Source: Actinobacteria bacterium IMCC19121
GTDB taxonomy: Bacteria; Actinomycetota; Actinomycetes; Nanopelagicales; Nanopelagicaceae
Direction of reading: 5' to 3'
Length of the DNA: 64,000 bases
NCBI GenBank assembly: GCA_002284895.1
Contig: CP015605.1
Location: 310,001-374,000, forward strand
This document shows, one piece after another, positions 1-64,000 of the stretch; positions within the stretch are counted from its first letter, which is position 1; every line of letters starts with the position of its first letter. The notes beneath the pieces were generated by a model that did not search any database, was not told where the DNA came from, and saw nothing but the letters and a program-made list of their open reading frames with translations. The position numbers were made by a program, and so were the translations under genes.

Positions 1-591
1 CTCACTTGAATCACTAAGACCCAAAAGTGCGCGAGCATGTCCAGCGCTAAGTGCTCCGGTAATAAGTTTTTGTTGCACTGCAGTTGGTAAGTTCATTAAA
101 CGAATGGTGTTTGAGATTAACGGGCGTGATCGTCCAAGTTTCGCCGCAAGTTCATCGTGTGTGCAGTTAAAGTCTGTAAGAAGTTGTGAGTAGGCAGCTG
201 CCTCTTCTAATGAGTTAAGTTGGCTGCGATGGATGTTTTCGATCAGCGCTTCGCGCAAAAGTTCATTATCTGGAGTTTGGCGAATAATTACTGGAATTGT
301 TTTTAATCCTGCAGCTATAGCTGCGCGGAATCTGCGCTCTCCCATGATGAGTTCATAAGAACCATTTGGTTTCTGGCGAACAACAGGTGGTTGCAAGATG
401 CCGATCTCTTTAATAGATGCGGTTAATTCATTTAAGGCATCAACATCAAAGTGTTGGCGGGGTTGACGTGGGTTAGCAGATATCAGATTGACATCGATTT
501 CATTTTGAGTTGCAACTTCCTGCCCAGCAACAGTTAATGATGTTGGAATCAATGCATCTAGATTTGTGCCGAGTCCTCCACGACGTGCCAT
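1..591 (-). CDS. parB: Chromosome partitioning protein ParB, C-terminus cut by window edge
   Basis: ParB binds parS sites near the origin and works with ParA to segregate chromosomes. I translated the minus strand from the ATG at 591 and the frame stays open to base 1 (about 197 codons). It shows the ParB N-terminal signature PRQPRQHFD, the [12 protein letters not shown] block and a helix-turn-helix region ([21 protein letters not shown]). The ATG overlaps the parA stop by one base (TAATG), so the two genes are translationally coupled. The C-terminal dimerisation domain lies outside the window. Confidence 0.95.
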
Positions 592-1502
592 TATGCAATC
601 TCGCCTTCGCGCTTGTAATTAATTGAAACAACATTTGAATCAAAAGGTTTGCCGCGCTCAGCTAATTCACGAGCAACTGACATATAAGCAATGGCACCTG
701 GTGATGTTGCGTCATAAGTCATTACTGTTTGATTAAATCCTGGCGCCTCTGAAACTCTCACAGCACGTGGAATGGGAATATCAATTAATTCATTTGGATA
801 ATGCTTGCGGATCTCATCTGCAACATCATTAGCAAGCCGTGTGCGACCATCAAACATTGTTAAAACAAAAGTAGAAAGCTTAAGTGATGAGTTCAAACGC
901 TTCTTAACTAATTCATATGTTTTTAATAGTTGTGATAAACCTTCTAGTGCGTAGTATTCACATTGAATAGGAATCAACATTTCTTTTGCAGCAGTTAATG
1001 CATTGATAGTTAATAAACCAAGTGATGGTGGACAATCAATAAAAATATAATCAAGTGGCTCACCTCCAGCAATGCGTTGTGTTGCTAACTCATCAATGGC
1101 GTCTTTTAATCGCATCTCACGTGCAACCATTGGAACTAATTCAATCTCTGCTTGTGCAAGTGAAGTATTTGATGAAACACATTCAAGTGAAGGAAAACCT
1201 TTAACTTTTTGTATTGCTTGCGACATTGTTAAATCGCCCATGAGAACTTCATAAATTCCGGCGTTTTCTAGGTGCTCTACCCCCAAGGCAGTTGAGGCAT
1301 TTCCTTGAGGATCTAGATCAATAACTGCCACCCGCAGGCCACCCATAGAAAGAGCTGCAGCTAGGTTGACTGTGGTGGTGGTTTTGCCGACCCCACCCTT
1401 TTGATTTGCTACCGTGATGATTCGAAGGGAGGCTGGTTTTGCCATCGCCTCTTTGAGGCGGCGAACGCCAATAACCTTCTTTGTTTCACGTGAATCAGTC
1501 AC
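591..1502 (-). CDS. parA: Chromosome partitioning ATPase ParA (Soj)
   Basis: ParA-type Walker ATPase that moves ParB-parS complexes on the nucleoid. The 303-residue protein has the deviant Walker A KGGVGKTT at about residues 35-42, a DLDPQGNAS switch motif and a Walker B region FIDCPPSLG. The only usable start is the GTG at 1502, because the frame runs back into the rsmG stop region. A near-consensus parS site lies inside its first codons (1482-1497). The gene order rsmG-parA-parB is standard near bacterial origins. Confidence 0.96.
1482..1497. promoter_or_regulatory. parS centromere site (15/16 match)
   Basis: TGTTTCACGTGAATCA differs at one base from the conserved bacterial parS palindrome TGTTTCACGTGAAACA. 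It lies in the 5' end of parA and encodes part of DSRET. Position next to parAB and the origin supports a ParB-binding role. Confidence 0.8.
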
Positions 1503-1511
1503 GTGGGCTAG

Positions 1512-2090
1512 TTAAGCACCTTTGCGCACTTCTACTATGCGTCCAAGCTCAATGCCGTCAAGATTTACCTCATGGAGCATCGCTTTTGGCACCGATTTCA
1601 TCTCTTCTTCGGCAGATTTGCCCTTAATGGCCATAAGGGAGCCGTTGGTCTTTAAAAGGTGCCAGCTCATTTTCTTCAACTTCTCAAGAGGGGCCACTGC
1701 CCTAGCTGTTACATAGTGGGCAGTTGTGCGCACATCTTGGGCTTGGCCGCGGATAACCTCAATATCTAGGCCTGCCACGGCCTCTTTGAGGAACTCAACT
1801 CTGCGCTCAAGGGGCTCAATCAGTGTCACTTTTAGGTCTGGACGGGCTAGAGCAATCACGATTCCAGGCAGACCTGCCCCTGAGCCGATATCAAAGACTA
1901 TGGAGCCCTCTTTGAGCAGGGAGGTCACGGGCAGGCAGTTAAAGATATGGCGATCCCAGATCTTGTCAGCTTCTCGGGGACCGATTAATCCACGCTCAAT
2001 TCCAGCGCTTTCAAGGAAAGCGGCATAGGCGTGAACCCGATCGATATCAGGGAAATATCGCTCGATCAGGGTTTCACGTGAAACCTGCAT
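1512..2090 (-). CDS. rsmG: 16S rRNA m7G527 methyltransferase RsmG (GidB)
   Basis: RsmG methylates N7 of G527 in 16S rRNA using S-adenosylmethionine. The 192-residue protein carries the SAM-binding loop VFDIGSGAGLPGI at about residues 65-77, and the downstream VTARAVAPLEKL segment fits the family. Length is slightly under the usual 200-210. The start ATG directly abuts the jag stop (2091). The first codons MQVSRET overlap a parS palindrome, a common arrangement in Actinobacteria. Confidence 0.95.
   Translation of the reverse strand: MQVSRETLIERYFPDIDRVHAYAAFLESAGIERGLIGPREADKIWDRHIFNCLPVTSLLKEGSIVFDIGSGAGLPGIVIALARPDLKVTLIEPLERRVEFLKEAVAGLDIEVIRGQAQDVRTTAHYVTARAVAPLEKLKKMSWHLLKTNGSLMAIKGKSAEEEMKSVPKAMLHEVNLDGIELGRIVEVRKGA
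2070..2085. promoter_or_regulatory. parS centromere site (perfect palindrome, 14/16 to consensus)
   Basis: GGTTTCACGTGAAACC is a perfect 16-bp palindrome with the invariant 14-bp parS core. Only the outermost base pair differs from TGTTTCACGTGAAACA. It lies in the first codons of rsmG, 590 bp from the other site, and marks the origin-proximal centromere. Confidence 0.85.
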
Positions 2091-2615
2091 TTAGGCTGGA
2101 TAGATAACGACGTAGCGGTTTGGGTCTTCCCCATCAGATTCGCTACTTAGGCCTAGCTCTTGGATTGTGTCGTGGATAATTTTGCGCTCAAAAGCGTTCA
2201 TTGGAGCTAGTTTGATTGAAGCGCCAGTGGTCTTAGCCTCTTCTGCCATCTCATTAGCAAGCTTTGTTAGCTCTGTGCGGCGGTTGGCACGAAAGTTATC
2301 AATATCAAGCATCAGGCGTGAGCGATCCCCCGTGGCGGTCTGAACTGCTAGGCGAGTGAGCTCTTGAATAGCATCTAGAACTTCACCCTCGCGGCCAACT
2401 AGGTGGTTCAACTTTCCGCCAACAATGGCCAGTGAGGCACGGTCGTTTTCAACGTCAATATCAATGTCGCCATCTAGATCTGCGATGTCGAGTAGGGCCT
2501 CAAGGTAGTCAGCGGCGATATCGCCCTCTTCTTCAAGCTTTGCCACGCCTTTTACAGGCTTTGTTTCTGCTTCTTCTTCAACCTTTTCAACAACTTCTGC
2601 CTTTGCCTTTGCCAT
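2091..2615 (-). CDS. Jag/KhpB-like KH-R3H RNA-binding protein
   Basis: Small cytoplasmic RNA-binding protein of the Jag (SpoIIIJ-associated)/KhpB family, encoded beside yidC in many Gram-positives. The 174-residue product has an acidic, alanine-rich N-terminal 30 residues, a KH-like domain (about 38-105, including VGREGEVLDAIQ) and a C-terminal R3H domain (about 110-174, RANRRTELTKLA and MNAFERKIIHD). The Jag_N domain of Firmicutes Jag is absent, as is typical in Actinobacteria. It lies between yidC and rsmG on the same strand. Its exact RNA targets cannot be told from sequence. Confidence 0.9.
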   Translation of the reverse strand: MAKAKAEVVEKVEEEAETKPVKGVAKLEEEGDIAADYLEALLDIADLDGDIDIDVENDRASLAIVGGKLNHLVGREGEVLDAIQELTRLAVQTATGDRSRLMLDIDNFRANRRTELTKLANEMAEEAKTTGASIKLAPMNAFERKIIHDTIQELGLSSESDGEDPNRYVVIYPA

Positions 2616-2669
2616 GTCGCTCTCCCAGTCGGGTTTGTAGTGAATTAATACTATTTGTACTGATTTGTC

Positions 2670-3569
2670 CTATTTCTTCTTTTTCTTCTTCTTTGGTTGG
2701 TTTCGTTGCCCTTTAACTTCTTCTTCCGTTGGGGCCACATCTGTTTCAGGTGCTACTTCCCCGCTCTTATGAGCACGCTTTCGCTTTAGCTCTTCATAGG
2801 CAGGTGATCCTGGTGTTGGGTTTCGCTTAATGACATAGAACTGTTGTCCCCATGTCCAAAGATTTGTTGTTGACCAATAAATTAAAACTCCGATTGGGAA
2901 GTTAACACCAGAGATTGCAAAAATTACTGGGAATGCATACAACATAATCTTTTGCTGTTGCAACATCATGTTGTTACTTGAATCCATTTTTGGCATTCCT
3001 TTTAACATCAACTGGCGTTGTGTTGTGAAGGTAGTCAGTGACATGAATGCAATCAGGATAACTGTAACGATTTTTACAGTTGTAATATCTGAACCTAAAA
3101 ATGTTTGAGAGATTGGTGCGCCAAAGAACTTAGCTTGTGCTGCACTGACAACATCATCTTGTGATAACACACCATGTTTGACGGGTGGGTTCTTACCAAT
3201 TCCGTTGAGAACGGTGAAGAGTGCGAAGAAGATTGGTGCTTGAGCAAGAATTGGAAAACATGAAGCGAGTGGGTTTGTTTTGTGCTCTTTGTAGAGCTTC
3301 ATCATCTCTTCTGATTGCTTTTGGCGATCATCCTTATATTTCTTTTGAATCTCCTTCATGTGTGGTTGAAGGGCAGTTAATGCACGCTGGCTTTTAATCT
3401 GCTTTACAAAAAGTGGGATCAAGATAATACGGATGATGATTACAAGGCCAATGATTGCAAGTGACCATGACACACCGCTATCTGAACCAAACAAAGGTGA
3501 GAGTAAATCGTGGATTGTGACAATAACCCAAGAAACAGCGATATATAAGGGTTTTAAGATGCTATCCAT
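2670..3569 (-). CDS. yidC: Membrane protein insertase YidC/Oxa1
   Basis: YidC inserts and folds inner-membrane proteins, alone or with SecYEG. The protein (299 residues from the ATG at 3569) shows several hydrophobic segments, the conserved cytoplasmic charged loop after the first membrane segment (LVKQIKSQRALTALQP) and the PIFFALFTVL segment. The C-terminus ends in an all-lysine tail after QRNQP, fitting ribosome contact. A GTG at 3575 is in frame, but an AGAAGG sequence sits at better spacing from the ATG at 3569. It overlaps the yidD end by 8 nt. Confidence 0.94.
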   Translation of the reverse strand: MDSILKPLYIAVSWVIVTIHDLLSPLFGSDSGVSWSLAIIGLVIIIRIILIPLFVKQIKSQRALTALQPHMKEIQKKYKDDRQKQSEEMMKLYKEHKTNPLASCFPILAQAPIFFALFTVLNGIGKNPPVKHGVLSQDDVVSAAQAKFFGAPISQTFLGSDITTVKIVTVILIAFMSLTTFTTQRQLMLKGMPKMDSSNNMMLQQQKIMLYAFPVIFAISGVNFPIGVLIYWSTTNLWTWGQQFYVIKRNPTPGSPAYEELKRKRAHKSGEVAPETDVAPTEEEVKGQRNQPKKKKKKK

Positions 3570-3795
3570 TAACACTTACCTTCTCTTTCGAAACTACGTA
3601 GTCAACTCCGCCATGTGACCATGGGTTACACCGCACTAAACGCCAAGCGCTCATTGCAATTCCTTTTAAGCCATATGTTTCAATTGCGGTGACCGCATAG
3701 CTTGAACATGATGGGTAGTACTTGCACCGTGGTGCTAGCGATGGTGAAATCCATTTTTGATAAAACTTGATAGGTGCAGTGATAAGAGTTCTCAT
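3562..3795 (-). CDS. yidD: Membrane protein insertion efficiency factor YidD
   Basis: Small (77 aa) membrane-associated protein that assists YidC-dependent insertion. The family signature is clear: YQKWISPSL, then CKYYPSCSSYAV with three closely spaced cysteines, and GxWRLVRCNPW near the end. It overlaps rnpA upstream by 4 nt (ATGA type) and yidC downstream by 8 nt, as in the common rpmH-rnpA-yidD-yidC operon. Confidence 0.95.
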   Translation of the reverse strand: MRTLITAPIKFYQKWISPSLAPRCKYYPSCSSYAVTAIETYGLKGIAMSAWRLVRCNPWSHGGVDYVVSKEKVSVNG

Positions 3796-4145
3796 TTTGT
3801 GGCCGCACGATCTTTGGCTTTACGAACCAGGTTAGCGACTACAGTTGCAATCTCTGATTTGCAATCAGCCTCAGCTGAGTTATTCAGTCCACGGATCACC
3901 AAAAGGGATCCGGTTGGAAGGGATGTGTAGTTATCAAAAATACAGTGGCGGATTTTTCGGGCTAAGCGGTGGCGGGCAACTGAGCTACCAACGGCTTTGC
4001 TAATGATTAATCCTGCGCGGGCGCTTTGATCAAGTTCGCTCATATATAGGTAGCCGACAAAGTTGGTAGATGAGTATCGGATCCCACTCTTTGTTGCGCG
4101 GGCAAAATCCCCGCTCTCAGTTAAACGTGCGCTTTTGGCAAGCAC
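3792..4145 (-). CDS. rnpA: Ribonuclease P protein component
   Basis: Protein subunit of RNase P, which matures the 5' ends of tRNAs together with the rnpB RNA (not in this window). The 117-residue basic protein has the FARATKSG region near the N-terminus and an RNR-like basic helix (SSVARHRLARKIRH). The start is a GTG at 4145, giving MLAKSARL, which aligns with the usual MLPKxxRL start. It lies downstream of rpmH and overlaps yidD. Confidence 0.93.
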   Translation of the reverse strand: MLAKSARLTESGDFARATKSGIRYSSTNFVGYLYMSELDQSARAGLIISKAVGSSVARHRLARKIRHCIFDNYTSLPTGSLLVIRGLNNSAEADCKSEIATVVANLVRKAKDRAATK

Positions 4146-4166
4146 AGGAGTTTTCCTTAAAAGTCT

Positions 4167-4304
4167 TTAAGCAGAAAGACGCGCGCGGCCTTTTGCACGG
4201 CGAGCTGCAAGAACAGCGCGACCTGCACGTGTGGCCATACGGGCACGGAAACCATGCTTCTTGGCACGACGACGGGTATTAGGTTGGAAGGTGCGCTTTG
4301 TCAT
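4167..4304 (-). CDS. rpmH: 50S ribosomal protein L34
   Basis: A 45-residue very basic protein read directly from the minus strand: it begins [20 protein letters not shown] and ends in RARLSA. This is the hallmark L34 sequence (KRTxQPxxRRRxxxHGFRxRM). It is the first gene of the leftward operon, divergent from dnaA, which is its normal place. The 277 bp up to dnaA must hold promoters for both directions. Confidence 0.97.
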
Positions 4305-4581
4305 GTGAAACTCCTAAATAATTAAAAATCTACTGCGGGCCAGAAATACGGGGGAAGCAAGGGTGTAACGGTAGAGGTCTGGGGATAAGCCGGTCAAACT
4401 CAGATCTGGGCTCATCCCCTTCGCCTCATACTGTGGATAACCAGTTGCTTTTTTTCCCAATTCGCTCTACTTTTACGCCCTCCTCCACAGGTTTATAGCT
4501 TTTGGAGGTTTTATAAGGGCTCAACCTGGGGTTTAGACCACAGGCTGTGGATAACCCTGTGGATATCAGAGAGGGGCCGAA
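4305..4581. promoter_or_regulatory. rpmH-dnaA divergent promoter region with DnaA boxes
   Basis: This gap contains two perfect DnaA boxes in the TGTGGATAA orientation (4432-4440 and 4546-4554) and a weaker one, TGTGGATAT, at 4558-4566, only 16 nt before the dnaA start. They could autoregulate dnaA and may be an outlying part of the origin. Clear -35/-10 elements could not be fixed by eye. Confidence 0.7.
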
Positions 4582-5979
4582 ATGGCCGTTAAAGAGATTG
4601 AGTTAACGACTCTCTGGGATCGTGTTATTGAAGAGGTTGCCATTGATGCGCCTCAACATCGAGCATTTTTACAACTCACAAAGCCTTTAGGTCTACTTCA
4701 TAACAATGATCAAACAACGTTGTTGGTTGCAGCCCCTAATCTTTTTGCAAAAGATGTTTTAGAGAGCCGCCTGCGCACAGTTGTCTGTGATGTTTTAACT
4801 CGAGAACTCGGCGATAAGGCCAGCATCGCAGTAACTGTTGATGAATCTTTGGAATCTGCCGAACCACAAACTCCAGAAGTTGATATTGAGTTCGTTGCAC
4901 CCAAGGTTGGAACAGGTCGTGAAGAAGCTCCATCGAAAATTGCGGAGGTTTCACAACTTAACTCCCGCTACATCTTCGAAACTTTCGTTATTGGTGCATC
5001 AAATCGCTTTGCACATGCTGCAGCTGTGGCAGTTGCTGAAGCCCCAGCTAAGGCATACAACCCGCTATTTATTTATGGTGAGTCAGGCCTTGGAAAAACC
5101 CACTTATTACACGCTATTGGCGCCTATGCCAAAGAGCTCTACGGCAGCGTTCGTGTTCGCTATGTTTCATCAGAAGAGTTCACTAATGACTTTATTAACT
5201 CCATCCGCGATGACAAGGCAACTGCTTTCCAGCGCCGCTACCGCGATCTCGATGTTCTACTTGTCGATGACATTCAGTTTTTAGAAAATAAAGAACGAAC
5301 ACAAGAAGAGTTCTTCCACACTTTCAATACTTTGTATAACGCTAACAAGCAGATTGTTATCTCGAGTGATCGCCCACCTAAGCAGTTAACAACTTTGGAA
5401 GATCGCCTACGTTCTCGTTTTGAGTGGGGTTTGATTACAGATATTCAACCACCTGAGTTAGAAACACGTATTGCAATTCTTCGCAAAAAAGCTGCGCAAG
5501 ATAAGTTGAATGCACCCGATGATGTTTTGGAATACATCGCTAGCAAGATTTCAACAAACATCCGCGAACTTGAAGGTGCGCTTATTCGTGTAACAGCTTT
5601 CGCATCTTTAAATCGCCAAAGTGTTGATCTTTCTCTAGCTGAAATCGTTTTAAAAGATTTGATTCCTAATGAGAACAACCCGGAGATAACTGGCGCCACG
5701 ATCATGGCTCAGACCGCTGCTTATTTCTCACTTACTATCGATGATCTTTGTGGAACATCTCGCTCTCGGGTATTAGTTAATGCCCGCCAGATTGCGATGT
5801 ATCTCTGCCGCGAGTTAACCGAACTCTCGCTTCCAAAAATCGGCCAAACATTCGGCGGGCGTGATCACACCACGGTTATGCATGCCGACCGCAAAATCCG
5901 TCAACTGATGGCTGAGCGTCGTTCGATCTATAACCAGGTCAACGAACTCACCACCAGAATTAAGCAACAAGCAAGGTAA
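4582..5979 (+). CDS. dnaA: Chromosomal replication initiator DnaA
   Basis: DnaA binds 9-bp boxes at oriC, melts the DNA unwinding element and recruits helicase. The 465-residue protein has domain I (about 1-90), a short acidic linker, an AAA+ domain with Walker A GESGLGKT at residues 166-173 and Walker B LLVDDIQF, and the C-terminal box-binding signature [12 protein letters not shown]. The linker is much shorter than in Streptomyces. It is flanked by DnaA-box-containing intergenic regions on both sides. Confidence 0.98.
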
Positions 5980-6296
5980 ACGCACCAAAAGTGTGAAATG
6001 TCCGCTTTGACACTCTTTACCCCCAGTTGGGGATAAGTTGTGGACAACTGTGGAGATCTCAAGCTTTTATGTGGATAGGCCAAAGGGGTTGCTGTGAAGA
6101 GTAGGAAGGGGAAGGGTGTAACTATGTTTGTTGTGCACACCTTTTCCCGCCTTATTCACATGTTCTGGGAGTTGAAACACCGCACTGAACTGGGCTTTTC
6201 ATCTCTATCCACACGAAAGCTGCCTGGTTACTACGACTACCTTTATATATATAAATCTAGATGTGAAACGAACCTTTCACTGAATTGGGGCAGAGC
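5980..6296. other. Candidate oriC (dnaA-dnaN intergenic region)
   Basis: This 317-bp gap holds at least five near-consensus DnaA boxes with about one mismatch each: TGTGGACAA 6039-6047, TGTGGATAG 6070-6078, TTATTCACA 6152-6160, CTATCCACA 6205-6213, plus a weaker TGTGGAGAT at 6049-6057. An AT-only stretch (TTTATATATATAAAT) near 6242-6256 is a good DNA unwinding element. The dnaA-dnaN interval is the usual actinobacterial origin. A GC-skew switch would confirm it. Confidence 0.8.
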
Positions 6297-7427
6297 ATGA
6301 AGTTCATCGTCGAGCAGTCAGCATTAGTTGATGGCGTTAATTGGGTTTCCCGCTCCCTTTCAACCAGACCGATCAAAACAGAGCTTCTTGGAATAGTTAT
6401 CGATGCAACAGGTGATCAGGTTTATCTTTCTGCCTCAGATTTAGAGACTGCAAGCAAGTCTCATTTTCAAGCAGAGATAAAAGAGCCTGGCAAAGTTTTA
6501 GTTCCAGGAAAACTACTAGCTGAAATTTCACGCTCCTTGCCAAATAAACCAATCACTTTTGCGCTAGACGGCTCTCGCGTTCTAGTGACTAGCGGCAGTG
6601 CGAAATTTACTTTGCCAACACTTTCAGTTGATGAGTATCCAAATCTTCCAGAGCTACCAGATACAACTGGAACGCTAGCTAGCGATGTATTTGCAACAGC
6701 GGTTTCACAAGTTGCTATTGCAGCAGGGCGCGACGATTCATTGCCGACATTGACTGGTGTTCACGTTGAAATAACCGAGGAAACCGTAACTTTGGCAGCT
6801 ACAGATAGATATCGCTTAGCTGTGCGCGAGATTCAATGGGATCCAACTACTCCCAATGTTTCAACAAGTGCGCTGCTGCGTGCTCGCACCATTGCCGATG
6901 CTGCTAAATCTTTAACCGGAACTAAAACAGTTTCAATCTCTTTTGCACCATCATCTAGCAACGACCGCTTAGCTGGATTTGCTGGCGATGGAAAGACAAT
7001 GACATCGCGCATGTTGGATGGAACTTTCCCTCCATATCGCCACCTACTTCCACAAGAAGTAACTTCAACGGCACTTATCGAGGTAGCAACACTTCTAGAT
7101 TCTGTGCGCCGCGTGGCACTTGTTACAGACAAGACAGTCCCACTTCGTCTTGATTTTAATAACAACACACTCTCCCTTGAAGCAGGAGCTGGTGAAGAAG
7201 CACAAGCGACAGAGGCAATTGAAATCTTGTTAACTGGTGAACCAATCTCAATCGCTTTTAATCCTGTTTTTCTTGCCGACGGTTTAACCGCAGTTGGAAC
7301 CAAGTATGTGCAGATCTCATTTACAGGTGCTAACAAGCCAGCGATTTTGATGGGCAAGAGCGATAAAGATGGCGCACTTGTTGAGAACTATCGTTACCTG
7401 TTAATGCCAATGCGCTACGCCTCATAA
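6297..7427 (+). CDS. dnaN: DNA polymerase III beta sliding clamp
   Basis: DnaN dimerises into the ring that tethers DNA polymerase III to DNA. From the ATG at 6297 the product is 376 residues and begins MKFIVEQSALVDGVNWV, matching the family start. An in-frame TTG 12 nt upstream is less likely. The three clamp domains are present, with typical segments DRYRLAVRE and the C-terminal YRYLLMPMRY clamp end. It follows candidate oriC and precedes recF by 16 nt. Confidence 0.97.
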   Translation: MKFIVEQSALVDGVNWVSRSLSTRPIKTELLGIVIDATGDQVYLSASDLETASKSHFQAEIKEPGKVLVPGKLLAEISRSLPNKPITFALDGSRVLVTSGSAKFTLPTLSVDEYPNLPELPDTTGTLASDVFATAVSQVAIAAGRDDSLPTLTGVHVEITEETVTLAATDRYRLAVREIQWDPTTPNVSTSALLRARTIADAAKSLTGTKTVSISFAPSSSNDRLAGFAGDGKTMTSRMLDGTFPPYRHLLPQEVTSTALIEVATLLDSVRRVALVTDKTVPLRLDFNNNTLSLEAGAGEEAQATEAIEILLTGEPISIAFNPVFLADGLTAVGTKYVQISFTGANKPAILMGKSDKDGALVENYRYLLMPMRYAS

Positions 7428-7443
7428 TTTATAGGTTTAATTA

Positions 7444-8538
7444 ATGCGCATTAATAAGTTGGCGCTGACCAACTTTCGTTCCTATCCTTCATTGGAGTTG
7501 GAGCTTCAACCTGGGGTCACCACCTTTATTGGTGATAACGGTTCCGGTAAAACAAATATCGCAGAGTCTTTAATCTATTTAGCTTTTCTTTCATCCCACC
7601 GTGTTGCCAATAACGTCCCACTCATCTCACTTGGCGCCCAACAAGCAATCATTAGAACTGAGATTGAACGAGATGATCGAACATTAAATATCGATCTTGA
7701 AATCAATGCTAGTAAAGCTAACCGCGCACGAATTAACGGCAACCCAACTAGAAGTCAGCGCGAGATTTTAGGAGCTTGCCAAATTGTTTACTTCTCCCCT
7801 GAAGATTTGGATCTTGTGCGCGGTGAACCTGGCGGACGGCGTGATTTCCTTGATCGCCTGCTTATTACTCGCACCCCACGAATGGCTGGGGTCATCGCTG
7901 ATTATGAGCGAGTAGTTAAACAGCGCAACGCACTACTAAAAACCCGCTCTTCAGCCAGCGCTCTGCTGCCGTGGAATGAACAGCTAATTAAATTTGGCGC
8001 TCAATTAACTGCAGATCGAATAACTCTAGTAGAGGCTTTAAATCCATGGGTTGCAAAGAACTATGCAAACTTGAATGAAGTTAAACCAGCCTCCATTTCA
8101 TATAAATGCAGCAGTGAGGGCGTTTCCAATAACTTTGAAAACAATGTTGAGGTTTTAACAAAAAGACTAGAAGAAATGGCCTATCAAGAGATCGAACGCG
8201 GAGTTTCCTTAATTGGACCACACCGTGATGATTTACATTTACAAATTGGAGATTTTCCAGCCAAAGGTTATGCCAGCCACGGTGAATCCTGGTCAATGGC
8301 GATCTCGTTGCGCATTGGTTCTTTTAATCTTTTAAAGAGTGAGGGCTCAGAACCTATTCTTATTTTGGATGATGTCTTTGCAGAACTTGATACATCTCGC
8401 CGCAAACAATTAATGTCTGCAACCCAAATAGCTGAGCAAACAATTATTACTACGGCCGTTGAAAGTGATTTGCCTGCAGAGTTGCTAACGCAAAAGTTTT
8501 ATGTGACACCTGGAATTGTTAAGAAAGGAAAGAGTTAA
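7444..8538 (+). CDS. recF: DNA replication and repair protein RecF
   Basis: SMC-like ATPase that helps load RecA at gaps in DNA. The 364-residue protein has Walker A GDNGSGKT at residues 30-37, an ABC-type signature in the SHGESWSMAISLR region and Walker B ILILDDVFAELD. The 6-phosphogluconate dehydrogenase gene often found between dnaN and recF in Actinobacteria is absent here. The stop overlaps the next start (TAATG at 8536-8540). Confidence 0.96.
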   Translation: MRINKLALTNFRSYPSLELELQPGVTTFIGDNGSGKTNIAESLIYLAFLSSHRVANNVPLISLGAQQAIIRTEIERDDRTLNIDLEINASKANRARINGNPTRSQREILGACQIVYFSPEDLDLVRGEPGGRRDFLDRLLITRTPRMAGVIADYERVVKQRNALLKTRSSASALLPWNEQLIKFGAQLTADRITLVEALNPWVAKNYANLNEVKPASISYKCSSEGVSNNFENNVEVLTKRLEEMAYQEIERGVSLIGPHRDDLHLQIGDFPAKGYASHGESWSMAISLRIGSFNLLKSEGSEPILILDDVFAELDTSRRKQLMSATQIAEQTIITTAVESDLPAELLTQKFYVTPGIVKKGKS

Positions 8539-8996
8539 TGACAAAGCGCGATTTAGCTCTTGATCTTTTCAAGACATTTAAAACAGGTGTGAGTAGAAAA
8601 CCTAACAAGCCTGCACCAACAAAAACAGTCGGACAAGTTGGCGACCCAGAATTAATTGGCGAATTACTTAGTAATATGATTGAAGAGCGTGAATGGAACA
8701 GCGGTTTAGCTGAAGGAAACCTGTTTATTACATGGGCAACCATTGTTGGCGCAGAAATTGCGCAGCATGCAACACCCATTTCAATTTTGGATTCAACGTT
8801 AACAATTCAAACGTCATCAACTGCGTGGGCAACACAATTAACTTTGGTTGCAGATAATTTGTTGGCAACAATTCAAAATGATCCATCCGGTGCCACGATC
8901 CAAAAGCTGCGATTTATCGGCCCCCAAGGCCCCAGCTGGAAAAAAGGGGTCCGGGTTATTCGCAACGCCCGAGGACCTCGAGATACCTACGGTTAA
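8538..8996 (+). CDS. dciA: DUF721/DciA-family protein (replicative helicase operator)
   Basis: 152-residue protein of the DUF721 family, known as DciA, which interacts with the replicative helicase DnaB in bacteria without DnaC. The conserved WATIVGAEIAQHATPI block and the DSTLTIQTSSTAWATQLT strand region are diagnostic. The N-terminal 60 residues look disordered, which is normal for actinobacterial versions. Its place between recF and gyrB is conserved across the phylum. Translation is coupled to recF by a one-base overlap. Confidence 0.9.
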   Translation: MTKRDLALDLFKTFKTGVSRKPNKPAPTKTVGQVGDPELIGELLSNMIEEREWNSGLAEGNLFITWATIVGAEIAQHATPISILDSTLTIQTSSTAWATQLTLVADNLLATIQNDPSGATIQKLRFIGPQGPSWKKGVRVIRNARGPRDTYG

Positions 8997-9093
8997 GCCC
9001 CAGACCCACTAGGAACCCTCAACCGCACGCTCAAAGTTCGGCTATACCCACACCTAAGGCTTATTTTGGCTATTTCAATTTCCATTTTCCCAC

Positions 9094-11131
<2,038 letters not shown>

Positions 11132-11132
<1 letters not shown>

Positions 11133-13627
11133 TGGATGAATTAAACCCAAATAATCTTGAGAATTTCGACAAGATTGAAACCGTTGATCTTCAAGTTGAA
11201 ATGGCGCGCTCATATCTTGACTATGCCATGTCAGTTATTGTCGGTCGCGCTCTGCCAGATATTCGTGATGGATTAAAACCTGTTCATCGCCGTGTTCTCT
11301 ATGCAATGTATGACGCGGGATATCGACCAGATAAGGGTTACTACAAATCTTCTCGTATCGTCGGTGACGTTATGGGTAATTACCACCCACACGGTGACAC
11401 TGCGATCTATGACTCTGTAGTTCGCCTTGCCCAACACTGGTCTTTGCGTTATTTGCTCATTGATGGAAATGGAAACTTCGGCTCTCCTGGTAACGATCCA
11501 GCTGCAGCGATGCGCTATACCGAGGCCCGTTTGTCATCCCTTGCAATGGAGATGATGCGCGATATCGATGAAGACACCGTTGATTTTGTCCCTAACTATG
11601 ACGGACGCTCACAAGAGCCAACAGTTTTGCCTTCTCGCCTGCCTAACCTTCTAGTTAATGGAAGCGCCGGTATTGCAGTTGGTATGGCTACAAACATTCC
11701 ACCGCATAATCTTCGTGAAATCGGTGAAGCTGTAATTTTCGCGCTAGAAAATCCAGATATGAAGCAAGAAGAACTTCTAGCTAAGTTTCTCACCATTGTT
11801 AAAGGCCCAGATTTTCCTACAAAGGGTTTAATTGTTGGTCGCGGTGGCATTGAAGATGCCTATCGCACGGGCCGTGGATCAATCACTATGCGCGCAGTTG
11901 TTCAAGTAGAAGAGATTAATAAGCGCACATGTTTAGTTATCAGCGAACTTCCTTATCAAGTAAACCCAGATAACTTAGCTCTTAAGATCGCTGAACTTGT
12001 TAAAGATGGAAAGATTAAAGGAATTGCCGATGTGCGCGATGAAGGTAATGAACGCTTAGGTCAGAGATTGGTAATTGTTTTACAAACGAGCGCAATTCCT
12101 AAGGTTGTACTTAATAACCTTTATAAGCAGACACAACTACAGGACACATTTGGTGCCAATATGTTGGCATTAGTTGATGGTGTGCCACGCACCTTGCGCC
12201 TAGATGAGTTCATCCGTTACTACATCGAACACCAGATTGAAGTAATTGTTCGCCGTACTAAGTTCCGCTTGGCTGAAAAAGAAAAGCGTGCACATATTTT
12301 GCAGGGCTACCTCAAAGCACTTGATGCCCTAGATGCAGTGATTGCGCTGATCCGTGCATCAACAACACCTGAAGAAGCTCGGACAGGTTTGATGAAACTT
12401 CTAGATGTTGATGAAATTCAAGCAAACGCTATTTTGGATATGCAGCTGCGCCGTATTGCAGCCCTTGAACGCCAGAAGATTAATGATGAATATGACGCGT
12501 TAATGGCTGACATTGTCATCCTCAACGCCATTTTGATTAGCCCTGAAAAGCAGCGTGAGATCGTTAAAACAGAGCTCACTGATTTAGTTGCAAAGTATGG
12601 CGATGATCGTCGCACACAAATTGTTGCAAGTGAAGGTGATTTCAGTGCAGAAGATTTAATCCCAGATCAAGATGTGGTTGTAACAATTACTCGTGGTGGG
12701 TATTCAAAGCGCACGATGGCAGATCTTTATCGATCACAGCGTCGTGGTGGTCGTGGCGTTAAGGGTGCGGCATTAAAGGAAGATGATGTTGTTGATCATT
12801 TCTTTGTTGCATCAACACATGACTGGTTGTTGTTCTTTACAAACCAAGGACGCGTCTATCGCGCCAAGGTGCACGAGCTTCCAGATGCTGGTCGCGATGC
12901 TCGCGGCCAACACGTTGCCAACTTAATGGCATTTAAGCCCGATGAGAAAATCGCTGAAGTTCTCTCCCTCAAGGACTACACAATTTCCCCATTCTTAGTT
13001 CTTGCAACTAAAAAGGGATTGATTAAGAAAACTCCTCTCGTTGAATTTGATTCACCTCGTACTGGTGGCCTTATTGCAATCTCACTCAAGCCAGGAGATG
13101 AAGTAGTTGGAGCATCACTTGTTAACAACGGTGATGAACTCTTACTTGTTTCAACAAAAGGAATGTCACTGCGCTTTACTGCAGATGATGAATCACTGCG
13201 ACCAATGGGTCGATCAACGAGTGGTGTTATTGGAATGAAGTTCCGTGCACAAGACTCATTGTTAACAATGGCTAGAGTGAACTCAGAGCTTGCTGCGAAC
13301 TCATTTGTCTTCACCGCAACAGATGCTGGTTATGGCAAGAAGACTCCACTTGAGGAATATCGTTTACAGGGCCGTGGTGGAATTGGAATTAAAGCTGCCA
13401 AGATCGATGAAAGCTCAAGAGGATCATTAGTGAGTGCACTTGTGCTGCGCGATGAGGATGAAGTCCTAGCAATTACATCTGCTGGCACAGTTATGCGCAC
13501 ACCAGCAGCCGAGGTGCGCCAAACTGGGCGTGATTCAATGGGTGTGCGCCTAGTGAACCTGGATGAAGGTGTGGCATTAGTCTCGGTGACCAAGAACAGC
13601 GAAGATGAGATTTCCTCGAAAAGTTAG
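11132..13627 (+). CDS. gyrA: DNA gyrase subunit A
   Basis: Breakage-reunion subunit of gyrase. The 831-residue protein has the catalytic tyrosine in [11 protein letters not shown] at about residue 129, the quinolone-region sequence [11 protein letters not shown], and a GyrA-box QRRGGRG at about residue 536 in the C-terminal DNA-wrapping domain. The GyrA-box identifies it as gyrase rather than topoisomerase IV. It is coupled to gyrB. Confidence 0.98.
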
Positions 13628-13652
13628 TATGGTTCGGCTCTGAGTTAAGCAG

Positions 13653-13675
13653 CTAATCCCCATTTTGGGAGTTAG
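13653..13675 (+). terminator. Possible weak hairpin after gyrA
   Basis: TAATCCC and GGGAGTTA can pair around a CATTTT loop with one bulged G. No T-run follows. It could end gyrA transcription or be chance structure; the two tRNA genes begin 52 nt later. Confidence 0.3.
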
Positions 13676-13726
13676 GGAAGTTCAAGGTAACCTTGCGCTT
13701 CTGCAATCGAGATTCATCTTTGTTGC

Positions 13727-13801
13727 GGGCCTATAGCTCAGCCTGGTTAGAGCGCTTCCCTGATAAGGAAGAGGTCGATGGTTCGAGTCCATCTAGGCCC
13801 A
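13727..13801 (+). tRNA. tRNA-Ile (GAT)
   Basis: A full cloverleaf can be folded: acceptor GGGCCTA/TAGGCCC, D arm GCTC...GAGC, anticodon stem CTTCC/GGAAG with loop CTGATAA (anticodon GAT), T arm GATGG TTCGAGT CCATC and discriminator A. CCA is not encoded. The Ile-Ala tRNA pair downstream of gyrA is conserved in Actinobacteria. Confidence 0.97.
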
Positions 13802-13815
13802 CCCCGCTCTCAAAC

Positions 13816-13888
13816 GGGGACCTAGCTCAATTGGTAGAGCACCGCCTTTGCAAGGCGGGGGTTAGGGGTTCGATTCCCCTGGTCTCCA
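13816..13888 (+). tRNA. tRNA-Ala (TGC)
   Basis: Cloverleaf: acceptor GGGGACC/GGTCTCC with one G-T wobble, D arm GCTC...GAGC, anticodon stem CCGCC/GGCGG with loop TTTGCAA (anticodon TGC), T arm AGGGG TTCGATT CCCCT, discriminator A. CCA is not encoded. It lies 14 nt after tRNA-Ile and only 4 nt before the cyclophilin start. Confidence 0.97.
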
Positions 13889-13892
13889 CGTT

Positions 13893-14405
13893 ATGACTAC
13901 TACAGCGACCCTACACACATCACTCGGTGACATCATCATCGAGCTATTTCCTAACCATGCACCAAAGACTGTTGCAAACTTTATTGAGTTAGCAACTGGT
14001 GCAAAAGAGTGGACCGATCCACGCACAGGAAATAAAACAAATGCCAATCTTTACGACGGAACTATTTTTCACCGTGTCATCGACGGTTTCATGATTCAAG
14101 GTGGAGATCCACTTGGTCAGGGAACTGGCGGACCGGGATATCGCTTCGCAGATGAATTCCACGGAGAGTTAGTTTTTGACCGCCCATACATTCTTGCAAT
14201 GGCTAACTCAGGTCCAGGAACAAATGGTTCACAGTTCTTTATTACTGTTGCACCAACTACTTGGCTAAACCGCAAGCACTCTATCTTTGGTGAAGTAAAG
14301 GATTCTGCTAGCCAGGCTGTAGTTGATGCGATCGCAACAGCAAAGACAGGCGCGCAAGATAAGCCAGTAACACCAATAACAATCAACAGCGTCACAGTTG
14401 CTTAA
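13893..14405 (+). CDS. ppiA: Cyclophilin-type peptidyl-prolyl isomerase
   Basis: Cytoplasmic cyclophilin of 170 residues that catalyses cis-trans isomerisation of proline peptide bonds. Family motifs are intact: [46 protein letters not shown] and [12 protein letters not shown], including the catalytic Arg and the Phe/Trp pocket residues. There is no signal peptide. The start codon is 4 nt behind the tRNA-Ala gene, so the mRNA must either be processed from the tRNA transcript or start inside it. Confidence 0.95.
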
Positions 14406-14931
14406 GCGCTCCGCCACTTATTCTTTAATCGCAATTATTTGCGGTGCATATCTGCTGCAGATGATTGTTCCAACAATTCAAGTTCATTTAGTTCTACCCA
14501 ACTTTGATTATTTAAGAGCTACCAATGAGTGGTATCGATTATTCACCGTCTCACTCGTTCACGCCGGACTCATGCACTTAGGTTTTAACATGTATTCACT
14601 GATGGTTTTAGGTAATCCAATTGAAGAAGCATTTGGCAAAAACAAAATGCTCATTATCTTTTTCTTTTCTCTCCTGACTGGCTCTCTCACCTCTGCCTAC
14701 TTTGCATCCCCAACTTCTTATTCAGTCGGTGCATCAGGTGCGATCTTTGGTTTATTTGGAGCACTTGCAATGGTGGGAAAGCGCATTGGTGCTGACACAC
14801 GTTCGATCTATGTCATTATCGGAATTAACTTTGCGATTGGTTTTGTACTTGGGGGCGTTGATTGGAAAGCTCACCTAGGTGGATTAGTGGGCGGAGTTAT
14901 TGCAGCCCAATTCATCCTCAATAAACGCTAA
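14398..14931 (+). CDS. Rhomboid-family intramembrane serine protease
   Basis: Six-helix rhomboid of 177 residues that cleaves membrane proteins within the bilayer. The catalytic dyad is visible: Ser113 in GASGAIFG and His158 in AHLGG. The HxGxxHLxxNM motif ([14 protein letters not shown]) of helix 2 is also present. The start is probably the TTG at 14398, overlapping the cyclophilin stop by 8 nt; no ATG or GTG precedes the first membrane helix. A rhomboid gene after ppiA is common in Actinobacteria. Confidence 0.92.
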
Positions 14932-14935
14932 AGAG

Positions 14936-14944
14936 TTATCCACA
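14936..14944. promoter_or_regulatory. Perfect DnaA box between rhomboid and crgA
   Basis: TTATCCACA matches the DnaA box consensus exactly. A second partial box, TGTGGATTG, follows at about 14960-14968. They lie in a 63-bp gap between two convergent genes, about 9 kb from the candidate origin, where no promoter is needed. Confidence 0.5.
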
Positions 14945-14994
14945 GCCTTTACCCACAATGTGGATTGAATTACAAGCGTGTAATTAAGAAGGAA

Positions 14995-15261
14995 TTAACG
15001 CCAGCGGGTGGCTAATGAGAAACCCACACCAATAAAGCTAAAGCCAACAATCATGTTCCATGCACCAATGCCTGGGATTGGATAGGCGGTCTGGGTCACA
15101 TAGAAGATCACAATCCAGAACAAGCCAATCAAGAAGGCAGCAACCATCGTTGGGGCTAACCACTTAGGGCTCTCTAGCGGGCCATGAGGAGTTTCAACAA
15201 CAACTTCCTGGTTATGGGCGCGTGCTTCCACGACTTTCTTACGGAGCTTTGATTTAGGCAT
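14995..15261 (-). CDS. crgA: Cell division protein CrgA
   Basis: CrgA is a small two-helix membrane protein that interacts with FtsZ, FtsQ and penicillin-binding proteins at the actinobacterial septum. From the ATG at 15261 it is 88 residues, starting MPKSKLRKK, with membrane segments at about residues 38-58 and 66-84. The family motif SPKWLAPTMVAAFLIGLFWIV and the terminal ATRWR are present. Upstream in-frame sequence exists, but the MPKSK start is the family norm. It is divergent from trpG. Confidence 0.94.
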   Translation of the reverse strand: MPKSKLRKKVVEARAHNQEVVVETPHGPLESPKWLAPTMVAAFLIGLFWIVIFYVTQTAYPIPGIGAWNMIVGFSFIGVGFSLATRWR

Positions 15262-15295
15262 ACGCGAAAGATACACCATGAGCAAGAATGCTCCT

Positions 15296-15949
15296 ATGGC
15301 CACCAAGATCCTTGTCGTCGATAACTACGACTCCTTTGTCTTTAACTTGGTGCAGTACCTGCAGCAGCTAGGCGCAGAGTGCACCGTGGTTCGAAACGAT
15401 GCCGTCAAAGCCGACGATGCTGCCAACTATGACGGCGTTCTCATCTCACCAGGACCTGGTGTTCCTGAAAAGGCTGGCGTGAGTATTGAAATGATTAAGT
15501 TTTGCGCAGAGAAAAAGATTCCAGTTTTTGGTGTGTGCTTAGGTCACCAAGCAATTGGTGTTGCATTTGGCGCAACTGTTTCACGTGCACCAGAACTACT
15601 GCATGGAAAAACTTCTTTAGTACATCATCAACAACAAGGCGTTCTTGCAGATCTACCATCACCATTTACGGCAACTCGCTATCACTCCCTCTGTGTTGAG
15701 CGTGAGACGGTCGGTTCAGATTTAGAAATAACTGGATCAACTGAATCAGGGATTGTTATGTCCATGCGCCATCGCACATTACCTATCGAAGGCGTGCAGT
15801 TTCATCCAGAGTCAGTATTAACCGAACACGGACATCAATTATTAGCTAACTGGTTAAGTGCATGTGGTGATAAGAATGCAAAAGCTAAAGCAGTTGGTTT
15901 ATCACCAGTAGTTAATGCGCGGCCGAGCGAGCCTTATCAGCCAAGATAA
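15296..15949 (+). CDS. trpG: Glutamine amidotransferase, anthranilate/aminodeoxychorismate synthase component II
   Basis: Class I glutamine amidotransferase subunit that supplies ammonia for anthranilate (TrpG) or 4-amino-4-deoxychorismate (PabA) synthesis. It shows VVDNYDSFVFNLV, the nucleophile Cys in GVCLGHQAIG, and the His/Glu pair in GVQFHPESVLTEHG. I chose the ATG at 15296 (217 aa, MATKILVVDNYDSF); an ATG at 15278 is in frame and neither has a good ribosome binding site. The 3' end overlaps the opposing EamA gene by 38 nt. Sequence cannot separate TrpG from PabA; the crgA-neighbouring copy is usually annotated either way. Confidence 0.9.
   Translation: MATKILVVDNYDSFVFNLVQYLQQLGAECTVVRNDAVKADDAANYDGVLISPGPGVPEKAGVSIEMIKFCAEKKIPVFGVCLGHQAIGVAFGATVSRAPELLHGKTSLVHHQQQGVLADLPSPFTATRYHSLCVERETVGSDLEITGSTESGIVMSMRHRTLPIEGVQFHPESVLTEHGHQLLANWLSACGDKNAKAKAVGLSPVVNARPSEPYQPR
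15577..15592. promoter_or_regulatory. parS-like sequence inside trpG (14/16)
   Basis: TGTTTCACGTGCACCA keeps the intact left half and CACGTG core of parS but has two mismatches in the right half. It lies in coding sequence for TVSRAP, about 13.5 kb from the two better sites. It may be a third parS or coincidence. Confidence 0.35.
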
Positions 15950-16832
15950 TTCCAATTATCACTGTTACTCCGCCAACTAATTGAATGAAGTTCCAAGTTT
16001 CAGATAACCAGATCCAAGCAAACACACCTGCTAATACCGGCTCTGCCATTCCCATCACACTGCTTGTGGACGCGGAGAGTAGTTTTAAACCTTTAAGAAC
16101 CAACAAATAAGGAACAACAGTTCCCATGATGATTACCCAGGCGATTAATACCCAACCCGGTAAATTAAAGGCTTCAAAGCGCCCCTGCAAGTTCATCGAT
16201 TGAGAAAAGATCTCTGTGGGATATGACCAGAGCGGCATTGCAATTGCCAAGCCAAGGGATGCAAAACCAAACCCATAAACCATTAATGATTCAACATCGC
16301 GCCTGGCTGTGAGCTTTTCACCAAGTAAGAAAAATGATGCCAACACAATTCCATCAAGTAGGGCTGCGGCAACGCCAATGGGATCTAGCGTTTGGCCTTT
16401 CCAGACCTGAGCGATGAGAACCAAACCACTAAATGCTAAAAAGATTGCTACCCACATCAGCTGCGGCACTACTTTTTGTTTAACAAAGCGCAGCCACAAC
16501 ACAATCCAAATAGGGGCCGTGAACTCTAGGATCAAGGCCACAGAGACGTTTAAGCGGGTAATAGCCACGAAATACAGGGCCTGGACTAGAAGAAAACCGA
16601 TGATTCCATAAGCAAAAAGCACAGGAAGATCTTCTCTTTTAGCATTTAACTTTTCGCGATGGCGTAAAAAGATATAAAGGCCAAGAAATATAAAAGCTCC
16701 ACCGCAGCGCACCTGCGTTAAACGCATGGATGAAAGACCTGAGGTTAGAACTAACTTGGCGACAACGCCATTAAAAGAGAAAAAGATTGCGCCTAGTAAG
16801 GTGAGGATCTCTCCTTTATAGCGCGTGAACAT
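15912..16832 (-). CDS. EamA/DMT-superfamily transporter
   Basis: Ten-helix drug/metabolite transporter of 306 residues built from two EamA repeats (about 7-143 and 155-300). Each repeat starts with the typical short hydrophobic helix and a small-residue-rich second helix, such as GAIFFSFNGVVAKLV and GVAAALLDGIVLASFFLL. Such proteins usually export amino acids or other metabolites; the substrate cannot be told. It is convergent with trpG and overlaps it by 38 nt at the 3' end. Confidence 0.88.
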   Translation of the reverse strand: MFTRYKGEILTLLGAIFFSFNGVVAKLVLTSGLSSMRLTQVRCGGAFIFLGLYIFLRHREKLNAKREDLPVLFAYGIIGFLLVQALYFVAITRLNVSVALILEFTAPIWIVLWLRFVKQKVVPQLMWVAIFLAFSGLVLIAQVWKGQTLDPIGVAAALLDGIVLASFFLLGEKLTARRDVESLMVYGFGFASLGLAIAMPLWSYPTEIFSQSMNLQGRFEAFNLPGWVLIAWVIIMGTVVPYLLVLKGLKLLSASTSSVMGMAEPVLAGVFAWIWLSETWNFIQLVGGVTVIIGIILADKARSAAH

Positions 16833-16849
16833 CCGGTAAGGATAGCGGT

Positions 16850-18676
16850 TTAAAAGGCGCTCTCCGGTAACTCCATGATGGAGCCATCAGTTGCTTCCAC
16901 AATCTTGCGATCTGCGGTGATATGAGGCAAGTAGTTCTTAACAAAGAACTGCGCAGCAGCTATTTTGCCAGTATAGAAATCTTTATCTTTACCACTAGCA
17001 GTTGGCAGTTTTTCAACTGCAATATCTGCTTGGCGCAGTAGTAGCCAAGAAGTGATGATGTCTCCCACTGCCATGAGGCAACGTGAAGTGTTTAAACCAA
17101 CTTGATAGATCTTGACTGCATCTGATTGTGATTCCATCGCATGACCAACGAGAACTCCAACAATGCCGTTTAAGTCATCGAGTGCTTTAAGAAGTGCGGT
17201 CTTCTCTGCTGCATTTGAACCACCGGCATCAGCAAAAGCTTTGATCTCTTTTCCCAGCAAACCAAGTGCTCTTCCTCCATCTTTAACGATTTTACGGAAG
17301 AAGAAATCAAGACCTTGAATCGCAGTTGTGCCCTCATACAAAGTGTCGATCTTGGCATCTCGAACATATTGTTCAATAGGCCAGTCACGAGTAAATCCAG
17401 CACCACCAAATGTTTGTAGTGATTCAGTACCAAGAAGAGTCCATGACTTCTCTGATCCATAACCCTTAACTACTGGCAGTAACAAATCGTTGAGTGCAAT
17501 CATGTCTGCGGAGCGTTCTTTATCTCCTGCCTTTTCAGCTAACTCAATCTCATCTTGGATTGATGCCGTGTAGAGAACGAGTGCCCGCATTCCTTCTGAA
17601 TAAGACTTTTGAACCATTAATGAGCGGCGCACATCTGGGTGCTTAATGATGGTCACACGTGGTGAAGCTTTGTCATTCATTACCTTCATATCCCCGCCCT
17701 GCACACGCTCTTTGGCATATGCCAGAGCTTGTTGAAAACCAGTTGAAAGCGTTGCAATTGCTTTAGTTCCAACCATCATGCGGGCAAACTCAATTACTTT
17801 AAACATCTGTGCAATACCTTCATGCACTTCACCTAATAGATAGCCAACTGCAGGCTCATGCTCACCTAAATTAACTTCACACGTAGCAGAGACATTGAGT
17901 CCCATCTTGTCTTCTAGCGCAGTGACATAGACACCATTGCGCTTTCCAAGCTCACCTGTTTCAAAATCAAACATAAATTTAGGAATCAAAAATAGTGAAA
18001 GACCTTTAGTTCCAGGCCCGCCACCTTCACGGCGAGCAAGAACAAAGTGAACTACGTTGTCATAAAAGTCCGCGTCCCCTGAAGTGATGTAGCGCTTTGT
18101 TCCAGTGATGTGCCAAGTTCCATCAGGCTGTGCCACAGCCTTCGTGCGACCTGCACCAACATCTGAACCAGCATCTGGTTCAGTCAGCTGCATCGTTGCA
18201 CCCCAGTGCTTATCCACCATCAGCTTTGCAATCTTCTTCTGTTCATCTGTTCCAAGAACATAGGCAACTTGAGCAAAGGCATAACCTGAGGCATAGATGT
18301 GAATTGCAGGATTTGAACCTAAAACCATTTCAGCAATTGCCCAGCGCACAGATGGAGGAACTTTCATTCCACCTAAATCAACGGGAGCATCTAAGCGCCA
18401 CCATTCACCATCAACGTAAGCTTTGTAAGATTTGATAAAGGATGCAGGAAGCGTGACATTTCCAGTTTCTTTGTTAAGTACTGCGCCAACACGATCGCCT
18501 TCAACAAAAGATTCTGCAAGATCGTTCTCACATAAGCGCTTCATCTCTTCGAGCATGCCCATTGCGGTGTCGCGATCAACATCTGAGTACAAAGATGTAC
18601 CCATGACTTTCTCGCGCCCTAAAAGGTCAAAGAGGCAGAATTCAATATCTCGCAGGTTGGCTATGTAATGACTCAT
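16850..18676 (-). CDS. fadE5: Acyl-CoA dehydrogenase, FadE5-like (long form)
   Basis: FAD-dependent enzyme that introduces the alpha-beta double bond in acyl-CoA. From the ATG at 18676 the product is 608 residues, beginning MSHYIANLRD, much like mycobacterial FadE5 (MSHYKSNVRD). It has the extended N-terminus, the core signature QLTEPDAGSDVGA, the FAD-binding LQTFGGAGFTRDWPIEQYVRDA block with catalytic Glu region YEGTTAIQ, and an extra C-terminal domain. A TTG two codons upstream is less likely. An EtfD-like electron acceptor is encoded 8 kb away. Confidence 0.92.
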   Translation of the reverse strand: MSHYIANLRDIEFCLFDLLGREKVMGTSLYSDVDRDTAMGMLEEMKRLCENDLAESFVEGDRVGAVLNKETGNVTLPASFIKSYKAYVDGEWWRLDAPVDLGGMKVPPSVRWAIAEMVLGSNPAIHIYASGYAFAQVAYVLGTDEQKKIAKLMVDKHWGATMQLTEPDAGSDVGAGRTKAVAQPDGTWHITGTKRYITSGDADFYDNVVHFVLARREGGGPGTKGLSLFLIPKFMFDFETGELGKRNGVYVTALEDKMGLNVSATCEVNLGEHEPAVGYLLGEVHEGIAQMFKVIEFARMMVGTKAIATLSTGFQQALAYAKERVQGGDMKVMNDKASPRVTIIKHPDVRRSLMVQKSYSEGMRALVLYTASIQDEIELAEKAGDKERSADMIALNDLLLPVVKGYGSEKSWTLLGTESLQTFGGAGFTRDWPIEQYVRDAKIDTLYEGTTAIQGLDFFFRKIVKDGGRALGLLGKEIKAFADAGGSNAAEKTALLKALDDLNGIVGVLVGHAMESQSDAVKIYQVGLNTSRCLMAVGDIITSWLLLRQADIAVEKLPTASGKDKDFYTGKIAAAQFFVKNYLPHITADRKIVEATDGSIMELPESAF

Positions 18677-18769
18677 GGGCAAATAATGCTACCCACCAGT
18701 AACTTATGCAACCCTATTGAGCGTATTTTGATGCCCCGTTGGCCCTCTAATCCAAGATAGGGTCAGCGC

Positions 18770-19348
18770 GTGCTACTCAGTGATCGCGACATCCTCGCCG
18801 AAATCAAGGCTGGCCGGGTCGCCTGCGAACCATTCCATGAGGCCATGATTCAGCCATCATCGGTCGATGTTCGCCTCGATAAATACTTTCGCGTCTTTGA
18901 AAACCATAAATACAGCGTTATTGATCCATCGATAGAGCAATCAGAGCTCACCCGTGAAGTAATCGCCGAAGGCGATGAGGCTTTCATCCTGCACCCAGGT
19001 GAGTTTGTTTTAGCAAGCACCTATGAAGTTATTACTTTGCCTGATGACATTGCTGGGCGATTAGAAGGTAAATCATCACTTGGTCGTCTAGGTCTTCTTA
19101 CACATTCCACTGCGGGTTTTATTGATCCTGGCTTTAGCGGCCACATCACTTTAGAACTATCAAATGTTGCCAACCTGCCAGTAAAACTCTTTCCAGGAAT
19201 GAAGATTGGGCAGCTCTGCTTAATCAAACTTTCATCCCCTGCCGAACACCCATATGGCAGTGAGAAGTATGGCTCTCGCTATCAGGGTCAGCGCGGCCCA
19301 ACGGCTTCACGCTCGTTTTTAAACTTCCACAAATCAAAGATCGATTAA
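18770..19348 (+). CDS. dcd: dCTP deaminase (probably bifunctional dCTP deaminase/dUTPase)
   Basis: Trimeric enzyme that converts dCTP to dUTP; the actinobacterial branch typified by M. tuberculosis also hydrolyses dUTP to dUMP. The 192-residue protein starts at GTG with [12 protein letters not shown] and carries the signature [23 protein letters not shown] (positions about 97-119, including catalytic Glu98 region LEGKSS) and the C-terminal [10 protein letters not shown] loop that closes on nucleotide. Bifunctionality is inferred from phylogenetic kinship only. Confidence 0.93.
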
Positions 19349-19356
19349 TAGTTAGA

Positions 19357-20712
19357 GTGAATATGAAGCTTTTCAATTTTGAGTTAACAACTTTGAAAAG
19401 CAAGTTATATGCAATTGTCTTTGCTTCATTTGTTGTGAGAGTTGTGGCGTTTTTTGTATTACCAAATTCCCCAAGTGCTCTTGGTCCAGATGAAGGCACA
19501 TACGCAAGGGCTGCCAATTGGACTGCCCTTGGTAAGTCAGCAACAGATTTTCCAGATTTTGGAGCAGGATTATACGTTTCAGGTCGATCATTTTTACTTC
19601 CAGCCGCCTTTCTAAACAAAATTGGTTTAAACCCCCTAGATTCTGTGCGGCTAACCGCGTCCCTATATGGATTACTGACACTCTGTTTGGTCACCGCGTT
19701 AATCCTGCATACAGCAGCCAGGAATACAAATTTTGCACAGTTTGCGGAGAGATTTCCACGGTTATCAATCACTCTTTTTCTAACATTTGCATTTCTTCCA
19801 AGCCGCTTCATTTGGTCGTTTTTAGGGTTACGTGAGAGCGCGATAGAGTTCTGGACGCTCTGCGCCTTCGCTTCTCTCTACGTGGTATTTCACTGTCACA
19901 AAAAAATCTCTCTAAAGTCAGGCACCCTATTGGTCGCATCAATCATCTTTGCTTTTAGCTCAAGAGCACAGGTTGGTTGGGTCATAGTTATTGCAATTTT
20001 GATATTTCTTCTAATCAATATAAGAGAGCGGATCGCACTGACATTAATCCCATTAGTACTAGTGGGACTTGTGTTGGGCTTCACAGGTTCAACAGCTACA
20101 ACAGCTACAACAGGTACAACAGGTACAACAGGTACAACAGGTACAACAGGTACAACAGGTACAACAGGTACAATCGCTTCAACAGGAGGAGAAATACTTG
20201 GCTCACTTACAAGTGCCGCCCAACTTACAGCTTATAAGCATCAGGTGAATAAATTGAACGCTGCATCTGCAATTGCTACGCCCAGATGCCCCAGAGATGG
20301 TTTGGTATACACAATGGTAAACACAAGCCGCCCACCATCTAACTTTGATACATACTTCTGTATCGCTTGGCGGGCACCGTACATGGCTGCAACTTTTCTC
20401 TTTCGCCCACTCATTGTTATAGACACCACCAGCACATCTAGCCTTTTTGCCGCAATTGAAAACATCGCTTGGCTGGGAGCATTCTTCTTCATCTTTGTGA
20501 TGCTAATCAAGAAACGACGCCTGGCCTTTATCGGACCACTAGCACCCTCCCTAATTTTCTTTATTCTCTACTGTGTTGGAGCAGGGTCCTATGAAGGCAA
20601 TATGGGGACAGCCTTTAGACACAAATCTCTCATTCTTTGGGTTGTTTTATTGCTCTTAGCCTCTGTGATAACTGCTGAGAAGAGGCCAAACCCAAGGAAT
20701 GAATCCGCCTAA
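19357..20712 (+). CDS. GT-C-like multi-pass membrane protein with Thr-Gly-Thr repeat
   Basis: 451-residue integral membrane protein with about ten hydrophobic helices. An acidic pair in the first outer loop (GPDEGTYA, residues 43-50, Asp45-Glu46) resembles the catalytic-loop acid of GT-C glycosyltransferases such as PMT/ArnT-like enzymes, which use polyprenyl-phosphate sugars. A Thr/Gly/Ala repeat at about residues 243-272, encoded by ten 9-bp units, interrupts a loop between helices. The start is a GTG with an ATG two codons on. Donor and acceptor are unknown; the GT-C call is motif-based. Confidence 0.65.
   Translation: MNMKLFNFELTTLKSKLYAIVFASFVVRVVAFFVLPNSPSALGPDEGTYARAANWTALGKSATDFPDFGAGLYVSGRSFLLPAAFLNKIGLNPLDSVRLTASLYGLLTLCLVTALILHTAARNTNFAQFAERFPRLSITLFLTFAFLPSRFIWSFLGLRESAIEFWTLCAFASLYVVFHCHKKISLKSGTLLVASIIFAFSSRAQVGWVIVIAILIFLLINIRERIALTLIPLVLVGLVLGFTGSTATTATTGTTGTTGTTGTTGTTGTTGTIASTGGEILGSLTSAAQLTAYKHQVNKLNAASAIATPRCPRDGLVYTMVNTSRPPSNFDTYFCIAWRAPYMAATFLFRPLIVIDTTSTSSLFAAIENIAWLGAFFFIFVMLIKKRRLAFIGPLAPSLIFFILYCVGAGSYEGNMGTAFRHKSLILWVVLLLLASVITAEKRPNPRNESA
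20083..20172 (+). repeat. In-frame 9-bp tandem repeat array
   Basis: Ten 9-mers in a row: one ACAGGTTCA, two ACAGCTACA, then seven identical ACAGGTACA units (20110-20172). Because the unit is a multiple of three, gain or loss of copies changes the length of a Thr-Gly-Thr loop without breaking the frame. Perfect copies suggest recent slippage expansion. Confidence 0.95.
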
Positions 20713-20730
20713 AAAGGGGTTTAATTAGGT

Positions 20731-21282
20731 ATGGAAATAATCATTGTTCTCAGTGTCATCGCTCTAGTCGTCCTATTTTTTGTTGCTCAATACAACCGCC
20801 TTATTCGCCTCAACATCTCAGTTGATGAAGCATGGGCACAAATCGAAGTTCAATTAAAGCGCCGTGCTGATCTGATCCCTAACCTTGTTGAAACAGTTAA
20901 GGGTTATGCAAAGCATGAACAATCCACTTTTGATGCTGTTGTCACAGCACGCGCTAAAGCAACAACTGCCAGCACAGTTGCAGACACTGCTGCAGCCGAT
21001 GGAATGCTCACACAAGCACTTCGTGGATTACTTGCCGTTGCTGAGGCCTATCCAGATTTAAAGGCTTCAGCTAACTTCATCTCACTTCAAGAAGAGCTAG
21101 CAACGACTGAGAACAAAGTTGCCTTCTCTCGTCAGTTCTATAACGACAATGTGCGCGAACTCAACACTGCAGTTAAAACTGTGCCAACTAACTTCTTTGC
21201 AGGCTTTGCAAAGGTTAATGAGCGTGAGTTCTACGAAGTTGAAGATCCACAAGATCGTAAAGCTCCGAACGTTAAGTTTTAA
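20731..21282 (+). CDS. LemA family protein
   Basis: 183-residue protein with one N-terminal membrane helix (about 2-20) followed by an all-helical LemA domain. Typical features are the YNRLIRLNISVDEAWAQIEVQLKRRADLIPNLVETVKGYAKHE block and YNDNVRELN. LemA proteins are often paired with HtpX-like or TPM-domain proteins; their molecular role is poorly known. It overlaps the next gene by one base (TAATG), so the two are a coupled pair. Confidence 0.93.
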   Translation: MEIIIVLSVIALVVLFFVAQYNRLIRLNISVDEAWAQIEVQLKRRADLIPNLVETVKGYAKHEQSTFDAVVTARAKATTASTVADTAAADGMLTQALRGLLAVAEAYPDLKASANFISLQEELATTENKVAFSRQFYNDNVRELNTAVKTVPTNFFAGFAKVNEREFYEVEDPQDRKAPNVKF

Positions 21283-22181
21283 TGAACTTTAGAGCCCAAC
21301 AAGCGGCCAATCGCCGCAAGACAATCGGCCTGCTCATAGGTATGGGTGTGTTGGTTTGGCTTGTGGCGCTGGCTGCTCTTACTTACTTTGGTCAATCAAC
21401 AACAGCAATTGTTCCTCTTGCAGTTGGTATTGCCTTAGTTTCAGTGTGGGGTTCTTACTACGGTTCAGACAAATTAGTTTTAACGATGACCGGTGCAAAG
21501 TTGATTCAAGAATCAGATAACCCAAAGTTATTTGGATTAATTCAAGAGATAACAATTGCAAGTGGCATACCAATGCCAAAGGTGGCAATAGTTATTGATA
21601 GTGCGCCGAACGCCTTTGCAACTGGTCGCAATCAAGATCACGCACTCATTGCTTTCACAACAGGCATTTTAGATGTCATGGATCGTGATCAACTGCAAGG
21701 CGTTATTGCTCATGAATTAGCCCACGTTGCTAACCGCGACACATTGGTTTCAGCAGTTGCGGCTACTACTGCAGGTGCTATTGCAATCTTGAGTGACATG
21801 TTGATGCGCATGATGTGGTTTGGCGGCGGCAGAGATCGTGACCGCAATAGCAACGGCAATCCATTACTTTTAGTCTTCTCACTTCTCATTCTTATCTTGG
21901 CACCAATAGCTGCAGTGCTTTTAAAATCTGCCATCTCACGCAAGCGTGAATCACTAGCTGATGCAACTGCTGTGGCATTTACGAGAAACCCAGCAGGTCT
22001 GCGCAGCGCGTTGGAAGTATTAGAGCGCGATTCAACGGTTGTGCATCAGAAATCAAACTCCATTGCACATATTTGGATTGAATCACCACTGGATGGAAAA
22101 GCAGTTTCTAAGATGTTCTCAACGCATCCACCTATTGCAGAGCGCATTGCAGTGCTAAAGGCTATGGAGTCTTTGAACTAA
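21282..22181 (+). CDS. htpX: M48 family zinc metalloprotease, HtpX-like
   Basis: Membrane metalloprotease of 299 residues thought to act in membrane-protein quality control. It has two N-terminal helices (about 15-36 and 42-60), the zinc motif HELAH at residues 144-148, another helix pair around 200-220 and the third-ligand region SRKRESLADATA. STHPPIAERI near the C-terminus is typical. It is translationally coupled to lemA and its end overlaps the opposing histidine kinase gene by 4 nt. Confidence 0.94.
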   Translation: MNFRAQQAANRRKTIGLLIGMGVLVWLVALAALTYFGQSTTAIVPLAVGIALVSVWGSYYGSDKLVLTMTGAKLIQESDNPKLFGLIQEITIASGIPMPKVAIVIDSAPNAFATGRNQDHALIAFTTGILDVMDRDQLQGVIAHELAHVANRDTLVSAVAATTAGAIAILSDMLMRMMWFGGGRDRDRNSNGNPLLLVFSLLILILAPIAAVLLKSAISRKRESLADATAVAFTRNPAGLRSALEVLERDSTVVHQKSNSIAHIWIESPLDGKAVSKMFSTHPPIAERIAVLKAMESLN

Positions 22182-23650
22182 GCTTTCTCTGTTGGAAAGA
22201 AGAGAGTAAAAGTAGTTCCAGCTCCTGGCTTTGAAACTACGCCCACTTTGCCACCGTGCGCCTGCATCACAGAGTCGACGATAGATAAACCAAGCCCGCT
22301 ACCTTCTTGGCTGGTCCGCTGGCGTGAGGGATCTGCACGGAAGAAGCGCTCAAAGATTCTCTTTTGATCCTCTTCACTTAAGCCCGGACCGTTATCGGCA
22401 ACAGAGACATACACGCCATCTTCTTCACTGCGTGCAAGAACGTTAATGGCTGTGCCAGTAGGTGTGTGCACGCGAGCGTTAGCTAGAAGATTAGTCATTA
22501 CTTGATAAATACGCCCTGAATCTCCAAGAACAAATAATTCTTTGGGCATCTCTACAGTTATTGGGTGTTCTGGGCCAGCAGCGGATGCTGAAGCAACGGT
22601 CTCTTCAATGACATGAGCTAGATCTACGGGGTGAAATTCAATATCTCGTGATTGATCAAGGCGAGCAAGTAGAAGTAAATCTTCTACTAAAGCACCCATG
22701 CGCACTGATTCTTTTTCAATACGGCCCAATAGCTCTTTAGTCTTTTCACCATCAGGCACTGCGCCTTGACGATGAAGTTCTGCAAAGCCGCGGATAGCAG
22801 TAAGTGGCGTGCGCAGCTCGTGGCTAGCATCTGCAACAAATCGACGCAGTTTGTTTTCACTCTCAGTGCGTGCAGCAAACGACTCTTCAATACGCCCAAG
22901 CATCGTATTAAGGGATGCACTTAAGCGTCCAACTTCAGTATCAGGTTCAAAGTTATCAAGGCGAGCAGATAAATCCCCCGCAGCAATCTTTTCTGCAGTT
23001 GCTTCAACATTTTCTAAAGGCTTCATGCTTATTTTAATAACTTGGCGCGCGGCAAAAGCGATGAGGAATAGAACAAAGAAGCCAATAAATAAGAAGATTC
23101 GGCCAATTCGATTGGTTGTCTTATCAAAATCTGCAAGTGATTGAGCAACTACTACTGTGCCAACAGATGAAGGTAATGCCTGTGTAATAACTCGAAAGTC
23201 CGGACCCGGAGTTTCTAACGTAAAAGGTTTGTCGCCAAAGGCTGCAACTACTTCAGGAGTCCACCCAGCGATGAAATCTGTAATTCTGTTTGCGTTCAGA
23301 TCTCCTCCAAGGCCTCCAACAAAGGCTCCAGATTGATCTAAAAGGGTGACAGAAGTGGATGTTGGAATACGGTTGAGCGGAGTAGCAGAAGCTCCTCGAG
23401 CTTGTCTGCGCTCATCGCCTTCTTCTCCATTTGGATTAACTTCTTCATCGTTAACAATTCCAGCTTGATTCAAGCGCTGTGAGGTTCCCCCAACAACACT
23501 AATTAGTTGTTCATCTATCTGACCAATGAGATAACTATGAAGTGATCTTTCAACAACTAGACCAGCACCAATAAAACCAATCGCAGAAAGAGTCAATACA
23601 CCTGCAGTTAAGCGGTTGCGTAGTGACCAGTTTCGAAGGGGGGAGTTCAT
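22178..23650 (-). CDS. Sensor histidine kinase
   Basis: 490-residue membrane kinase: helix 1 at about 14-34, an extracytoplasmic sensor region of about 150 residues with an acidic stretch, helix 2 at about 184-203, HAMP domain, HisKA domain with phospho-acceptor His277 in DASHELRTPLTAI, and an ATPase domain with DNGPGL and GSGLGLSIV. It is encoded 5 nt after its response regulator, so the pair forms one operon. It resembles actinobacterial PrrB/TcrY-type kinases in layout; the signal is unknown. Confidence 0.94.
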   Translation of the reverse strand: MNSPLRNWSLRNRLTAGVLTLSAIGFIGAGLVVERSLHSYLIGQIDEQLISVVGGTSQRLNQAGIVNDEEVNPNGEEGDERRQARGASATPLNRIPTSTSVTLLDQSGAFVGGLGGDLNANRITDFIAGWTPEVVAAFGDKPFTLETPGPDFRVITQALPSSVGTVVVAQSLADFDKTTNRIGRIFLFIGFFVLFLIAFAARQVIKISMKPLENVEATAEKIAAGDLSARLDNFEPDTEVGRLSASLNTMLGRIEESFAARTESENKLRRFVADASHELRTPLTAIRGFAELHRQGAVPDGEKTKELLGRIEKESVRMGALVEDLLLLARLDQSRDIEFHPVDLAHVIEETVASASAAGPEHPITVEMPKELFVLGDSGRIYQVMTNLLANARVHTPTGTAINVLARSEEDGVYVSVADNGPGLSEEDQKRIFERFFRADPSRQRTSQEGSGLGLSIVDSVMQAHGGKVGVVSKPGAGTTFTLFFPTEKA

Positions 23651-23655
23651 TTTCT

Positions 23656-24369
23656 TTACTTAGCTGGCATTCGCAAGCGATAGCCAACACCGCGCACAGT
23701 GTGAATCAATGGTGGATCAAAAGCATCAATCTTTTTGCGCAGATATGAAATATAAGTTTCAACAATTCCCGCGTCACCACGGAAATCGTATTGCCACACG
23801 TGATCAAGAATCTGTGATTTTGAAACAACGCGATCAGCGTTAATAATTAAATAGCGGATGAGTGCAAACTCAGTAGGTGAGAGATCTAATAGTTCACCAG
23901 CGCGGTGAACTTCATGCGTTGCCTCATCTAATTCTAAATCAGCAAAGCGCATCTTCTCATCATCAATTTCGATATGGTCAACACCTGTGCGACGCAGTAG
24001 TGCGCGAAGGCGTGCAACTAACTCTTCTAGAGAGAAAGGCTTGGTCATGTAGTCATCGCCGCCAAGAGTTAAACCTTTGACTTTATCTTCCATGCCATCT
24101 TTTGCAGTTAAGAAAAGAACTCCAGTATCAACGCCTTCATTGCGTATCATTTTGCAGACTTCAAAGCCATCTAGATCAGGCAACATGACATCTAGGACCA
24201 TTGCATGTGGTTTGAACTCTTCAGCCATTGAAAGAGCTTGTGCACCATTTGCTGCAGTGCGAACATCAAAACCAACAAAGCGAAGGCTTGTTGAAATTAA
24301 CTCACTAATACTTGATTCATCGTCAACGACGAGAATGCGTTGCATGCGCTTTTGGGCAGTTGTGGTCAT
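23656..24369 (-). CDS. OmpR/PhoB-family response regulator
   Basis: 237-residue DNA-binding regulator. The receiver domain has the acidic pair DD at residues 16-17, phospho-acceptor Asp60 in MVLDVMLPDLDG and Lys in TKPFS; the C-terminal winged helix shows LSPTEFALIRYL and VRGVGYRLR. It precedes its kinase by 5 nt. Target genes cannot be told from the window. Confidence 0.95.
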   Translation of the reverse strand: MTTTAQKRMQRILVVDDESSISELISTSLRFVGFDVRTAANGAQALSMAEEFKPHAMVLDVMLPDLDGFEVCKMIRNEGVDTGVLFLTAKDGMEDKVKGLTLGGDDYMTKPFSLEELVARLRALLRRTGVDHIEIDDEKMRFADLELDEATHEVHRAGELLDLSPTEFALIRYLIINADRVVSKSQILDHVWQYDFRGDAGIVETYISYLRKKIDAFDPPLIHTVRGVGYRLRMPAK

Positions 24370-24420
24370 GGCTAAACAATGCTCCCACGAACTGGGAGTT
24401 TCCTGAGAATGGGCTTTGTT

Positions 24421-26463
24421 TTAGCCCTTAACTGAGCGTAAAAGAACTTGTGCCACGTCTAGAACCTCCATAGATGACTCGCGTGAGCTCATTCCATCGG
24501 TAGTCATCACGCGGCAGAAAGGACAGGCAACAGCTAACTCTTGCGCCCCTGTTCCAATCGCTTCATCAACGCGATTTAAATTAATGCGCGTTCCAATTTT
24601 CTCTTCCATCCACATGCGACCGCCACCAGCACCGCAACAGAATGAGCGCTCTTTATTACGAGGCATTTCAGTGATGTTTGCACCAGTTGCTTCAAGGATT
24701 TCACGTGGTGGTTGATAAATCTCGTTGTGACGACCTAGGTAGCAAGGGTCGTGATAGGTCATCGCAGTGTGACTCATCTTTACTGGCAGTAGTTTCTTCT
24801 CACGAATTAACTGATTCAGTAATTGAGTGTGGTGAACCATCTCTAATTCAAAACCACTTTGTGCATAATCGCGACCAATCGTTGTGAAGCAATGTGGGCA
24901 AGTAACAACAACCTTCTTCTTACCCTTAGGACGATCTGCAAATACTTCCTTAAAAGTTTCAATGTTTTCAGCTGCCATGATTTGATACAAGAACTCATTA
25001 CCAGCACGACGTGCTGGATCTCCTGTGCAGGTCTCTTTCTTACCAAGGACTGCAAACTCAACGCCGGCCATGTAGAGAAGCTCAGCAACTGCCTTTGTGG
25101 TTTTGCGTGCACGTTCATCATATGCACCAGCGCAACCAACCCAGAACAAGTATTCAACTTCATCAGGTAATACGCCTTCAACAACCTTAATTGGGAAATC
25201 GCACTCAGCAATCCATGCTTCACGATCATTTTTGTTAGCACCCCATGGGTTACCAGATTGTTCTAGGTTACGGAAAGTTCCACCGAGTTCTGCTGGGAAA
25301 TCAGACTCCACCATTACTTGGTAGCGGCGCATGTTAACGATGTGATCGATATGTTCGATATCTACTGGACATTCATTCACGCATGCACCACAAGATGTAC
25401 ATGACCACAAAATATCTGAAGTAATAGCTGCGTTTTCGCCCACCATCGCTTCAGTTTCAACGGTCTTAGCAAAGGCGTGATCGCGCATAGCCATGATTAA
25501 AAGCTTTGGCGATAGTGGCTTTTCAGTGTGCCACGCTGGGCACTGTGACTGACAACGACCGCACTCAGTACATGAAGTCATATCCAACAAACCCTTCCAG
25601 GTTATGTCGGCGCGAGTACCAAGACCAAAGACATCGTCATCTTTTGGATCTTCAAAGTTAACAACTTCACCGTGTGAGAGCATCTCAGGCAGTGGTCCAA
25701 GAGAAGACTTTCCATCAGCGTTTCTGCGGAAGAAGATATTGAAAGGTGCCAAGAAGCGGTGCCAAGCCACACCCATTGTTAGATTTGATGCAATGACAAT
25801 GAACCAAGTCATAGAACCAACAATTTTAATCGCTGCAACTAATTGAATAGTTGAAGTGAGCTGAGTCAGCGTCCATGACTTAAACATGTCTGCAATAAAC
25901 CAGGTTGTAACAAAGTGACGGTTCCAGGCAGTCTCATCAGAGAGCGCACCTTCTAATCCGCGCAGTGCAATTACACAGAAAACAATAAGCAAGATTGTGA
26001 ATTCAACGTAGTAAGCCTTAGCCATTCCGCTGCCATAGAAGCGTGAGCGCTTATTGCGAAGACGAGTAACTTGGCGAATTCCAATTAATGTAACTATTCC
26101 AATTCCGGTTGCCCATGCAATGAGCTCTGTGATGTATTCATAGACCCAGAAGTGACCGATGATTGGAAGAGCAAAGTGTGGGTTTATGAGTTGTCCGTAT
26201 GCGGTAACCAATGTTCCAAACAAAACAACGAAACCAACCATGACAAACCAGTGAGCAAAACCAACGACAGTGAAGTTAAACATCTTGGTGTGACCAAAGA
26301 TTTCACGTAAAGCCATGCGAAGACGTGTGCCCTTGTCATTGCCTCGTGAGGGGTCTGCCGCACCCTTTTTATAGATCGCTAGAAGCGTGCGCACGCGCAC
26401 TGCTAGTAGGACGAGGGCAAAGAGAGTTATCCCGTAGGAGATCGCGGCAAGGGTCAGGTTCAT
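24421..26463 (-). CDS. etfD: EtfD-like membrane iron-sulfur oxidoreductase
   Basis: 680-residue protein (from the ATG at 26463) with an N-terminal membrane domain of about five helices similar to the nitrate reductase gamma/heterodisulfide reductase E family, two 4Fe-4S motifs (CTECGRCQSQCP and CTSCGACVNECP) and two C-terminal cysteine-rich CCG-type domains (CTGDPARR; FCCGAGGG). This layout matches mycobacterial EtfD (Rv0338c), which passes electrons from electron-transfer flavoprotein to the menaquinone pool during fatty-acid oxidation. The longer in-frame start overlaps the glycosyltransferase gene and is unlikely. Alternative: generic heterodisulfide-reductase-like protein. Confidence 0.8.
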   Translation of the reverse strand: MNLTLAAISYGITLFALVLLAVRVRTLLAIYKKGAADPSRGNDKGTRLRMALREIFGHTKMFNFTVVGFAHWFVMVGFVVLFGTLVTAYGQLINPHFALPIIGHFWVYEYITELIAWATGIGIVTLIGIRQVTRLRNKRSRFYGSGMAKAYYVEFTILLIVFCVIALRGLEGALSDETAWNRHFVTTWFIADMFKSWTLTQLTSTIQLVAAIKIVGSMTWFIVIASNLTMGVAWHRFLAPFNIFFRRNADGKSSLGPLPEMLSHGEVVNFEDPKDDDVFGLGTRADITWKGLLDMTSCTECGRCQSQCPAWHTEKPLSPKLLIMAMRDHAFAKTVETEAMVGENAAITSDILWSCTSCGACVNECPVDIEHIDHIVNMRRYQVMVESDFPAELGGTFRNLEQSGNPWGANKNDREAWIAECDFPIKVVEGVLPDEVEYLFWVGCAGAYDERARKTTKAVAELLYMAGVEFAVLGKKETCTGDPARRAGNEFLYQIMAAENIETFKEVFADRPKGKKKVVVTCPHCFTTIGRDYAQSGFELEMVHHTQLLNQLIREKKLLPVKMSHTAMTYHDPCYLGRHNEIYQPPREILEATGANITEMPRNKERSFCCGAGGGRMWMEEKIGTRINLNRVDEAIGTGAQELAVACPFCRVMTTDGMSSRESSMEVLDVAQVLLRSVKG

Positions 26464-26480
26464 GGAGGTAAGGGTAACTC

Positions 26481-27407
26481 CTAACTTTTCAATATCTCTA
26501 GCTGTTTGCGTACAAGTTTGTGATTCCACCATCCAGTCCATAACGCTTTAAAGTTGCGGGAAAGTAGCCAGAGGAGCATTTGTAGGCGCACAAACCGGAA
26601 GCGAGTTAATTCACGAAGAACTGTGCTTATTAAGTGTGCATGGCCATGCTTTCTAACTTGAACCCAAAAATAGTAATCAAGATGCCTTTGATGTAGTTCT
26701 AAATTGAAATAAGCACTGTATCTCTGGGCAATAAGCGCCATATTGCTAGAAAGTTCATCAATATTTGTGTGCCACTGACCGTCGCTGAGTCGGTAAAGAA
26801 GTCCAATTTCTCTGAGTAAAACCATCTTGCCTAATTGCGCGCAGCGAATTGTGAAGTCCAAACCAGAGGAAGTTGATAGGTTTTCATCAAACATGATGTC
26901 GGCATGATTAGTGTTACGTCGAATCATCCCAACGGATTCCAATCCCCCTCCAAAACCACGCATACTTGCCCAGTTTTGTAGCATATTGTCAAAATTATTA
27001 TTAATAACCACTCTAAAGTTTTTCGACTTAGAACTAAAAATTGCGTAACCAGACAGCACACCGATAATTTCGTTGTTGGCTTCTAAGTATTCAAACTGAT
27101 TTGAAAGCTTATTTGTCACCCACAGATCATCTGCATCCAGAAACGCAAGATACCTTCCAGTCGCGTGACTAATTCCAACATTCCTTGCCTTGGTTTGCCC
27201 ACCATTTGGGACTGAATGAATTTTCCAATTTCCAGAATGTGCATTACAAAAATCGGTCACTACTTTCAGACTACTGTCTGTCGACCCATCATCAATGATA
27301 ATGCATTCCCAATTCTTAAAATCTTGAGCAAGAATACTCTTCAGAGTATCAATTATGAAATTTTCTTTATTATAAAGAGGAATAACAATGGAAACGTCAA
27401 TTGACAT
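26481..27407 (-). CDS. Family 2 glycosyltransferase
   Basis: 308-residue GT-A fold enzyme, with SIVIPLYNKENFI at the N-terminus, the nucleotide-binding IIIDDGSTDSS and the metal-binding FLDADD motif at about residues 92-97. It most likely adds a sugar to a lipid-linked glycan at the inner membrane face. It overlaps the upstream flippase gene by 11 nt, forming a two-gene unit. Its AT-rich codon use differs from etfD next to it, suggesting the pair was acquired. The sugar is unknown. Confidence 0.9.
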   Translation of the reverse strand: MSIDVSIVIPLYNKENFIIDTLKSILAQDFKNWECIIIDDGSTDSSLKVVTDFCNAHSGNWKIHSVPNGGQTKARNVGISHATGRYLAFLDADDLWVTNKLSNQFEYLEANNEIIGVLSGYAIFSSKSKNFRVVINNNFDNMLQNWASMRGFGGGLESVGMIRRNTNHADIMFDENLSTSSGLDFTIRCAQLGKMVLLREIGLLYRLSDGQWHTNIDELSSNMALIAQRYSAYFNLELHQRHLDYYFWVQVRKHGHAHLISTVLRELTRFRFVRLQMLLWLLSRNFKALWTGWWNHKLVRKQLEILKS

Positions 27408-28620
27408 TTTGATACTTCTTTAATTCACGTTCAATTACTAAAGTGAGAATGGAGTAAACCATCACCATGGCTAATGGTGCACCCCACAAACCAAAAGTTG
27501 CTACTCCTATGGTTATCAGAAAAATAGAGAGCAGAATTAATGATCCAGAAATTCTTGACATTTCATGAGTTCCACCGATCGCCAATAATTTCACTGCCTT
27601 TAACTGGTAATTCCCACGCAAAATTTCTTGTCCAACAAGAAGTACCCCCACGTAAATCGGCAATATCCATGTGGAACCAAACGCTAAATAAATAAAGCTT
27701 TGCGAAGCGATTACAAGAACAATCCCAGCTATCGACATAAAAGTTAGCTGCTGTGCAGAATAGTTGATTGCCTTCACTTGCTCACCTCTATGGTGTTTCA
27801 AGAGTGTTATTTTCACTGCAGAATCAGGCAAGAAGCGAGCAAATGAAATAATGCTTGTCAAGAGCGCAAATTTTGCCAAGAAGGAGATTGGTAAAATCAG
27901 ACCAACCAAGAACCGATCGATTCGATCTACTAAACCATTTGCGATGCCGAATAGATGTTGCTTTTTACTCTGAGTCAAAATACTACGCATACCACTTTTG
28001 AGCAAGGACTTATCTACAAGGAAATTGTTTAAAATAATAGCAACAGAGGCAAATGAGACAAGGGAGTAGGAGAAAATAAAAGCTATAAATACACTCACCA
28101 TCAAACTTGTTTGAGCAATATTGACAAAAAATATTAGCGTTAAAATCTGAATCAATATTGTGATCAAATCAAAGATTGTTGCAATTTTTACATTTCCGGC
28201 TGCAAGTAAAGCGTCTTGGGAACCAAGATTTCCACAAGCCAATACTGTGTAAACAAAGCAGACTACAAATATGGGTGCGGGAATATCCGATTTTAAGTGG
28301 GAATAGACTAAAAGAAGCAAACAGTTAAATACACCTGCGCATATACTTAATATCAAAATTAATACGAGATAACCAATGAATTCTTCATCTTTAATTTCCG
28401 GTTTAGGTTTATTTCTCAAAGCAAGCGAGATGCCCGAGGTAAGAGTAATTGTTAGTATTAAGGCTGAAACCATAATGAAAGCAAGAATGGATCGCTTGTC
28501 TACTCCCAAAATTTTCGTATAACTAAGTGCAAGCAAAAGCGCGAGAGTTGAAGAAACCCCTCGGGTTGATATAAACCACCTTGAGGCGCTTCCCCCTATT
28601 AAATTTCCTAGTCTTGACAC
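27397..28620 (-). CDS. Wzx-like polysaccharide flippase (MOP superfamily)
   Basis: 407-residue, very hydrophobic protein with about 12 helices, in keeping with O-antigen/teichoic-acid flippases that move lipid-linked sugars across the membrane. Recognition is by size, hydrophobicity pattern and genetic pairing with a glycosyltransferase rather than by a hard motif. It starts at GTG. AT-rich composition contrasts with the dnaK operon on the other side. Confidence 0.7.
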   Translation of the reverse strand: MSRLGNLIGGSASRWFISTRGVSSTLALLLALSYTKILGVDKRSILAFIMVSALILTITLTSGISLALRNKPKPEIKDEEFIGYLVLILILSICAGVFNCLLLLVYSHLKSDIPAPIFVVCFVYTVLACGNLGSQDALLAAGNVKIATIFDLITILIQILTLIFFVNIAQTSLMVSVFIAFIFSYSLVSFASVAIILNNFLVDKSLLKSGMRSILTQSKKQHLFGIANGLVDRIDRFLVGLILPISFLAKFALLTSIISFARFLPDSAVKITLLKHHRGEQVKAINYSAQQLTFMSIAGIVLVIASQSFIYLAFGSTWILPIYVGVLLVGQEILRGNYQLKAVKLLAIGGTHEMSRISGSLILLSIFLITIGVATFGLWGAPLAMVMVYSILTLVIERELKKYQNVN

Positions 28621-28707
28621 CCCTCAAACTCTAACCGCCCAAATCCTGGCAATAAGCACAAGTGCCGGGAATAACCGACCCGGGTTTGCCGTTCCCCTAG
28701 TAGCAAA

Positions 28708-28728
28708 CCTGAGTCGCATCGACTCAAC
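28708..28728. promoter_or_regulatory. HAIR operator (HspR binding site) upstream of dnaK
   Basis: CCTGAGT-CGCATCG-ACTCAAC matches the HAIR consensus CTTGAGT-N7-ACTCAAG at 12 of 14 conserved bases. The spacer itself extends the dyad (TGAGTCG-CAT-CGACTCA). It lies about 84 nt before dnaK, and the cognate repressor gene hspR is the last gene of the same operon, so the operon is autoregulated. A TAGGAT at 28737-28742 may be the -10 element. Confidence 0.85.
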
Positions 28729-28811
28729 CTTTTGTGTAGGATGGGCTCAGGTTTCAAGCACTCCTCGACCCTAAATCAGGCTCGAGCGTCACTAAAAGGA
28801 GCACTACTTAC

Positions 28812-30635
28812 ATGGCTAGAGCAGTTGGAATCGACCTAGGTACAACAAATTCTTGCGTATCGGTCTTGGAAGGTGGAGAACCCACCGTTATCGCCAACGC
28901 TGAAGGCGCCCGCACGACCCCGTCGATCGTCGCCTTCGCAAAAAATGGCGAAGTACTTGTTGGTGAAGTGGCTAAGCGCCAGTCAGTAACAAATGTTGAT
29001 CGCACCATTCGTTCGGTTAAGCGTCACATGGGTACGAGCTGGAACGTCGATATCGACGGAAAGAAATACACACCACAAGAAATTTCAGCACGCGTTTTGC
29101 AAAAGCTAAAGCGCGATGCAGAGTCATACCTTGGTGAAACAGTCACAGATGCAGTAATTACAGTTCCTGCATACTTTAATGACGCCCAGCGCCAAGCTAC
29201 TAAAGAAGCTGGCGAAATCGCCGGTCTTAACGTTTTGCGCATTATCAACGAGCCAACTGCAGCAGCGCTCGCATACGGTCTTGATAAGGCAGATAAAGAA
29301 CAAACAATTCTTGTTTTCGACTTAGGTGGTGGAACATTTGACGTTTCACTTCTTGAAATCGGTGACGGGGTTGTTGAAGTTAAAGCAACCAATGGTGATA
29401 ACAACCTTGGTGGCGATGACTGGGACCAAGCTCTTGTTGATCACCTCGTAACTACTTTTGGTTCACAAAACGGAATTGATTTAACAAAAGACAAGATGGC
29501 GATGCAACGTATTCGTGAAGCTGCTGAAAAGGCAAAGATCGAACTTTCATCATCACAATCTGCATCAATCAACTTGCCATATATCACAGTTGATGCTGAA
29601 AAGAATCCACTCTTCCTAGATGAAACAATCACACGTGCTCAGTTCCAGCAGCTAACTGCTGCGCTCCTTGAGCGTTGCAAGAAGCCTTTCCAGGCAGTTT
29701 TAAAGGATGCTGGGATTCCAATTAGCAAGATTGAATCAGTTGTATTAGTTGGTGGATCAACACGTATGCCAGCTGTGGTTGAACTTGTTAAAGAGCTAAC
29801 AGGCGGAAAAGAGCCTAATAAGGGCGTAAATCCTGATGAAGTTGTGGCCGTTGGCGCATCACTTCAAGCTGGTGTTCTTAAGGGTGAAGTAAAGGATGTT
29901 CTCCTATTAGATGTAACACCACTATCACTTGGTATTGAGACCAAGGGTGGCGTTATGACTAAGTTGATTGAGCGCAACACAACTATTCCTACAAAGCGCT
30001 CTGAAGTATTTACAACTGCTGATGATAATCAGCCAGCTGTGCAAATCCAGGCATACCAAGGTGAGCGTGAAATGGCTGCTTACAACAAAAAGCTTGGAAT
30101 GTTTGAACTCACAGGTTTGCCACCAGCACCACGTGGCATCCCACAAATCGAAGTCACATTCGACATCGATGCAAATGGAATCGTTCACGTTTCTGCAAAA
30201 GATCTTGGAACTGGAAAAGAACAGAGCATGACCATTACTGGTGGCTCCGCACTTTCTAAGGAAGAGATTGAGCGCATGATGGCTGATGCTGAATCACATG
30301 CTGAAGAAGATCGCCAGCGTAAAGAAGAAGCAGAAATCCGCAACGCTGGTGATTCACTTCTTTACTCAACGCAAAAGTTCATCAAAGATAATGAAGAGAA
30401 ATTGTCTGCAGGTGATGCACTTGAGAAGAAAACAGAGACAGAGGCAGCGTTAGAAGAGTTAAAGACTGCTCTCGGTGGTTCAAATTACGAAATGATTAAG
30501 TCAGCAACTGAAAAGGTTGCAACTGTTAGCCAAGCTCTAGGTGCTGCGCTTTACGCAGGCGCTGCAGCTGAAGGTGAAAGTGCACCTGCCGAAGATGGCG
30601 TTGAAGATGCTGAAGTAGTTGAGGAAGGCAAGTGA
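28812..30635 (+). CDS. dnaK: Hsp70 chaperone DnaK
   Basis: ATP-dependent chaperone of 607 residues. The ATPase domain has [13 protein letters not shown] at the N-terminus, [13 protein letters not shown] and [10 protein letters not shown]; the substrate domain has the [11 protein letters not shown] signature. The C-terminus is acidic ([14 protein letters not shown]). It lacks the EEVD end, as expected for bacteria. It heads the dnaK-grpE-dnaJ-hspR operon, with a good ribosome binding site (AAAGGAG) upstream, and overlaps grpE by 4 nt. Confidence 0.98.
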
Positions 30636-31114
30636 GCGAAGAAAGCTCGCTCACCGAAGAATCAGTAGTTGAAGATGTGGCACCGGATCAGGAAACTGAT
30701 CCGGTAGCTACGTTAACTAGTGATTTACAACGACTTCAGGCTGAATATGCCAACTACCGCAAGCGCGTAGAGCGTGATCGTTCCCTTGCTCACGAAATGG
30801 CTATCGGTGCGGTTTTAACTGAGCTTCTGGCTCTACTTGATGATGTTGATCGCGCAGAATCACATGGTGAGCTAACTGGTGGCTTTAAAGCAGTTGCCGA
30901 TCAGCTCAACACCATTGTTTCTCGCATTGGTTTAGAGAAATACGGCACCGACGGTGAAGTATTTGATCCACAGATCCATGAAGCGCTGATGCATGACACA
31001 TCTGCAGATGTAGCAGTACCCACTGCTTCAAAGATTTTGCAGCCTGGATATAAATACAAAGAGCGCATTTTGCGCCCAGCCCGAGTTTCTGTAACAGATC
31101 CAGCAGGAGAGTAA
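30632..31114 (+). CDS. grpE: Nucleotide exchange factor GrpE
   Basis: 160-residue exchange factor that releases ADP from DnaK. After an acidic N-terminal tail (about 1-30) comes the long coiled-coil helix ([19 protein letters not shown]) and the C-terminal beta domain with the signature region PQIHEALM...[20 protein letters not shown]. It starts at a GTG overlapping the dnaK stop (GTGA). Confidence 0.95.
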
Positions 31115-31120
31115 TTACAC

Positions 31121-32044
31121 ATGGCAGCCAAAGATCTCTACGAAAAGGATTTCTATAAGGTCCTTGGCGTTGATAAGAAGGCTGCTGCCGATGAAATCAA
31201 ACGTAAGTATCGCGGTCTTGTAAAAGATCTCCACCCTGATACAAATCACGGAGATTCTGCAAAGGAAGAAAAGTTCAAAGCAGTATCTGAAGCATATGAA
31301 ATTCTCTCTGATCCTAAAAAGCGCGCTGAATATGATGAAGCTCGTTCTTTATTTGAACGTGGCGGGTTTCGTGCACCGACCGGCGGGCAAAATTTTCAAG
31401 GCGGAGATTTCTCAGACATCTTTGGTGGAGGAAACCCGCAAGATATTTTTGCAAACCTTTTTGGTGGCGGAGGACGTCGTGGTCCGCGAAAAGGTCAAGA
31501 TCTACAAACTGAGGCAATAATTACTTTCCGTGAATCAGTCTTTGGCACTAATTTAGATTTACGTCTTGGAACAGATAGAGGTGCTGCACAAAACATTACT
31601 GCGCGTGTTCCTGCAGGTGTTAATGATGGCGCTAAGATTCGTGTGAAAGGTAAAGGAGCACCAGGAGAGGCTGGCCCAGGTGACTTATTCATTCTCCTAC
31701 ACGTTAAGCCCCACCCAATCTTTTCTCGCAAAGCTGAGAACTTACTTGTTACCTTGCCCATTACCTTTACGGAAGCAGCGTTAGGCGCAGATGTGAAAGT
31801 GCCAGTAATGAGTGGTGAAGAAGTAACTGTTCGTATTGCACCAGGTACTCCTAACGGTCGCACACTTCGCGTGAAGGGCCGTGGAATTACAAAAGGCTCA
31901 CATGTTGGAGATCTGCTTGTAACCGTGGATGTTCAAGTGCCACAGCGTGTTGATGGCAAAGCCCTAGAAGCACTCAAGACCTTTGCTGAGGAAACTGCCG
32001 GCGAAGATGTTCGAGCCGAATTAGCTGCAAAGGCAAAACAATGA
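31121..32044 (+). CDS. dnaJ: J-domain protein (DnaJ/CbpA-like) without zinc fingers
   Basis: 307-residue DnaK co-chaperone. The J domain (about 9-75) has the HPD triad at residues 38-40; a Gly/Phe-rich linker (GGGNPQDIFANLFGGGG) follows; then two C-terminal beta-sandwich domains. The protein has no cysteine at all, so the four CxxCxGxG zinc motifs of classical DnaJ are missing: it is a type II (CbpA/DnaJ2-like) protein. It is nevertheless in the dnaK operon position. It overlaps hspR by 4 nt. Confidence 0.93.
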   Translation: MAAKDLYEKDFYKVLGVDKKAAADEIKRKYRGLVKDLHPDTNHGDSAKEEKFKAVSEAYEILSDPKKRAEYDEARSLFERGGFRAPTGGQNFQGGDFSDIFGGGNPQDIFANLFGGGGRRGPRKGQDLQTEAIITFRESVFGTNLDLRLGTDRGAAQNITARVPAGVNDGAKIRVKGKGAPGEAGPGDLFILLHVKPHPIFSRKAENLLVTLPITFTEAALGADVKVPVMSGEEVTVRIAPGTPNGRTLRVKGRGITKGSHVGDLLVTVDVQVPQRVDGKALEALKTFAEETAGEDVRAELAAKAKQ

Positions 32045-32430
32045 GCGATGAATTAAAGAACGAAGTCCCAGCCGATGATGCAGCTGTCTATGTAATTTCA
32101 GTTGCTGCAGAGATCTCAGGGTTACATCCACAAACTTTGCGCCAATATGACAAGTTAGGTTTAGTTTCACCTTCTCGCACTGAGGGACGTAACCGTCGTT
32201 ACTCACTGCGTGACATTGCGCTTTTGCGCGCAGTTCAAAAACTTGTGGGAGAAGGAATCAACCACGCAGGTATTAAGCGCATCATTGAACTTGAATCAGC
32301 TATGGCCAATATGGCAATTGAGGTGGCACAACTTCGTATTGAAGTTGATGCCCTCATTGAAGCCAATCCACCTAAAGGAATTGCCCGACGTTCTCGCAGC
32401 GAAGTTATTGTCTATAAGCAGGAGAAGTAG
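32041..32430 (+). CDS. hspR: Heat shock repressor HspR (MerR family)
   Basis: 129-residue MerR-family regulator. The helix-turn-helix and wing read AAEISGLHPQTLRQYDKLGLVSPSRT and NRRYSLRDIALLRAVQKL; a coiled-coil dimerisation helix follows. The QTLRxYDxxGLxxPxR form is typical of HspR. Known HspR represses dnaK operons at HAIR sites with DnaK as co-repressor; the site upstream of dnaK supports this here. It is the last gene of the operon. Confidence 0.95.
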   Translation: MSDELKNEVPADDAAVYVISVAAEISGLHPQTLRQYDKLGLVSPSRTEGRNRRYSLRDIALLRAVQKLVGEGINHAGIKRIIELESAMANMAIEVAQLRIEVDALIEANPPKGIARRSRSEVIVYKQEK

Positions 32431-32679
32431 TTACTTCTTTTTCTTTACTGCCTTCTTTTTAACTGCCTTTTTCTTTACAACCTTCTTTACTGCCCGCTTC
32501 TTGACTACCTTTTTGCGGGTAATAGGAACTTCAGCCACAAGATCTAAAGTCTCAACAAATGCCTCTAGAACTGCAGCCTCTTTGCGAAGTGAAGCAATGG
32601 TCTTATTAAGAGCCCGCTTGGTTGCGCCCGATTTCTTGGCAGGCTTCTTCTTCACCGATTTCTTCTTTGCAGCTGCCAT
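32431..32679 (-). CDS. Small lysine/alanine-rich histone H1-like protein
   Basis: From the ATG at 32679 the product is 82 residues with lysine making up well over a third. It has a basic N-terminus (AAAKKKSVKKKPAKK), a middle helix of about 30 ordinary residues (NKTIASLRKEAAVLEAFVETLD) and a basic tail with repeated KKAV units. This resembles bacterial H1-like nucleoid proteins and the tails of actinobacterial HU. A DNA or RNA condensing role is inferred from composition only. An in-frame GTG/ATG start further upstream (32736) would overlap the pyrE promoter. The stop abuts the hspR stop. Confidence 0.6.
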   Translation of the reverse strand: MAAAKKKSVKKKPAKKSGATKRALNKTIASLRKEAAVLEAFVETLDLVAEVPITRKKVVKKRAVKKVVKKKAVKKKAVKKKK

Positions 32680-32736
32680 AGTGGTCCAAACAATACCTGC
32701 GCTTCTAGCAAAGCCCAAGATAGTAGGCTCACCCAT

Positions 32737-33270
32737 ATGAATTCACGCGATGCGCTCAAAGATCAGATCGTTAAAAAGGCTGTTGTCCACGGCAAAGTTA
32801 TTTTGTCGTCAGGCAAAGAAGCTGATTACTACGTGGATTTGCGCCGTGTGACCCTAGATCATGAAGCTGCGCCCCTTGTTGGTGAAGTAATGCTGGAGCT
32901 AACAAAAGATTTAGATTATGAGGCAGTAGGTGGTTTAACACTAGGAGCAGACCCAGTTGCAACTGCGATGATGCATGTGGCAGCAAGTAAAGGCAAAAAG
33001 ATTGATTCATTTGTTGTGCGCAAGGCAGAAAAAGCACATGGTCTGCAACGTCGCATTGAGGGCCCAGATGTAAAAGGCAAGAGAGTCCTTGCAGTTGAAG
33101 ACACTTCAACAACAGGTGGTTCTGTTTTAACGGCAGTTGAGGCTTTGATTGAAGCAGGCGCAATTGTTGTTGGTGTTGCAGTAATTGTGGAGCGCGGAGC
33201 AGAACCAAAAATTACGCAAGCCGGATATGAATACCGTGCTGCTTATCAATTAGCAGATCTTGGTTTATAG
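32737..33270 (+). CDS. pyrE: Orotate phosphoribosyltransferase
   Basis: Fifth step of pyrimidine synthesis: orotate plus PRPP to OMP. The 177-residue protein shows the orotate/ribose region SSGKEADYYVDLRRVTL, GGLTLGADPVA and the PRPP-binding loop VLAVEDTSTTGGSVLTAVEAL. There is almost no leader before its ATG and no ribosome binding site, so the mRNA may be leaderless, which is frequent in Actinobacteria. Confidence 0.96.
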   Translation: MNSRDALKDQIVKKAVVHGKVILSSGKEADYYVDLRRVTLDHEAAPLVGEVMLELTKDLDYEAVGGLTLGADPVATAMMHVAASKGKKIDSFVVRKAEKAHGLQRRIEGPDVKGKRVLAVEDTSTTGGSVLTAVEALIEAGAIVVGVAVIVERGAEPKITQAGYEYRAAYQLADLGL

Positions 33271-33273
33271 AAC

Positions 33274-33912
33274 TTACTTGTGATGCTTGCGAGTTTGCCA
33301 CTCGCGAAATACTTCTGCAAGAACTGGTAGAAGTGAGATCACAACAATCAAACCAACAATCGGCAAGATGTATGCATCAACAGAGCCTTCTAGTTTTTCG
33401 CCCAGAATAAAGCCAAGGCCAATAACTAGTTGAGTCCAAATAATTGCACCTACTAGGTTCCAGATAAAAAACTTCTTGGCACTCATTCCAATAACGCCAC
33501 ACATTGGGTTAAGCAATGTGCGAATAAAGGGAACAAAGCGGGCCAGGACAATTGCTTTACCTGGGCCGTATTTACGTAACCACTTTTCAGTTGCAACTAC
33601 TTTTTGGTGATTAAAAAATCGTCCCTCAGGGCGATCAAATAGTTTGCGCCCATATTTATTGCCAAACCAATGTCCCACTTGTGCTCCGGTTATTGCGGCA
33701 ATTGGTGCACCAATGAAGAGTGCGGGGGCTGATAAATGTGCATCCCCTAAAATCGCAGCACCTGAGCCAGAGGCAGCCACGCCAGCAAGAAAGAGAAGTG
33801 AGTCGCCAGGAAAAGCTAAACCGACGAGCAAGCCAGTCTCGGCAAAGATGATTGCCAAAATTCCAATCAGGCCTAGATCAGAGACGATGGAGTGGGCGTC
33901 GAAGAGGTTCAT
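33274..33912 (-). CDS. DedA family membrane protein
   Basis: 212-residue DedA/SNARE-associated family protein; members are implicated in lipid carrier recycling (undecaprenyl phosphate or phospholipid translocation). The signatures FAETGLLVGLAFPGDSLLFLAG and ARFVPFIRTLLNPMCGVIGMSAKKF (with the essential arginines) are present, with about five membrane segments. It is convergent with pyrE, separated by 3 nt. Confidence 0.92.
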   Translation of the reverse strand: MNLFDAHSIVSDLGLIGILAIIFAETGLLVGLAFPGDSLLFLAGVAASGSGAAILGDAHLSAPALFIGAPIAAITGAQVGHWFGNKYGRKLFDRPEGRFFNHQKVVATEKWLRKYGPGKAIVLARFVPFIRTLLNPMCGVIGMSAKKFFIWNLVGAIIWTQLVIGLGFILGEKLEGSVDAYILPIVGLIVVISLLPVLAEVFREWQTRKHHK

Positions 33913-34093
33913 GCAAGGCAGGCTACCTCACGCCTTCACCCCATGTAAGGAGGTTAGTTATCAAATCGTTGTATTTACACGCCTGCTTGCACGTGCTTTG
34001 CCTTGCTTGAAAAGGGCCTGAGATAAAGAATTAGCCCACCACGGGATGCGGGTTTCACAGTGGGCCCGGACCGTTGACCCCCTAAGGACAAAA

Positions 34094-35410
34094 ATGAAAA
34101 GAAAAGGTTTAGTAGCGCTCGTTGGCGCAGCTGCTCTTTCTCTCGTAGCGTCATTGGTTACAACAACTTCAGCATCTGCTGCAGTTAACTGTGATCCATA
34201 CACAGGCTACAAGGCGATGAAGGGCAAGACAGTAACAATCTTTACATCAATTCTAGAACCAGAATTAACAACACTTAATACAGCAATGAGCGATTTCCAA
34301 GCTTGTACTGGAATTAAGATCAAGATTGAAGGATCAAACCAGTTCGAAGCTCTACTACCTGTTCGTGTTAAGGGTGGAAATGCTCCAGATCTAGCGTGGA
34401 TCCCACAACCAGGTCTACTTGCAAAGATGGTAGAGACTGGCAAAGTTGTTCTAGCTCCAAAGGCTGTAGTTGCAAACGTTGACAAGTACTGGTCTAAGTC
34501 ATGGAAGGCATACGGAACTGTTAAGGGTAAGTTCTATGCAGCACCATTTGGATCAAACATGAAGTCACTTGTTTGGTACTCACCAAAGCAATTCGCAAAG
34601 AACGGTTACAAGGTTCCAACAACTTGGGCTGACATGACAGCACTTGCTGACACAATGGCAGGTAAGGGACAGACTGCATTCTGCGGTGGTATCGGTTCAG
34701 GCGGAGCAACTGGCTGGCCAGCAACTGACTGGGTAGAGCAGATGGTTCTACGTGAGTACGGTTCAGATGTTTACAACGGTTGGGTAAACCACACTGTTAA
34801 GTTCTCAGATCCAAAGATCGTTGCAGCAATGCAAAAGGTTGCTGGATGGATGCAGAATCCAAAGTGGGTTGGCAACGTTAAGGGAATCGCAACAACCTCA
34901 TTCCAGGATGCAGGTAAGGGAATTCCTGATGGTAAGTGCATGATGCTTCAGCAGGCTTCTTTCTACGGAAACATCATCGCTGAAGGCGGAGCAACAATCT
35001 CACCAACAGGTGATGCATTTGCGTTCTACCTACCAGCTACAAACTCAAAGGTAACTGTTCCTGTTGTTGGTGGAGGCGAGTTCACAACTGCGTTCTCATC
35101 ACGCCCAGAGGTACAGGCTGTACAGGCTTACCTATCATCAGCAACATTTGCTACATCTCGCGTACAGCTAGACAACTGGATCTCTGCTAACAGCGGTGTT
35201 CCACTAGCTGCATACAAGAACCCAGTAGACAAGCTTTCAGCAACATACCTCTCAAATCCAAAGTCAACATTTGGATTCGACGCTTCTGACTTAATGCCAG
35301 CAGCTGTCGGTGCAGGTGCAGAATGGAAGGAATTCACTGCTTGGTTCGGTGAAGGAAAGTCCATTGCTGATGTTGTAAAGGCAATTGACGCTGCTTGGCC
35401 AAAGAGCTAA
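34094..35410 (+). CDS. Sugar ABC transporter substrate-binding protein
   Basis: 438-residue extracellular family 1 solute-binding protein. The N-terminus is a Sec signal peptide (MKRKGLVALVGAAALSLVAS...) with an ASA-type cleavage site near residue 28; I see no lipobox. Mature sequence features such as GNAPDLAWIPQPG and NGYKVPTTWADM are typical of oligosaccharide binders. I chose the ATG at 34094 (AAGGACAAAA upstream). Codons are strongly biased to major forms (AAG, GTT, GGT/GGA), suggesting high expression. It is followed by a strong hairpin and two permeases. The ligand is probably a beta-glucoside, from the adjacent GH1 enzyme. Confidence 0.92.
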   Translation: MKRKGLVALVGAAALSLVASLVTTTSASAAVNCDPYTGYKAMKGKTVTIFTSILEPELTTLNTAMSDFQACTGIKIKIEGSNQFEALLPVRVKGGNAPDLAWIPQPGLLAKMVETGKVVLAPKAVVANVDKYWSKSWKAYGTVKGKFYAAPFGSNMKSLVWYSPKQFAKNGYKVPTTWADMTALADTMAGKGQTAFCGGIGSGGATGWPATDWVEQMVLREYGSDVYNGWVNHTVKFSDPKIVAAMQKVAGWMQNPKWVGNVKGIATTSFQDAGKGIPDGKCMMLQQASFYGNIIAEGGATISPTGDAFAFYLPATNSKVTVPVVGGGEFTTAFSSRPEVQAVQAYLSSATFATSRVQLDNWISANSGVPLAAYKNPVDKLSATYLSNPKSTFGFDASDLMPAAVGAGAEWKEFTAWFGEGKSIADVVKAIDAAWPKS

Positions 35411-35431
35411 TCCAGCGCAATAAGTAGTAAA

Positions 35432-35465
35432 CGAAGGAGGCCACCTTTACGGGTGGCCTCCTTCG
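35432..35465 (+). terminator. Strong hairpin between binding protein and permease genes
   Basis: CGAAGGAGGCCACC and GGTGGCCTCCTTCG form a perfect 14-bp stem around a 6-nt loop. No T-run follows. Such hairpins after binding-protein genes usually stabilise the upstream mRNA or cause partial termination, giving more binding protein than permease. Confidence 0.8.
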
Positions 35466-35493
35466 CACTTAATATTCCCTCCTATAAGATAAG

Positions 35494-36486
35494 GTGAAAA
35501 AGGTTATGTCAGATTTTCTCTCAGTCAACATCCCTAAGTTCACCTCAGTCTTTTCTGCGATCGGAATGTTTTTTATTGTTCTCGCAGTTTTATTTGCAAT
35601 TGCTGGCCGCGCTAACGGTAAAAAAGCCCGCCCTATTGCATTAGTAATCTTTTTAGCACCAGCCCTAATTTTGCTCCTTGCAGGTTTAATCATTCCTGCC
35701 ATTCGCACATTCCTTTTTAGCTTTATGAACCCAGATTCAAATGCCTGGGTTGGCTTTGATAACTACAAGTGGATGACAGAAGATCCAAATGTTAAGTCGA
35801 TTATGGTCAATACAATTTTGTGGATTCTTGTTGTTCCTATCTTCACCGCAGCCCTTGGTTTATTGCTAGCAATCATGCTCGATCGCATTAAGCATGAATC
35901 AATCCCTAAATCCTTGCTATTTATGCCTATGGCGATCTCATTTGTTGGCGCTTCAATTATCTTCAAATTTGTCTATGAATACAGCGAGCCAGGAGAAGCA
36001 CAAATTGGTTTACTGAGCTCCATCGTTGATTTCCTTGGTGGAACACCAAAGGATTGGATGCTCTCAAAGCCGCTCAACACTTTTCTTTTGATGATTATTT
36101 ATGTGTGGACCCAAATGGGATTTGGAATGGTTATTTTATCGGCAGCCATTAAGGCAGTTCCTGCAGATATCGTTGAGGCATCAGCCCTCGATGGTGCATC
36201 TGGATGGCGCTTGTTTAGAAACATCACTTTCCCCATGATTAAGGGAACTTTCATTGTGGTTCTGGCAACTGGTGTTGTTGGCGCACTTAAGGTCTTTGAC
36301 ATTGTCCGCACGATGACTGGCGGAAATTTTAGTACCAACGTGCTTGCAAATGAGATGTATTCACAGGTTTTCGTTCAATTTGATCAAGGCAAGGGATCAG
36401 CACTAGCCATTGTCTTATTCCTTCTTGTTACACCAATTCTCATTTATAACATCCGCTCACTACGGATGGAGCGTTCACATTCATGA
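35494..36486 (+). CDS. Sugar ABC transporter permease (MalF type)
   Basis: 330-residue inner-membrane permease with about eight helices. The cytoplasmic coupling loop EAA motif is VEASALDGASGWRLFRNITFPMIKG. The family is CUT1 carbohydrate importers. The start may be the GTG at 35494 or the ATG at 35506; both give the same membrane core. It overlaps the second permease by 4 nt. Confidence 0.93.
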   Translation: MKKVMSDFLSVNIPKFTSVFSAIGMFFIVLAVLFAIAGRANGKKARPIALVIFLAPALILLLAGLIIPAIRTFLFSFMNPDSNAWVGFDNYKWMTEDPNVKSIMVNTILWILVVPIFTAALGLLLAIMLDRIKHESIPKSLLFMPMAISFVGASIIFKFVYEYSEPGEAQIGLLSSIVDFLGGTPKDWMLSKPLNTFLLMIIYVWTQMGFGMVILSAAIKAVPADIVEASALDGASGWRLFRNITFPMIKGTFIVVLATGVVGALKVFDIVRTMTGGNFSTNVLANEMYSQVFVQFDQGKGSALAIVLFLLVTPILIYNIRSLRMERSHS

Positions 36487-37406
36487 GTAATCTAAAGATC
36501 GCTAACCACAACCCTGGTCGCAAGCTATTTTCCAGCAAGATTGCAACGGTAGTTGTTTGGGTAACAACAGTTATTTGGACTATTCCAACGCTGGGCTTAC
36601 TTGTTACTTCATTTAAGGCCGATAAAGATATTTTGAATGAGCCATGGTGGGTTTCACTCTTTAATCCCCACTTCACCTTAAGTAGCTATAAGAGCGTTTT
36701 CTTTGGTGGGGATACTGAGTCACTGAGCAATGGTGTCTTGCCATACTTTGTTAACTCCATTGTTATTACTTTGCCAGCCACAATTTTCCCTATCGTCATA
36801 GCAACTATGGCTGCATATGCCTTGGCCTGGATTCGCTTTAGAGGCTCAGACTTCATCTTCTTCTTTATCTTTGCACTACAAATCGTTCCACTACAGATGT
36901 CACTCATTCCACTACTTCTTCTTTTCACAGGAGGCGCGCACATTGGTTCTGTCACAGTGTTTCCTGCCTTAGGTATTGCCGGTGATTTTGCGGGTATTTG
37001 GTTGCCTCACACAATGTTTGCGTTGCCACTTGCCATCTATTTACTCCACAATTTCATTGCATCTCTTCCACGCGATCTCATGGAAGCCGCACACGTTGAT
37101 GGAGCTAATCACTTCAAGGTATTCCGCATGATTGTTTTGCCACTTGCAGTTCCTGGCATTGCAGCAATTGCGATCTTCCAGTTCTTGTGGGTGTGGAATG
37201 ACTTGCTCGTTGCTCTCACATTTGCCTCTGGCACAGAAGAGGTTGCACCAATTAACAGCAAGCTGGCATCCCTTGTTGGTCAGTATGGCTCTGGTTACAC
37301 ACAGCTATCAGCTGGTGCCTTCATCACCATTGCAGTTCCGCTGATTGTCTTCTTCTCACTGCAGCGCTACTTCGTGCGCGGATTGCTTGCAGGATCAGTT
37401 AAATAG
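36483..37406 (+). CDS. Sugar ABC transporter permease (MalG type)
   Basis: 307-residue second permease with six helices and the EAA loop MEAAHVDGANHFKVFRMIVLPLAVPG. It pairs with the preceding MalF-type subunit. No ATP-binding subunit follows; the ATPase must come from elsewhere, as with the shared MsiK ATPase of Streptomyces. The 3' end overlaps the opposing beta-glucosidase gene by 8 nt. Confidence 0.94.
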   Translation: MSNLKIANHNPGRKLFSSKIATVVVWVTTVIWTIPTLGLLVTSFKADKDILNEPWWVSLFNPHFTLSSYKSVFFGGDTESLSNGVLPYFVNSIVITLPATIFPIVIATMAAYALAWIRFRGSDFIFFFIFALQIVPLQMSLIPLLLLFTGGAHIGSVTVFPALGIAGDFAGIWLPHTMFALPLAIYLLHNFIASLPRDLMEAAHVDGANHFKVFRMIVLPLAVPGIAAIAIFQFLWVWNDLLVALTFASGTEEVAPINSKLASLVGQYGSGYTQLSAGAFITIAVPLIVFFSLQRYFVRGLLAGSVK

Positions 37407-38772
37407 TTGAACCGTTGTTTTTAATCTGATCGCGATACCAATACCCTGAATCTTTAATGATTCGCTTTTGAGTTTCAAAATCCACGTGCACAATGCCAAA
37501 GCGCTTTTCATAACCAAGGGCCCATTCAAAGTTATCCATCAATGACCATTGGTAATAGCCCTTTATGGGTGAGCCTTGGGCAATGGCGTTAGAGACTGCT
37601 TTTAGATGAGTTTGTAGGTAATCAATGCGCTTGGGATCATGGACTGCTCCATCTGCATCCGGGCCATCACCGTATGCACAACCGTTTTCAGTTATGTAGA
37701 GGTCGGGCAGTTTGGCGCCGTGCTCTTTATGCCAGCGGACAAGTAAGTTTTCTAGACCTTGCGGTGTGAGTGGCCAACCCATATCGGTTAATGGTCCACG
37801 TGGTGTCTCATCAATATCTAGTTCAAAAAGGCCTGAAATAGAATGCCATTCTGGCTTTCCGCCCAATGATTTACCGATGCGGTTATCAAAGTAGTAATTG
37901 ATTCCAATGAAATCATTTTTCACCATGGCAGCTTGCATATCACCATCTTTGATCACAGATGTGAGCTCATCACCGTAGTTATCAATCAAAATCTGCGGAT
38001 ACTTTCCATACATAATCGCATCCATCCAGAAACGATTTTGATGCGCATCAGCTATTGCTGCGGCATGTGCTTGTGCTGGATCATTCATATCATCGGCAAC
38101 ATGATTGGCCTGATTAAGAACAGGTCCAGTCAAAATATCACTGCGCACAGCGCGCATTGCATTGGTGGATGCAGCATGAGCCAACACTGTGTGATGAGCT
38201 GCAGCAAAAGCTGCTCGCCGATCCAAGATTCCTGGTGCATGGATTCCGATTCCATGACCGAGCCATGCAACAACCCATGGTTCATTAATTGGAGAGAACT
38301 TCATCACTCGATCACCAAAGCGCTCAACAACGGCAGTTGAATAATCGGCAAAGTAATTAACGATGTCGCGATTTACCCAGCCACCTTTATCTTGCAGCCC
38401 TTGTGGTAGATCCCAGTGATACAAAGTTGCCAAAGGTTCGATACCAGCTTCAAGCAACCCATCAATTAAACGATCATAGAAAGCAAAGCCGCGCTCTTCG
38501 CGAGCGCCATCGCCTTGTGGAAACATTCGAGGCCATGCAAAAGAGAATCGGTAGGCCTGAAGCCCCAGCTCTTTCATGATTGCTATATCTTCTGGATAAC
38601 GGTTGTAATGATCATTGGCCACATCACCGTTGTCACCATTTGCTACTTTGCCTTGCGTCTTACAAAAGACGTCCCAGATGGATGGGCCACGGCCGTCGGT
38701 CTGGGCAGCACCCTCGATTTGATAGCTTGAGGTCGCGGCCCCCCAGAGGAAGCCTTTAGGAAAAGTAGTCAT
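37399..38772 (-). CDS. Glycoside hydrolase family 1 beta-glucosidase
   Basis: 457-residue cytoplasmic retaining glycosidase. The acid/base Glu164 is in SPINEPWV and the nucleophile Glu362 in YITENGCAYGDG. N-terminal FPKGFLWGAATSSYQIEG is the family signature. There is no signal peptide, so it acts on imported oligosaccharide, matching the adjacent ABC importer. Likely substrates are cellobiose or other beta-glucosides from algal matter; galactosides are possible. A GGAGG ribosome binding site precedes its ATG. Confidence 0.95.
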   Translation of the reverse strand: MTTFPKGFLWGAATSSYQIEGAAQTDGRGPSIWDVFCKTQGKVANGDNGDVANDHYNRYPEDIAIMKELGLQAYRFSFAWPRMFPQGDGAREERGFAFYDRLIDGLLEAGIEPLATLYHWDLPQGLQDKGGWVNRDIVNYFADYSTAVVERFGDRVMKFSPINEPWVVAWLGHGIGIHAPGILDRRAAFAAAHHTVLAHAASTNAMRAVRSDILTGPVLNQANHVADDMNDPAQAHAAAIADAHQNRFWMDAIMYGKYPQILIDNYGDELTSVIKDGDMQAAMVKNDFIGINYYFDNRIGKSLGGKPEWHSISGLFELDIDETPRGPLTDMGWPLTPQGLENLLVRWHKEHGAKLPDLYITENGCAYGDGPDADGAVHDPKRIDYLQTHLKAVSNAIAQGSPIKGYYQWSLMDNFEWALGYEKRFGIVHVDFETQKRIIKDSGYWYRDQIKNNGSTI

Positions 38773-38911
38773 GGGAGGAACCCTATAGGCCCAAAGTGGT
38801 GCAATAGATATGTATGGATTTGCCCCAAACCGGGTTATCTGACCTACACTTCCGTAGTCTCGCGCCTGACCCTCGTTTTAGGGCGCCTGTAACTCCAATG
38901 GAGGAGAACTT

Positions 38912-41194
38912 ATGCGTGCTTCAAGCACAGTATCACTAGTGCAAGTAACCGGATCAAACCTGACATATGCCTACATCGTTCTAGGAATCTCTCTAGGCGC
39001 GCTCGCTATTGCCTATGCACTACGTGCACAGGTTCTTGCAGCTAGCGATGGAACTCCCAAGATGCGCGAAATCGCTGAAGCGGTTCAAGAAGGCGCAGCG
39101 GCATTTCTTTCTCGTCAGTTCCGCACCCTTTCCTACTTTGTAGGAATCGTCTTTGTTCTTCTTTTTGCACTACCTGGTGCAACCGAGATCCGCGTTGGAC
39201 GTTCAATCTTCTTCCTACTCGGTGCTGCATTTTCAGCACTGGTTGGTTACAACGGTATGTGGCTAGCAGTTCGTGCAAACGTGCGCGTTGCAGATGCTGC
39301 CCGTAATAAGAATGGCGAAAAGGCTGTTCAAATTGCTTTCCGCACAGGTGGCGTTGTTGGTATGACAACTGTGGGTCTGGGACTTATCGGTGCATCACTT
39401 GTAGTAATTATCTACCGCGAAAATGCACCAGCAGTACTTGAAGGTTTTGGTTTCGGCGCGGCGATGCTTGCGATGTTCATGCGCGTCGGTGGCGGAATCT
39501 TTACAAAGGCAGCAGATGTTGGTGCTGACCTAGTAGGTAAAGTTGAAAAGAATATTCCAGAAGATGACCCACGTAACGCAGCAACTATTGCTGACAACGT
39601 CGGCGATAACGTAGGTGACTGCGCTGGTATGGCTGCAGACCTATTTGAGTCATACGCTGTAACACTTGTTGCAGCGCTCATCCTTGGTAAGGCCGCCTTC
39701 GGTGATGCAGGCCTTATCTATCCATTGATCGTTCCTGCAATCGGAACAGTCACAGCAGTTATTGGTATTTTCTTAACTAAATTGCGCAGTACAGATAAGT
39801 CAGCAATGACAGCCATTAACCGCTCATTCTTCTTATCAGCGCTCATTTCTGCAGGCTTAACTGCGCTCGCAACATTTACTTACCTACCATCTGATTTCAA
39901 ACTGATGACTGGTCTATCACCTGAGGCAGTAGCAGAGGCTGGAAATACAAACCCACGCGTTCTAGCAATTGGCGCAGTATTAATCGGTATCTCACTAGCT
40001 GCAGCTATTCAGGTATTAACTGGCTACTTCACAGAAACTGGCAAGCGTCCAGTTAATGATGTTGCAGCTTCATCAGAAACAGGCGCGGCAACAGTGCTTT
40101 TGGCCGGTATTTCAGTTGGTTTTGAATCAGCTGTTTACTCAGCAATGCTTATCGCAGCTGCAGTATTTGGTGCTTTCTTGCTCGGTGGTGGAAGCGTTGT
40201 TCTCTCACTTCTTGCTATCGCACTTGCTGGCACAGGACTTCTCACAACTGTGGGAGTAATCGTTGCTATGGACACATTTGGTCCTATCTCAGATAACGCT
40301 CAAGGCATTGCAGAAATGTCAGGAGATGTTGAAGGAGAAGGCGCAAAGATCCTTACTTCACTCGATGCTGTTGGTAACACAACAAAGGCGATCACTAAGG
40401 GAATTGCAATTGCAACAGCAGTACTTGCTGCAACTGCGCTCTTTGGTGCTTTCACAGATGCCATTAAGCAGGCAGTAGTTGATGCGGGTAAGAACGCAGC
40501 AGAGCTTGCAACTCAATACCAAGGCATCCTCGATGTTGCTAACCCACGTAACCTGGTTGGTTTGATCATCGGCGCAGCCGTTGTGTTCTTATTTTCTGGT
40601 CTTGCAATCAATGCAGTATCACGTGCAGCTGGCGCAGTTGTAGTTGAAGTGCGCAAGCAGTTCATTGAGCACCCAGGCATCATGAAGGGCACAGAAAAGC
40701 CTGACTATGGTCGTGTGGTTGATATCTGTACTCGCGATTCACTACGTGAACTTGTCACACCAGGATTACTTGCAGTAATGGCACCAATCGCAGTTGGTTT
40801 TGGTTTGGGTGTTGGACCTCTTGGTGCATACCTAGCCGGTGCTATTGGCACAGGAACTCTTATGGCTGTATTTCTTTCTAACTCAGGCGGTGCTTGGGAT
40901 AATGCAAAGAAGATGGTTGAAGATGGACATCACGGTGGAAAGAACTCTGATGCACACGCTGCAACAATCGTTGGTGACACTGTGGGAGATCCATTCAAGG
41001 ACACAGCAGGCCCAGCAATTAACCCATTGATTAAGGTGATGAACCTTGTTGGATTACTTATTACTCCAGCAATTGTTTCATTGGCCCTTGGCGGCAGCAC
41101 AACAATCTCCACAGTAATTGGCATCGGTGCAACCCTTGTCATCATTGCTGCGCTGATTCGTAACCGCCGTCAAGCAACCTCAATCCTTAACTAG
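38912..41194 (+). CDS. hppA: Proton-translocating pyrophosphatase (K+-independent type)
   Basis: 760-residue membrane enzyme that uses pyrophosphate hydrolysis to pump protons. The catalytic motifs DVGADLVGKVE, DNVGDNVGDCAGMAADLFESY and the C-terminal DNAKK...GDTVGDPFKDTAGPAINPL are present, with about 16 helices. GNTTKAITKG at about residue 488 has Lys at the position known to separate K+-independent from K+-dependent enzymes. GGAGGAGAA upstream is a strong ribosome binding site. High content of major codons suggests strong expression. Confidence 0.96.
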   Translation: MRASSTVSLVQVTGSNLTYAYIVLGISLGALAIAYALRAQVLAASDGTPKMREIAEAVQEGAAAFLSRQFRTLSYFVGIVFVLLFALPGATEIRVGRSIFFLLGAAFSALVGYNGMWLAVRANVRVADAARNKNGEKAVQIAFRTGGVVGMTTVGLGLIGASLVVIIYRENAPAVLEGFGFGAAMLAMFMRVGGGIFTKAADVGADLVGKVEKNIPEDDPRNAATIADNVGDNVGDCAGMAADLFESYAVTLVAALILGKAAFGDAGLIYPLIVPAIGTVTAVIGIFLTKLRSTDKSAMTAINRSFFLSALISAGLTALATFTYLPSDFKLMTGLSPEAVAEAGNTNPRVLAIGAVLIGISLAAAIQVLTGYFTETGKRPVNDVAASSETGAATVLLAGISVGFESAVYSAMLIAAAVFGAFLLGGGSVVLSLLAIALAGTGLLTTVGVIVAMDTFGPISDNAQGIAEMSGDVEGEGAKILTSLDAVGNTTKAITKGIAIATAVLAATALFGAFTDAIKQAVVDAGKNAAELATQYQGILDVANPRNLVGLIIGAAVVFLFSGLAINAVSRAAGAVVVEVRKQFIEHPGIMKGTEKPDYGRVVDICTRDSLRELVTPGLLAVMAPIAVGFGLGVGPLGAYLAGAIGTGTLMAVFLSNSGGAWDNAKKMVEDGHHGGKNSDAHAATIVGDTVGDPFKDTAGPAINPLIKVMNLVGLLITPAIVSLALGGSTTISTVIGIGATLVIIAALIRNRRQATSILN

Positions 41195-41221
41195 TCACAC
41201 GCACTTTCCCCAAAGGACTAC

Positions 41222-43996
41222 ATGGCTAAAGCAAAGGCTGCGCTTATAAAGCTTGTGATTGTTGAATCACCAGCTAAAGCGCGCAAAATTGGCGGATACC
41301 TCGGCGATGACTATGTCGTCGAGGCTTCCGTCGGCCATATCCGCGATCTTCCTCAGCGTGCTGCTGATATTCCGAAGGAATATAAAAAGATTGCTTGGGC
41401 TAAAGAGGGCGTTGATATTGAAAATGACTTTGCGCCTCTTTATGTCATTAACCCAGATAAAAAAGCCAAGGTGGCTGAGTTAAAAGAGTTAATGAAAAAC
41501 GCTGAAGAGTTAATCCTTGCAACGGATGAAGACAGAGAAGGCGAAGCAATTGCCTGGCACTTAGTAGAGACTTTGCAACCAAAGATTCCTATTAAGCGCA
41601 TGGTTTTTAATGAGATTACAAAAGAGGCGATATTAGAAGCAGTCTCAAACACACGAGATCTTGATTATCACCTCATCGATGCACAAGAAACACGTAGAGT
41701 ATTAGACCGCCTCTTTGGTTACAGACTCTCACCAGTGCTCTGGAAAAAAGTGATGCCGCGCATTTCAGCTGGGCGCGTGCAATCAGTTGCAACAAGATTG
41801 ATTGTTGAAAAAGAGCGCGAGCGTATGGCTTTTATTTCAAGTGCGTGGTGGGACTTAGCTGCAGTCACTGCACTCGGCTTTAACGCGCGCTTGTTAGAAG
41901 TAGATGGCAAGAAGGTGGCAGCAACTTCTGACTTTGGCGCAGATGGCGCGGTCAAAGAAAAATCTCTTGCAAATATCTTGTTATTAGATGAAGCAGGGGC
42001 CAGAGGCCTAGTTGAATCACTGAGCTCTTCTTCCCTAACTGTTAAATCAATGGAGGAAAGCCCACGTACTGAGCGTCCAAAGCCGCCTTTTACGACATCA
42101 ACGATGCAGCAAGATGCTGGAAGTCGTTTGGGCTGGGGTGCACAGATCACTATGCGTATTGCACAACGCCTCTATGAAAACGGCTACATCACTTACATGC
42201 GCACCGACAGCGTTAATCTTTCACAACAAGCAATCGATGCTGCGCGCAAAGCAGCAAAAGCTCTCTATGGCGCAGATCATGTTGCTGATTCACCACGTGC
42301 TTACACTGGCAAAACAAAGAATGCACAAGAGGCACATGAGGCAATCCGCCCAGCAGGTGAAACTTTTAAGACTCCAGGAGAGTTAGCACCAGAGCTATCA
42401 CGAGATGAATTTGCTCTCTATGACCTGATCTGGAAGCGCACAGTTGCCTCACAAATGGCCGATGCTAAAAAGATGCAGATGCGTGTTGATTTTGATGCAA
42501 CGACAAATGATCACAAAGCCACAATCTTTCGCGCTAACGGATCTGTTATTACTTTCCCAGGCTTCTTGGCCGCATACGATGACATAGTCAGTGATGAGAA
42601 CAAAGATGAAGAGAGCACAGACAGGCGCCTACCTGCAATGACCCTTGGTCAAAGCGTGAAAGTGGATGAATACACCTGTGAAGGCCATGAAACAAAACCT
42701 CCCGCTCGATACACAGAACCAACTCTTGTTAAAAAACTAGAAGAGCTCGGTATTGGTCGTCCTTCAACTTTTGCATCAATTATTCAAACAATCCAAGATC
42801 GCGGTTATGTCTATAAGCGCGGACGCGCTTTAGTTCCAACGTTTTTGGCATTCTCTGTTACAGGCCTACTTGAAACACACTTCACCAAATTAGTTGATTA
42901 TGAATTCACTGCCAGCATGGAAGAGGATCTAGACAAGATTGCAGGAGGAGAAGCGAGTCGCAGTGATTGGCTGCGAGATTTCTTCTATGGCGTTGATGGA
43001 CAGCCAGGACTTAATGAATTATCAGCTGATTTAGGGGTTATTGATGCCCGAGCAACTAACACCATGAATCTTTCCCCTGAGATTGAAATCCGTGTTGGTC
43101 GCTACGGTGCCTACCTGCAACAGAACCTGCCTGGAGAAGAGCGCAAGCTAGCAAACATCCCAGAGTCCTTAGCTCCAGATGAGTTAACCCTTGCTAAGGC
43201 AACTGAATTATTAGAAGCACCATCTGGTGAGCGCGAACTAGGAATAGATCCTTCCACCAACCTTCCCATCATTGCAAAGAGTGGTCGCTTTGGTCCTTAC
43301 ATCACTGAAGTTCTGCCAGTTGTTGAACCAGAGTTAACTGCATCGGGAAAGAAGAAGAAAAAGAAAGCAGATGCACCAAAAGCTAAGACCGCTTCCCTAC
43401 TTTCGACAATGACGCTCGACACCGTCACCTATGAAGATGCGCTAAGACTTCTTTCTCTTCCTAGAACTCTTGGAACAAATGCTGCAGGTGATGACATCAC
43501 CGTTCAAAACGGGCGCTACGGTCCTTATCTAAAGGCCGGTGTTGATTCACGCACACTCACATCTGAAGAGCAGTTGTTCACAATGACCTTAGATGAAGCG
43601 CTTGAGATCTACTCAAAGCCTAAGGAGCGCAGGCGCGGTGTGGCAAAGCCACCAGTAAAAGAGCTTGGTATTGATCCAACAACAGAGAAACCCTTGATTA
43701 TCAAAGATGGTCGCTTTGGTATGTATGTAACAGATGGTGAAACTAATGCAACGCTTCGCCGTGGTGATACTGCAGAAGGAATGACTTTAGAGCGTGGACT
43801 TGAACTTCTTGCTGGGCGCCGTGCATGGGAAGCAGAGAACGGACCATCACCTAAGAAGAGTAGAAAGAAAGCTGCAGCTAAACCTAAGAAGGGTGATACT
43901 GCACCGACTCTTACAAAGAACGTTGTGAAAAAAGCGGGAGCAAAGAAGGCAGCAAAGAAAGCTGCTACCGGTAAGGCGAAAAAGAAGGCTGAATAA
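41222..43996 (+). CDS. topA: DNA topoisomerase I
   Basis: Type IA topoisomerase that relaxes negative supercoils. The 924-residue protein has the Toprim domain (VIVESPAKARKIGGYLG; ATDEDREGEAIAWHL), the active-site Tyr325 in GYITYMRTDSVNLS and GRPSTFASI. The zinc fingers of E. coli TopA are absent; instead it has four repeats of the actinobacterial C-terminal type (RFGPYI, RYGPYL, RFGMYV, RYGAYL) and a tail of about 60 residues rich in Lys/Ala. It precedes tmk and holB, a conserved actinobacterial cluster. Confidence 0.97.
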   Translation: MAKAKAALIKLVIVESPAKARKIGGYLGDDYVVEASVGHIRDLPQRAADIPKEYKKIAWAKEGVDIENDFAPLYVINPDKKAKVAELKELMKNAEELILATDEDREGEAIAWHLVETLQPKIPIKRMVFNEITKEAILEAVSNTRDLDYHLIDAQETRRVLDRLFGYRLSPVLWKKVMPRISAGRVQSVATRLIVEKERERMAFISSAWWDLAAVTALGFNARLLEVDGKKVAATSDFGADGAVKEKSLANILLLDEAGARGLVESLSSSSLTVKSMEESPRTERPKPPFTTSTMQQDAGSRLGWGAQITMRIAQRLYENGYITYMRTDSVNLSQQAIDAARKAAKALYGADHVADSPRAYTGKTKNAQEAHEAIRPAGETFKTPGELAPELSRDEFALYDLIWKRTVASQMADAKKMQMRVDFDATTNDHKATIFRANGSVITFPGFLAAYDDIVSDENKDEESTDRRLPAMTLGQSVKVDEYTCEGHETKPPARYTEPTLVKKLEELGIGRPSTFASIIQTIQDRGYVYKRGRALVPTFLAFSVTGLLETHFTKLVDYEFTASMEEDLDKIAGGEASRSDWLRDFFYGVDGQPGLNELSADLGVIDARATNTMNLSPEIEIRVGRYGAYLQQNLPGEERKLANIPESLAPDELTLAKATELLEAPSGERELGIDPSTNLPIIAKSGRFGPYITEVLPVVEPELTASGKKKKKKADAPKAKTASLLSTMTLDTVTYEDALRLLSLPRTLGTNAAGDDITVQNGRYGPYLKAGVDSRTLTSEEQLFTMTLDEALEIYSKPKERRRGVAKPPVKELGIDPTTEKPLIIKDGRFGMYVTDGETNATLRRGDTAEGMTLERGLELLAGRRAWEAENGPSPKKSRKKAAAKPKKGDTAPTLTKNVVKKAGAKKAAKKAATGKAKKKAE

Positions 43997-44038
43997 GCCT
44001 TCTTTAGGCTCGTCCCAGCTCCCCGATAGACTCATCCA

Positions 44039-46198
44039 ATGGCTAGAACTCTCCCTACCCCTGCAGCACCTGCGCAGGATGAAACTCGTGGAGTTCTAGC
44101 AATCCGCCCCTTTAGAAAACTATGGAACTCCATGGTCTTCTCATCCCTAGGCGATTGGCTAGGTCTTCTAGCAACTACTGCCATGGCTCAGCAGTTATCT
44201 GGTGGAGATTACGCAAAAGCCAACTTTGCAATTGCTGGAGTATTTATCTCTAGATTATTACCGGCAGTATTTCTAGGACCGTTAGCTGGTGTTATTGCTG
44301 ACAAATTAGATCGTCGCAAGCTCATGGTTATCTGTGACATCTTGCGCACAGGTCTATATATTTCCATTCCAATTTTTCATAACTACTTCTGGCTATACAC
44401 AGCAACCATTCTGGTTGAGTGCGTGACTTTGTTTTGGTCACCAGCTAAAGAGGCATCAGTACCAAATCTTGTGCCACGAGAAAAACTAGAATCTGCCAAT
44501 CAAGTATCACTCCTAGCCGCCTATGGCACAGCCCCCATTGCAGCACTTCTCTTTACTTTCCTTTCTCTATTCACCAGCGCTTTTGTTGCACTCATTCCTA
44601 ACTTCAACGCAACTGCAGTTGATATTGCTCTCTATGTCAATGCTGCCAGCTTTGCTTTTGCAGCTTTCACGATCTGGAACTTAAAAGAGATCCCTAAAGG
44701 AGCAGCTGCAAAGCATGCAGCTGATACAGGCATCTTGAAGTCTTTGCTAGAAGGTTGGAAATCTGTCTCTGGTTCCAAGATCATTCGTGGTCTTGTTTTG
44801 GGAATGGTGGGTGCTTTTGTTGCAGCAGGTGCTGTAATCGGACTTGCTAGAACTTTTGTGGGAGATCTTGGTGGTGGAGAGGCTGCATACGGTGTTCTCT
44901 TTGGCGCAGTCTTTACAGGATTAGCTGCCGGTATTGCCTTTGGCCCTAAAATCTTTGCACAGTTCTCTCGCAGACGCCTATTTGGTGCATCTTTAACGAC
45001 TGCAGGCTTATTCCTAGTAGGACTTGCTGCAATTCCTAACCTTGTTCTAGCGGTGTTTACAGTTATTGCTCTAGGTGCTTTTAGCGGTATTTGTTGGGTA
45101 ACAGGCTTCACCATGCTGGGCATGGAGGTTGCAGATGATGTTAGAGGGCGCACCTTTGCTTTCGTGCAAAGCCTTATCCGTGTGGTTTTAGTAGCGGTTC
45201 TAGCAATTGCGCCTTTAATTGCTGCAGCAGTTGGTCAACACACCTTTAAGTTCCAAAACACACAGTTAAGTTATAACGGTGCATCAGTAACAATCTTGAT
45301 TGCCGGACTCTTTGCAGCATTTATTGGCGCCCTTTCATATCACCAGATGAAAGATCGTCCTAACGTTTCACTTTTCTCTGATATTTCAAATGCAATAAAA
45401 GGAGAGCTTGGCAGTATTACAGGAGCCCCAACTAAAGGTGTCTTCATCGTCTTTGAAGGCGGCGAAGGAATTGGTAAAACAACTCAGGCAAAACTATTAA
45501 AGGCCTGGCTAGAACAAGAAGGCGAGAGCGTTGTTCTCTCACGTGAGCCTGGTGGAAGTGATCTAGGAATAGAGATTAGAAAAATTCTTCTCTCTCACTC
45601 AACAGGAGAAATTAGTCCACGTGCTGAAGCACTTCTCTATGCCGCAGATCGCGCGCATCATGTTTTCTCTGTCATTCGCCCAGCGCTGGCTGCTGGGGAA
45701 GTAGTAATTAGTGATCGATACTTTGATTCATCTATCGCTTACCAAGGCGCAGGAAGAGTGCTAGAGCCTGGCGAAGTGGCAAGAATTTCTAGATGGGCAA
45801 CAGAGTCATTGTTTCCAACGTTAACCATAATTATTGATCTGCCAGCAGAGATTGGTTTAGGGCGCTTAAAGAGTAAAGATCGCCTTGAATCACAACCACT
45901 AGCCTTTCATGAGCGCGTGCGCCAAGAGTTCTTGCAGCTATCCCTGCTTGATCCTGAGCGCTATTTCATCGTTGATGGCAACAAATCAATTGAAGAGATT
46001 CACAGCGCCATCATCACTCGCGTGAGTGAGATCGGTGCACTCAAGCGCAATGCACAAGAAGACAAAGGCAATTTACTTCTGCGCCCAATAAGGGCTGCAG
46101 GAAAAGCTGTAAGAACAACAGCGAAGAAAACTAGCGCTGGTGCGACAAAGGCTGTGAACAAAGCTAAGCCTAAAAAGAAAGCAAAAGTTAAGAAGTGA
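44039..46198 (+). CDS. tmk: MFS transporter-thymidylate kinase fusion
   Basis: 719-residue fusion. Residues about 20-450 form a 12-helix MFS domain (LGDWLGLLATTAMA, LGPLAGVIADKLDRRKLMVICD). Residues about 465-680 are thymidylate kinase with P-loop EGGEGIGKTTQAKLL, SREPGG, the DR-Y motif SDRYFDSSIAYQG, and the LID region. A Lys/Ala-rich tail of about 40 residues ends the protein. The kinase converts dTMP to dTDP. This MFS-Tmk fusion is known in Actinobacteria; what the transporter half carries is unknown. It overlaps holB by 4 nt. Confidence 0.93.
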   Translation: MARTLPTPAAPAQDETRGVLAIRPFRKLWNSMVFSSLGDWLGLLATTAMAQQLSGGDYAKANFAIAGVFISRLLPAVFLGPLAGVIADKLDRRKLMVICDILRTGLYISIPIFHNYFWLYTATILVECVTLFWSPAKEASVPNLVPREKLESANQVSLLAAYGTAPIAALLFTFLSLFTSAFVALIPNFNATAVDIALYVNAASFAFAAFTIWNLKEIPKGAAAKHAADTGILKSLLEGWKSVSGSKIIRGLVLGMVGAFVAAGAVIGLARTFVGDLGGGEAAYGVLFGAVFTGLAAGIAFGPKIFAQFSRRRLFGASLTTAGLFLVGLAAIPNLVLAVFTVIALGAFSGICWVTGFTMLGMEVADDVRGRTFAFVQSLIRVVLVAVLAIAPLIAAAVGQHTFKFQNTQLSYNGASVTILIAGLFAAFIGALSYHQMKDRPNVSLFSDISNAIKGELGSITGAPTKGVFIVFEGGEGIGKTTQAKLLKAWLEQEGESVVLSREPGGSDLGIEIRKILLSHSTGEISPRAEALLYAADRAHHVFSVIRPALAAGEVVISDRYFDSSIAYQGAGRVLEPGEVARISRWATESLFPTLTIIIDLPAEIGLGRLKSKDRLESQPLAFHERVRQEFLQLSLLDPERYFIVDGNKSIEEIHSAIITRVSEIGALKRNAQEDKGNLLLRPIRAAGKAVRTTAKKTSAGATKAVNKAKPKKKAKVKK

Positions 46199-47346
46199 GC
46201 GTCTTTGAAAATCTTGTAGGACAAGAACATGTTGTTGAGATTATTAAGTCGGCCGTTGCTGCCACACGATCTGGCGCAGAATCACAAGAGATGACTCATG
46301 CGTGGGTCTTCACAGGCCCACCAGGATCTGGGCGATCATCTGCCGCTGTTGCCTTTGCTCAAGCCCTTGTGTGTCCAAAGGATGGGTGCGGTGATTGCAA
46401 TCAATGCAGATCTGCTTCAAATGGAGCACATCCAGACGTTGAGATTATTAGAACTGAAGGTCTGTCAATCAAGATTGATGAAGTAAGAGAACTACTAACG
46501 CGAGTCGCATGGGCGCCATCTATGGGCGGCTGGCGCGTAGTTGTCATGGAAGATGCAGACAGACTTACAGAATCTGCAGCCAACGCGTTACTTAAGGCAA
46601 TTGAAGAGCCAGGAAATAGAACTGTGTGGTTACTTTGCGCTCCAACATTGCATGATGTGTTGCCAACAATCCGTAGCCGTTGTCGCCACCTCCAACTTGT
46701 AACACCATCGAATCAAGCAGTTGCCCAAGTGCTACAAAAGCGCGATGGCATAAGCCCTCAGATGGCAGATTTTGCTGCAAGGGTGAGCCAAGGACACATT
46801 GGCCGTGCGCGATATTTAGCCAATAACGAGTCTGTGCGAAACACCCGCACCACCATCATGGCTTTGCCACTTTCTTTGAAAGGAATCTCTTCTGCTTTTG
46901 CTGCAGCGCAGGCCCTAGTTGATTTAGCAACCGAGCAAGCAAATAGTGCGGCTGATGAGAGAAATGAAAAAGAGATTGATGATTTATCAGTTGCCTACGG
47001 CAAAGGTGCAACGGGCCGGGGCATGGCAAGTGGGGGAAGTAAAGCAATAAAGGAGTTAGAAAAAGAACAAAAGACCCGCAGCACACGCATGGTGCGAGAT
47101 GGCTTGGATGCAGCGCTATTAGATATTGCCACGTTCTACCGCGATGTCATGATGGTGCAGGCAGGAAGCAGCGATGCGTTAATCAATAAAGAGCTTGAAA
47201 ATGAGATTAATGCTTATGCTATGAACAACAAAGCACAGGCAACGATAAATAAGATCAATGCCATTATGGAAGCAAGGGTTAATTTGGGTCACAACGCAGC
47301 GCCATTGCTGACTATTGAAGCGCTGATGTGTGTGTTGGCCAGATGA
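46195..47346 (+). CDS. holB: DNA polymerase III delta' subunit
   Basis: Clamp-loader subunit of 383 residues. The AAA+ domain has a degenerate P-loop GPPGSGRSS, with Arg in place of the Walker Lys, as expected for the non-hydrolysing delta'. A zinc-binding CPKDGCGDCNQC and ALLKAIEEPGNRTVWLL are typical. It starts at GTG overlapping the tmk stop and ends overlapping the next start (ATGA). Between about residues 240 and 300 there is an actinobacterial insertion rich in charged residues. Confidence 0.93.
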   Translation: MSVFENLVGQEHVVEIIKSAVAATRSGAESQEMTHAWVFTGPPGSGRSSAAVAFAQALVCPKDGCGDCNQCRSASNGAHPDVEIIRTEGLSIKIDEVRELLTRVAWAPSMGGWRVVVMEDADRLTESAANALLKAIEEPGNRTVWLLCAPTLHDVLPTIRSRCRHLQLVTPSNQAVAQVLQKRDGISPQMADFAARVSQGHIGRARYLANNESVRNTRTTIMALPLSLKGISSAFAAAQALVDLATEQANSAADERNEKEIDDLSVAYGKGATGRGMASGGSKAIKELEKEQKTRSTRMVRDGLDAALLDIATFYRDVMMVQAGSSDALINKELENEINAYAMNNKAQATINKINAIMEARVNLGHNAAPLLTIEALMCVLAR

Positions 47347-48824
47347 AGAAAACCCTATTTCTTTTACTCACTTCACTTTTACTCACTTCATGTTCTTCAA
47401 CCACGCAAGAGAGCTTCCCAGAAGCAGATAATGATGTGTCAACACTTGAGTGGAGTAGTTGTTATGACACATTCCAGTGCGCCACGTTAAAAGTACCTAT
47501 TGATTACTCCAATGAGTCTTTAGGTCAATTTGATATTGCAGTTGTTAGATATAGAGATCCCAACCAACACGATCGCATTGGTTCTCTAGTTATTAACCCA
47601 GGTGGTCCAGGTGTGAGTGGTGTGGACTACGCACTTAATGCCCAATACGTCGTTAATCCTGATGTCCTTGAGCGCTATGACATCGTGGGCTTTGACCCAC
47701 GTGGCATAGGCGCAAGTACTTCTATTTCCTGCCTTAATGATGCAGAGCAAGAGGCCACTCTCATTAGTGACCCAAGGCCAGATAATGCTGCTGAATTTGC
47801 TCAAGCTTTAATAGATGCACAAGATTTTGTAGACAAGTGCATAGCAAGAACACCACATATTGCTCACTTTTCAACCCAAGAAGCTGCCTATGACATGGAA
47901 CAACTGCGCCAAGGTTTAGGTGATGATAAGTTGAACTATTTAGGTTTTTCTTATGGTTCCTACCTTGGCACGCTTTATGCCCAAGCTTTTCCACAATTCG
48001 TTGGTCGTTTTGTATTAGATGGTGCAATTGATCCAAACATCACAATAGAAGAACAAACCCGAGTGCAAGCAGTAGCTTTTGATAAAGCACTTGATAACTT
48101 TATGGTTGATTGCCCTCAATACAAGGACTGCCCGCTACCTAAAAATGCCACACCTCAATTCTTTACAGATCTCTTTAACAAAGTTTCACAAACACCACTA
48201 ACCGTGGGTACACGTAAGATTACTGAAGGTCTTGTTGTTACTGGCACAGCATCTGCCCTTTATGACGATGAAACAGGGTGGCCTTCACTTCGTACCGCAA
48301 TTGCCCAAGCTCTCACGGGTGATGGAACAAAGTACGCCGAGTTAGCTGACACTTATAACAGTCGCAATGAAGATGGCACGTATCAAAACAATGAAAACGA
48401 TGCCAACATCGTTATTGAATGTTTAGATTGGCGCCAACGTCAATCTAATAATGAAATCAGAGCAAAAGCTGCTTCGTATAAGAAGGCTGCCCCCGTCTTT
48501 GGCCCTTATGTTGCCTATGGCGGCATTACCTGCAACTTGCTTAATCAAACACTTAATCGCACGCCCGCAGATAACACCAAAGATGCACAAATCAAAAACA
48601 CCGCCACGCCAGTTCTAGTTATTGGCACCACCCAAGATCCAGCTACTCCATATGCATGGGCAAAAGCACTGAGCAAGTACATTGTGGGCAGCCACCTAAT
48701 TACTTTAGATGCAGAAGGCCACACCGGCTATGGCAGGGTATCGGCATGTATTGATGATGCCGTTGATGCCTACTTGCTTTCAGGTAAAAATGTAGCTCCT
48801 AATTATTCTTGTAAGGCCCATTGA
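47343..48824 (+). CDS. Secreted S33-family alpha/beta hydrolase (tripeptidyl aminopeptidase-like lipoprotein)
   Basis: 493-residue exported hydrolase. From the ATG at 47343 it has a lipoprotein signal peptide with lipobox LTSC at about residues 13-16. The nucleophile Ser is in GFSYGSYLG near residue 203, and the oxyanion region VINPGGPGVSG and VGFDPRGIGAS are typical of SlpD/SlpE and Streptomyces tripeptidyl aminopeptidases; the C-terminal TAP domain ends with the catalytic His in GHTGYG. It likely releases short peptides outside the cell for uptake. It is coupled to holB by a 4-nt overlap. Confidence 0.9.
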   Translation: MKKTLFLLLTSLLLTSCSSTTQESFPEADNDVSTLEWSSCYDTFQCATLKVPIDYSNESLGQFDIAVVRYRDPNQHDRIGSLVINPGGPGVSGVDYALNAQYVVNPDVLERYDIVGFDPRGIGASTSISCLNDAEQEATLISDPRPDNAAEFAQALIDAQDFVDKCIARTPHIAHFSTQEAAYDMEQLRQGLGDDKLNYLGFSYGSYLGTLYAQAFPQFVGRFVLDGAIDPNITIEEQTRVQAVAFDKALDNFMVDCPQYKDCPLPKNATPQFFTDLFNKVSQTPLTVGTRKITEGLVVTGTASALYDDETGWPSLRTAIAQALTGDGTKYAELADTYNSRNEDGTYQNNENDANIVIECLDWRQRQSNNEIRAKAASYKKAAPVFGPYVAYGGITCNLLNQTLNRTPADNTKDAQIKNTATPVLVIGTTQDPATPYAWAKALSKYIVGSHLITLDAEGHTGYGRVSACIDDAVDAYLLSGKNVAPNYSCKAH

Positions 48825-49036
48825 AACTTAAACTACACAAAAGTGGAATAATCCAGATTCACATGTCCAGGTATAAAACTATTGAAGTTAAATTGGTTGG
48901 GCGGCCCAGCAAAGAACATGAAAAAGAGATATTGCCCAGAAGTTTGTTTTGGCTTGAATTAAGTAATTGCCTGGAGCCCAAAATTCGGGATTTACTAGTA
49001 TAGACTTCCATCAATTCAAGAATCCATAGGAGTAGC

Positions 49037-50263
49037 ATGTCAAATATTTCAGCCTGCCGTGCATGTTCAAGCAGCAATCTGCGAGTAGTTTGGGACTTAG
49101 AGAAGTCACCTTATGGCGATTTATTTCAACAAGATAAATCTAAAGCCACAGCCTTACCTTACCACGAGATGACTTTGACACTTTGTTGCAATTGCTCACT
49201 TGTACAAATTGTACAAGAAACGGATTTAGAGGAGCAATACGATCAGTATCTTTACAATTCTACTACGACTAATGGGTTAGGAAAATTCTATACTCAAACT
49301 GTTAGTCGCCTTATATCAGATTTTTCCTTGGAAAAAGATGATCTGATTTTAGATATAGGAAGTAATGATGGAACTTTTCTGATTAATTTCAAGAATAAAG
49401 GCTTTCAAGTCCTCGGCATTGAACCTGCAGAAATGAGTTCTAGAATTGCTAAGGAACGAGGCGTAAACACCCTACATTCATACTTTGATTCGAATTCAGT
49501 TACAGAAATTCTCACAAATCACAAGTTGCCAAAGTTGATTTCTATAAACTACACCCTAGCTAATGTTCCAGATGTTCATGCTTTTCTTAAACTGGTTTAT
49601 GAAATAATGGATGACAATTCCATACTCTCAATTATTACTGGATATCATCCAGATCAGTTTCTAGTTAACATGTTTGACTATATTGGGCATGACCACCTCA
49701 GTTATTTCACAATCGAATCAATTGAATTCCTGTGTAACTCTCTTAACTTAAGAGTTCTTGATGTCTCTAGGGTTGAACATAAAGGGGGATCAGTTCAGAT
49801 TCTGATTTCAAAGAATACTTCTATGAGAGAGGTGCAACCCAGCGTTTCACAAATGCTACAACGGGAAAGTTGGCTCGGGACCAGGAGTGAGGACTTTTAT
49901 TCAGCCCTGAGATTTAGGGTTGAAAACTCTATATCCCAAGTCGCACAGATCTTAGAATCAGAGGATTTTAACACTCTAAATGGTGTCGGAGCATCGATTA
50001 GTACAACTTATTTTTCTAATCAGTTTGGTATTGCACAAAAATTGTCCGGACTATACGACGATGATAGGAATAAAATTGGACGATTTGCACCTGGGAGTGG
50101 GACTGAAGTTTTCCCTCTGGGAGCTTTGCCGTCAGGAGAAAAGTGTTTGACAATAATTCTAGCTTGGCAACATACGGAAAAACTACTAAGTAGGTTGAGA
50201 GAAAATCGCTTTGCTGGACGTGTTCTCATTCCACTTCCAACCCCTGTGCTTCTAGAGATTTAA
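49037..50263 (+). CDS. SAM-dependent sugar C-methyltransferase-like protein
   Basis: 408-residue protein with the three-part layout of NDP-sugar C-methyltransferases (TylC3/NovU type): an N-terminal zinc module (CRAC...CCNC, about residues 7-55), a Rossmann SAM domain with ILDIGSNDGTFL near residue 110, and a C-terminal domain containing GVGASISTTY. The motif GHDHLSYF around residue 215 corresponds to the conserved active-site (Y)xHEHLxYY region. Predicted role is C-methylation of a nucleotide-linked keto sugar. It is the first gene of the AT-rich island. Confidence 0.85.
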   Translation: MSNISACRACSSSNLRVVWDLEKSPYGDLFQQDKSKATALPYHEMTLTLCCNCSLVQIVQETDLEEQYDQYLYNSTTTNGLGKFYTQTVSRLISDFSLEKDDLILDIGSNDGTFLINFKNKGFQVLGIEPAEMSSRIAKERGVNTLHSYFDSNSVTEILTNHKLPKLISINYTLANVPDVHAFLKLVYEIMDDNSILSIITGYHPDQFLVNMFDYIGHDHLSYFTIESIEFLCNSLNLRVLDVSRVEHKGGSVQILISKNTSMREVQPSVSQMLQRESWLGTRSEDFYSALRFRVENSISQVAQILESEDFNTLNGVGASISTTYFSNQFGIAQKLSGLYDDDRNKIGRFAPGSGTEVFPLGALPSGEKCLTIILAWQHTEKLLSRLRENRFAGRVLIPLPTPVLLEI

Positions 50264-50276
50264 TTGAAATCTCCTA

Positions 50277-50999
50277 CTACAGAGCGTAGGAAGGCTCCAT
50301 ATTTGAATATCCACCATCAATCTTAATAATAACGCCATTTATATACGAAGAATTCTCGCTGCACAAATAACTAACCAAATTAGCTATTTCATCCGCCGTT
50401 CCCAATCTTCGAAGTGGAATAAATGCCTTGATCTCTTCTAGTCTTTGTACATTAGTTTCATAGAATTTCCGTGATCTTTCCTTCTCTATAAACGCGCCAG
50501 GACTAATACCGTTAGTTCGTACCCCCTTATCTTTGAAATGAATTGCTGCGTATTTTACCAATTGGCTTAGCGCAGCCTTAGAAGCATGATAGTTAAAACT
50601 CTGATCTGGAACGACCGATTCACTTGCAGGTGATGTAAGAATCACGGCAGATCCATTTTGACCAGTGTAGTTCTCACAGTAATGCCTGAGTAATTGAAAA
50701 GGAGTTTCAACTTCTACTACATACTGAGTAATTGGTTTGACACTCTCGCTTCTGTACCGGTGTGCAAAAATTATACCTTCTATATTTTCCAAAATGAGTA
50801 GTCTCTTGAGCTTTTCTAGGCAGTCATCTGTACGTTCTAGATCCCATTCTTCTAAAATTATGTTTGCATTATTAGCAAAGGTGTTTCGCAAAGTTTCATC
50901 ACATTTTCTAGTTAAATGAAAGACAGAGGACCTTTTCGATAAGTTTTTTGAGATTGCCACGGCAATGGGAGAATGACCACCTGTTACAATAAATGACAT
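50277..50999 (-). CDS. Short-chain dehydrogenase/reductase
   Basis: 240-residue classical SDR. The cofactor loop is VTGGHSPIAVAIS (variant TGxxxPIxxxI), the catalytic Ser is near SPASES, and YHASK provides Tyr and Lys. It ends with INGVIIKIDGGYS. It is the only island gene before the HAD gene to lie on the minus strand, facing the methyltransferase gene end to end. A sugar or nucleotide-sugar ketoreductase role is inferred from location only. Confidence 0.87.
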   Translation of the reverse strand: MSFIVTGGHSPIAVAISKNLSKRSSVFHLTRKCDETLRNTFANNANIILEEWDLERTDDCLEKLKRLLILENIEGIIFAHRYRSESVKPITQYVVEVETPFQLLRHYCENYTGQNGSAVILTSPASESVVPDQSFNYHASKAALSQLVKYAAIHFKDKGVRTNGISPGAFIEKERSRKFYETNVQRLEEIKAFIPLRRLGTADEIANLVSYLCSENSSYINGVIIKIDGGYSNMEPSYAL

Positions 51000-51222
51000 T
51001 AAATCACCTCACAAATCTAGAGTACAGGAGTAATTTATATTTCTTTAGTCTAATGCTTTAGGTCACTAGTTTGGCAAGTACCGTTGCGACAATTGTAAAA
51101 AGAGATGATTTTTTGTCTAACATTCTTGTGACTATTGAGGTCCACCAGATCTTAATGTCGAGTAACCCAGAAATTGATTTCAATTCTAACCACCTACCCT
51201 AAAAGTAGGTTAAGATAAGCCT

Positions 51223-51786
51223 ATGTCTCAACCAAACTTGACTGACTACGTGGCTCGAATATTCGCCTCCTTTGAGAGGGTGAATTCAGAATCGTTAAAG
51301 GGAGTAGTAGATCTCCTCCGAGAATCAATTGAATCGAATTGTAGGATTTGGATTATTGGCAATGGGGGAAGTGCCGCGACCGCCAGCCACTTTGCGACAG
51401 ATTTAAACCGTTGCACAAATTCGGTAGGCAAATCGGTAAAGGCAATGAGTCTTTGTGACAATACAAGTCTAATCACAGCAATTGGTAATGATTTTGGATA
51501 TGACCAGGTTTTCTCTCGACAGTTACACAATTCTGCCAGCTCGGGCGATTTATTGATTGTTCTTTCAGCATCGGGAAATTCGAAAAATATTATCTCAGCG
51601 CTGGAGTGGGCGCAAAACAATAAGGTAACCACCTTGGCACTAACTGGATTTGATGGTGGCCAAGCAAAAGTATTGGCCGATACTTCACTTCATGTTCCTA
51701 CATCAAATGGTGATTATGGAGTGGCTGAAGACGCACACTCAATCCTCTGCCATTTTTTAAGCTCTCAATTTCGAAACTTCGCCTAG
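51223..51786 (+). CDS. gmhA: GmhA-like sedoheptulose 7-phosphate isomerase (SIS domain)
   Basis: 187-residue SIS-fold isomerase. GNGGSAATASHFATDL and VLSASGNSKNI form the sugar-phosphate site, and the active-site Glu/His region near the C-terminus is EDAHSILCHFL. Length and motifs match GmhA, which converts sedoheptulose 7-phosphate to D-glycero-D-manno-heptose 7-phosphate, the first step of heptose activation. DiaA-like SIS proteins are the alternative. It is the first of a rightward run of sugar genes after a 220-bp gap. Confidence 0.85.
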   Translation: MSQPNLTDYVARIFASFERVNSESLKGVVDLLRESIESNCRIWIIGNGGSAATASHFATDLNRCTNSVGKSVKAMSLCDNTSLITAIGNDFGYDQVFSRQLHNSASSGDLLIVLSASGNSKNIISALEWAQNNKVTTLALTGFDGGQAKVLADTSLHVPTSNGDYGVAEDAHSILCHFLSSQFRNFA

Positions 51787-51844
51787 CGATTTGAGGATTT
51801 AATGATAATTAGGTCCGAGCGTGTATGAAGATGTCGCCTACTAG

Positions 51845-53056
51845 ATGAAAAAATTATTAAATTACGATGTGCTCATCATTGGTGGAGGAGTTATTGGGCT
51901 CAGTATCGCAATTGCGTTACAGAAAAGCCAAGAGAAATTAAAAATTGTTATTGCAGAAAAAGAAGAAAAAGTCATTCTCCACGCTAGCGGTCGAAATTCT
52001 GGCGTGATCCATGCAGGCTTTTACTATTCATCGGAGTCACTTAAATCTAAGTTCTGTCGGCTCGGAAATTCGGAGTTGAAGAAATTCTGTCGTGACCAGA
52101 ATCTACCATTGCTAGAAATTGGTAAAGTCGTTGTTGCCAAGGATGAAGATGATGTGAAGCGTTTAGAAGCCTTAGTGGAGCGTGCGCAAGCAAATGGCGT
52201 CGACATTGATTTACTTGAAGAAGGCAACTTAACAAAGTATGAACCCATGGCTAAGACTTATGAAAAGTTTCTTTGGTCCCCCGCAACTGCAATTGCTGAT
52301 CCAAAGGAGGTAGGACGTGCGTTAGAAAAAGTCTTCTTGGCCCGTGGAGGAAAGATTCTGTTTAATGAAAAACTCATGCATTTTCAGGAAAATATAGCAG
52401 TGTTTGCTTCAGGAAATACGGTTGGCTTTAAAGCCTGCGTTAATTCTGCTGGAGCGGGGGCACTTGCTATCGCCAACAAATGTGGAATTGGCAGAGAATT
52501 CGAGCTACTACCAGTTCTAGGTGGGTACATCTCAACTTCCAAAAACAACATCCCACTAAGGACGATGGTTTATGCAGCACCACATCCCTTAAGCCCGTTT
52601 CTAGGTATACATTTCACACCAACTCTCGACAATCAGGTAAAGATTGGGCCCACAGCCATACCAGTACTCGGAAGTGAGCAGTATTCTGCAATGGATGGTT
52701 TTAGCGCACAAGAGATGGGATCTACATTACGTGCTCTAAATAGTTACGTGCTTGGTGATCCAATAACTGCGGTTAAAACATTAGGCAATCAGCTGTCTCA
52801 GGCAAGTTTACGGAGCATGGTTAATGCTGCATCAGATCTAGTTCCGAATACACCCGAACCAAAAGTATGGAGCAGAGGAAAAGCTGGTATACGTTCACAG
52901 TTAGTTGATCTAAACAAAAGAGAATTTGTCCAAGATTTTGTGATTTCTGAGAGCCCCGGCATTGTGCATATCCTAAACGCTGTTTCGCCAGGTTGGACAA
53001 GTGCTCTTCCATTCGGAAGATATGTCGTTGAAGAATTTCTCTTAAGCAAAATCTAA
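51845..53056 (+). CDS. LhgO-like FAD-dependent oxidoreductase
   Basis: 403-residue DAO-family flavoenzyme similar to L-2-hydroxyglutarate oxidase. The FAD loop is IIGGGVIGLSIAIAL, followed by the family hallmark HASGRNSGVIHAGFYY and the C-terminal SPGWTSALPFGRYV. The known family reaction is oxidation of L-2-hydroxyglutarate; in a glycan cluster the substrate could be another 2-hydroxy acid or sugar derivative. It lies 58 nt after gmhA on the same strand. Confidence 0.85.
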   Translation: MKKLLNYDVLIIGGGVIGLSIAIALQKSQEKLKIVIAEKEEKVILHASGRNSGVIHAGFYYSSESLKSKFCRLGNSELKKFCRDQNLPLLEIGKVVVAKDEDDVKRLEALVERAQANGVDIDLLEEGNLTKYEPMAKTYEKFLWSPATAIADPKEVGRALEKVFLARGGKILFNEKLMHFQENIAVFASGNTVGFKACVNSAGAGALAIANKCGIGREFELLPVLGGYISTSKNNIPLRTMVYAAPHPLSPFLGIHFTPTLDNQVKIGPTAIPVLGSEQYSAMDGFSAQEMGSTLRALNSYVLGDPITAVKTLGNQLSQASLRSMVNAASDLVPNTPEPKVWSRGKAGIRSQLVDLNKREFVQDFVISESPGIVHILNAVSPGWTSALPFGRYVVEEFLLSKI

Positions 53057-53078
53057 TTAGGTTTTTTACCACGTAAGA

Positions 53079-53774
53079 TTACAAAGTGAGTGACCTTAAG
53101 AAATTCTCAAGACTATCAGCGTCAGTAGATAAATCTCGCAGCAGTAGATCTGGTTTGTGGCTCAAGAGTTCAGAAACAGAAAAATTGCCTGTAGCCACAC
53201 AAATTACTGGGAAATTAGATAACCGTGCGGCATTGATGTCACTTGGAGTATCCCCCACAACAACAACCGTCGAAAAGTTCTGCAAACTAAGAAATTCACG
53301 TGCTCTACTAGCGATTAATTCGCGCGAATCACCAAATTCACAACCGAATAGCAAATTCTTTGAAAAATAGTCCTCAATTCCAACCTCTTTTAATTTAGCA
53401 GCCAATCTGTCAGGTGTATTTCCGGTTAAAATCCCATGAACCCATCCCATAGAAGCAAGTGTCTTGAGCGCTGTTTGGACTCCTGGGTATAAATCGAATG
53501 TTGAAATTTCATCCAATCTGCGCGATTCTTCATCTAGTTCTTTGAACGCCATTGAAAGTACATTTCTATCTAATTCACCTTTAGTCAGCTCCTGGAAAAC
53601 CTCGAAGTCGGTTCGACCTGAAAGCCCAACCACAGATGGATCAAATGCATGACCCCGTTTAAGTAGGACATTTTTATGTGGGGAGGATGAATTAGGCCGT
53701 TTGATACGTATCAGCGTTCCATCAATGTCCCAGAGGAGCACTCGAGTGGAGGGTTCTGAATCAAACTTAAGCAC
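53079..53774 (-). CDS. HAD-family phosphatase
   Basis: 231-residue HAD hydrolase of the phosphoglycolate-phosphatase-like type. Motif I is WDIDGTLI, motif II lies near ILTGNTP and motif IV is VVGDTPSDINAA. The start is a GTG at 53774. It is transcribed away from the epimerase gene, with only about 50 bp between. It could dephosphorylate a sugar bisphosphate in the heptose pathway (GmhB role), but unlike GmhB it is not of the DxD-histidinol-phosphatase type by eye, so this is speculative. Confidence 0.82.
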   Translation of the reverse strand: MLKFDSEPSTRVLLWDIDGTLIRIKRPNSSSPHKNVLLKRGHAFDPSVVGLSGRTDFEVFQELTKGELDRNVLSMAFKELDEESRRLDEISTFDLYPGVQTALKTLASMGWVHGILTGNTPDRLAAKLKEVGIEDYFSKNLLFGCEFGDSRELIASRAREFLSLQNFSTVVVVGDTPSDINAARLSNFPVICVATGNFSVSELLSHKPDLLLRDLSTDADSLENFLRSLTL

Positions 53775-53825
53775 ACAGGTATACTACTGAGTCTCGGCTT
53801 TAACTGAAGAGGGGAGGATGACGCC

Positions 53826-54836
53826 ATTAAGTGCCTAGTTACAGGAGGAGCAGGCTTCATAGGGAGTCATTTAACTGAGTTACTCCTATCCCATGGGCAT
53901 CAAGTCACCGTTGTTGATAACTTGTCAGTTGGAAAAACCAATAACTTTGCAAGCTTTGCCGAGTCACCAAACTTTAGATTTATACAACTAGATGTGTCAG
54001 ATTTCGAAGCACTTTCAAATGTATTCAGTGGTATTGATTGGGTGTTTCATCTCGCAGCTTTAGCTGACATTGTTCCTTCAATAGAAAACCCTGAAGCTTA
54101 TTTCCAGTCAAATGTTGTGGGATCTTTTAACGTTGCAAAGTTATCAGCAGAAAATAACGTTAAACGTGTAGTTTACGCTGCTTCATCATCGTGCTATGGA
54201 ATTCCAAAGAGTTTCCCTACATCAGAAGATGCTGGGTGCGATCCCAAATACCCATACGCTTTAACGAAGTATCTAGGTGAGCAAATCATGATGCACTGGA
54301 ACTCTGTTTATGACCTGCCAGTAGTGTGCTTAAGGTTATTCAACGTGTATGGGCCACGCGCTAGAACCTCAGGTACATACGGAGCTGTTTTTGGTGTTTT
54401 CCTTGCCCAGAAATTAGCTGGTGCTCCCTTTACGATAGTCGGGGATGGTACTCAGACCAGAGATTTCACTTTCGTGAGCGATGTGTGTCAAGCATTCTTA
54501 ACTGCAGCCGAATCGGAACTTGCAGGCGAAATCATGAACGTTGGGTCGGGTAATACCTATGAGGTAAATGAGCTTGTGAGACTTCTCGGAGGGCCAGTTG
54601 TACATATTCCTAAGCGACCTGGAGAGCCTGACTGCACATTTGCGGATATCACGAGAATAAGGAGAAAGTTGGATTGGTCTCCAACAGTCAATTTAGAAAA
54701 AGGCGTTGAAATCATGCTTGAACACATTAATGATTGGCAAGATGCCCCTTTATGGGACAGCTCTGGAATTGAAAATGCCACAAAATCTTGGTTCAAGTAC
54801 TTGGGAAAAGAATCAGAAGTGACCCTCAATGACTAG
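53826..54836 (+). CDS. NAD-dependent nucleotide-sugar epimerase/dehydratase, apparent ATT start
   Basis: Extended SDR of 336 residues. The frame is open from 53808 and the conserved Rossmann start KCLVTGGAGFIGSHL follows directly after an ATT codon at 53826, eight bases after GGGGAGG, a strong ribosome binding site. No ATG, GTG or TTG is available before the Rossmann motif; the nearest in-frame ATG (53922) would delete it. YALTK provides catalytic Tyr and Lys. Function is UDP/NDP-sugar 4-epimerase or dehydratase. The ATG at 53818 is out of frame by one base, so a one-base deletion is the other explanation. Confidence 0.85.
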   Translation: MKCLVTGGAGFIGSHLTELLLSHGHQVTVVDNLSVGKTNNFASFAESPNFRFIQLDVSDFEALSNVFSGIDWVFHLAALADIVPSIENPEAYFQSNVVGSFNVAKLSAENNVKRVVYAASSSCYGIPKSFPTSEDAGCDPKYPYALTKYLGEQIMMHWNSVYDLPVVCLRLFNVYGPRARTSGTYGAVFGVFLAQKLAGAPFTIVGDGTQTRDFTFVSDVCQAFLTAAESELAGEIMNVGSGNTYEVNELVRLLGGPVVHIPKRPGEPDCTFADITRIRRKLDWSPTVNLEKGVEIMLEHINDWQDAPLWDSSGIENATKSWFKYLGKESEVTLND

Positions 54837-56370
54837 AAATTCTAATCAACAGGGTTTAAAGATTTATAAATGGGCCGATATCGCTACCCTTACATCAAAA
54901 TTACAAGCAGACGGATCAACTCTTGCGCTCTGCCATGGTGTTTTTGACCTACTTCACCCTGGGCATATTCAACATTTTAAGGTAGCGCGAAAACTGGCAG
55001 AGGTTTTGATTGTGAGCATAACTGCCGATGTGTTTGTCAACAAAGGCCCGGGGAGACCGATATTCAATCAAGAAATACGAGCTGAAACCTTGGCTGCACT
55101 TCAGGATGTAGATTATGTTGTGATTTGCGAAAACCCAACTGCTATTGAACTACTTAATGAGATTAAACCTAATTATTATGTTAAAGGTTCAGATTATCTG
55201 AATGCAGTTGACGATGTAACGGGAATGATTGTTAAAGAGAGAGAAGTTCTTGAAAAACATGGAGGTCAAATCTATTTTACCGATGAGATGACATCCAGTA
55301 GCTCACTTTTGATTAATAAATTCTTTTCTAATATTGCTCCTGATGCTCAGGAATGGATCAAGAAATTCAAACTTGACCATGGCTATGATCAAGTAGTTGA
55401 AGCGCTAGATAAGATCCAAGAATTAAATGTTCTTTTGCTGGGTGAGACCATTATAGATCAATACACATATTGCTCACCGCTTGCTAAATCGAGCAAGGAT
55501 CCCATTTTGGCTTTCCACCAACACAAAACGAACCTGTTTCCAGGCGGGGTACTAACTATTGCCAATAATTGCAGCAGTTGGGTTAAGCAAGTGAAGGTGA
55601 TCTCATTTTCTGCACCAGAAGATACAACTTTGGATTCCTTAATGTGGAAGATGAATTCGAATGTGGCCACAGAGTTTGTTAAAACGACAGACAGGCCGAC
55701 AATTTTGAAGCATAGATATGTGGAATCAGGCTCAAATACTAGAGTGTTTGAATACTATGATTTTTCTGAAATCGATTTGCCAACAGAAACAAGTGATGCG
55801 ATTCTATCCTCGATTTCTAAGCAGGTTTCTGCATTTGATTTAGTCTTAGCAGCAGATTACGGTCATGGCTTTTTTAGCTCTAAAACTATTTCTTTTCTGG
55901 AGGAATCCAACTGCAATCTCTCGGTAAACACACAGGCAAATGCAGGTAATCGAGGGTACAACACCATTTCTAAATATCCTCGAGCTGATTTCATTACAAT
56001 GAATGGTGCGGAACTGCAGCTAGAGTTGCGAAACAGAAATCCTGATTACCAACAAATTGTGCCAGTCTTAATTGCTTCGATGAAGGTAAAATGTGCAATT
56101 GTGACGTTAGGTGGTGACGGATTAATGGTTTTTGATAATGAAGGTGGCTATGAAAAAGTTCCAGCGCTAGCAGGGAAATTGGTCGATAAAGTTGGGGCGG
56201 GGGACGCAGTGTTTGCAATGGCGTCATTACTAGCAAAGGTTGGAGCTCCACTCAAGGTAATTGGCTTCCTATCAAATTTAGTGGCAGCACACGAGGTCTC
56301 TCAATTAGGACATGAGAAGTCACTCTCACAAGCAGATTTGCGAAAACATGCAAAATCAATTCTCGGATAG
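54829..56370 (+). CDS. HldE-like fusion in reverse order: nucleotidyltransferase then PfkB kinase
   Basis: 513-residue bifunctional protein. Residues about 15-165 are a cytidylyltransferase-fold domain with GVFDLLHPGH (HxGH at 43-46) and YVKGSDY, like the HldE C-terminal domain. Residues about 195-510 are a ribokinase/PfkB domain with LLLGETIIDQY and the catalytic VGAGDAVFA at about 455. E. coli HldE has the domains the other way round. Expected reactions are phosphorylation of heptose 7-phosphate at O1 and nucleotidylation of heptose 1-phosphate. It overlaps the epimerase gene by 8 nt. Confidence 0.88.
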   Translation: MTRNSNQQGLKIYKWADIATLTSKLQADGSTLALCHGVFDLLHPGHIQHFKVARKLAEVLIVSITADVFVNKGPGRPIFNQEIRAETLAALQDVDYVVICENPTAIELLNEIKPNYYVKGSDYLNAVDDVTGMIVKEREVLEKHGGQIYFTDEMTSSSSLLINKFFSNIAPDAQEWIKKFKLDHGYDQVVEALDKIQELNVLLLGETIIDQYTYCSPLAKSSKDPILAFHQHKTNLFPGGVLTIANNCSSWVKQVKVISFSAPEDTTLDSLMWKMNSNVATEFVKTTDRPTILKHRYVESGSNTRVFEYYDFSEIDLPTETSDAILSSISKQVSAFDLVLAADYGHGFFSSKTISFLEESNCNLSVNTQANAGNRGYNTISKYPRADFITMNGAELQLELRNRNPDYQQIVPVLIASMKVKCAIVTLGGDGLMVFDNEGGYEKVPALAGKLVDKVGAGDAVFAMASLLAKVGAPLKVIGFLSNLVAAHEVSQLGHEKSLSQADLRKHAKSILG

Positions 56371-56380
56371 GGGTTAGTCA

Positions 56381-57373
56381 ATGACAAAACGAACCGTAGT
56401 AGTTTTTGGTGGGGGCGGGTATGTGGGTGCAGTTTTAACGCCTATGTTGCTAGCTGAAGGCTACACGGTCCGGGTGTTTGACACATTTTGGTACGGGAAA
56501 GCGGTATTTACTGGAGAAGCTTTAAACCCAAACCTTGAGTTAATTGCCGGTGACATTCGCGACCTAGAAGCAGTCACATCTGCTTTAAAGGGAGCGACGG
56601 ATGTAATCCACCTGGCCTGTATCTCGAATGATCCTAGTTTTGATTTAGATCCCGCGCTTGGAAAATCAATCAACCTTGATAGCTTTGCTCCCCTGGTCAA
56701 AATAGCTAAACAGAGCGGGGTGCATCGTTTTATTTATGCATCTTCTTCATCGGTGTACGGCGTAAAAGTTGAAGAAAAGGTTACTGAAGAGTTAAGCCTG
56801 GAACCCCTCACGGACTATTCAAGATTTAAAGCAAACTGCGAGGAGATAATTCTTGCAGCACATACTTCTGATTTCAGATGCACTGTACTAAGGCCTGCGA
56901 CAGTTTGTGGTGTTTCATCCCGTCAACGCTTCGACCTTTCTGTCAATATTCTGACGAATCACGCCGTCAACCTTAAGAAGATTACAGTTTTTGGCGGATC
57001 CCAATTTAGACCCAACCTACATATTCAAGACATGGCTCGGGCCTATCTGCATGTATTGGCTCAAGACAAGAAAATCGACGGTGCAATCTTTAATGTCGGT
57101 GGAGAGAATTTATCACTCGATCAAATTGCGCTGAAAGTCCAAAAACAGATCGATCTTAATTTAGAAATTCACCATAGTGATACAGACGACTTGCGCTCAT
57201 ATCGTGTTGATTCTTCAAAGATTCTAGATGAACTTGGGTTTAAGCCAATTTATTCAGTGGATCAGGCAATTGCAGATCTACAGAAGGCATTTGTCAAGGA
57301 TAATTACAATAACTCTCTTGAAAATTCGATGTATTTTAATATTAAGCGAATGAAAGAGTTGTCTTTAGCTTGA
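56381..57373 (+). CDS. NAD-dependent sugar epimerase/dehydratase
   Basis: 330-residue extended SDR. FGGGGYVGAVL is the cofactor loop and YSRFK supplies the catalytic Tyr and Lys; ASSSSVYG precedes them. It could epimerise an NDP-heptose in the way HldD does, or build a keto or deoxy sugar for the methyltransferase. It lies 10 nt after the HldE-like gene and its stop overlaps the next start (TTGA). Confidence 0.87.
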   Translation: MTKRTVVVFGGGGYVGAVLTPMLLAEGYTVRVFDTFWYGKAVFTGEALNPNLELIAGDIRDLEAVTSALKGATDVIHLACISNDPSFDLDPALGKSINLDSFAPLVKIAKQSGVHRFIYASSSSVYGVKVEEKVTEELSLEPLTDYSRFKANCEEIILAAHTSDFRCTVLRPATVCGVSSRQRFDLSVNILTNHAVNLKKITVFGGSQFRPNLHIQDMARAYLHVLAQDKKIDGAIFNVGGENLSLDQIALKVQKQIDLNLEIHHSDTDDLRSYRVDSSKILDELGFKPIYSVDQAIADLQKAFVKDNYNNSLENSMYFNIKRMKELSLA

Positions 57374-57978
57374 GAGCCGTACCAAAGAGATTTGGCTTTG
57401 ACTTAGATAATACACTTATTGATTATTCTGTTGCAGTTCAAAAGTATTGTTTAAATGAGGGATTACATGAATGCAAAACTCTAGATAGCCTTCGATCTTT
57501 GCTGCGTAGATCTGACACGACAGGTCGTCTGTGGCAGTTAGCGCAGGGATGGCTATATACAGATGGGCTTTCATACGCCAGATCAGGGCATGGGGCGGTT
57601 GAACTTTGTGAGTTCTTAAGAAATAGTAATTTCGAGCTAATGATAGTTAGTCATAAAACAACCCATACCCCTGATTTTTGTGGCCAAAAACCCCTTCGCG
57701 AAATAGCGACTAAATGGATTAATAACAGCGATCTTGCCGATTACTTTCTCGGAAATGAACAGATTTACTATGAAGCTACTCGAGCGTTAAAAGTTGAAAG
57801 AATTCAGAAACTTAAATTCAATTATTTTGTTGATGATCTTGTAGAAGTGTTTCAGGAGCCTGGGTTCCCCCAAGATGTGAGTAGTTTTCTTCTCTCGGGA
57901 ACAGGATCTGAGTTAACTTGGGTTCAAGGTGTTCCATCCCTTAATGCCATTAAAGGATTGATAGAAAATGAAGAATGA
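57370..57978 (+). CDS. HAD-superfamily protein
   Basis: 202-residue protein starting at TTG, coupled to the epimerase stop. Motif I is FDLDNTL near residue 10, a Thr/Ser motif II lies in MIVSHKT and the acidic motif IV is YFVDDLVEVF. It is likely a small-molecule phosphatase. It is a second candidate for the GmhB-like step of removing phosphate between the kinase and nucleotidyltransferase reactions. It overlaps the next gene by 11 nt. Confidence 0.75.
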   Translation: MRAVPKRFGFDLDNTLIDYSVAVQKYCLNEGLHECKTLDSLRSLLRRSDTTGRLWQLAQGWLYTDGLSYARSGHGAVELCEFLRNSNFELMIVSHKTTHTPDFCGQKPLREIATKWINNSDLADYFLGNEQIYYEATRALKVERIQKLKFNYFVDDLVEVFQEPGFPQDVSSFLLSGTGSELTWVQGVPSLNAIKGLIENEE

Positions 57979-58942
57979 AATATATCCGCACCGACTAAAA
58001 ATAGGTACAGCGACTGTCTCTGCAGAAATTCCTGGCGGTAACAGTTCAGTTTTTAAAGGGCATCTACCTGATGGTACTGCATTAGCTATTAAAGAGTATA
58101 AAGGCGATAAGCAACGAATAGAAAGAATGCTCTCCCGTGAAGAGAAAGCTATAAATTTTCTTCGGGGGCATGGAATGCGAGATATTCCAGAGATTCTAGA
58201 AGTTAGAACTGATTTAGGTTTGATTGTGTATAGATGGATTGAAGGGAATGCGCCGTTAGCTAATCATGAAGCAATGAATGCAATAATCAAAATGAATGGT
58301 GCCCTTGCAGATATCCACAAAAACGGTGGAATTTTCGATAATGCAATCGATGCAGTATTTTCCGTACCTGAAATTAGTAATCAAATCTTGACTCGTATTC
58401 AGCAGTTTCACGTGTCTTACCCGACAACTAGAATACGTGTCTTGTGCGACCAATTGAATGAACGATTACGTAGTTGTATAAGCAGTAAATCTCAAAATTC
58501 TGAATTCACTCAGCACACATTAAGCGTCTCAGATTTAGGAACACATAATATAATCTCTTCGGAAGGTGTTTATAACTTTATTGATTTTGAATTCTTTGGA
58601 TTAGATAGTATTCATAAACTAGTAGGAGATTTCTTGTTGCACCCCAGAAATGATTTTAAAGAGGCAGAGATGTTTCGGTTTATGGAATCAATTTCCAATA
58701 TTTCAAATTGGGATTCAATTGAACTAAACAAAGTTATGCCTCTATTGACACTTAAATGGGCGCTGATTGCCTATGGGCGGACATTTAGAGAGGCAAAACT
58801 TGAGGCAACAGGCGAAATCACAGAAGAACAGATTAAGAAATCCAATGGTTCCCTTTACTTGGATTACTTCGACTCATTAAGGCTTGCTGAGGGTCAGGAC
58901 AGGTTCGTAACATTTCGTTCTTTCAAAGGTAGTATTGGCTAG
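57968..58942 (+). CDS. Aminoglycoside phosphotransferase/choline kinase-like kinase
   Basis: 324-residue protein with a protein-kinase-like fold. Residues near 30-50 contain the glycine loop and a Lys (ALAIKEYKG); the catalytic loop is degenerate, SDLGTHNII instead of HGDLHxxN, but keeps Asp and Asn; the metal site is IDFEFFG, a DFG-like motif. It may phosphorylate a sugar or other polyol in the pathway. AT-rich codon use matches its neighbours. It overlaps the HAD gene upstream. Confidence 0.72.
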   Translation: MKNEIYPHRLKIGTATVSAEIPGGNSSVFKGHLPDGTALAIKEYKGDKQRIERMLSREEKAINFLRGHGMRDIPEILEVRTDLGLIVYRWIEGNAPLANHEAMNAIIKMNGALADIHKNGGIFDNAIDAVFSVPEISNQILTRIQQFHVSYPTTRIRVLCDQLNERLRSCISSKSQNSEFTQHTLSVSDLGTHNIISSEGVYNFIDFEFFGLDSIHKLVGDFLLHPRNDFKEAEMFRFMESISNISNWDSIELNKVMPLLTLKWALIAYGRTFREAKLEATGEITEEQIKKSNGSLYLDYFDSLRLAEGQDRFVTFRSFKGSIG

Positions 58943-58944
58943 TC

Positions 58945-59784
58945 ATGACAACTAATTATGTGGAACTCGCTAACAAGATAGCGCTTGATAAGAGATCAAG
59001 AGTGCTTCGCTCGATGGTTCTTGATGCCCTCGAGGGCGGAGGGCGAGGTCATCTTGGGCCAGCTTTGTCTTTGCTTGAGATAGTCAGAGCGCTCTATGAC
59101 TCCGTGTTAAATCATGACCCTTCAAACCCCTTGCTTGTGAGTAGAGATAGGTTTGTACTGAGCAAGGGCCACGGGTGTTTAGGTTTGTTTACCGTTTTAG
59201 CAGATCACGGTTATTTTCCAACCTCTGAGTTACGAGGGTTTTGTGGTTTTGAATCCAATTTGGGAGGGCACCCCGAAAGGGCTACGTTGCCCGGCATTGA
59301 ATTCTCTACTGGAGCACTTGGACACGGCCTTTCTGTCGGAATTGGCATGGCAATGGCTTCTCGATTACGTAATGAGAAATGGCGCACATTCGTGTTACTC
59401 GGTGACGGTGAACTAAATGAAGGATCGGTGTGGGAAGGAGCTATGCATGCCTCGCAGCACCAACTTGGTGCATTGACGGTTATTGTGGATTTCAATCGCA
59501 TGCAAGCATCAGGCGACATTGATTCGATTGTTTCACTAGCACCACTAGCTGCTAAATGGGAAGCATTCGGTTTTGAAGTTACCGAAGTCAATGGCCACGA
59601 TGTTGAACAATTAACAGAAGTTCTAGGAAACTCTATAAATCCTCATGGGAAACCTAGAGTTGTAATTGCCCATACAGTTAAAGGAAAAGGTTTTGTTTCG
59701 GCCGAGAATTCAACTGCATGGCACCATAAAGCTAAAATTGCTAAAGATGAAATTTCCTCTCTACGGGCAGAAGTGGCTGTCTAA
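58945..59784 (+). CDS. Transketolase, N-terminal (thiamine diphosphate) subunit
   Basis: 279-residue protein equal to the first half of transketolase. GHLGPALSLLEI, LSKGHGCLGL and the ThDP/metal motif GDGELNEGSVWEGAMHAS (about residue 152 on) are visible. Split transketolases transfer a two-carbon unit between sugar phosphates. It overlaps the C-terminal subunit gene by one base. As part of a glycan cluster it could supply sedoheptulose 7-phosphate or build a branched or shortened sugar. Confidence 0.92.
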   Translation: MTTNYVELANKIALDKRSRVLRSMVLDALEGGGRGHLGPALSLLEIVRALYDSVLNHDPSNPLLVSRDRFVLSKGHGCLGLFTVLADHGYFPTSELRGFCGFESNLGGHPERATLPGIEFSTGALGHGLSVGIGMAMASRLRNEKWRTFVLLGDGELNEGSVWEGAMHASQHQLGALTVIVDFNRMQASGDIDSIVSLAPLAAKWEAFGFEVTEVNGHDVEQLTEVLGNSINPHGKPRVVIAHTVKGKGFVSAENSTAWHHKAKIAKDEISSLRAEVAV

Positions 59785-60716
59785 TGAGACAGAAAGCCCT
59801 TACAACAGTCTATAAACTAGCCAAACAAGACCCCAGAGTTTTATTCATTGGCTCTGACTTAGGTGCCGGAACGCTTCAGGCTATGCGGGAAGATATTCCA
59901 GGGCAGTTTTTTATGGAAGGAATTTCTGAGCAACATATTGTTGGTTTTGCTGCAGGACTTGCACAAGAAGGTTTTATACCTTACATAAATACAATTGGTA
60001 CATTCTTAACAAGACGATCATTTGAACAAGTTTCAATAGACGTTGGTCTTCACTGCTTGCCAGTACGCCTATTATCAAGCGGCGGCGGGATGGTATACGC
60101 ACCATTAGGGCCAACACACACAGCGGTAGAGGATTTTTCCTTAATGCTAAGCGTCCCTAATATGAAAGTTTTTGCCCCAGCTGATGCATTTGAGATGGAA
60201 AATCTCCTAACCGCATTGGTTGACGATGGAGACCCCCATTATGTTCGCTTTGGCAAGGGGGGAGAAACCATAGTCACTCAAGATTTTCCAACTTTTGAAT
60301 TCTCACCAAAGGTTTTTGGTGAGAATTCATCAGATGTAGTGATTTTTACTACAGGGGTCATGCTCCAGCATTGCCTTGAGGCGCGCGCGCACCTTCTTAG
60401 TCAGGGAATATCAACCACTGTATTACATTTTCCCTATTTAAATGATTTATCGATTGAGCAAATTGCTTCCCATATTGAGTCGGCCCGATTAATGGTTTGT
60501 GTGGAGGAGCATGTCCCTAGAGGGGGTCTCTTTACGCAGATTCTTCACGAATTCGCTTCAACGCGAATATCTACCAAGAACCTCTATCAACTGTCGTTAC
60601 CGAGTGCATTTTCCCATAATTATGGCTCTCAAATCGATCACTTAGATTTAAATGGCCTGACGGCACCAAAGATTGCCGCACACGTTGAGGCTTTATTAGT
60701 TAATAACGGCAAATAA
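59784..60716 (+). CDS. Transketolase, C-terminal subunit
   Basis: 310-residue protein with the pyrimidine-binding domain (FMEGISEQHIVGFAAGLAQEG, holding the Glu that activates ThDP, and YINTIGTFL) and the C-terminal transketolase domain. It starts in the TAATG overlap with the N-terminal subunit, so the two are made in equal amounts. The pair resembles split TktA/TktB and deoxyxylulose-synthase-like proteins; the missing link peptide shows it is a true two-subunit form, not a frameshift, because both halves have full family ends. Confidence 0.92.
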   Translation: MRQKALTTVYKLAKQDPRVLFIGSDLGAGTLQAMREDIPGQFFMEGISEQHIVGFAAGLAQEGFIPYINTIGTFLTRRSFEQVSIDVGLHCLPVRLLSSGGGMVYAPLGPTHTAVEDFSLMLSVPNMKVFAPADAFEMENLLTALVDDGDPHYVRFGKGGETIVTQDFPTFEFSPKVFGENSSDVVIFTTGVMLQHCLEARAHLLSQGISTTVLHFPYLNDLSIEQIASHIESARLMVCVEEHVPRGGLFTQILHEFASTRISTKNLYQLSLPSAFSHNYGSQIDHLDLNGLTAPKIAAHVEALLVNNGK

Positions 60717-60730
60717 CATAGGATGAGCAC

Positions 60731-61396
60731 ATGAGAAAAGAGTTAAATTTAGTTACAAGTCTTCACATGGCTACCAAGAGGGATTACTTGGGTCGGATGA
60801 ATGATTCAAAAGTAGAAGCAATGATGATAGCTAAGCAATACGGCGCCGACTATTGGGACGGTGACCGTAAGTATGGATATGGTGGATATAAATATATGCC
60901 TGGTCGTTGGGCAACAGTTGCCCAAAAACTCATCGATCTTTATGGGTTAAAAGCGGGTAGTAAAGTACTAGACGTTGGGTGCGGCAAGGGGTTTCTCCTA
61001 TATGAGATGCAGTTAATAGAGCCTGGTCTAGAAATTCATGGGTTTGACATTTCTCAATATGGTTTAGACCATGCACACCCAGATCTAAAAGCAAACCTAT
61101 TTATACATCGAGCACAGGACCCATACCCATTCGGAGACAATTCTTTTGATCTCGTAATATCACTAGGTACTCTCCACAATTTGCATATTTTTGAGTTAGA
61201 GATTGCCGTGGCAGAAATTGAACGTGTCGGCAAGCAAGGTTACATAATGCTCGAAAGCTTCCGAAATGAATTAGAAATGTTTAACTTAGAATGTTGGGCA
61301 TTAACAGCAGAGTCATTGATGGATGTTGATGAATGGAAATGGGTATATGACCGTTTTGGATTCAAAGGCGACTACGAGTTCATTTTCTTTGAGTAA
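60731..61396 (+). CDS. Class I SAM-dependent methyltransferase
   Basis: 221-residue methyltransferase with the SAM motif VLDVGCGKGFLLYEM near residue 83 and the second acidic motif at HGFDIS. It lacks the zinc module of the 49037 gene, so is not a C-methyltransferase of that type. Possible substrates are hydroxyls on the sugar or a small precursor. It lies 14 nt after the transketolase pair. Confidence 0.85.
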   Translation: MRKELNLVTSLHMATKRDYLGRMNDSKVEAMMIAKQYGADYWDGDRKYGYGGYKYMPGRWATVAQKLIDLYGLKAGSKVLDVGCGKGFLLYEMQLIEPGLEIHGFDISQYGLDHAHPDLKANLFIHRAQDPYPFGDNSFDLVISLGTLHNLHIFELEIAVAEIERVGKQGYIMLESFRNELEMFNLECWALTAESLMDVDEWKWVYDRFGFKGDYEFIFFE

Positions 61397-61407
61397 GAAT
61401 TAACCCC

Positions 61408-62472
61408 ATGTTATCCATTAAGTCTACACAGGCTGCAATTCTTGTTGAATCTAGTAAACCTTTAATTGTCGATGAAATTCAACTCCCCGAGGAGTTATTT
61501 GCCGGTCAGGTTCTTGTAGAGGTATTGACTAGTGGATTGTGCGGAGCTCAGATAAATGAAATAGAAGCTGTAAAAGGGCCTGACAAATTTTTACCACACC
61601 TGTTAGGGCATGAAGGTTTTGCACATGTAATTGAGGTGGGGCCGGGTGTAACAACCGTGGCACCTGGAGATCAAGTCGTGATGCATTGGCGACCAGGCAC
61701 TGGTATTCAATCAAAACCACCCATTTATAAGTGGCGAGGTAAACAACTTAATGCCGGTTGGGTGACGACCCTTAATAAGCATGCAGTTGTATCCGAGAAT
61801 CGGGTGACAAAAATCCCAAGTTCAACTCATGATAAAAATTTGATTCCATTGCTTGGTTGCGCGCTTACCACATCGCTAGGAGTCTTAGAGAATGATGCGA
61901 AAATAGGGATTCGGGATTCCTTGCTTATTTTTGGCGCAGGTGGAGTGGGACTTCTTCTCATTAAATTAGCAAAATTAATGGGTATAATTGATATTACTGT
62001 GGTCGACATTCATTCTGTGAAACTATCAAAGGCTCAAGAAATCGGAGCAACAAAAACTTTGATATTTCAAAATAAGCATGAAACCTTAACTGCATTACAA
62101 GCTATTTTTGGGAACCGTTTACCTTCAGTTGCGATTGATACAACCGGCCATACTGATGCTATTGAAATTTGCTATGAGATTTCTTTGTCAGATGCTCGAG
62201 TAATACTGGTTGGTGTTCCAAGAGCAGGGAATAATGCAAGTATTTATACATTGCCATTGCATTTTGGTAAAGTTCTTAAAGGCTCTGAGGGAGGCCAATC
62301 AAAACCAGAAAGAGACATCCCTTTGCTTATGCAGTTGGTTTCTGACAAGCGATTAAATTTTGATGACTACCCAACACATAGTTTCCCTTTGATTGGCATA
62401 AATGAAGCTATAGGTCAATTGAAAAATGGAACAATCGGGCGCATGATTATAGATTTAAGTGATACCAGGTAG
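61408..62472 (+). CDS. Zinc-type medium-chain alcohol dehydrogenase
   Basis: 354-residue MDR-family enzyme. Catalytic zinc ligands are Cys in SGLCGAQ, His/Glu in LLGHEGFAHV and Cys in LLGCALTT; the Rossmann loop is IFGAGGVGLLL. The usual four-cysteine structural zinc loop is missing. Likely to oxidise or reduce a polyol or sugar with NAD(P). Part of the same rightward operon-like run. Confidence 0.88.
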   Translation: MLSIKSTQAAILVESSKPLIVDEIQLPEELFAGQVLVEVLTSGLCGAQINEIEAVKGPDKFLPHLLGHEGFAHVIEVGPGVTTVAPGDQVVMHWRPGTGIQSKPPIYKWRGKQLNAGWVTTLNKHAVVSENRVTKIPSSTHDKNLIPLLGCALTTSLGVLENDAKIGIRDSLLIFGAGGVGLLLIKLAKLMGIIDITVVDIHSVKLSKAQEIGATKTLIFQNKHETLTALQAIFGNRLPSVAIDTTGHTDAIEICYEISLSDARVILVGVPRAGNNASIYTLPLHFGKVLKGSEGGQSKPERDIPLLMQLVSDKRLNFDDYPTHSFPLIGINEAIGQLKNGTIGRMIIDLSDTR

Positions 62473-62486
62473 AATCAGGTTCTGCG

Positions 62487-62936
62487 ATGAGAAAAATTAA
62501 TCTTTCTGAAAATGAGACGATGCCAGGAGTTTTCCATGCTTCCGCCTGGGGGCAGCCGATTGATGAAAATCTACTAGAGCTTTTGATTGAAAAGGCTAAA
62601 GTGAATTCAAATCGCAAAGCACGCCTATGTCTTCATCCAACACCCGATGAATTACTACAAGTTACGTACCTTGCATTCAGTAGCCCATATTCCGATAAAG
62701 TCCACAAGCATCCGCATCGACCAGAGGTTGTCATTCCAGTTCACGGCTTAGCACGGCATTCAACTTTTGATCTGACAGGCCGAATTCTGAATAGTCAAGT
62801 GCTAGATGGATCTAATCCAGTAGCGAATTCTACGGATGTAAACTCATGGCATTCTCTTGAGGTCCTGTCGGATAGTTTTGTGATGATAGAAATTGGGACT
62901 GGTCCATTTTTATCTACATCCACGGTATATCTGTGA
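62487..62936 (+). CDS. WbuC-like cupin-fold metalloprotein
   Basis: 149-residue small protein. RARLCLHPTPDELLQ-like residues and KHPHRPEVVIPVHG (three metal-binding His and a Glu) match the WbuC family found in O-antigen clusters. The biochemical role of WbuC is not established. It closes the run of tightly packed genes; a 313-bp gap follows. Confidence 0.8.
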   Translation: MRKINLSENETMPGVFHASAWGQPIDENLLELLIEKAKVNSNRKARLCLHPTPDELLQVTYLAFSSPYSDKVHKHPHRPEVVIPVHGLARHSTFDLTGRILNSQVLDGSNPVANSTDVNSWHSLEVLSDSFVMIEIGTGPFLSTSTVYL

Positions 62937-63249
62937 TTTCAATAATTTAGATTTGCCATAATTTTAGATTAATAAGTTATTTAGGCACGGGTCTTACAAG
63001 TTCATAGAGTAAGCTAGTAAACCTACGAAATGTGTAAACGCCTAACGTAGAAACACTTTAAATATTTTGAATAAACTTTAATAGAAAGGAGTGCCTAACA
63101 TCTTTTGGCGACTGCTTATTAAGAGCCGTTTTGCATGGCAAATGCTTCCATTCTTCTAGGAGTGCTGTAGAATTTTATTCTCTAGATTTGTGAATAGGTA
63201 AAAACAAGGAATTATACCGACAACTTAACATCTAACTTGAGGTGGCACG
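62937..63249 (+). promoter_or_regulatory. 313-bp AT-rich intergenic region upstream of carbamoyltransferase
   Basis: No RNA gene or conserved motif is recognised here. It contains an AAAGGAG sequence at about 63087-63093, followed by a small open frame of about 20 codons ending at TAG near 63160, and GAGGTGG just before the next start. A promoter for the carbamoyltransferase operon is likely; a leader peptide or terminator cannot be confirmed. Confidence 0.4.
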
Positions 63250-64000
63250 ATGACATTTATTTTAGGCTTGCACAGTTCTTTCTCTGGGACCTCGCATGAT
63301 TCTTCAGCCACGCTTGTTTTGGATGGAGTCGTTATTGGAGCTATTGAGGAAGAGAGAATCAATAGAAAAAAGACTTCAGTAGCGCACCCCCCATCAAATG
63401 CTGTTAGGGAACTATTACGCATGAACGACCTTACTATCAAAGACATTTCACTAGTTGTGTCAGATGGCATTACTTACGTAGGGATGAAAGAAAAAGTCAA
63501 AGCATGGCTTGAGTATGAGTTTGGCTTTAGTCCTGAGATAGAAATAATTGAACAACCAAAAGCGCATGTGCTAGGTTCCTTTTTCTCTTCAGGTTTTACG
63601 GAAGCACTTTCAATTAGCATTGAAGGCGTGGGAGATGGTATCTCTACCCATGTAAGTATTTGTGCTAAGGATTCTGATGGGATGTTAAATCAGTATGAAA
63701 CCCTTTATAGCGCTGATAAATCAAAATCACTTGGCAATTTCTATACTGTTTTCACACAATATTTGGGATTTGAATCGGTAGAGGGTGAATACAAAGTGAT
63801 GGGTATGAGTGCGCTAGGAAAACCACGTTTTGATTTAAGCAGTATTTTAAGTTTTGATTTGGGTTCTGGAGATATTGTCTCGAATTTAAGTGAAGTAGAG
63901 TCAGAGATAAAAAGGACGAGTTTAGCGGAGCCTGCATTTAAGAAGTCAGGAATATTGAAATACTGTAACGCTGAGCCGCGAGTGCCCAGAAATCAGATTC
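63250..64000 (+). CDS. NodU/CmcH-family carbamoyltransferase, C-terminus cut by window edge
   Basis: Open from the ATG at 63250 to the end of the window (about 250 codons). It starts MTFILGLHSSFSGTSHDSSATLVLDG and has EEERINRKK, the LGLxxxxHDSSAxLxxDG...EERxxRxK signature of O-carbamoyltransferases that use carbamoyl phosphate and ATP. MGMSALG further on is also typical. The His, Asp-Ser pair and EER are intact. The target is probably a sugar hydroxyl in the surface glycan; the C-terminal domain is out of view. Confidence 0.88.
   Translation, partial: MTFILGLHSSFSGTSHDSSATLVLDGVVIGAIEEERINRKKTSVAHPPSNAVRELLRMNDLTIKDISLVVSDGITYVGMKEKVKAWLEYEFGFSPEIEIIEQPKAHVLGSFFSSGFTEALSISIEGVGDGISTHVSICAKDSDGMLNQYETLYSADKSKSLGNFYTVFTQYLGFESVEGEYKVMGMSALGKPRFDLSSILSFDLGSGDIVSNLSEVESEIKRTSLAEPAFKKSGILKYCNAEPRVPRNQI

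Follow-up and report, generated by a model that had tools for sequence, protein, structure and literature searches.

Bradyrhizose is an unusual ten-carbon surface sugar that carries a C-methyl group and whose synthesis is unexplained. In the accessible part of PMC9912281, the aldehyde of this ten-carbon sugar closes on OH-4, OH-5 or OH-9, which implies a branched tertiary-alcohol carbon at C4. The genes for its synthesis were stated to be unknown in 2016, when insertion into gdh, a member of an eleven-gene cluster, was reported to abolish bradyrhizose and the operon was assumed to make it (Busset et al. 2016, PMC4743980); the phenotype is that of insertions in one gene, which may be polar.

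Two-carbon branching of keto sugars is described elsewhere. For the split-gene transketolases (TKs) of miharamycin and amipurimycin, transfer of a hydroxyacetyl group onto a keto sugar has been proposed, but the set comprises 13 Streptomyces sequences, none of them assayed (PMC12247030, section 2.3); this 2025 review records no candidate split TK characterised in vitro and no in vitro demonstration that any split TK accepts a ketone sugar. According to the accessible parts of the sources, YerE (yersiniose) and AviB1/B2-Pau11/12 (branched octoses) likewise perform ThDP-dependent two-carbon branching of keto sugars, yet they use pyruvate as an acetyl donor, and YerE is a decarboxylase-superfamily enzyme rather than a transketolase. 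The capsule heptose pathway of Campylobacter jejuni has a GmhA-type isomerase, a kinase and a nucleotidyltransferase. In the accessible part of PMC10680097, this pathway oxidises a nucleotide-heptose at C4 through Cj1427, which produces L-2-hydroxyglutarate, and ends with epimerases and a C4 reductase, without mention of a transketolase.

We analysed a window of 64,000 nucleotides of Actinobacteria bacterium IMCC19121 (contig CP015605.1, positions 310,001 to 374,000). It carries a split TK within the following run of genes, given in window coordinates:

51223..51786, + strand: GmhA-like SIS isomerase of the phosphoheptose isomerase type (TIGR00441 gmhA, 125.6 bits, under the equivalog cut-off of 209.45; SIS_2)
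51845..53056, + strand: L-2-hydroxyglutarate oxidase-like flavoprotein (NF008726, 290.5 bits, cut-off 299; DAO)
53826..54836, + strand: Epi1, NAD-dependent sugar-nucleotide epimerase/SDR (best PDB profile matches are epimerase entries; 6dnt, 5.4e-54)
54829..56370, + strand: HldE-like protein, a cytidylyltransferase-like domain (CTP_transf_like) followed by a PfkB kinase domain
56381..57373, + strand: Epi2, SDR (top PDB entry 6vo6)
57370..57978, + strand: HAD2, small HAD-type phosphatase without a Pfam family (DxDNT, SHK, TR..K and DDL invariant over 16 rows)
57968..58942, + strand: APH-like small-molecule kinase (phosphotransferase), the window copy without a Pfam match (SxSDxGxHN and DxE invariant over 16 rows)
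58945..59784, + strand: TK-N, the split-transketolase half that binds ThDP (279 aa, ATG start)
59784..60716, + strand: TK-C, the split-transketolase half with the pyrimidine-binding and C-terminal domains (310 aa, ATG start)
60731..61396, + strand: MT2, SAM-dependent methyltransferase, strongly conserved and used as the marker for locating other operon copies
61408..62472, + strand: zinc-dependent alcohol dehydrogenase (ADH; ADH_N, ADH_zinc_N)

The initial annotation described two genes with a one-base overlap that encode complete transketolase halves, and the coordinates, the junction and the domains bear this out. The junction reads TAATG, so that the stop of TK-N and the start of TK-C share one base. 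TK-N matches Pfam Transketolase_N over residues 20-276 (166.6 bits, cut-off 22), and TK-C matches Transket_pyr (98.1, cut-off 27) and Transketolase_C (54.9, cut-off 25.9); ThDP N-terminal, pyrimidine and C-terminal domains are thus all present above the Pfam cut-offs over two chains, and they are transketolase domains, unlike YerE. By sequence, the nearest solved structures for both halves are the chains of the Carboxydothermus hydrogenoformans split TK (6yak, 1.1e-59; 6yaj, 3.5e-33), which is likewise a two-chain enzyme.

In an alignment with the other TK of the genome, GDGELNEG...FNR, GISEQ and histidines of the N half are shared, at positions that we take to be the ThDP motif (GDG...N), the catalytic glutamate and histidines that matter. 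The canonical substrate residues, presumably H461 and D469 in E. coli TK numbering, are absent: G and L stand there instead, in the GGGMVYAPLGPTH segment of the window TK-C, and the equivalents are also changed in the aligned TK-Cs of the same clade. The C. hydrogenoformans TK retains the segment THAGLTVGEDGASH, whereas the window family has GGGxxYAPLGxTH there. Arginines are retained at positions that we take to be the phosphate-binding sites of TK, a feature equally compatible with ordinary chemistry on sugar phosphates.

HldE/rfaE models match the HldE-like protein under their equivalog cut-offs. Epi1 probably starts at an ATT at 53826, rather than at the TTG at 53922 chosen by the ORF finder; a Rossmann motif lies in frame upstream of 53922. 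Epi2 is closer to 6vo6, which we take to be C. jejuni Cj1427, a GDP-heptose C4-dehydrogenase, than to other solved SDRs (7.2e-57 vs 7.8e-39 for the next entry). The flavoprotein could recycle the L-2-hydroxyglutarate expected from a Cj1427-like dehydrogenase, and relatives of it (29-31%) adjoin four operon copies (L109, L118, L123, L124). HAD2 is fused to the APH-like kinase in five loci (L069, L110, L112, L120, L145); its profile, from an alignment that included the fused APH domains, matched nothing in the PDB with an E-value under 0.5. The APH-like kinase profile matches the corramycin phosphotransferase 8agy at 6.1e-7.

Within its host and genus, the pair is accessory: the 1.5 Mb genome holds another full-length TK, as the initial annotation had expected of central metabolism (a 687-aa frame on G000:C1, about 1001413-1003002, 429 bits), and the marker MT2 occurs in only 1 of 135 genus genomes, its own (E up to 1e-30). 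The pair is therefore neither the sole TK of the genome nor conserved in all strains. Split-type TK N-halves do occur in the genus, in at least 15 of the 90 relatives; these are only 37-45% identical to TK-N and lie in other contexts, and we rejected them as orthologues. Their neighbourhoods, two of the 15 being stretches of merely ~7.5 kb, lack HAD2, APH, MT2, GmhA and HldE and yield nothing but sub-threshold SDR matches to the family profiles. The sugar-gene setting of the window pair is genuine, with the cluster extending beyond the window edge. The original suggestion of a dedicated two-carbon step in the making of a surface sugar fits these findings. What the initial annotation missed is that the TK is part of a transferable heptose-type operon with most families of the bradyrhizose cluster.

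That cluster was located in a photosynthetic Bradyrhizobium genome (G602, two reaction-centre genes present) by the gdh primers that Busset et al. published, the forward primer with 1 mismatch. The rfaL primer matches, with 2 mismatches, at a site 43 kb from gdh, in a 427-aa ORF adjoining an rfaE/HldE-like ORF; the paper gives rfaL as 427 aa, with rfaE nearby, at a distance of about 44 kb (PMC4743980). Eleven closely spaced same-strand genes make up the cluster: HldE-like, NTP-transferase, Epi2, GmhA, gdh, TKN, TKC, ADH, HAD2, APH and MT2. When ten window-type family profiles were built without G602 and G572, nine of the ten matched inside the G602 cluster and in its G572 counterpart; the tenth, Epi1, found there a sub-threshold match alone, to gdh itself (82.6 bits). 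In 20 of 20 control split-TK loci the TK was the sole family above threshold, with no match to GmhA, HldE, HAD2, APH, MT2 or ADH at E up to 1e-4 and generic SDR matches to Epi1/Epi2, below threshold, in nine. The window operon has the gene content of a bradyrhizose-type cluster, nine of ten families (HldE-like, Epi2, GmhA, TK-N, TK-C, ADH, HAD2, APH and MT2) being common to both. Identities between the two clusters are 46% for MT2 (57% to Solidesulfovibrio), 40% for Epi2, 38% for GmhA and 36% for ADH, and the Bradyrhizobium APH-like kinase is a PF01636 APH match (7.2e-13).

The clusters also differ. Gene order is not the same, gdh stands in place of Epi1, an NTP-transferase gene is present in the gdh cluster and none was seen in the window cluster, and the window genome is that of an actinobacterium. 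The Bradyrhizobium TK is not orthologous to the window TK: it falls outside the window's 38-row clade, which makes the product of the window operon uncertain. Its grouping with TKs from other sugar clusters is weak (89/84), and that region of the tree contains long branches that were flagged. Neither Epi1 nor Epi2 is the published gdh, a separate SDR gene in Epi2's cluster in G602; against the fetched window-type operons L166-L170, the best match of the gdh primers in each locus has between 7 and 9 mismatches.

We lean towards reading the pair as a dedicated ThDP enzyme for the transfer of a glycolyl (C2) unit to a sugar intermediate, in an operon building a bradyrhizose-type higher-carbon surface sugar. 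From the observed gene content, synteny, families and published-cluster match, we infer the reactions, the substrate order and the APH and HAD2 roles as follows. Sedoheptulose-7-phosphate would be isomerised by the GmhA-like enzyme and converted by the HldE-like protein and a HAD phosphatase to a nucleotide-heptose, which Epi2 would oxidise at C4 in the manner of Cj1427. The TK would add two carbons at the C4 ketone, which would create a tertiary alcohol and place a ketone at C9, adjacent to C8; MT2 would contribute one carbon and ADH would produce a C7 aldehyde, whereupon a C7-C8 aldol would close a six-membered carbocycle for later reduction by an SDR. The APH-like kinase and HAD2 may phosphorylate and dephosphorylate an intermediate around the TK step. 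The carbon count, 7+2+1=10, would fit the published ring closures. In favour of this pathway, Epi2 is nearest to 6vo6, an L-2-hydroxyglutarate oxidase-like gene lies in the cluster, and Cj1427 yields L-2-hydroxyglutarate in the accessible part of its description; as a sign of α-ketoglutarate-dependent ping-pong oxidation by Epi2, the oxidase-like neighbour is only suggestive. Counting against this pathway are the TK clade mismatch, the sub-threshold Epi1 match, the NTP-transferase gene unseen in the window cluster, the single-gene and possibly polar gdh phenotype, the retained arginines, the review's statement on split TKs and ketone sugars, and the incidence of GmhA (4/9) and HldE (6/9) among nine well-flanked loci of the window clade.

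Other uses of the pair can be weighed against the same evidence. Simple supply of sedoheptulose-7-phosphate to GmhA and HldE was our first idea and stays as a rival; among nine well-flanked loci of the window clade, APH lies beside the TK in seven and GmhA is present in four. The wider form, in which the GmhA-like isomerase receives sedoheptulose-7-phosphate, or some longer ketose phosphate, from the split TK, would suit the GmhA and HldE neighbours and the retained arginines, and the lincomycin octose pathway is a precedent for a dedicated ketose-making step; with a full TK already in the genome and "transketolase" occurring 0 times in the main text of the C. jejuni heptose paper as accessible (PMC10680097), we consider it quite unlikely. 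A redundant or decaying central-metabolism paralogue, carried by chance, could still be recognised as a TK and keep its ThDP residues, but conservation of synteny over ten phylum-level groups, with undamaged reading frames alongside sugar genes, makes this highly improbable.

The TK might instead put a glycolyl branch on a keto-sugar nucleotide, giving a branched, monocyclic nonose without ring closure, as a surface-glycan counterpart of the miharamycin/amipurimycin enzymes. The hydroxyacetyl transfer proposed for those enzymes (PMC12247030, section 2.3) favours such branching, and by description they are likewise split, although the window type belongs to a heptose-type operon spread over many phyla. 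On a Methylovirgula plasmid, genes for CDP-glucose 4,6-dehydratase, an oxidoreductase and RfbH immediately precede a related TK pair, and the residues that we take to be equivalent to H461/D469 are changed in split TKs of several contexts. The ADH, HAD2, APH and MT2 genes common with the bradyrhizose cluster suggest that later steps are common too, yet ADH was found in only 11 of 38 TK-bearing loci, within the fetched stretch; branching without ring closure seems to us unlikely on balance.

The operon is mobile. Record names, many of them of MAGs, place it in nine phyla of bacteria and in one group of archaea, and they assign the window TK clade (38 rows, support 100/100) to ten phylum-level groups that include an archaeal one. 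The recurring set comprises a GmhA-like isomerase, two SDRs, an HldE-like kinase/nucleotidyltransferase, a HAD phosphatase, an APH-like kinase, TK-N, TK-C and a methyltransferase, often with an ADH; the order APH-TKN-TKC-MT2, with GmhA, Epi1, HldE, Epi2 and HAD2, is conserved across phyla. The MT2 marker search kept 80 relatives, and MT2 is present in all nine well-flanked loci because they were located through it. Five genomes had an MT2 locus without TK; in each of them a window-type Epi2 and a window-type TK-C lie beyond the fetched locus, a weak point since three carry a further MT2 inside the operon itself and one has MT2 just ~14 kb from its TK.

More tentatively, inositol-fused C10 sugars of the bradyrhizose kind could be made in many bacterial phyla and archaea by this one transferable operon, through split-TK transfer of glycolyl to the C4 ketone of a nucleotide-heptose, a methyltransferase-derived tenth carbon and intramolecular aldol closure, which we regard as possible rather than probable. 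If true, a transketolase would form a tertiary alcohol in surface-glycan synthesis, and many microbes would repeatedly display on their surface a sugar so far associated with Bradyrhizobium. The operon offers a gene-by-gene testable pathway for bradyrhizose synthesis and for candidate split TKs.

TK-C alone had no confirmed close relative in genome_contigs or viral_contigs, nor MT2 in viral_contigs; 35 phage records matched TK-C, every one below 60% identity, and 18 of the 20 listed are without annotation. The APH-like kinase matched nothing in plasmids, although a Solidesulfovibrio plasmid copy aligns at 26%. Among 396 phylum genomes it matched two, its own and G425, where a short contig reads APH-TKN-TKC. 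The carrier of the window operon is a small-genome bacterium.

The transketolase (TK) of the window is encoded by two reading frames that together cover all three TK domains:

58945–59784, + strand, TK-N, the N-terminal half
59784–60716, + strand, TK-C, the C-terminal half

The frames meet at a TAATG junction and overlap by one base, as the initial annotation had described. The full-length TK of the same genome aligns along the whole length of TK-N plus TK-C; in this alignment the split pair keeps the ThDP motif as well as the catalytic glutamate and the histidines of the N half. Arginines are likewise conserved where TK-C begins and at VRFGKGG, positions that contact phosphate in the E. coli enzyme. 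At the positions equivalent to H461 and D469, the window TK-C carries G and L instead, inside the segment GGGMVYAPLGPTH. This segment is common to the module-clade TK-C proteins with small changes, whereas the split TK of Carboxydothermus has THAGLTVGEDGASH in its place. For two antibiotics, the 2025 review PMC12247030 describes proposals that split-gene TKs transfer hydroxyacetyl to a keto sugar, and it counts a further 13 candidates from streptomycetes, none characterized in vitro.

The pair is an accessory, dedicated one and probably does not serve central metabolism. As anticipated by the initial annotation, the genome (a single contig of 1,506,415 bases, 99.95% complete) encodes another TK, a 687-aa frame at about 1001413–1003002. 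Nor is the pair genus-wide: the operon marker MT2, a methyltransferase, was found in 1 of 135 genus genomes (44 of them with completeness of 90% or above and contamination of no more than 5%), namely its own. Among 150 genomes compared, a second, split-type TK-N occurs in at least 15 of 90 from the same genus, at 37–45% identity. The neighborhoods of all 15, two of which span only about 7.5 kb, here and there contain genes of generic epimerase or aminotransferase-like type and yielded no match to the profiles for HAD2 (phosphatase), APH (kinase), MT2, GmhA (SIS isomerase), HldE (kinase/nucleotidyltransferase), or ADH (alcohol dehydrogenase).

The pair lies in a transferable operon that has most of its gene families in common with the cluster for bradyrhizose, an unusual ten-carbon surface sugar, and its role is most likely to transfer a two-carbon unit during synthesis of a bradyrhizose-type sugar. 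The earlier interpretation, a dedicated two-carbon transfer in surface-sugar synthesis, was sound but too modest. Which genes make bradyrhizose is unknown according to Busset et al. 2016 (PMC4743980); in their work, insertion in gdh removes O-antigen and bradyrhizose, with possible polar effects noted by the authors, and gdh lies in an eleven-gene cluster about 44 kb from rfaL, which is 427 aa long with rfaE nearby. Allowing up to three mismatches, the gdh forward primer matched 3 of the 98 genomes sampled (backward-pattern control, 1), and the reverse-primer peptide is encoded near the gdh site in two, the photosynthetic Bradyrhizobium genome G602 (1 mismatch) and its counterpart G572 (3). 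Two reaction-centre genes were found in G602, and these genes had no match in G572. At 43 kb from gdh, G602 has the rfaL primer site (2 mismatches), inside a 427-aa frame just after an rfaE/HldE-like frame, and gdh itself belongs to a tight row of eleven genes on one strand. The primer matches, the reaction-centre genes, the distance to rfaL and its length, and the number of genes lead us to infer that this is the published gdh cluster. Its genes, in order, with percentages against the window proteins, are:

HldE-like (22%), NTP-transferase, Epi2 (an SDR, 40%), GmhA (38%), gdh, TKN (45%)
continuing after TKN: TKC (33%), ADH (36%), HAD2 (28%), APH (24%), MT2 (46%)

Window-type profiles built without G602 and G572 gave, in G602, 228 bits for GmhA, 245 for HldE, 356 for Epi2, 201 for HAD2, 258 for APH, 323 for TKN, 310 for TKC, 295 for MT2, and 329 for ADH, and all nine best matches fall within the gdh cluster; the profile of Epi1, a further SDR, stayed below threshold, with gdh itself scoring 82.6 bits. 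G572 has matches to the same nine families of the ten. HAD2 and APH motifs are alignable between the window and G602. In 20 control split-TK loci of 7 to 20 kb (15 same-genus, 5 same-class), only TKN and TKC exceeded the set thresholds; subthreshold Epi1 or Epi2 matches occurred in nine, and the remaining six families gave none even at 1e-4. Among the papers listed by literature searches, mostly outside subscription journals, none assigns a transketolase to bradyrhizose or describes the operon, judging by titles and abstract openings.

The closest solved relative of Epi2 is 6vo6 (7.2e-57; next entry, 7.8e-39), presumably Campylobacter jejuni Cj1427. Cj1427 oxidizes C4 of GDP-heptose while α-ketoglutarate becomes L-2-hydroxyglutarate (PMC10680097). 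An L-2-hydroxyglutarate oxidase-like gene lies in the window cluster (290.5 bits against a cut-off of 299), with relatives in four other loci at 29–31%. According to PMC9912281, the C1 aldehyde of ten-carbon bradyrhizose closes on OH-4 (furanose) or on OH-5 or OH-9 (pyranoses); therefore C9 and C5 should both be attached to C4, which carries a hydroxyl, and the carbocycle should run from C4 to C9. Addition of a two-carbon unit to a heptose at a C4 ketone, followed by C7–C8 closure, would give this skeleton, and the tenth carbon would be a methyl from SAM. HAD2 may be a heptose-bisphosphatase; alternatively, the APH/HAD2 pair might phosphorylate and then dephosphorylate around the TK step.

Copies of the operon occur well beyond the genus. 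Plasmid pDCAR1 of Solidesulfovibrio carbinolicus carries HAD2-APH-TKN-TKC-MT2 in the window order (31, 26, 50, 45, and 57%, respectively), with an HldE-like gene whose domains are reversed as in the window copy (35% over 497 residues). Neither Epi2 nor GmhA matched at threshold within the stretch fetched (L060), which has an annotated SIS gene at its edge; pse genes surround this copy. Two different split TK pairs are present on pDCAR1 (L060 7067–8835 and 17163–18936), and the listed annotation lacks the N half of the second pair. A short contig of G425, a genome from the phylum of the window, encodes APH-TKN-TKC at 28, 49, and 54%.

Scanning genome_contigs with the MT2 pair gave 171 matching stretches; 87 of them encode relatives, and the best 80 of these 87, many on short contigs, were analyzed. 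MT2 is present in all 80 because it selected them. BLAST detected a TK half in 34 (40% or higher), and profiles detected TK in 38. The 38 contain APH in 31, HAD2 in 28, Epi2 in 26, HldE in 23, GmhA in 20, and Epi1 in 19, versus 1, 1, 1, 2, 2, and 1 in the 42 without TK. These counts describe the set and are no test, since the window and the loci counted here also supplied the sequences for the profiles. Among the module-clade loci, nine are flanked by 7.5 kb or more on each side; they have TKN and TKC in 9, Epi2 in 8, HAD2 in 7, Epi1 and HldE in 6 each, and ADH in 4; GmhA was found in 4 and gave no match in the other 5. APH is counted in all nine, as a weaker opposite-strand match 12 kb off in L138 and L139. 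HAD2 and APH form a single fused frame in L069, L110, L112, L120, and L145.

In the TK tree, 38 rows including the window form one clade (support 100/100), with the window sister to Actinomycetales L103. Record names span Actinomycetota, Pseudomonadota, Thermodesulfobacteriota, Myxococcota, Hydrogenedentota, Planctomycetota, Acidobacteriota, Verrucomicrobiota, Bacteroidota, and Woesearchaeota; because many rows come from MAG contigs, binning errors may explain individual placements. The G602 TK falls outside this clade; its neighbors in the tree are TKs of other sugar clusters (89/84), where the tree program flags long branches. Together with the five well-flanked loci without a GmhA match and the L060 stretch, this placement counts against the bradyrhizose reading, and the window product may not be that of the gdh cluster; TKs may have been exchanged between related operons or recruited in parallel. 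Six loci (L108, L117, L119, L127, L130, L133) combine MT2, mostly with heptose genes, with TKs outside the 38-row clade. In L117, L119, and L130 (records named Rhodospirillaceae, Pelagibacteraceae, and Nanoarchaeia), the TKs are split and the C half aligns over only ~160 residues.

Records named Bradyrhizobium make up 31 of the 42 MT2 loci without TK, and ADH lies within the stretch in 38. In many Bradyrhizobium loci MT2 and ADH are paired away from the sugar operon (e.g., L075 10001–11723). Genomes of five of the 42 loci (L071, L072, L075, L092, L095) were searched: all five contain window-type Epi2, at E values no higher than 5e-166, and TK-C, at no higher than 2e-121, and the regions fetched show GmhA, Epi1, HldE, Epi2, HAD2, APH, TKN, and TKC. 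The argument from MT2 lying away from TK is weaker than it looks, because three of the five have a further MT2 inside the operon itself (L166–L168) and in the Methylocapsa genome (L071) MT2 is apparently on the TK-C contig, about 14 kb away, judging from coordinates and the length of the contig. L166–L169, from Bradyrhizobium genomes reached via L075, L092, L095, and L072, have the window-type operon with TKs of the window's clade and not of the gdh-cluster type; two of these genomes, tested for reaction-centre genes, had none.

The Epi1 gene (53826–54836) has no in-frame ATG, GTG, or TTG start upstream of its Rossmann motif; the sequence suggests a rare ATT start at 53826, preceded by GGGGAGG. 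After the cluster (L004, G000:C1:366001–386000, at 13020–18343) come PseG-, PseB-, PseC-, PseH-, PseI-, and PseF-like genes and then HisH/HisF-like genes, named by eye from translations. A single 719-aa frame at 44039–46198 appears, by eye from its translation, to be a membrane transporter–thymidylate kinase fusion.
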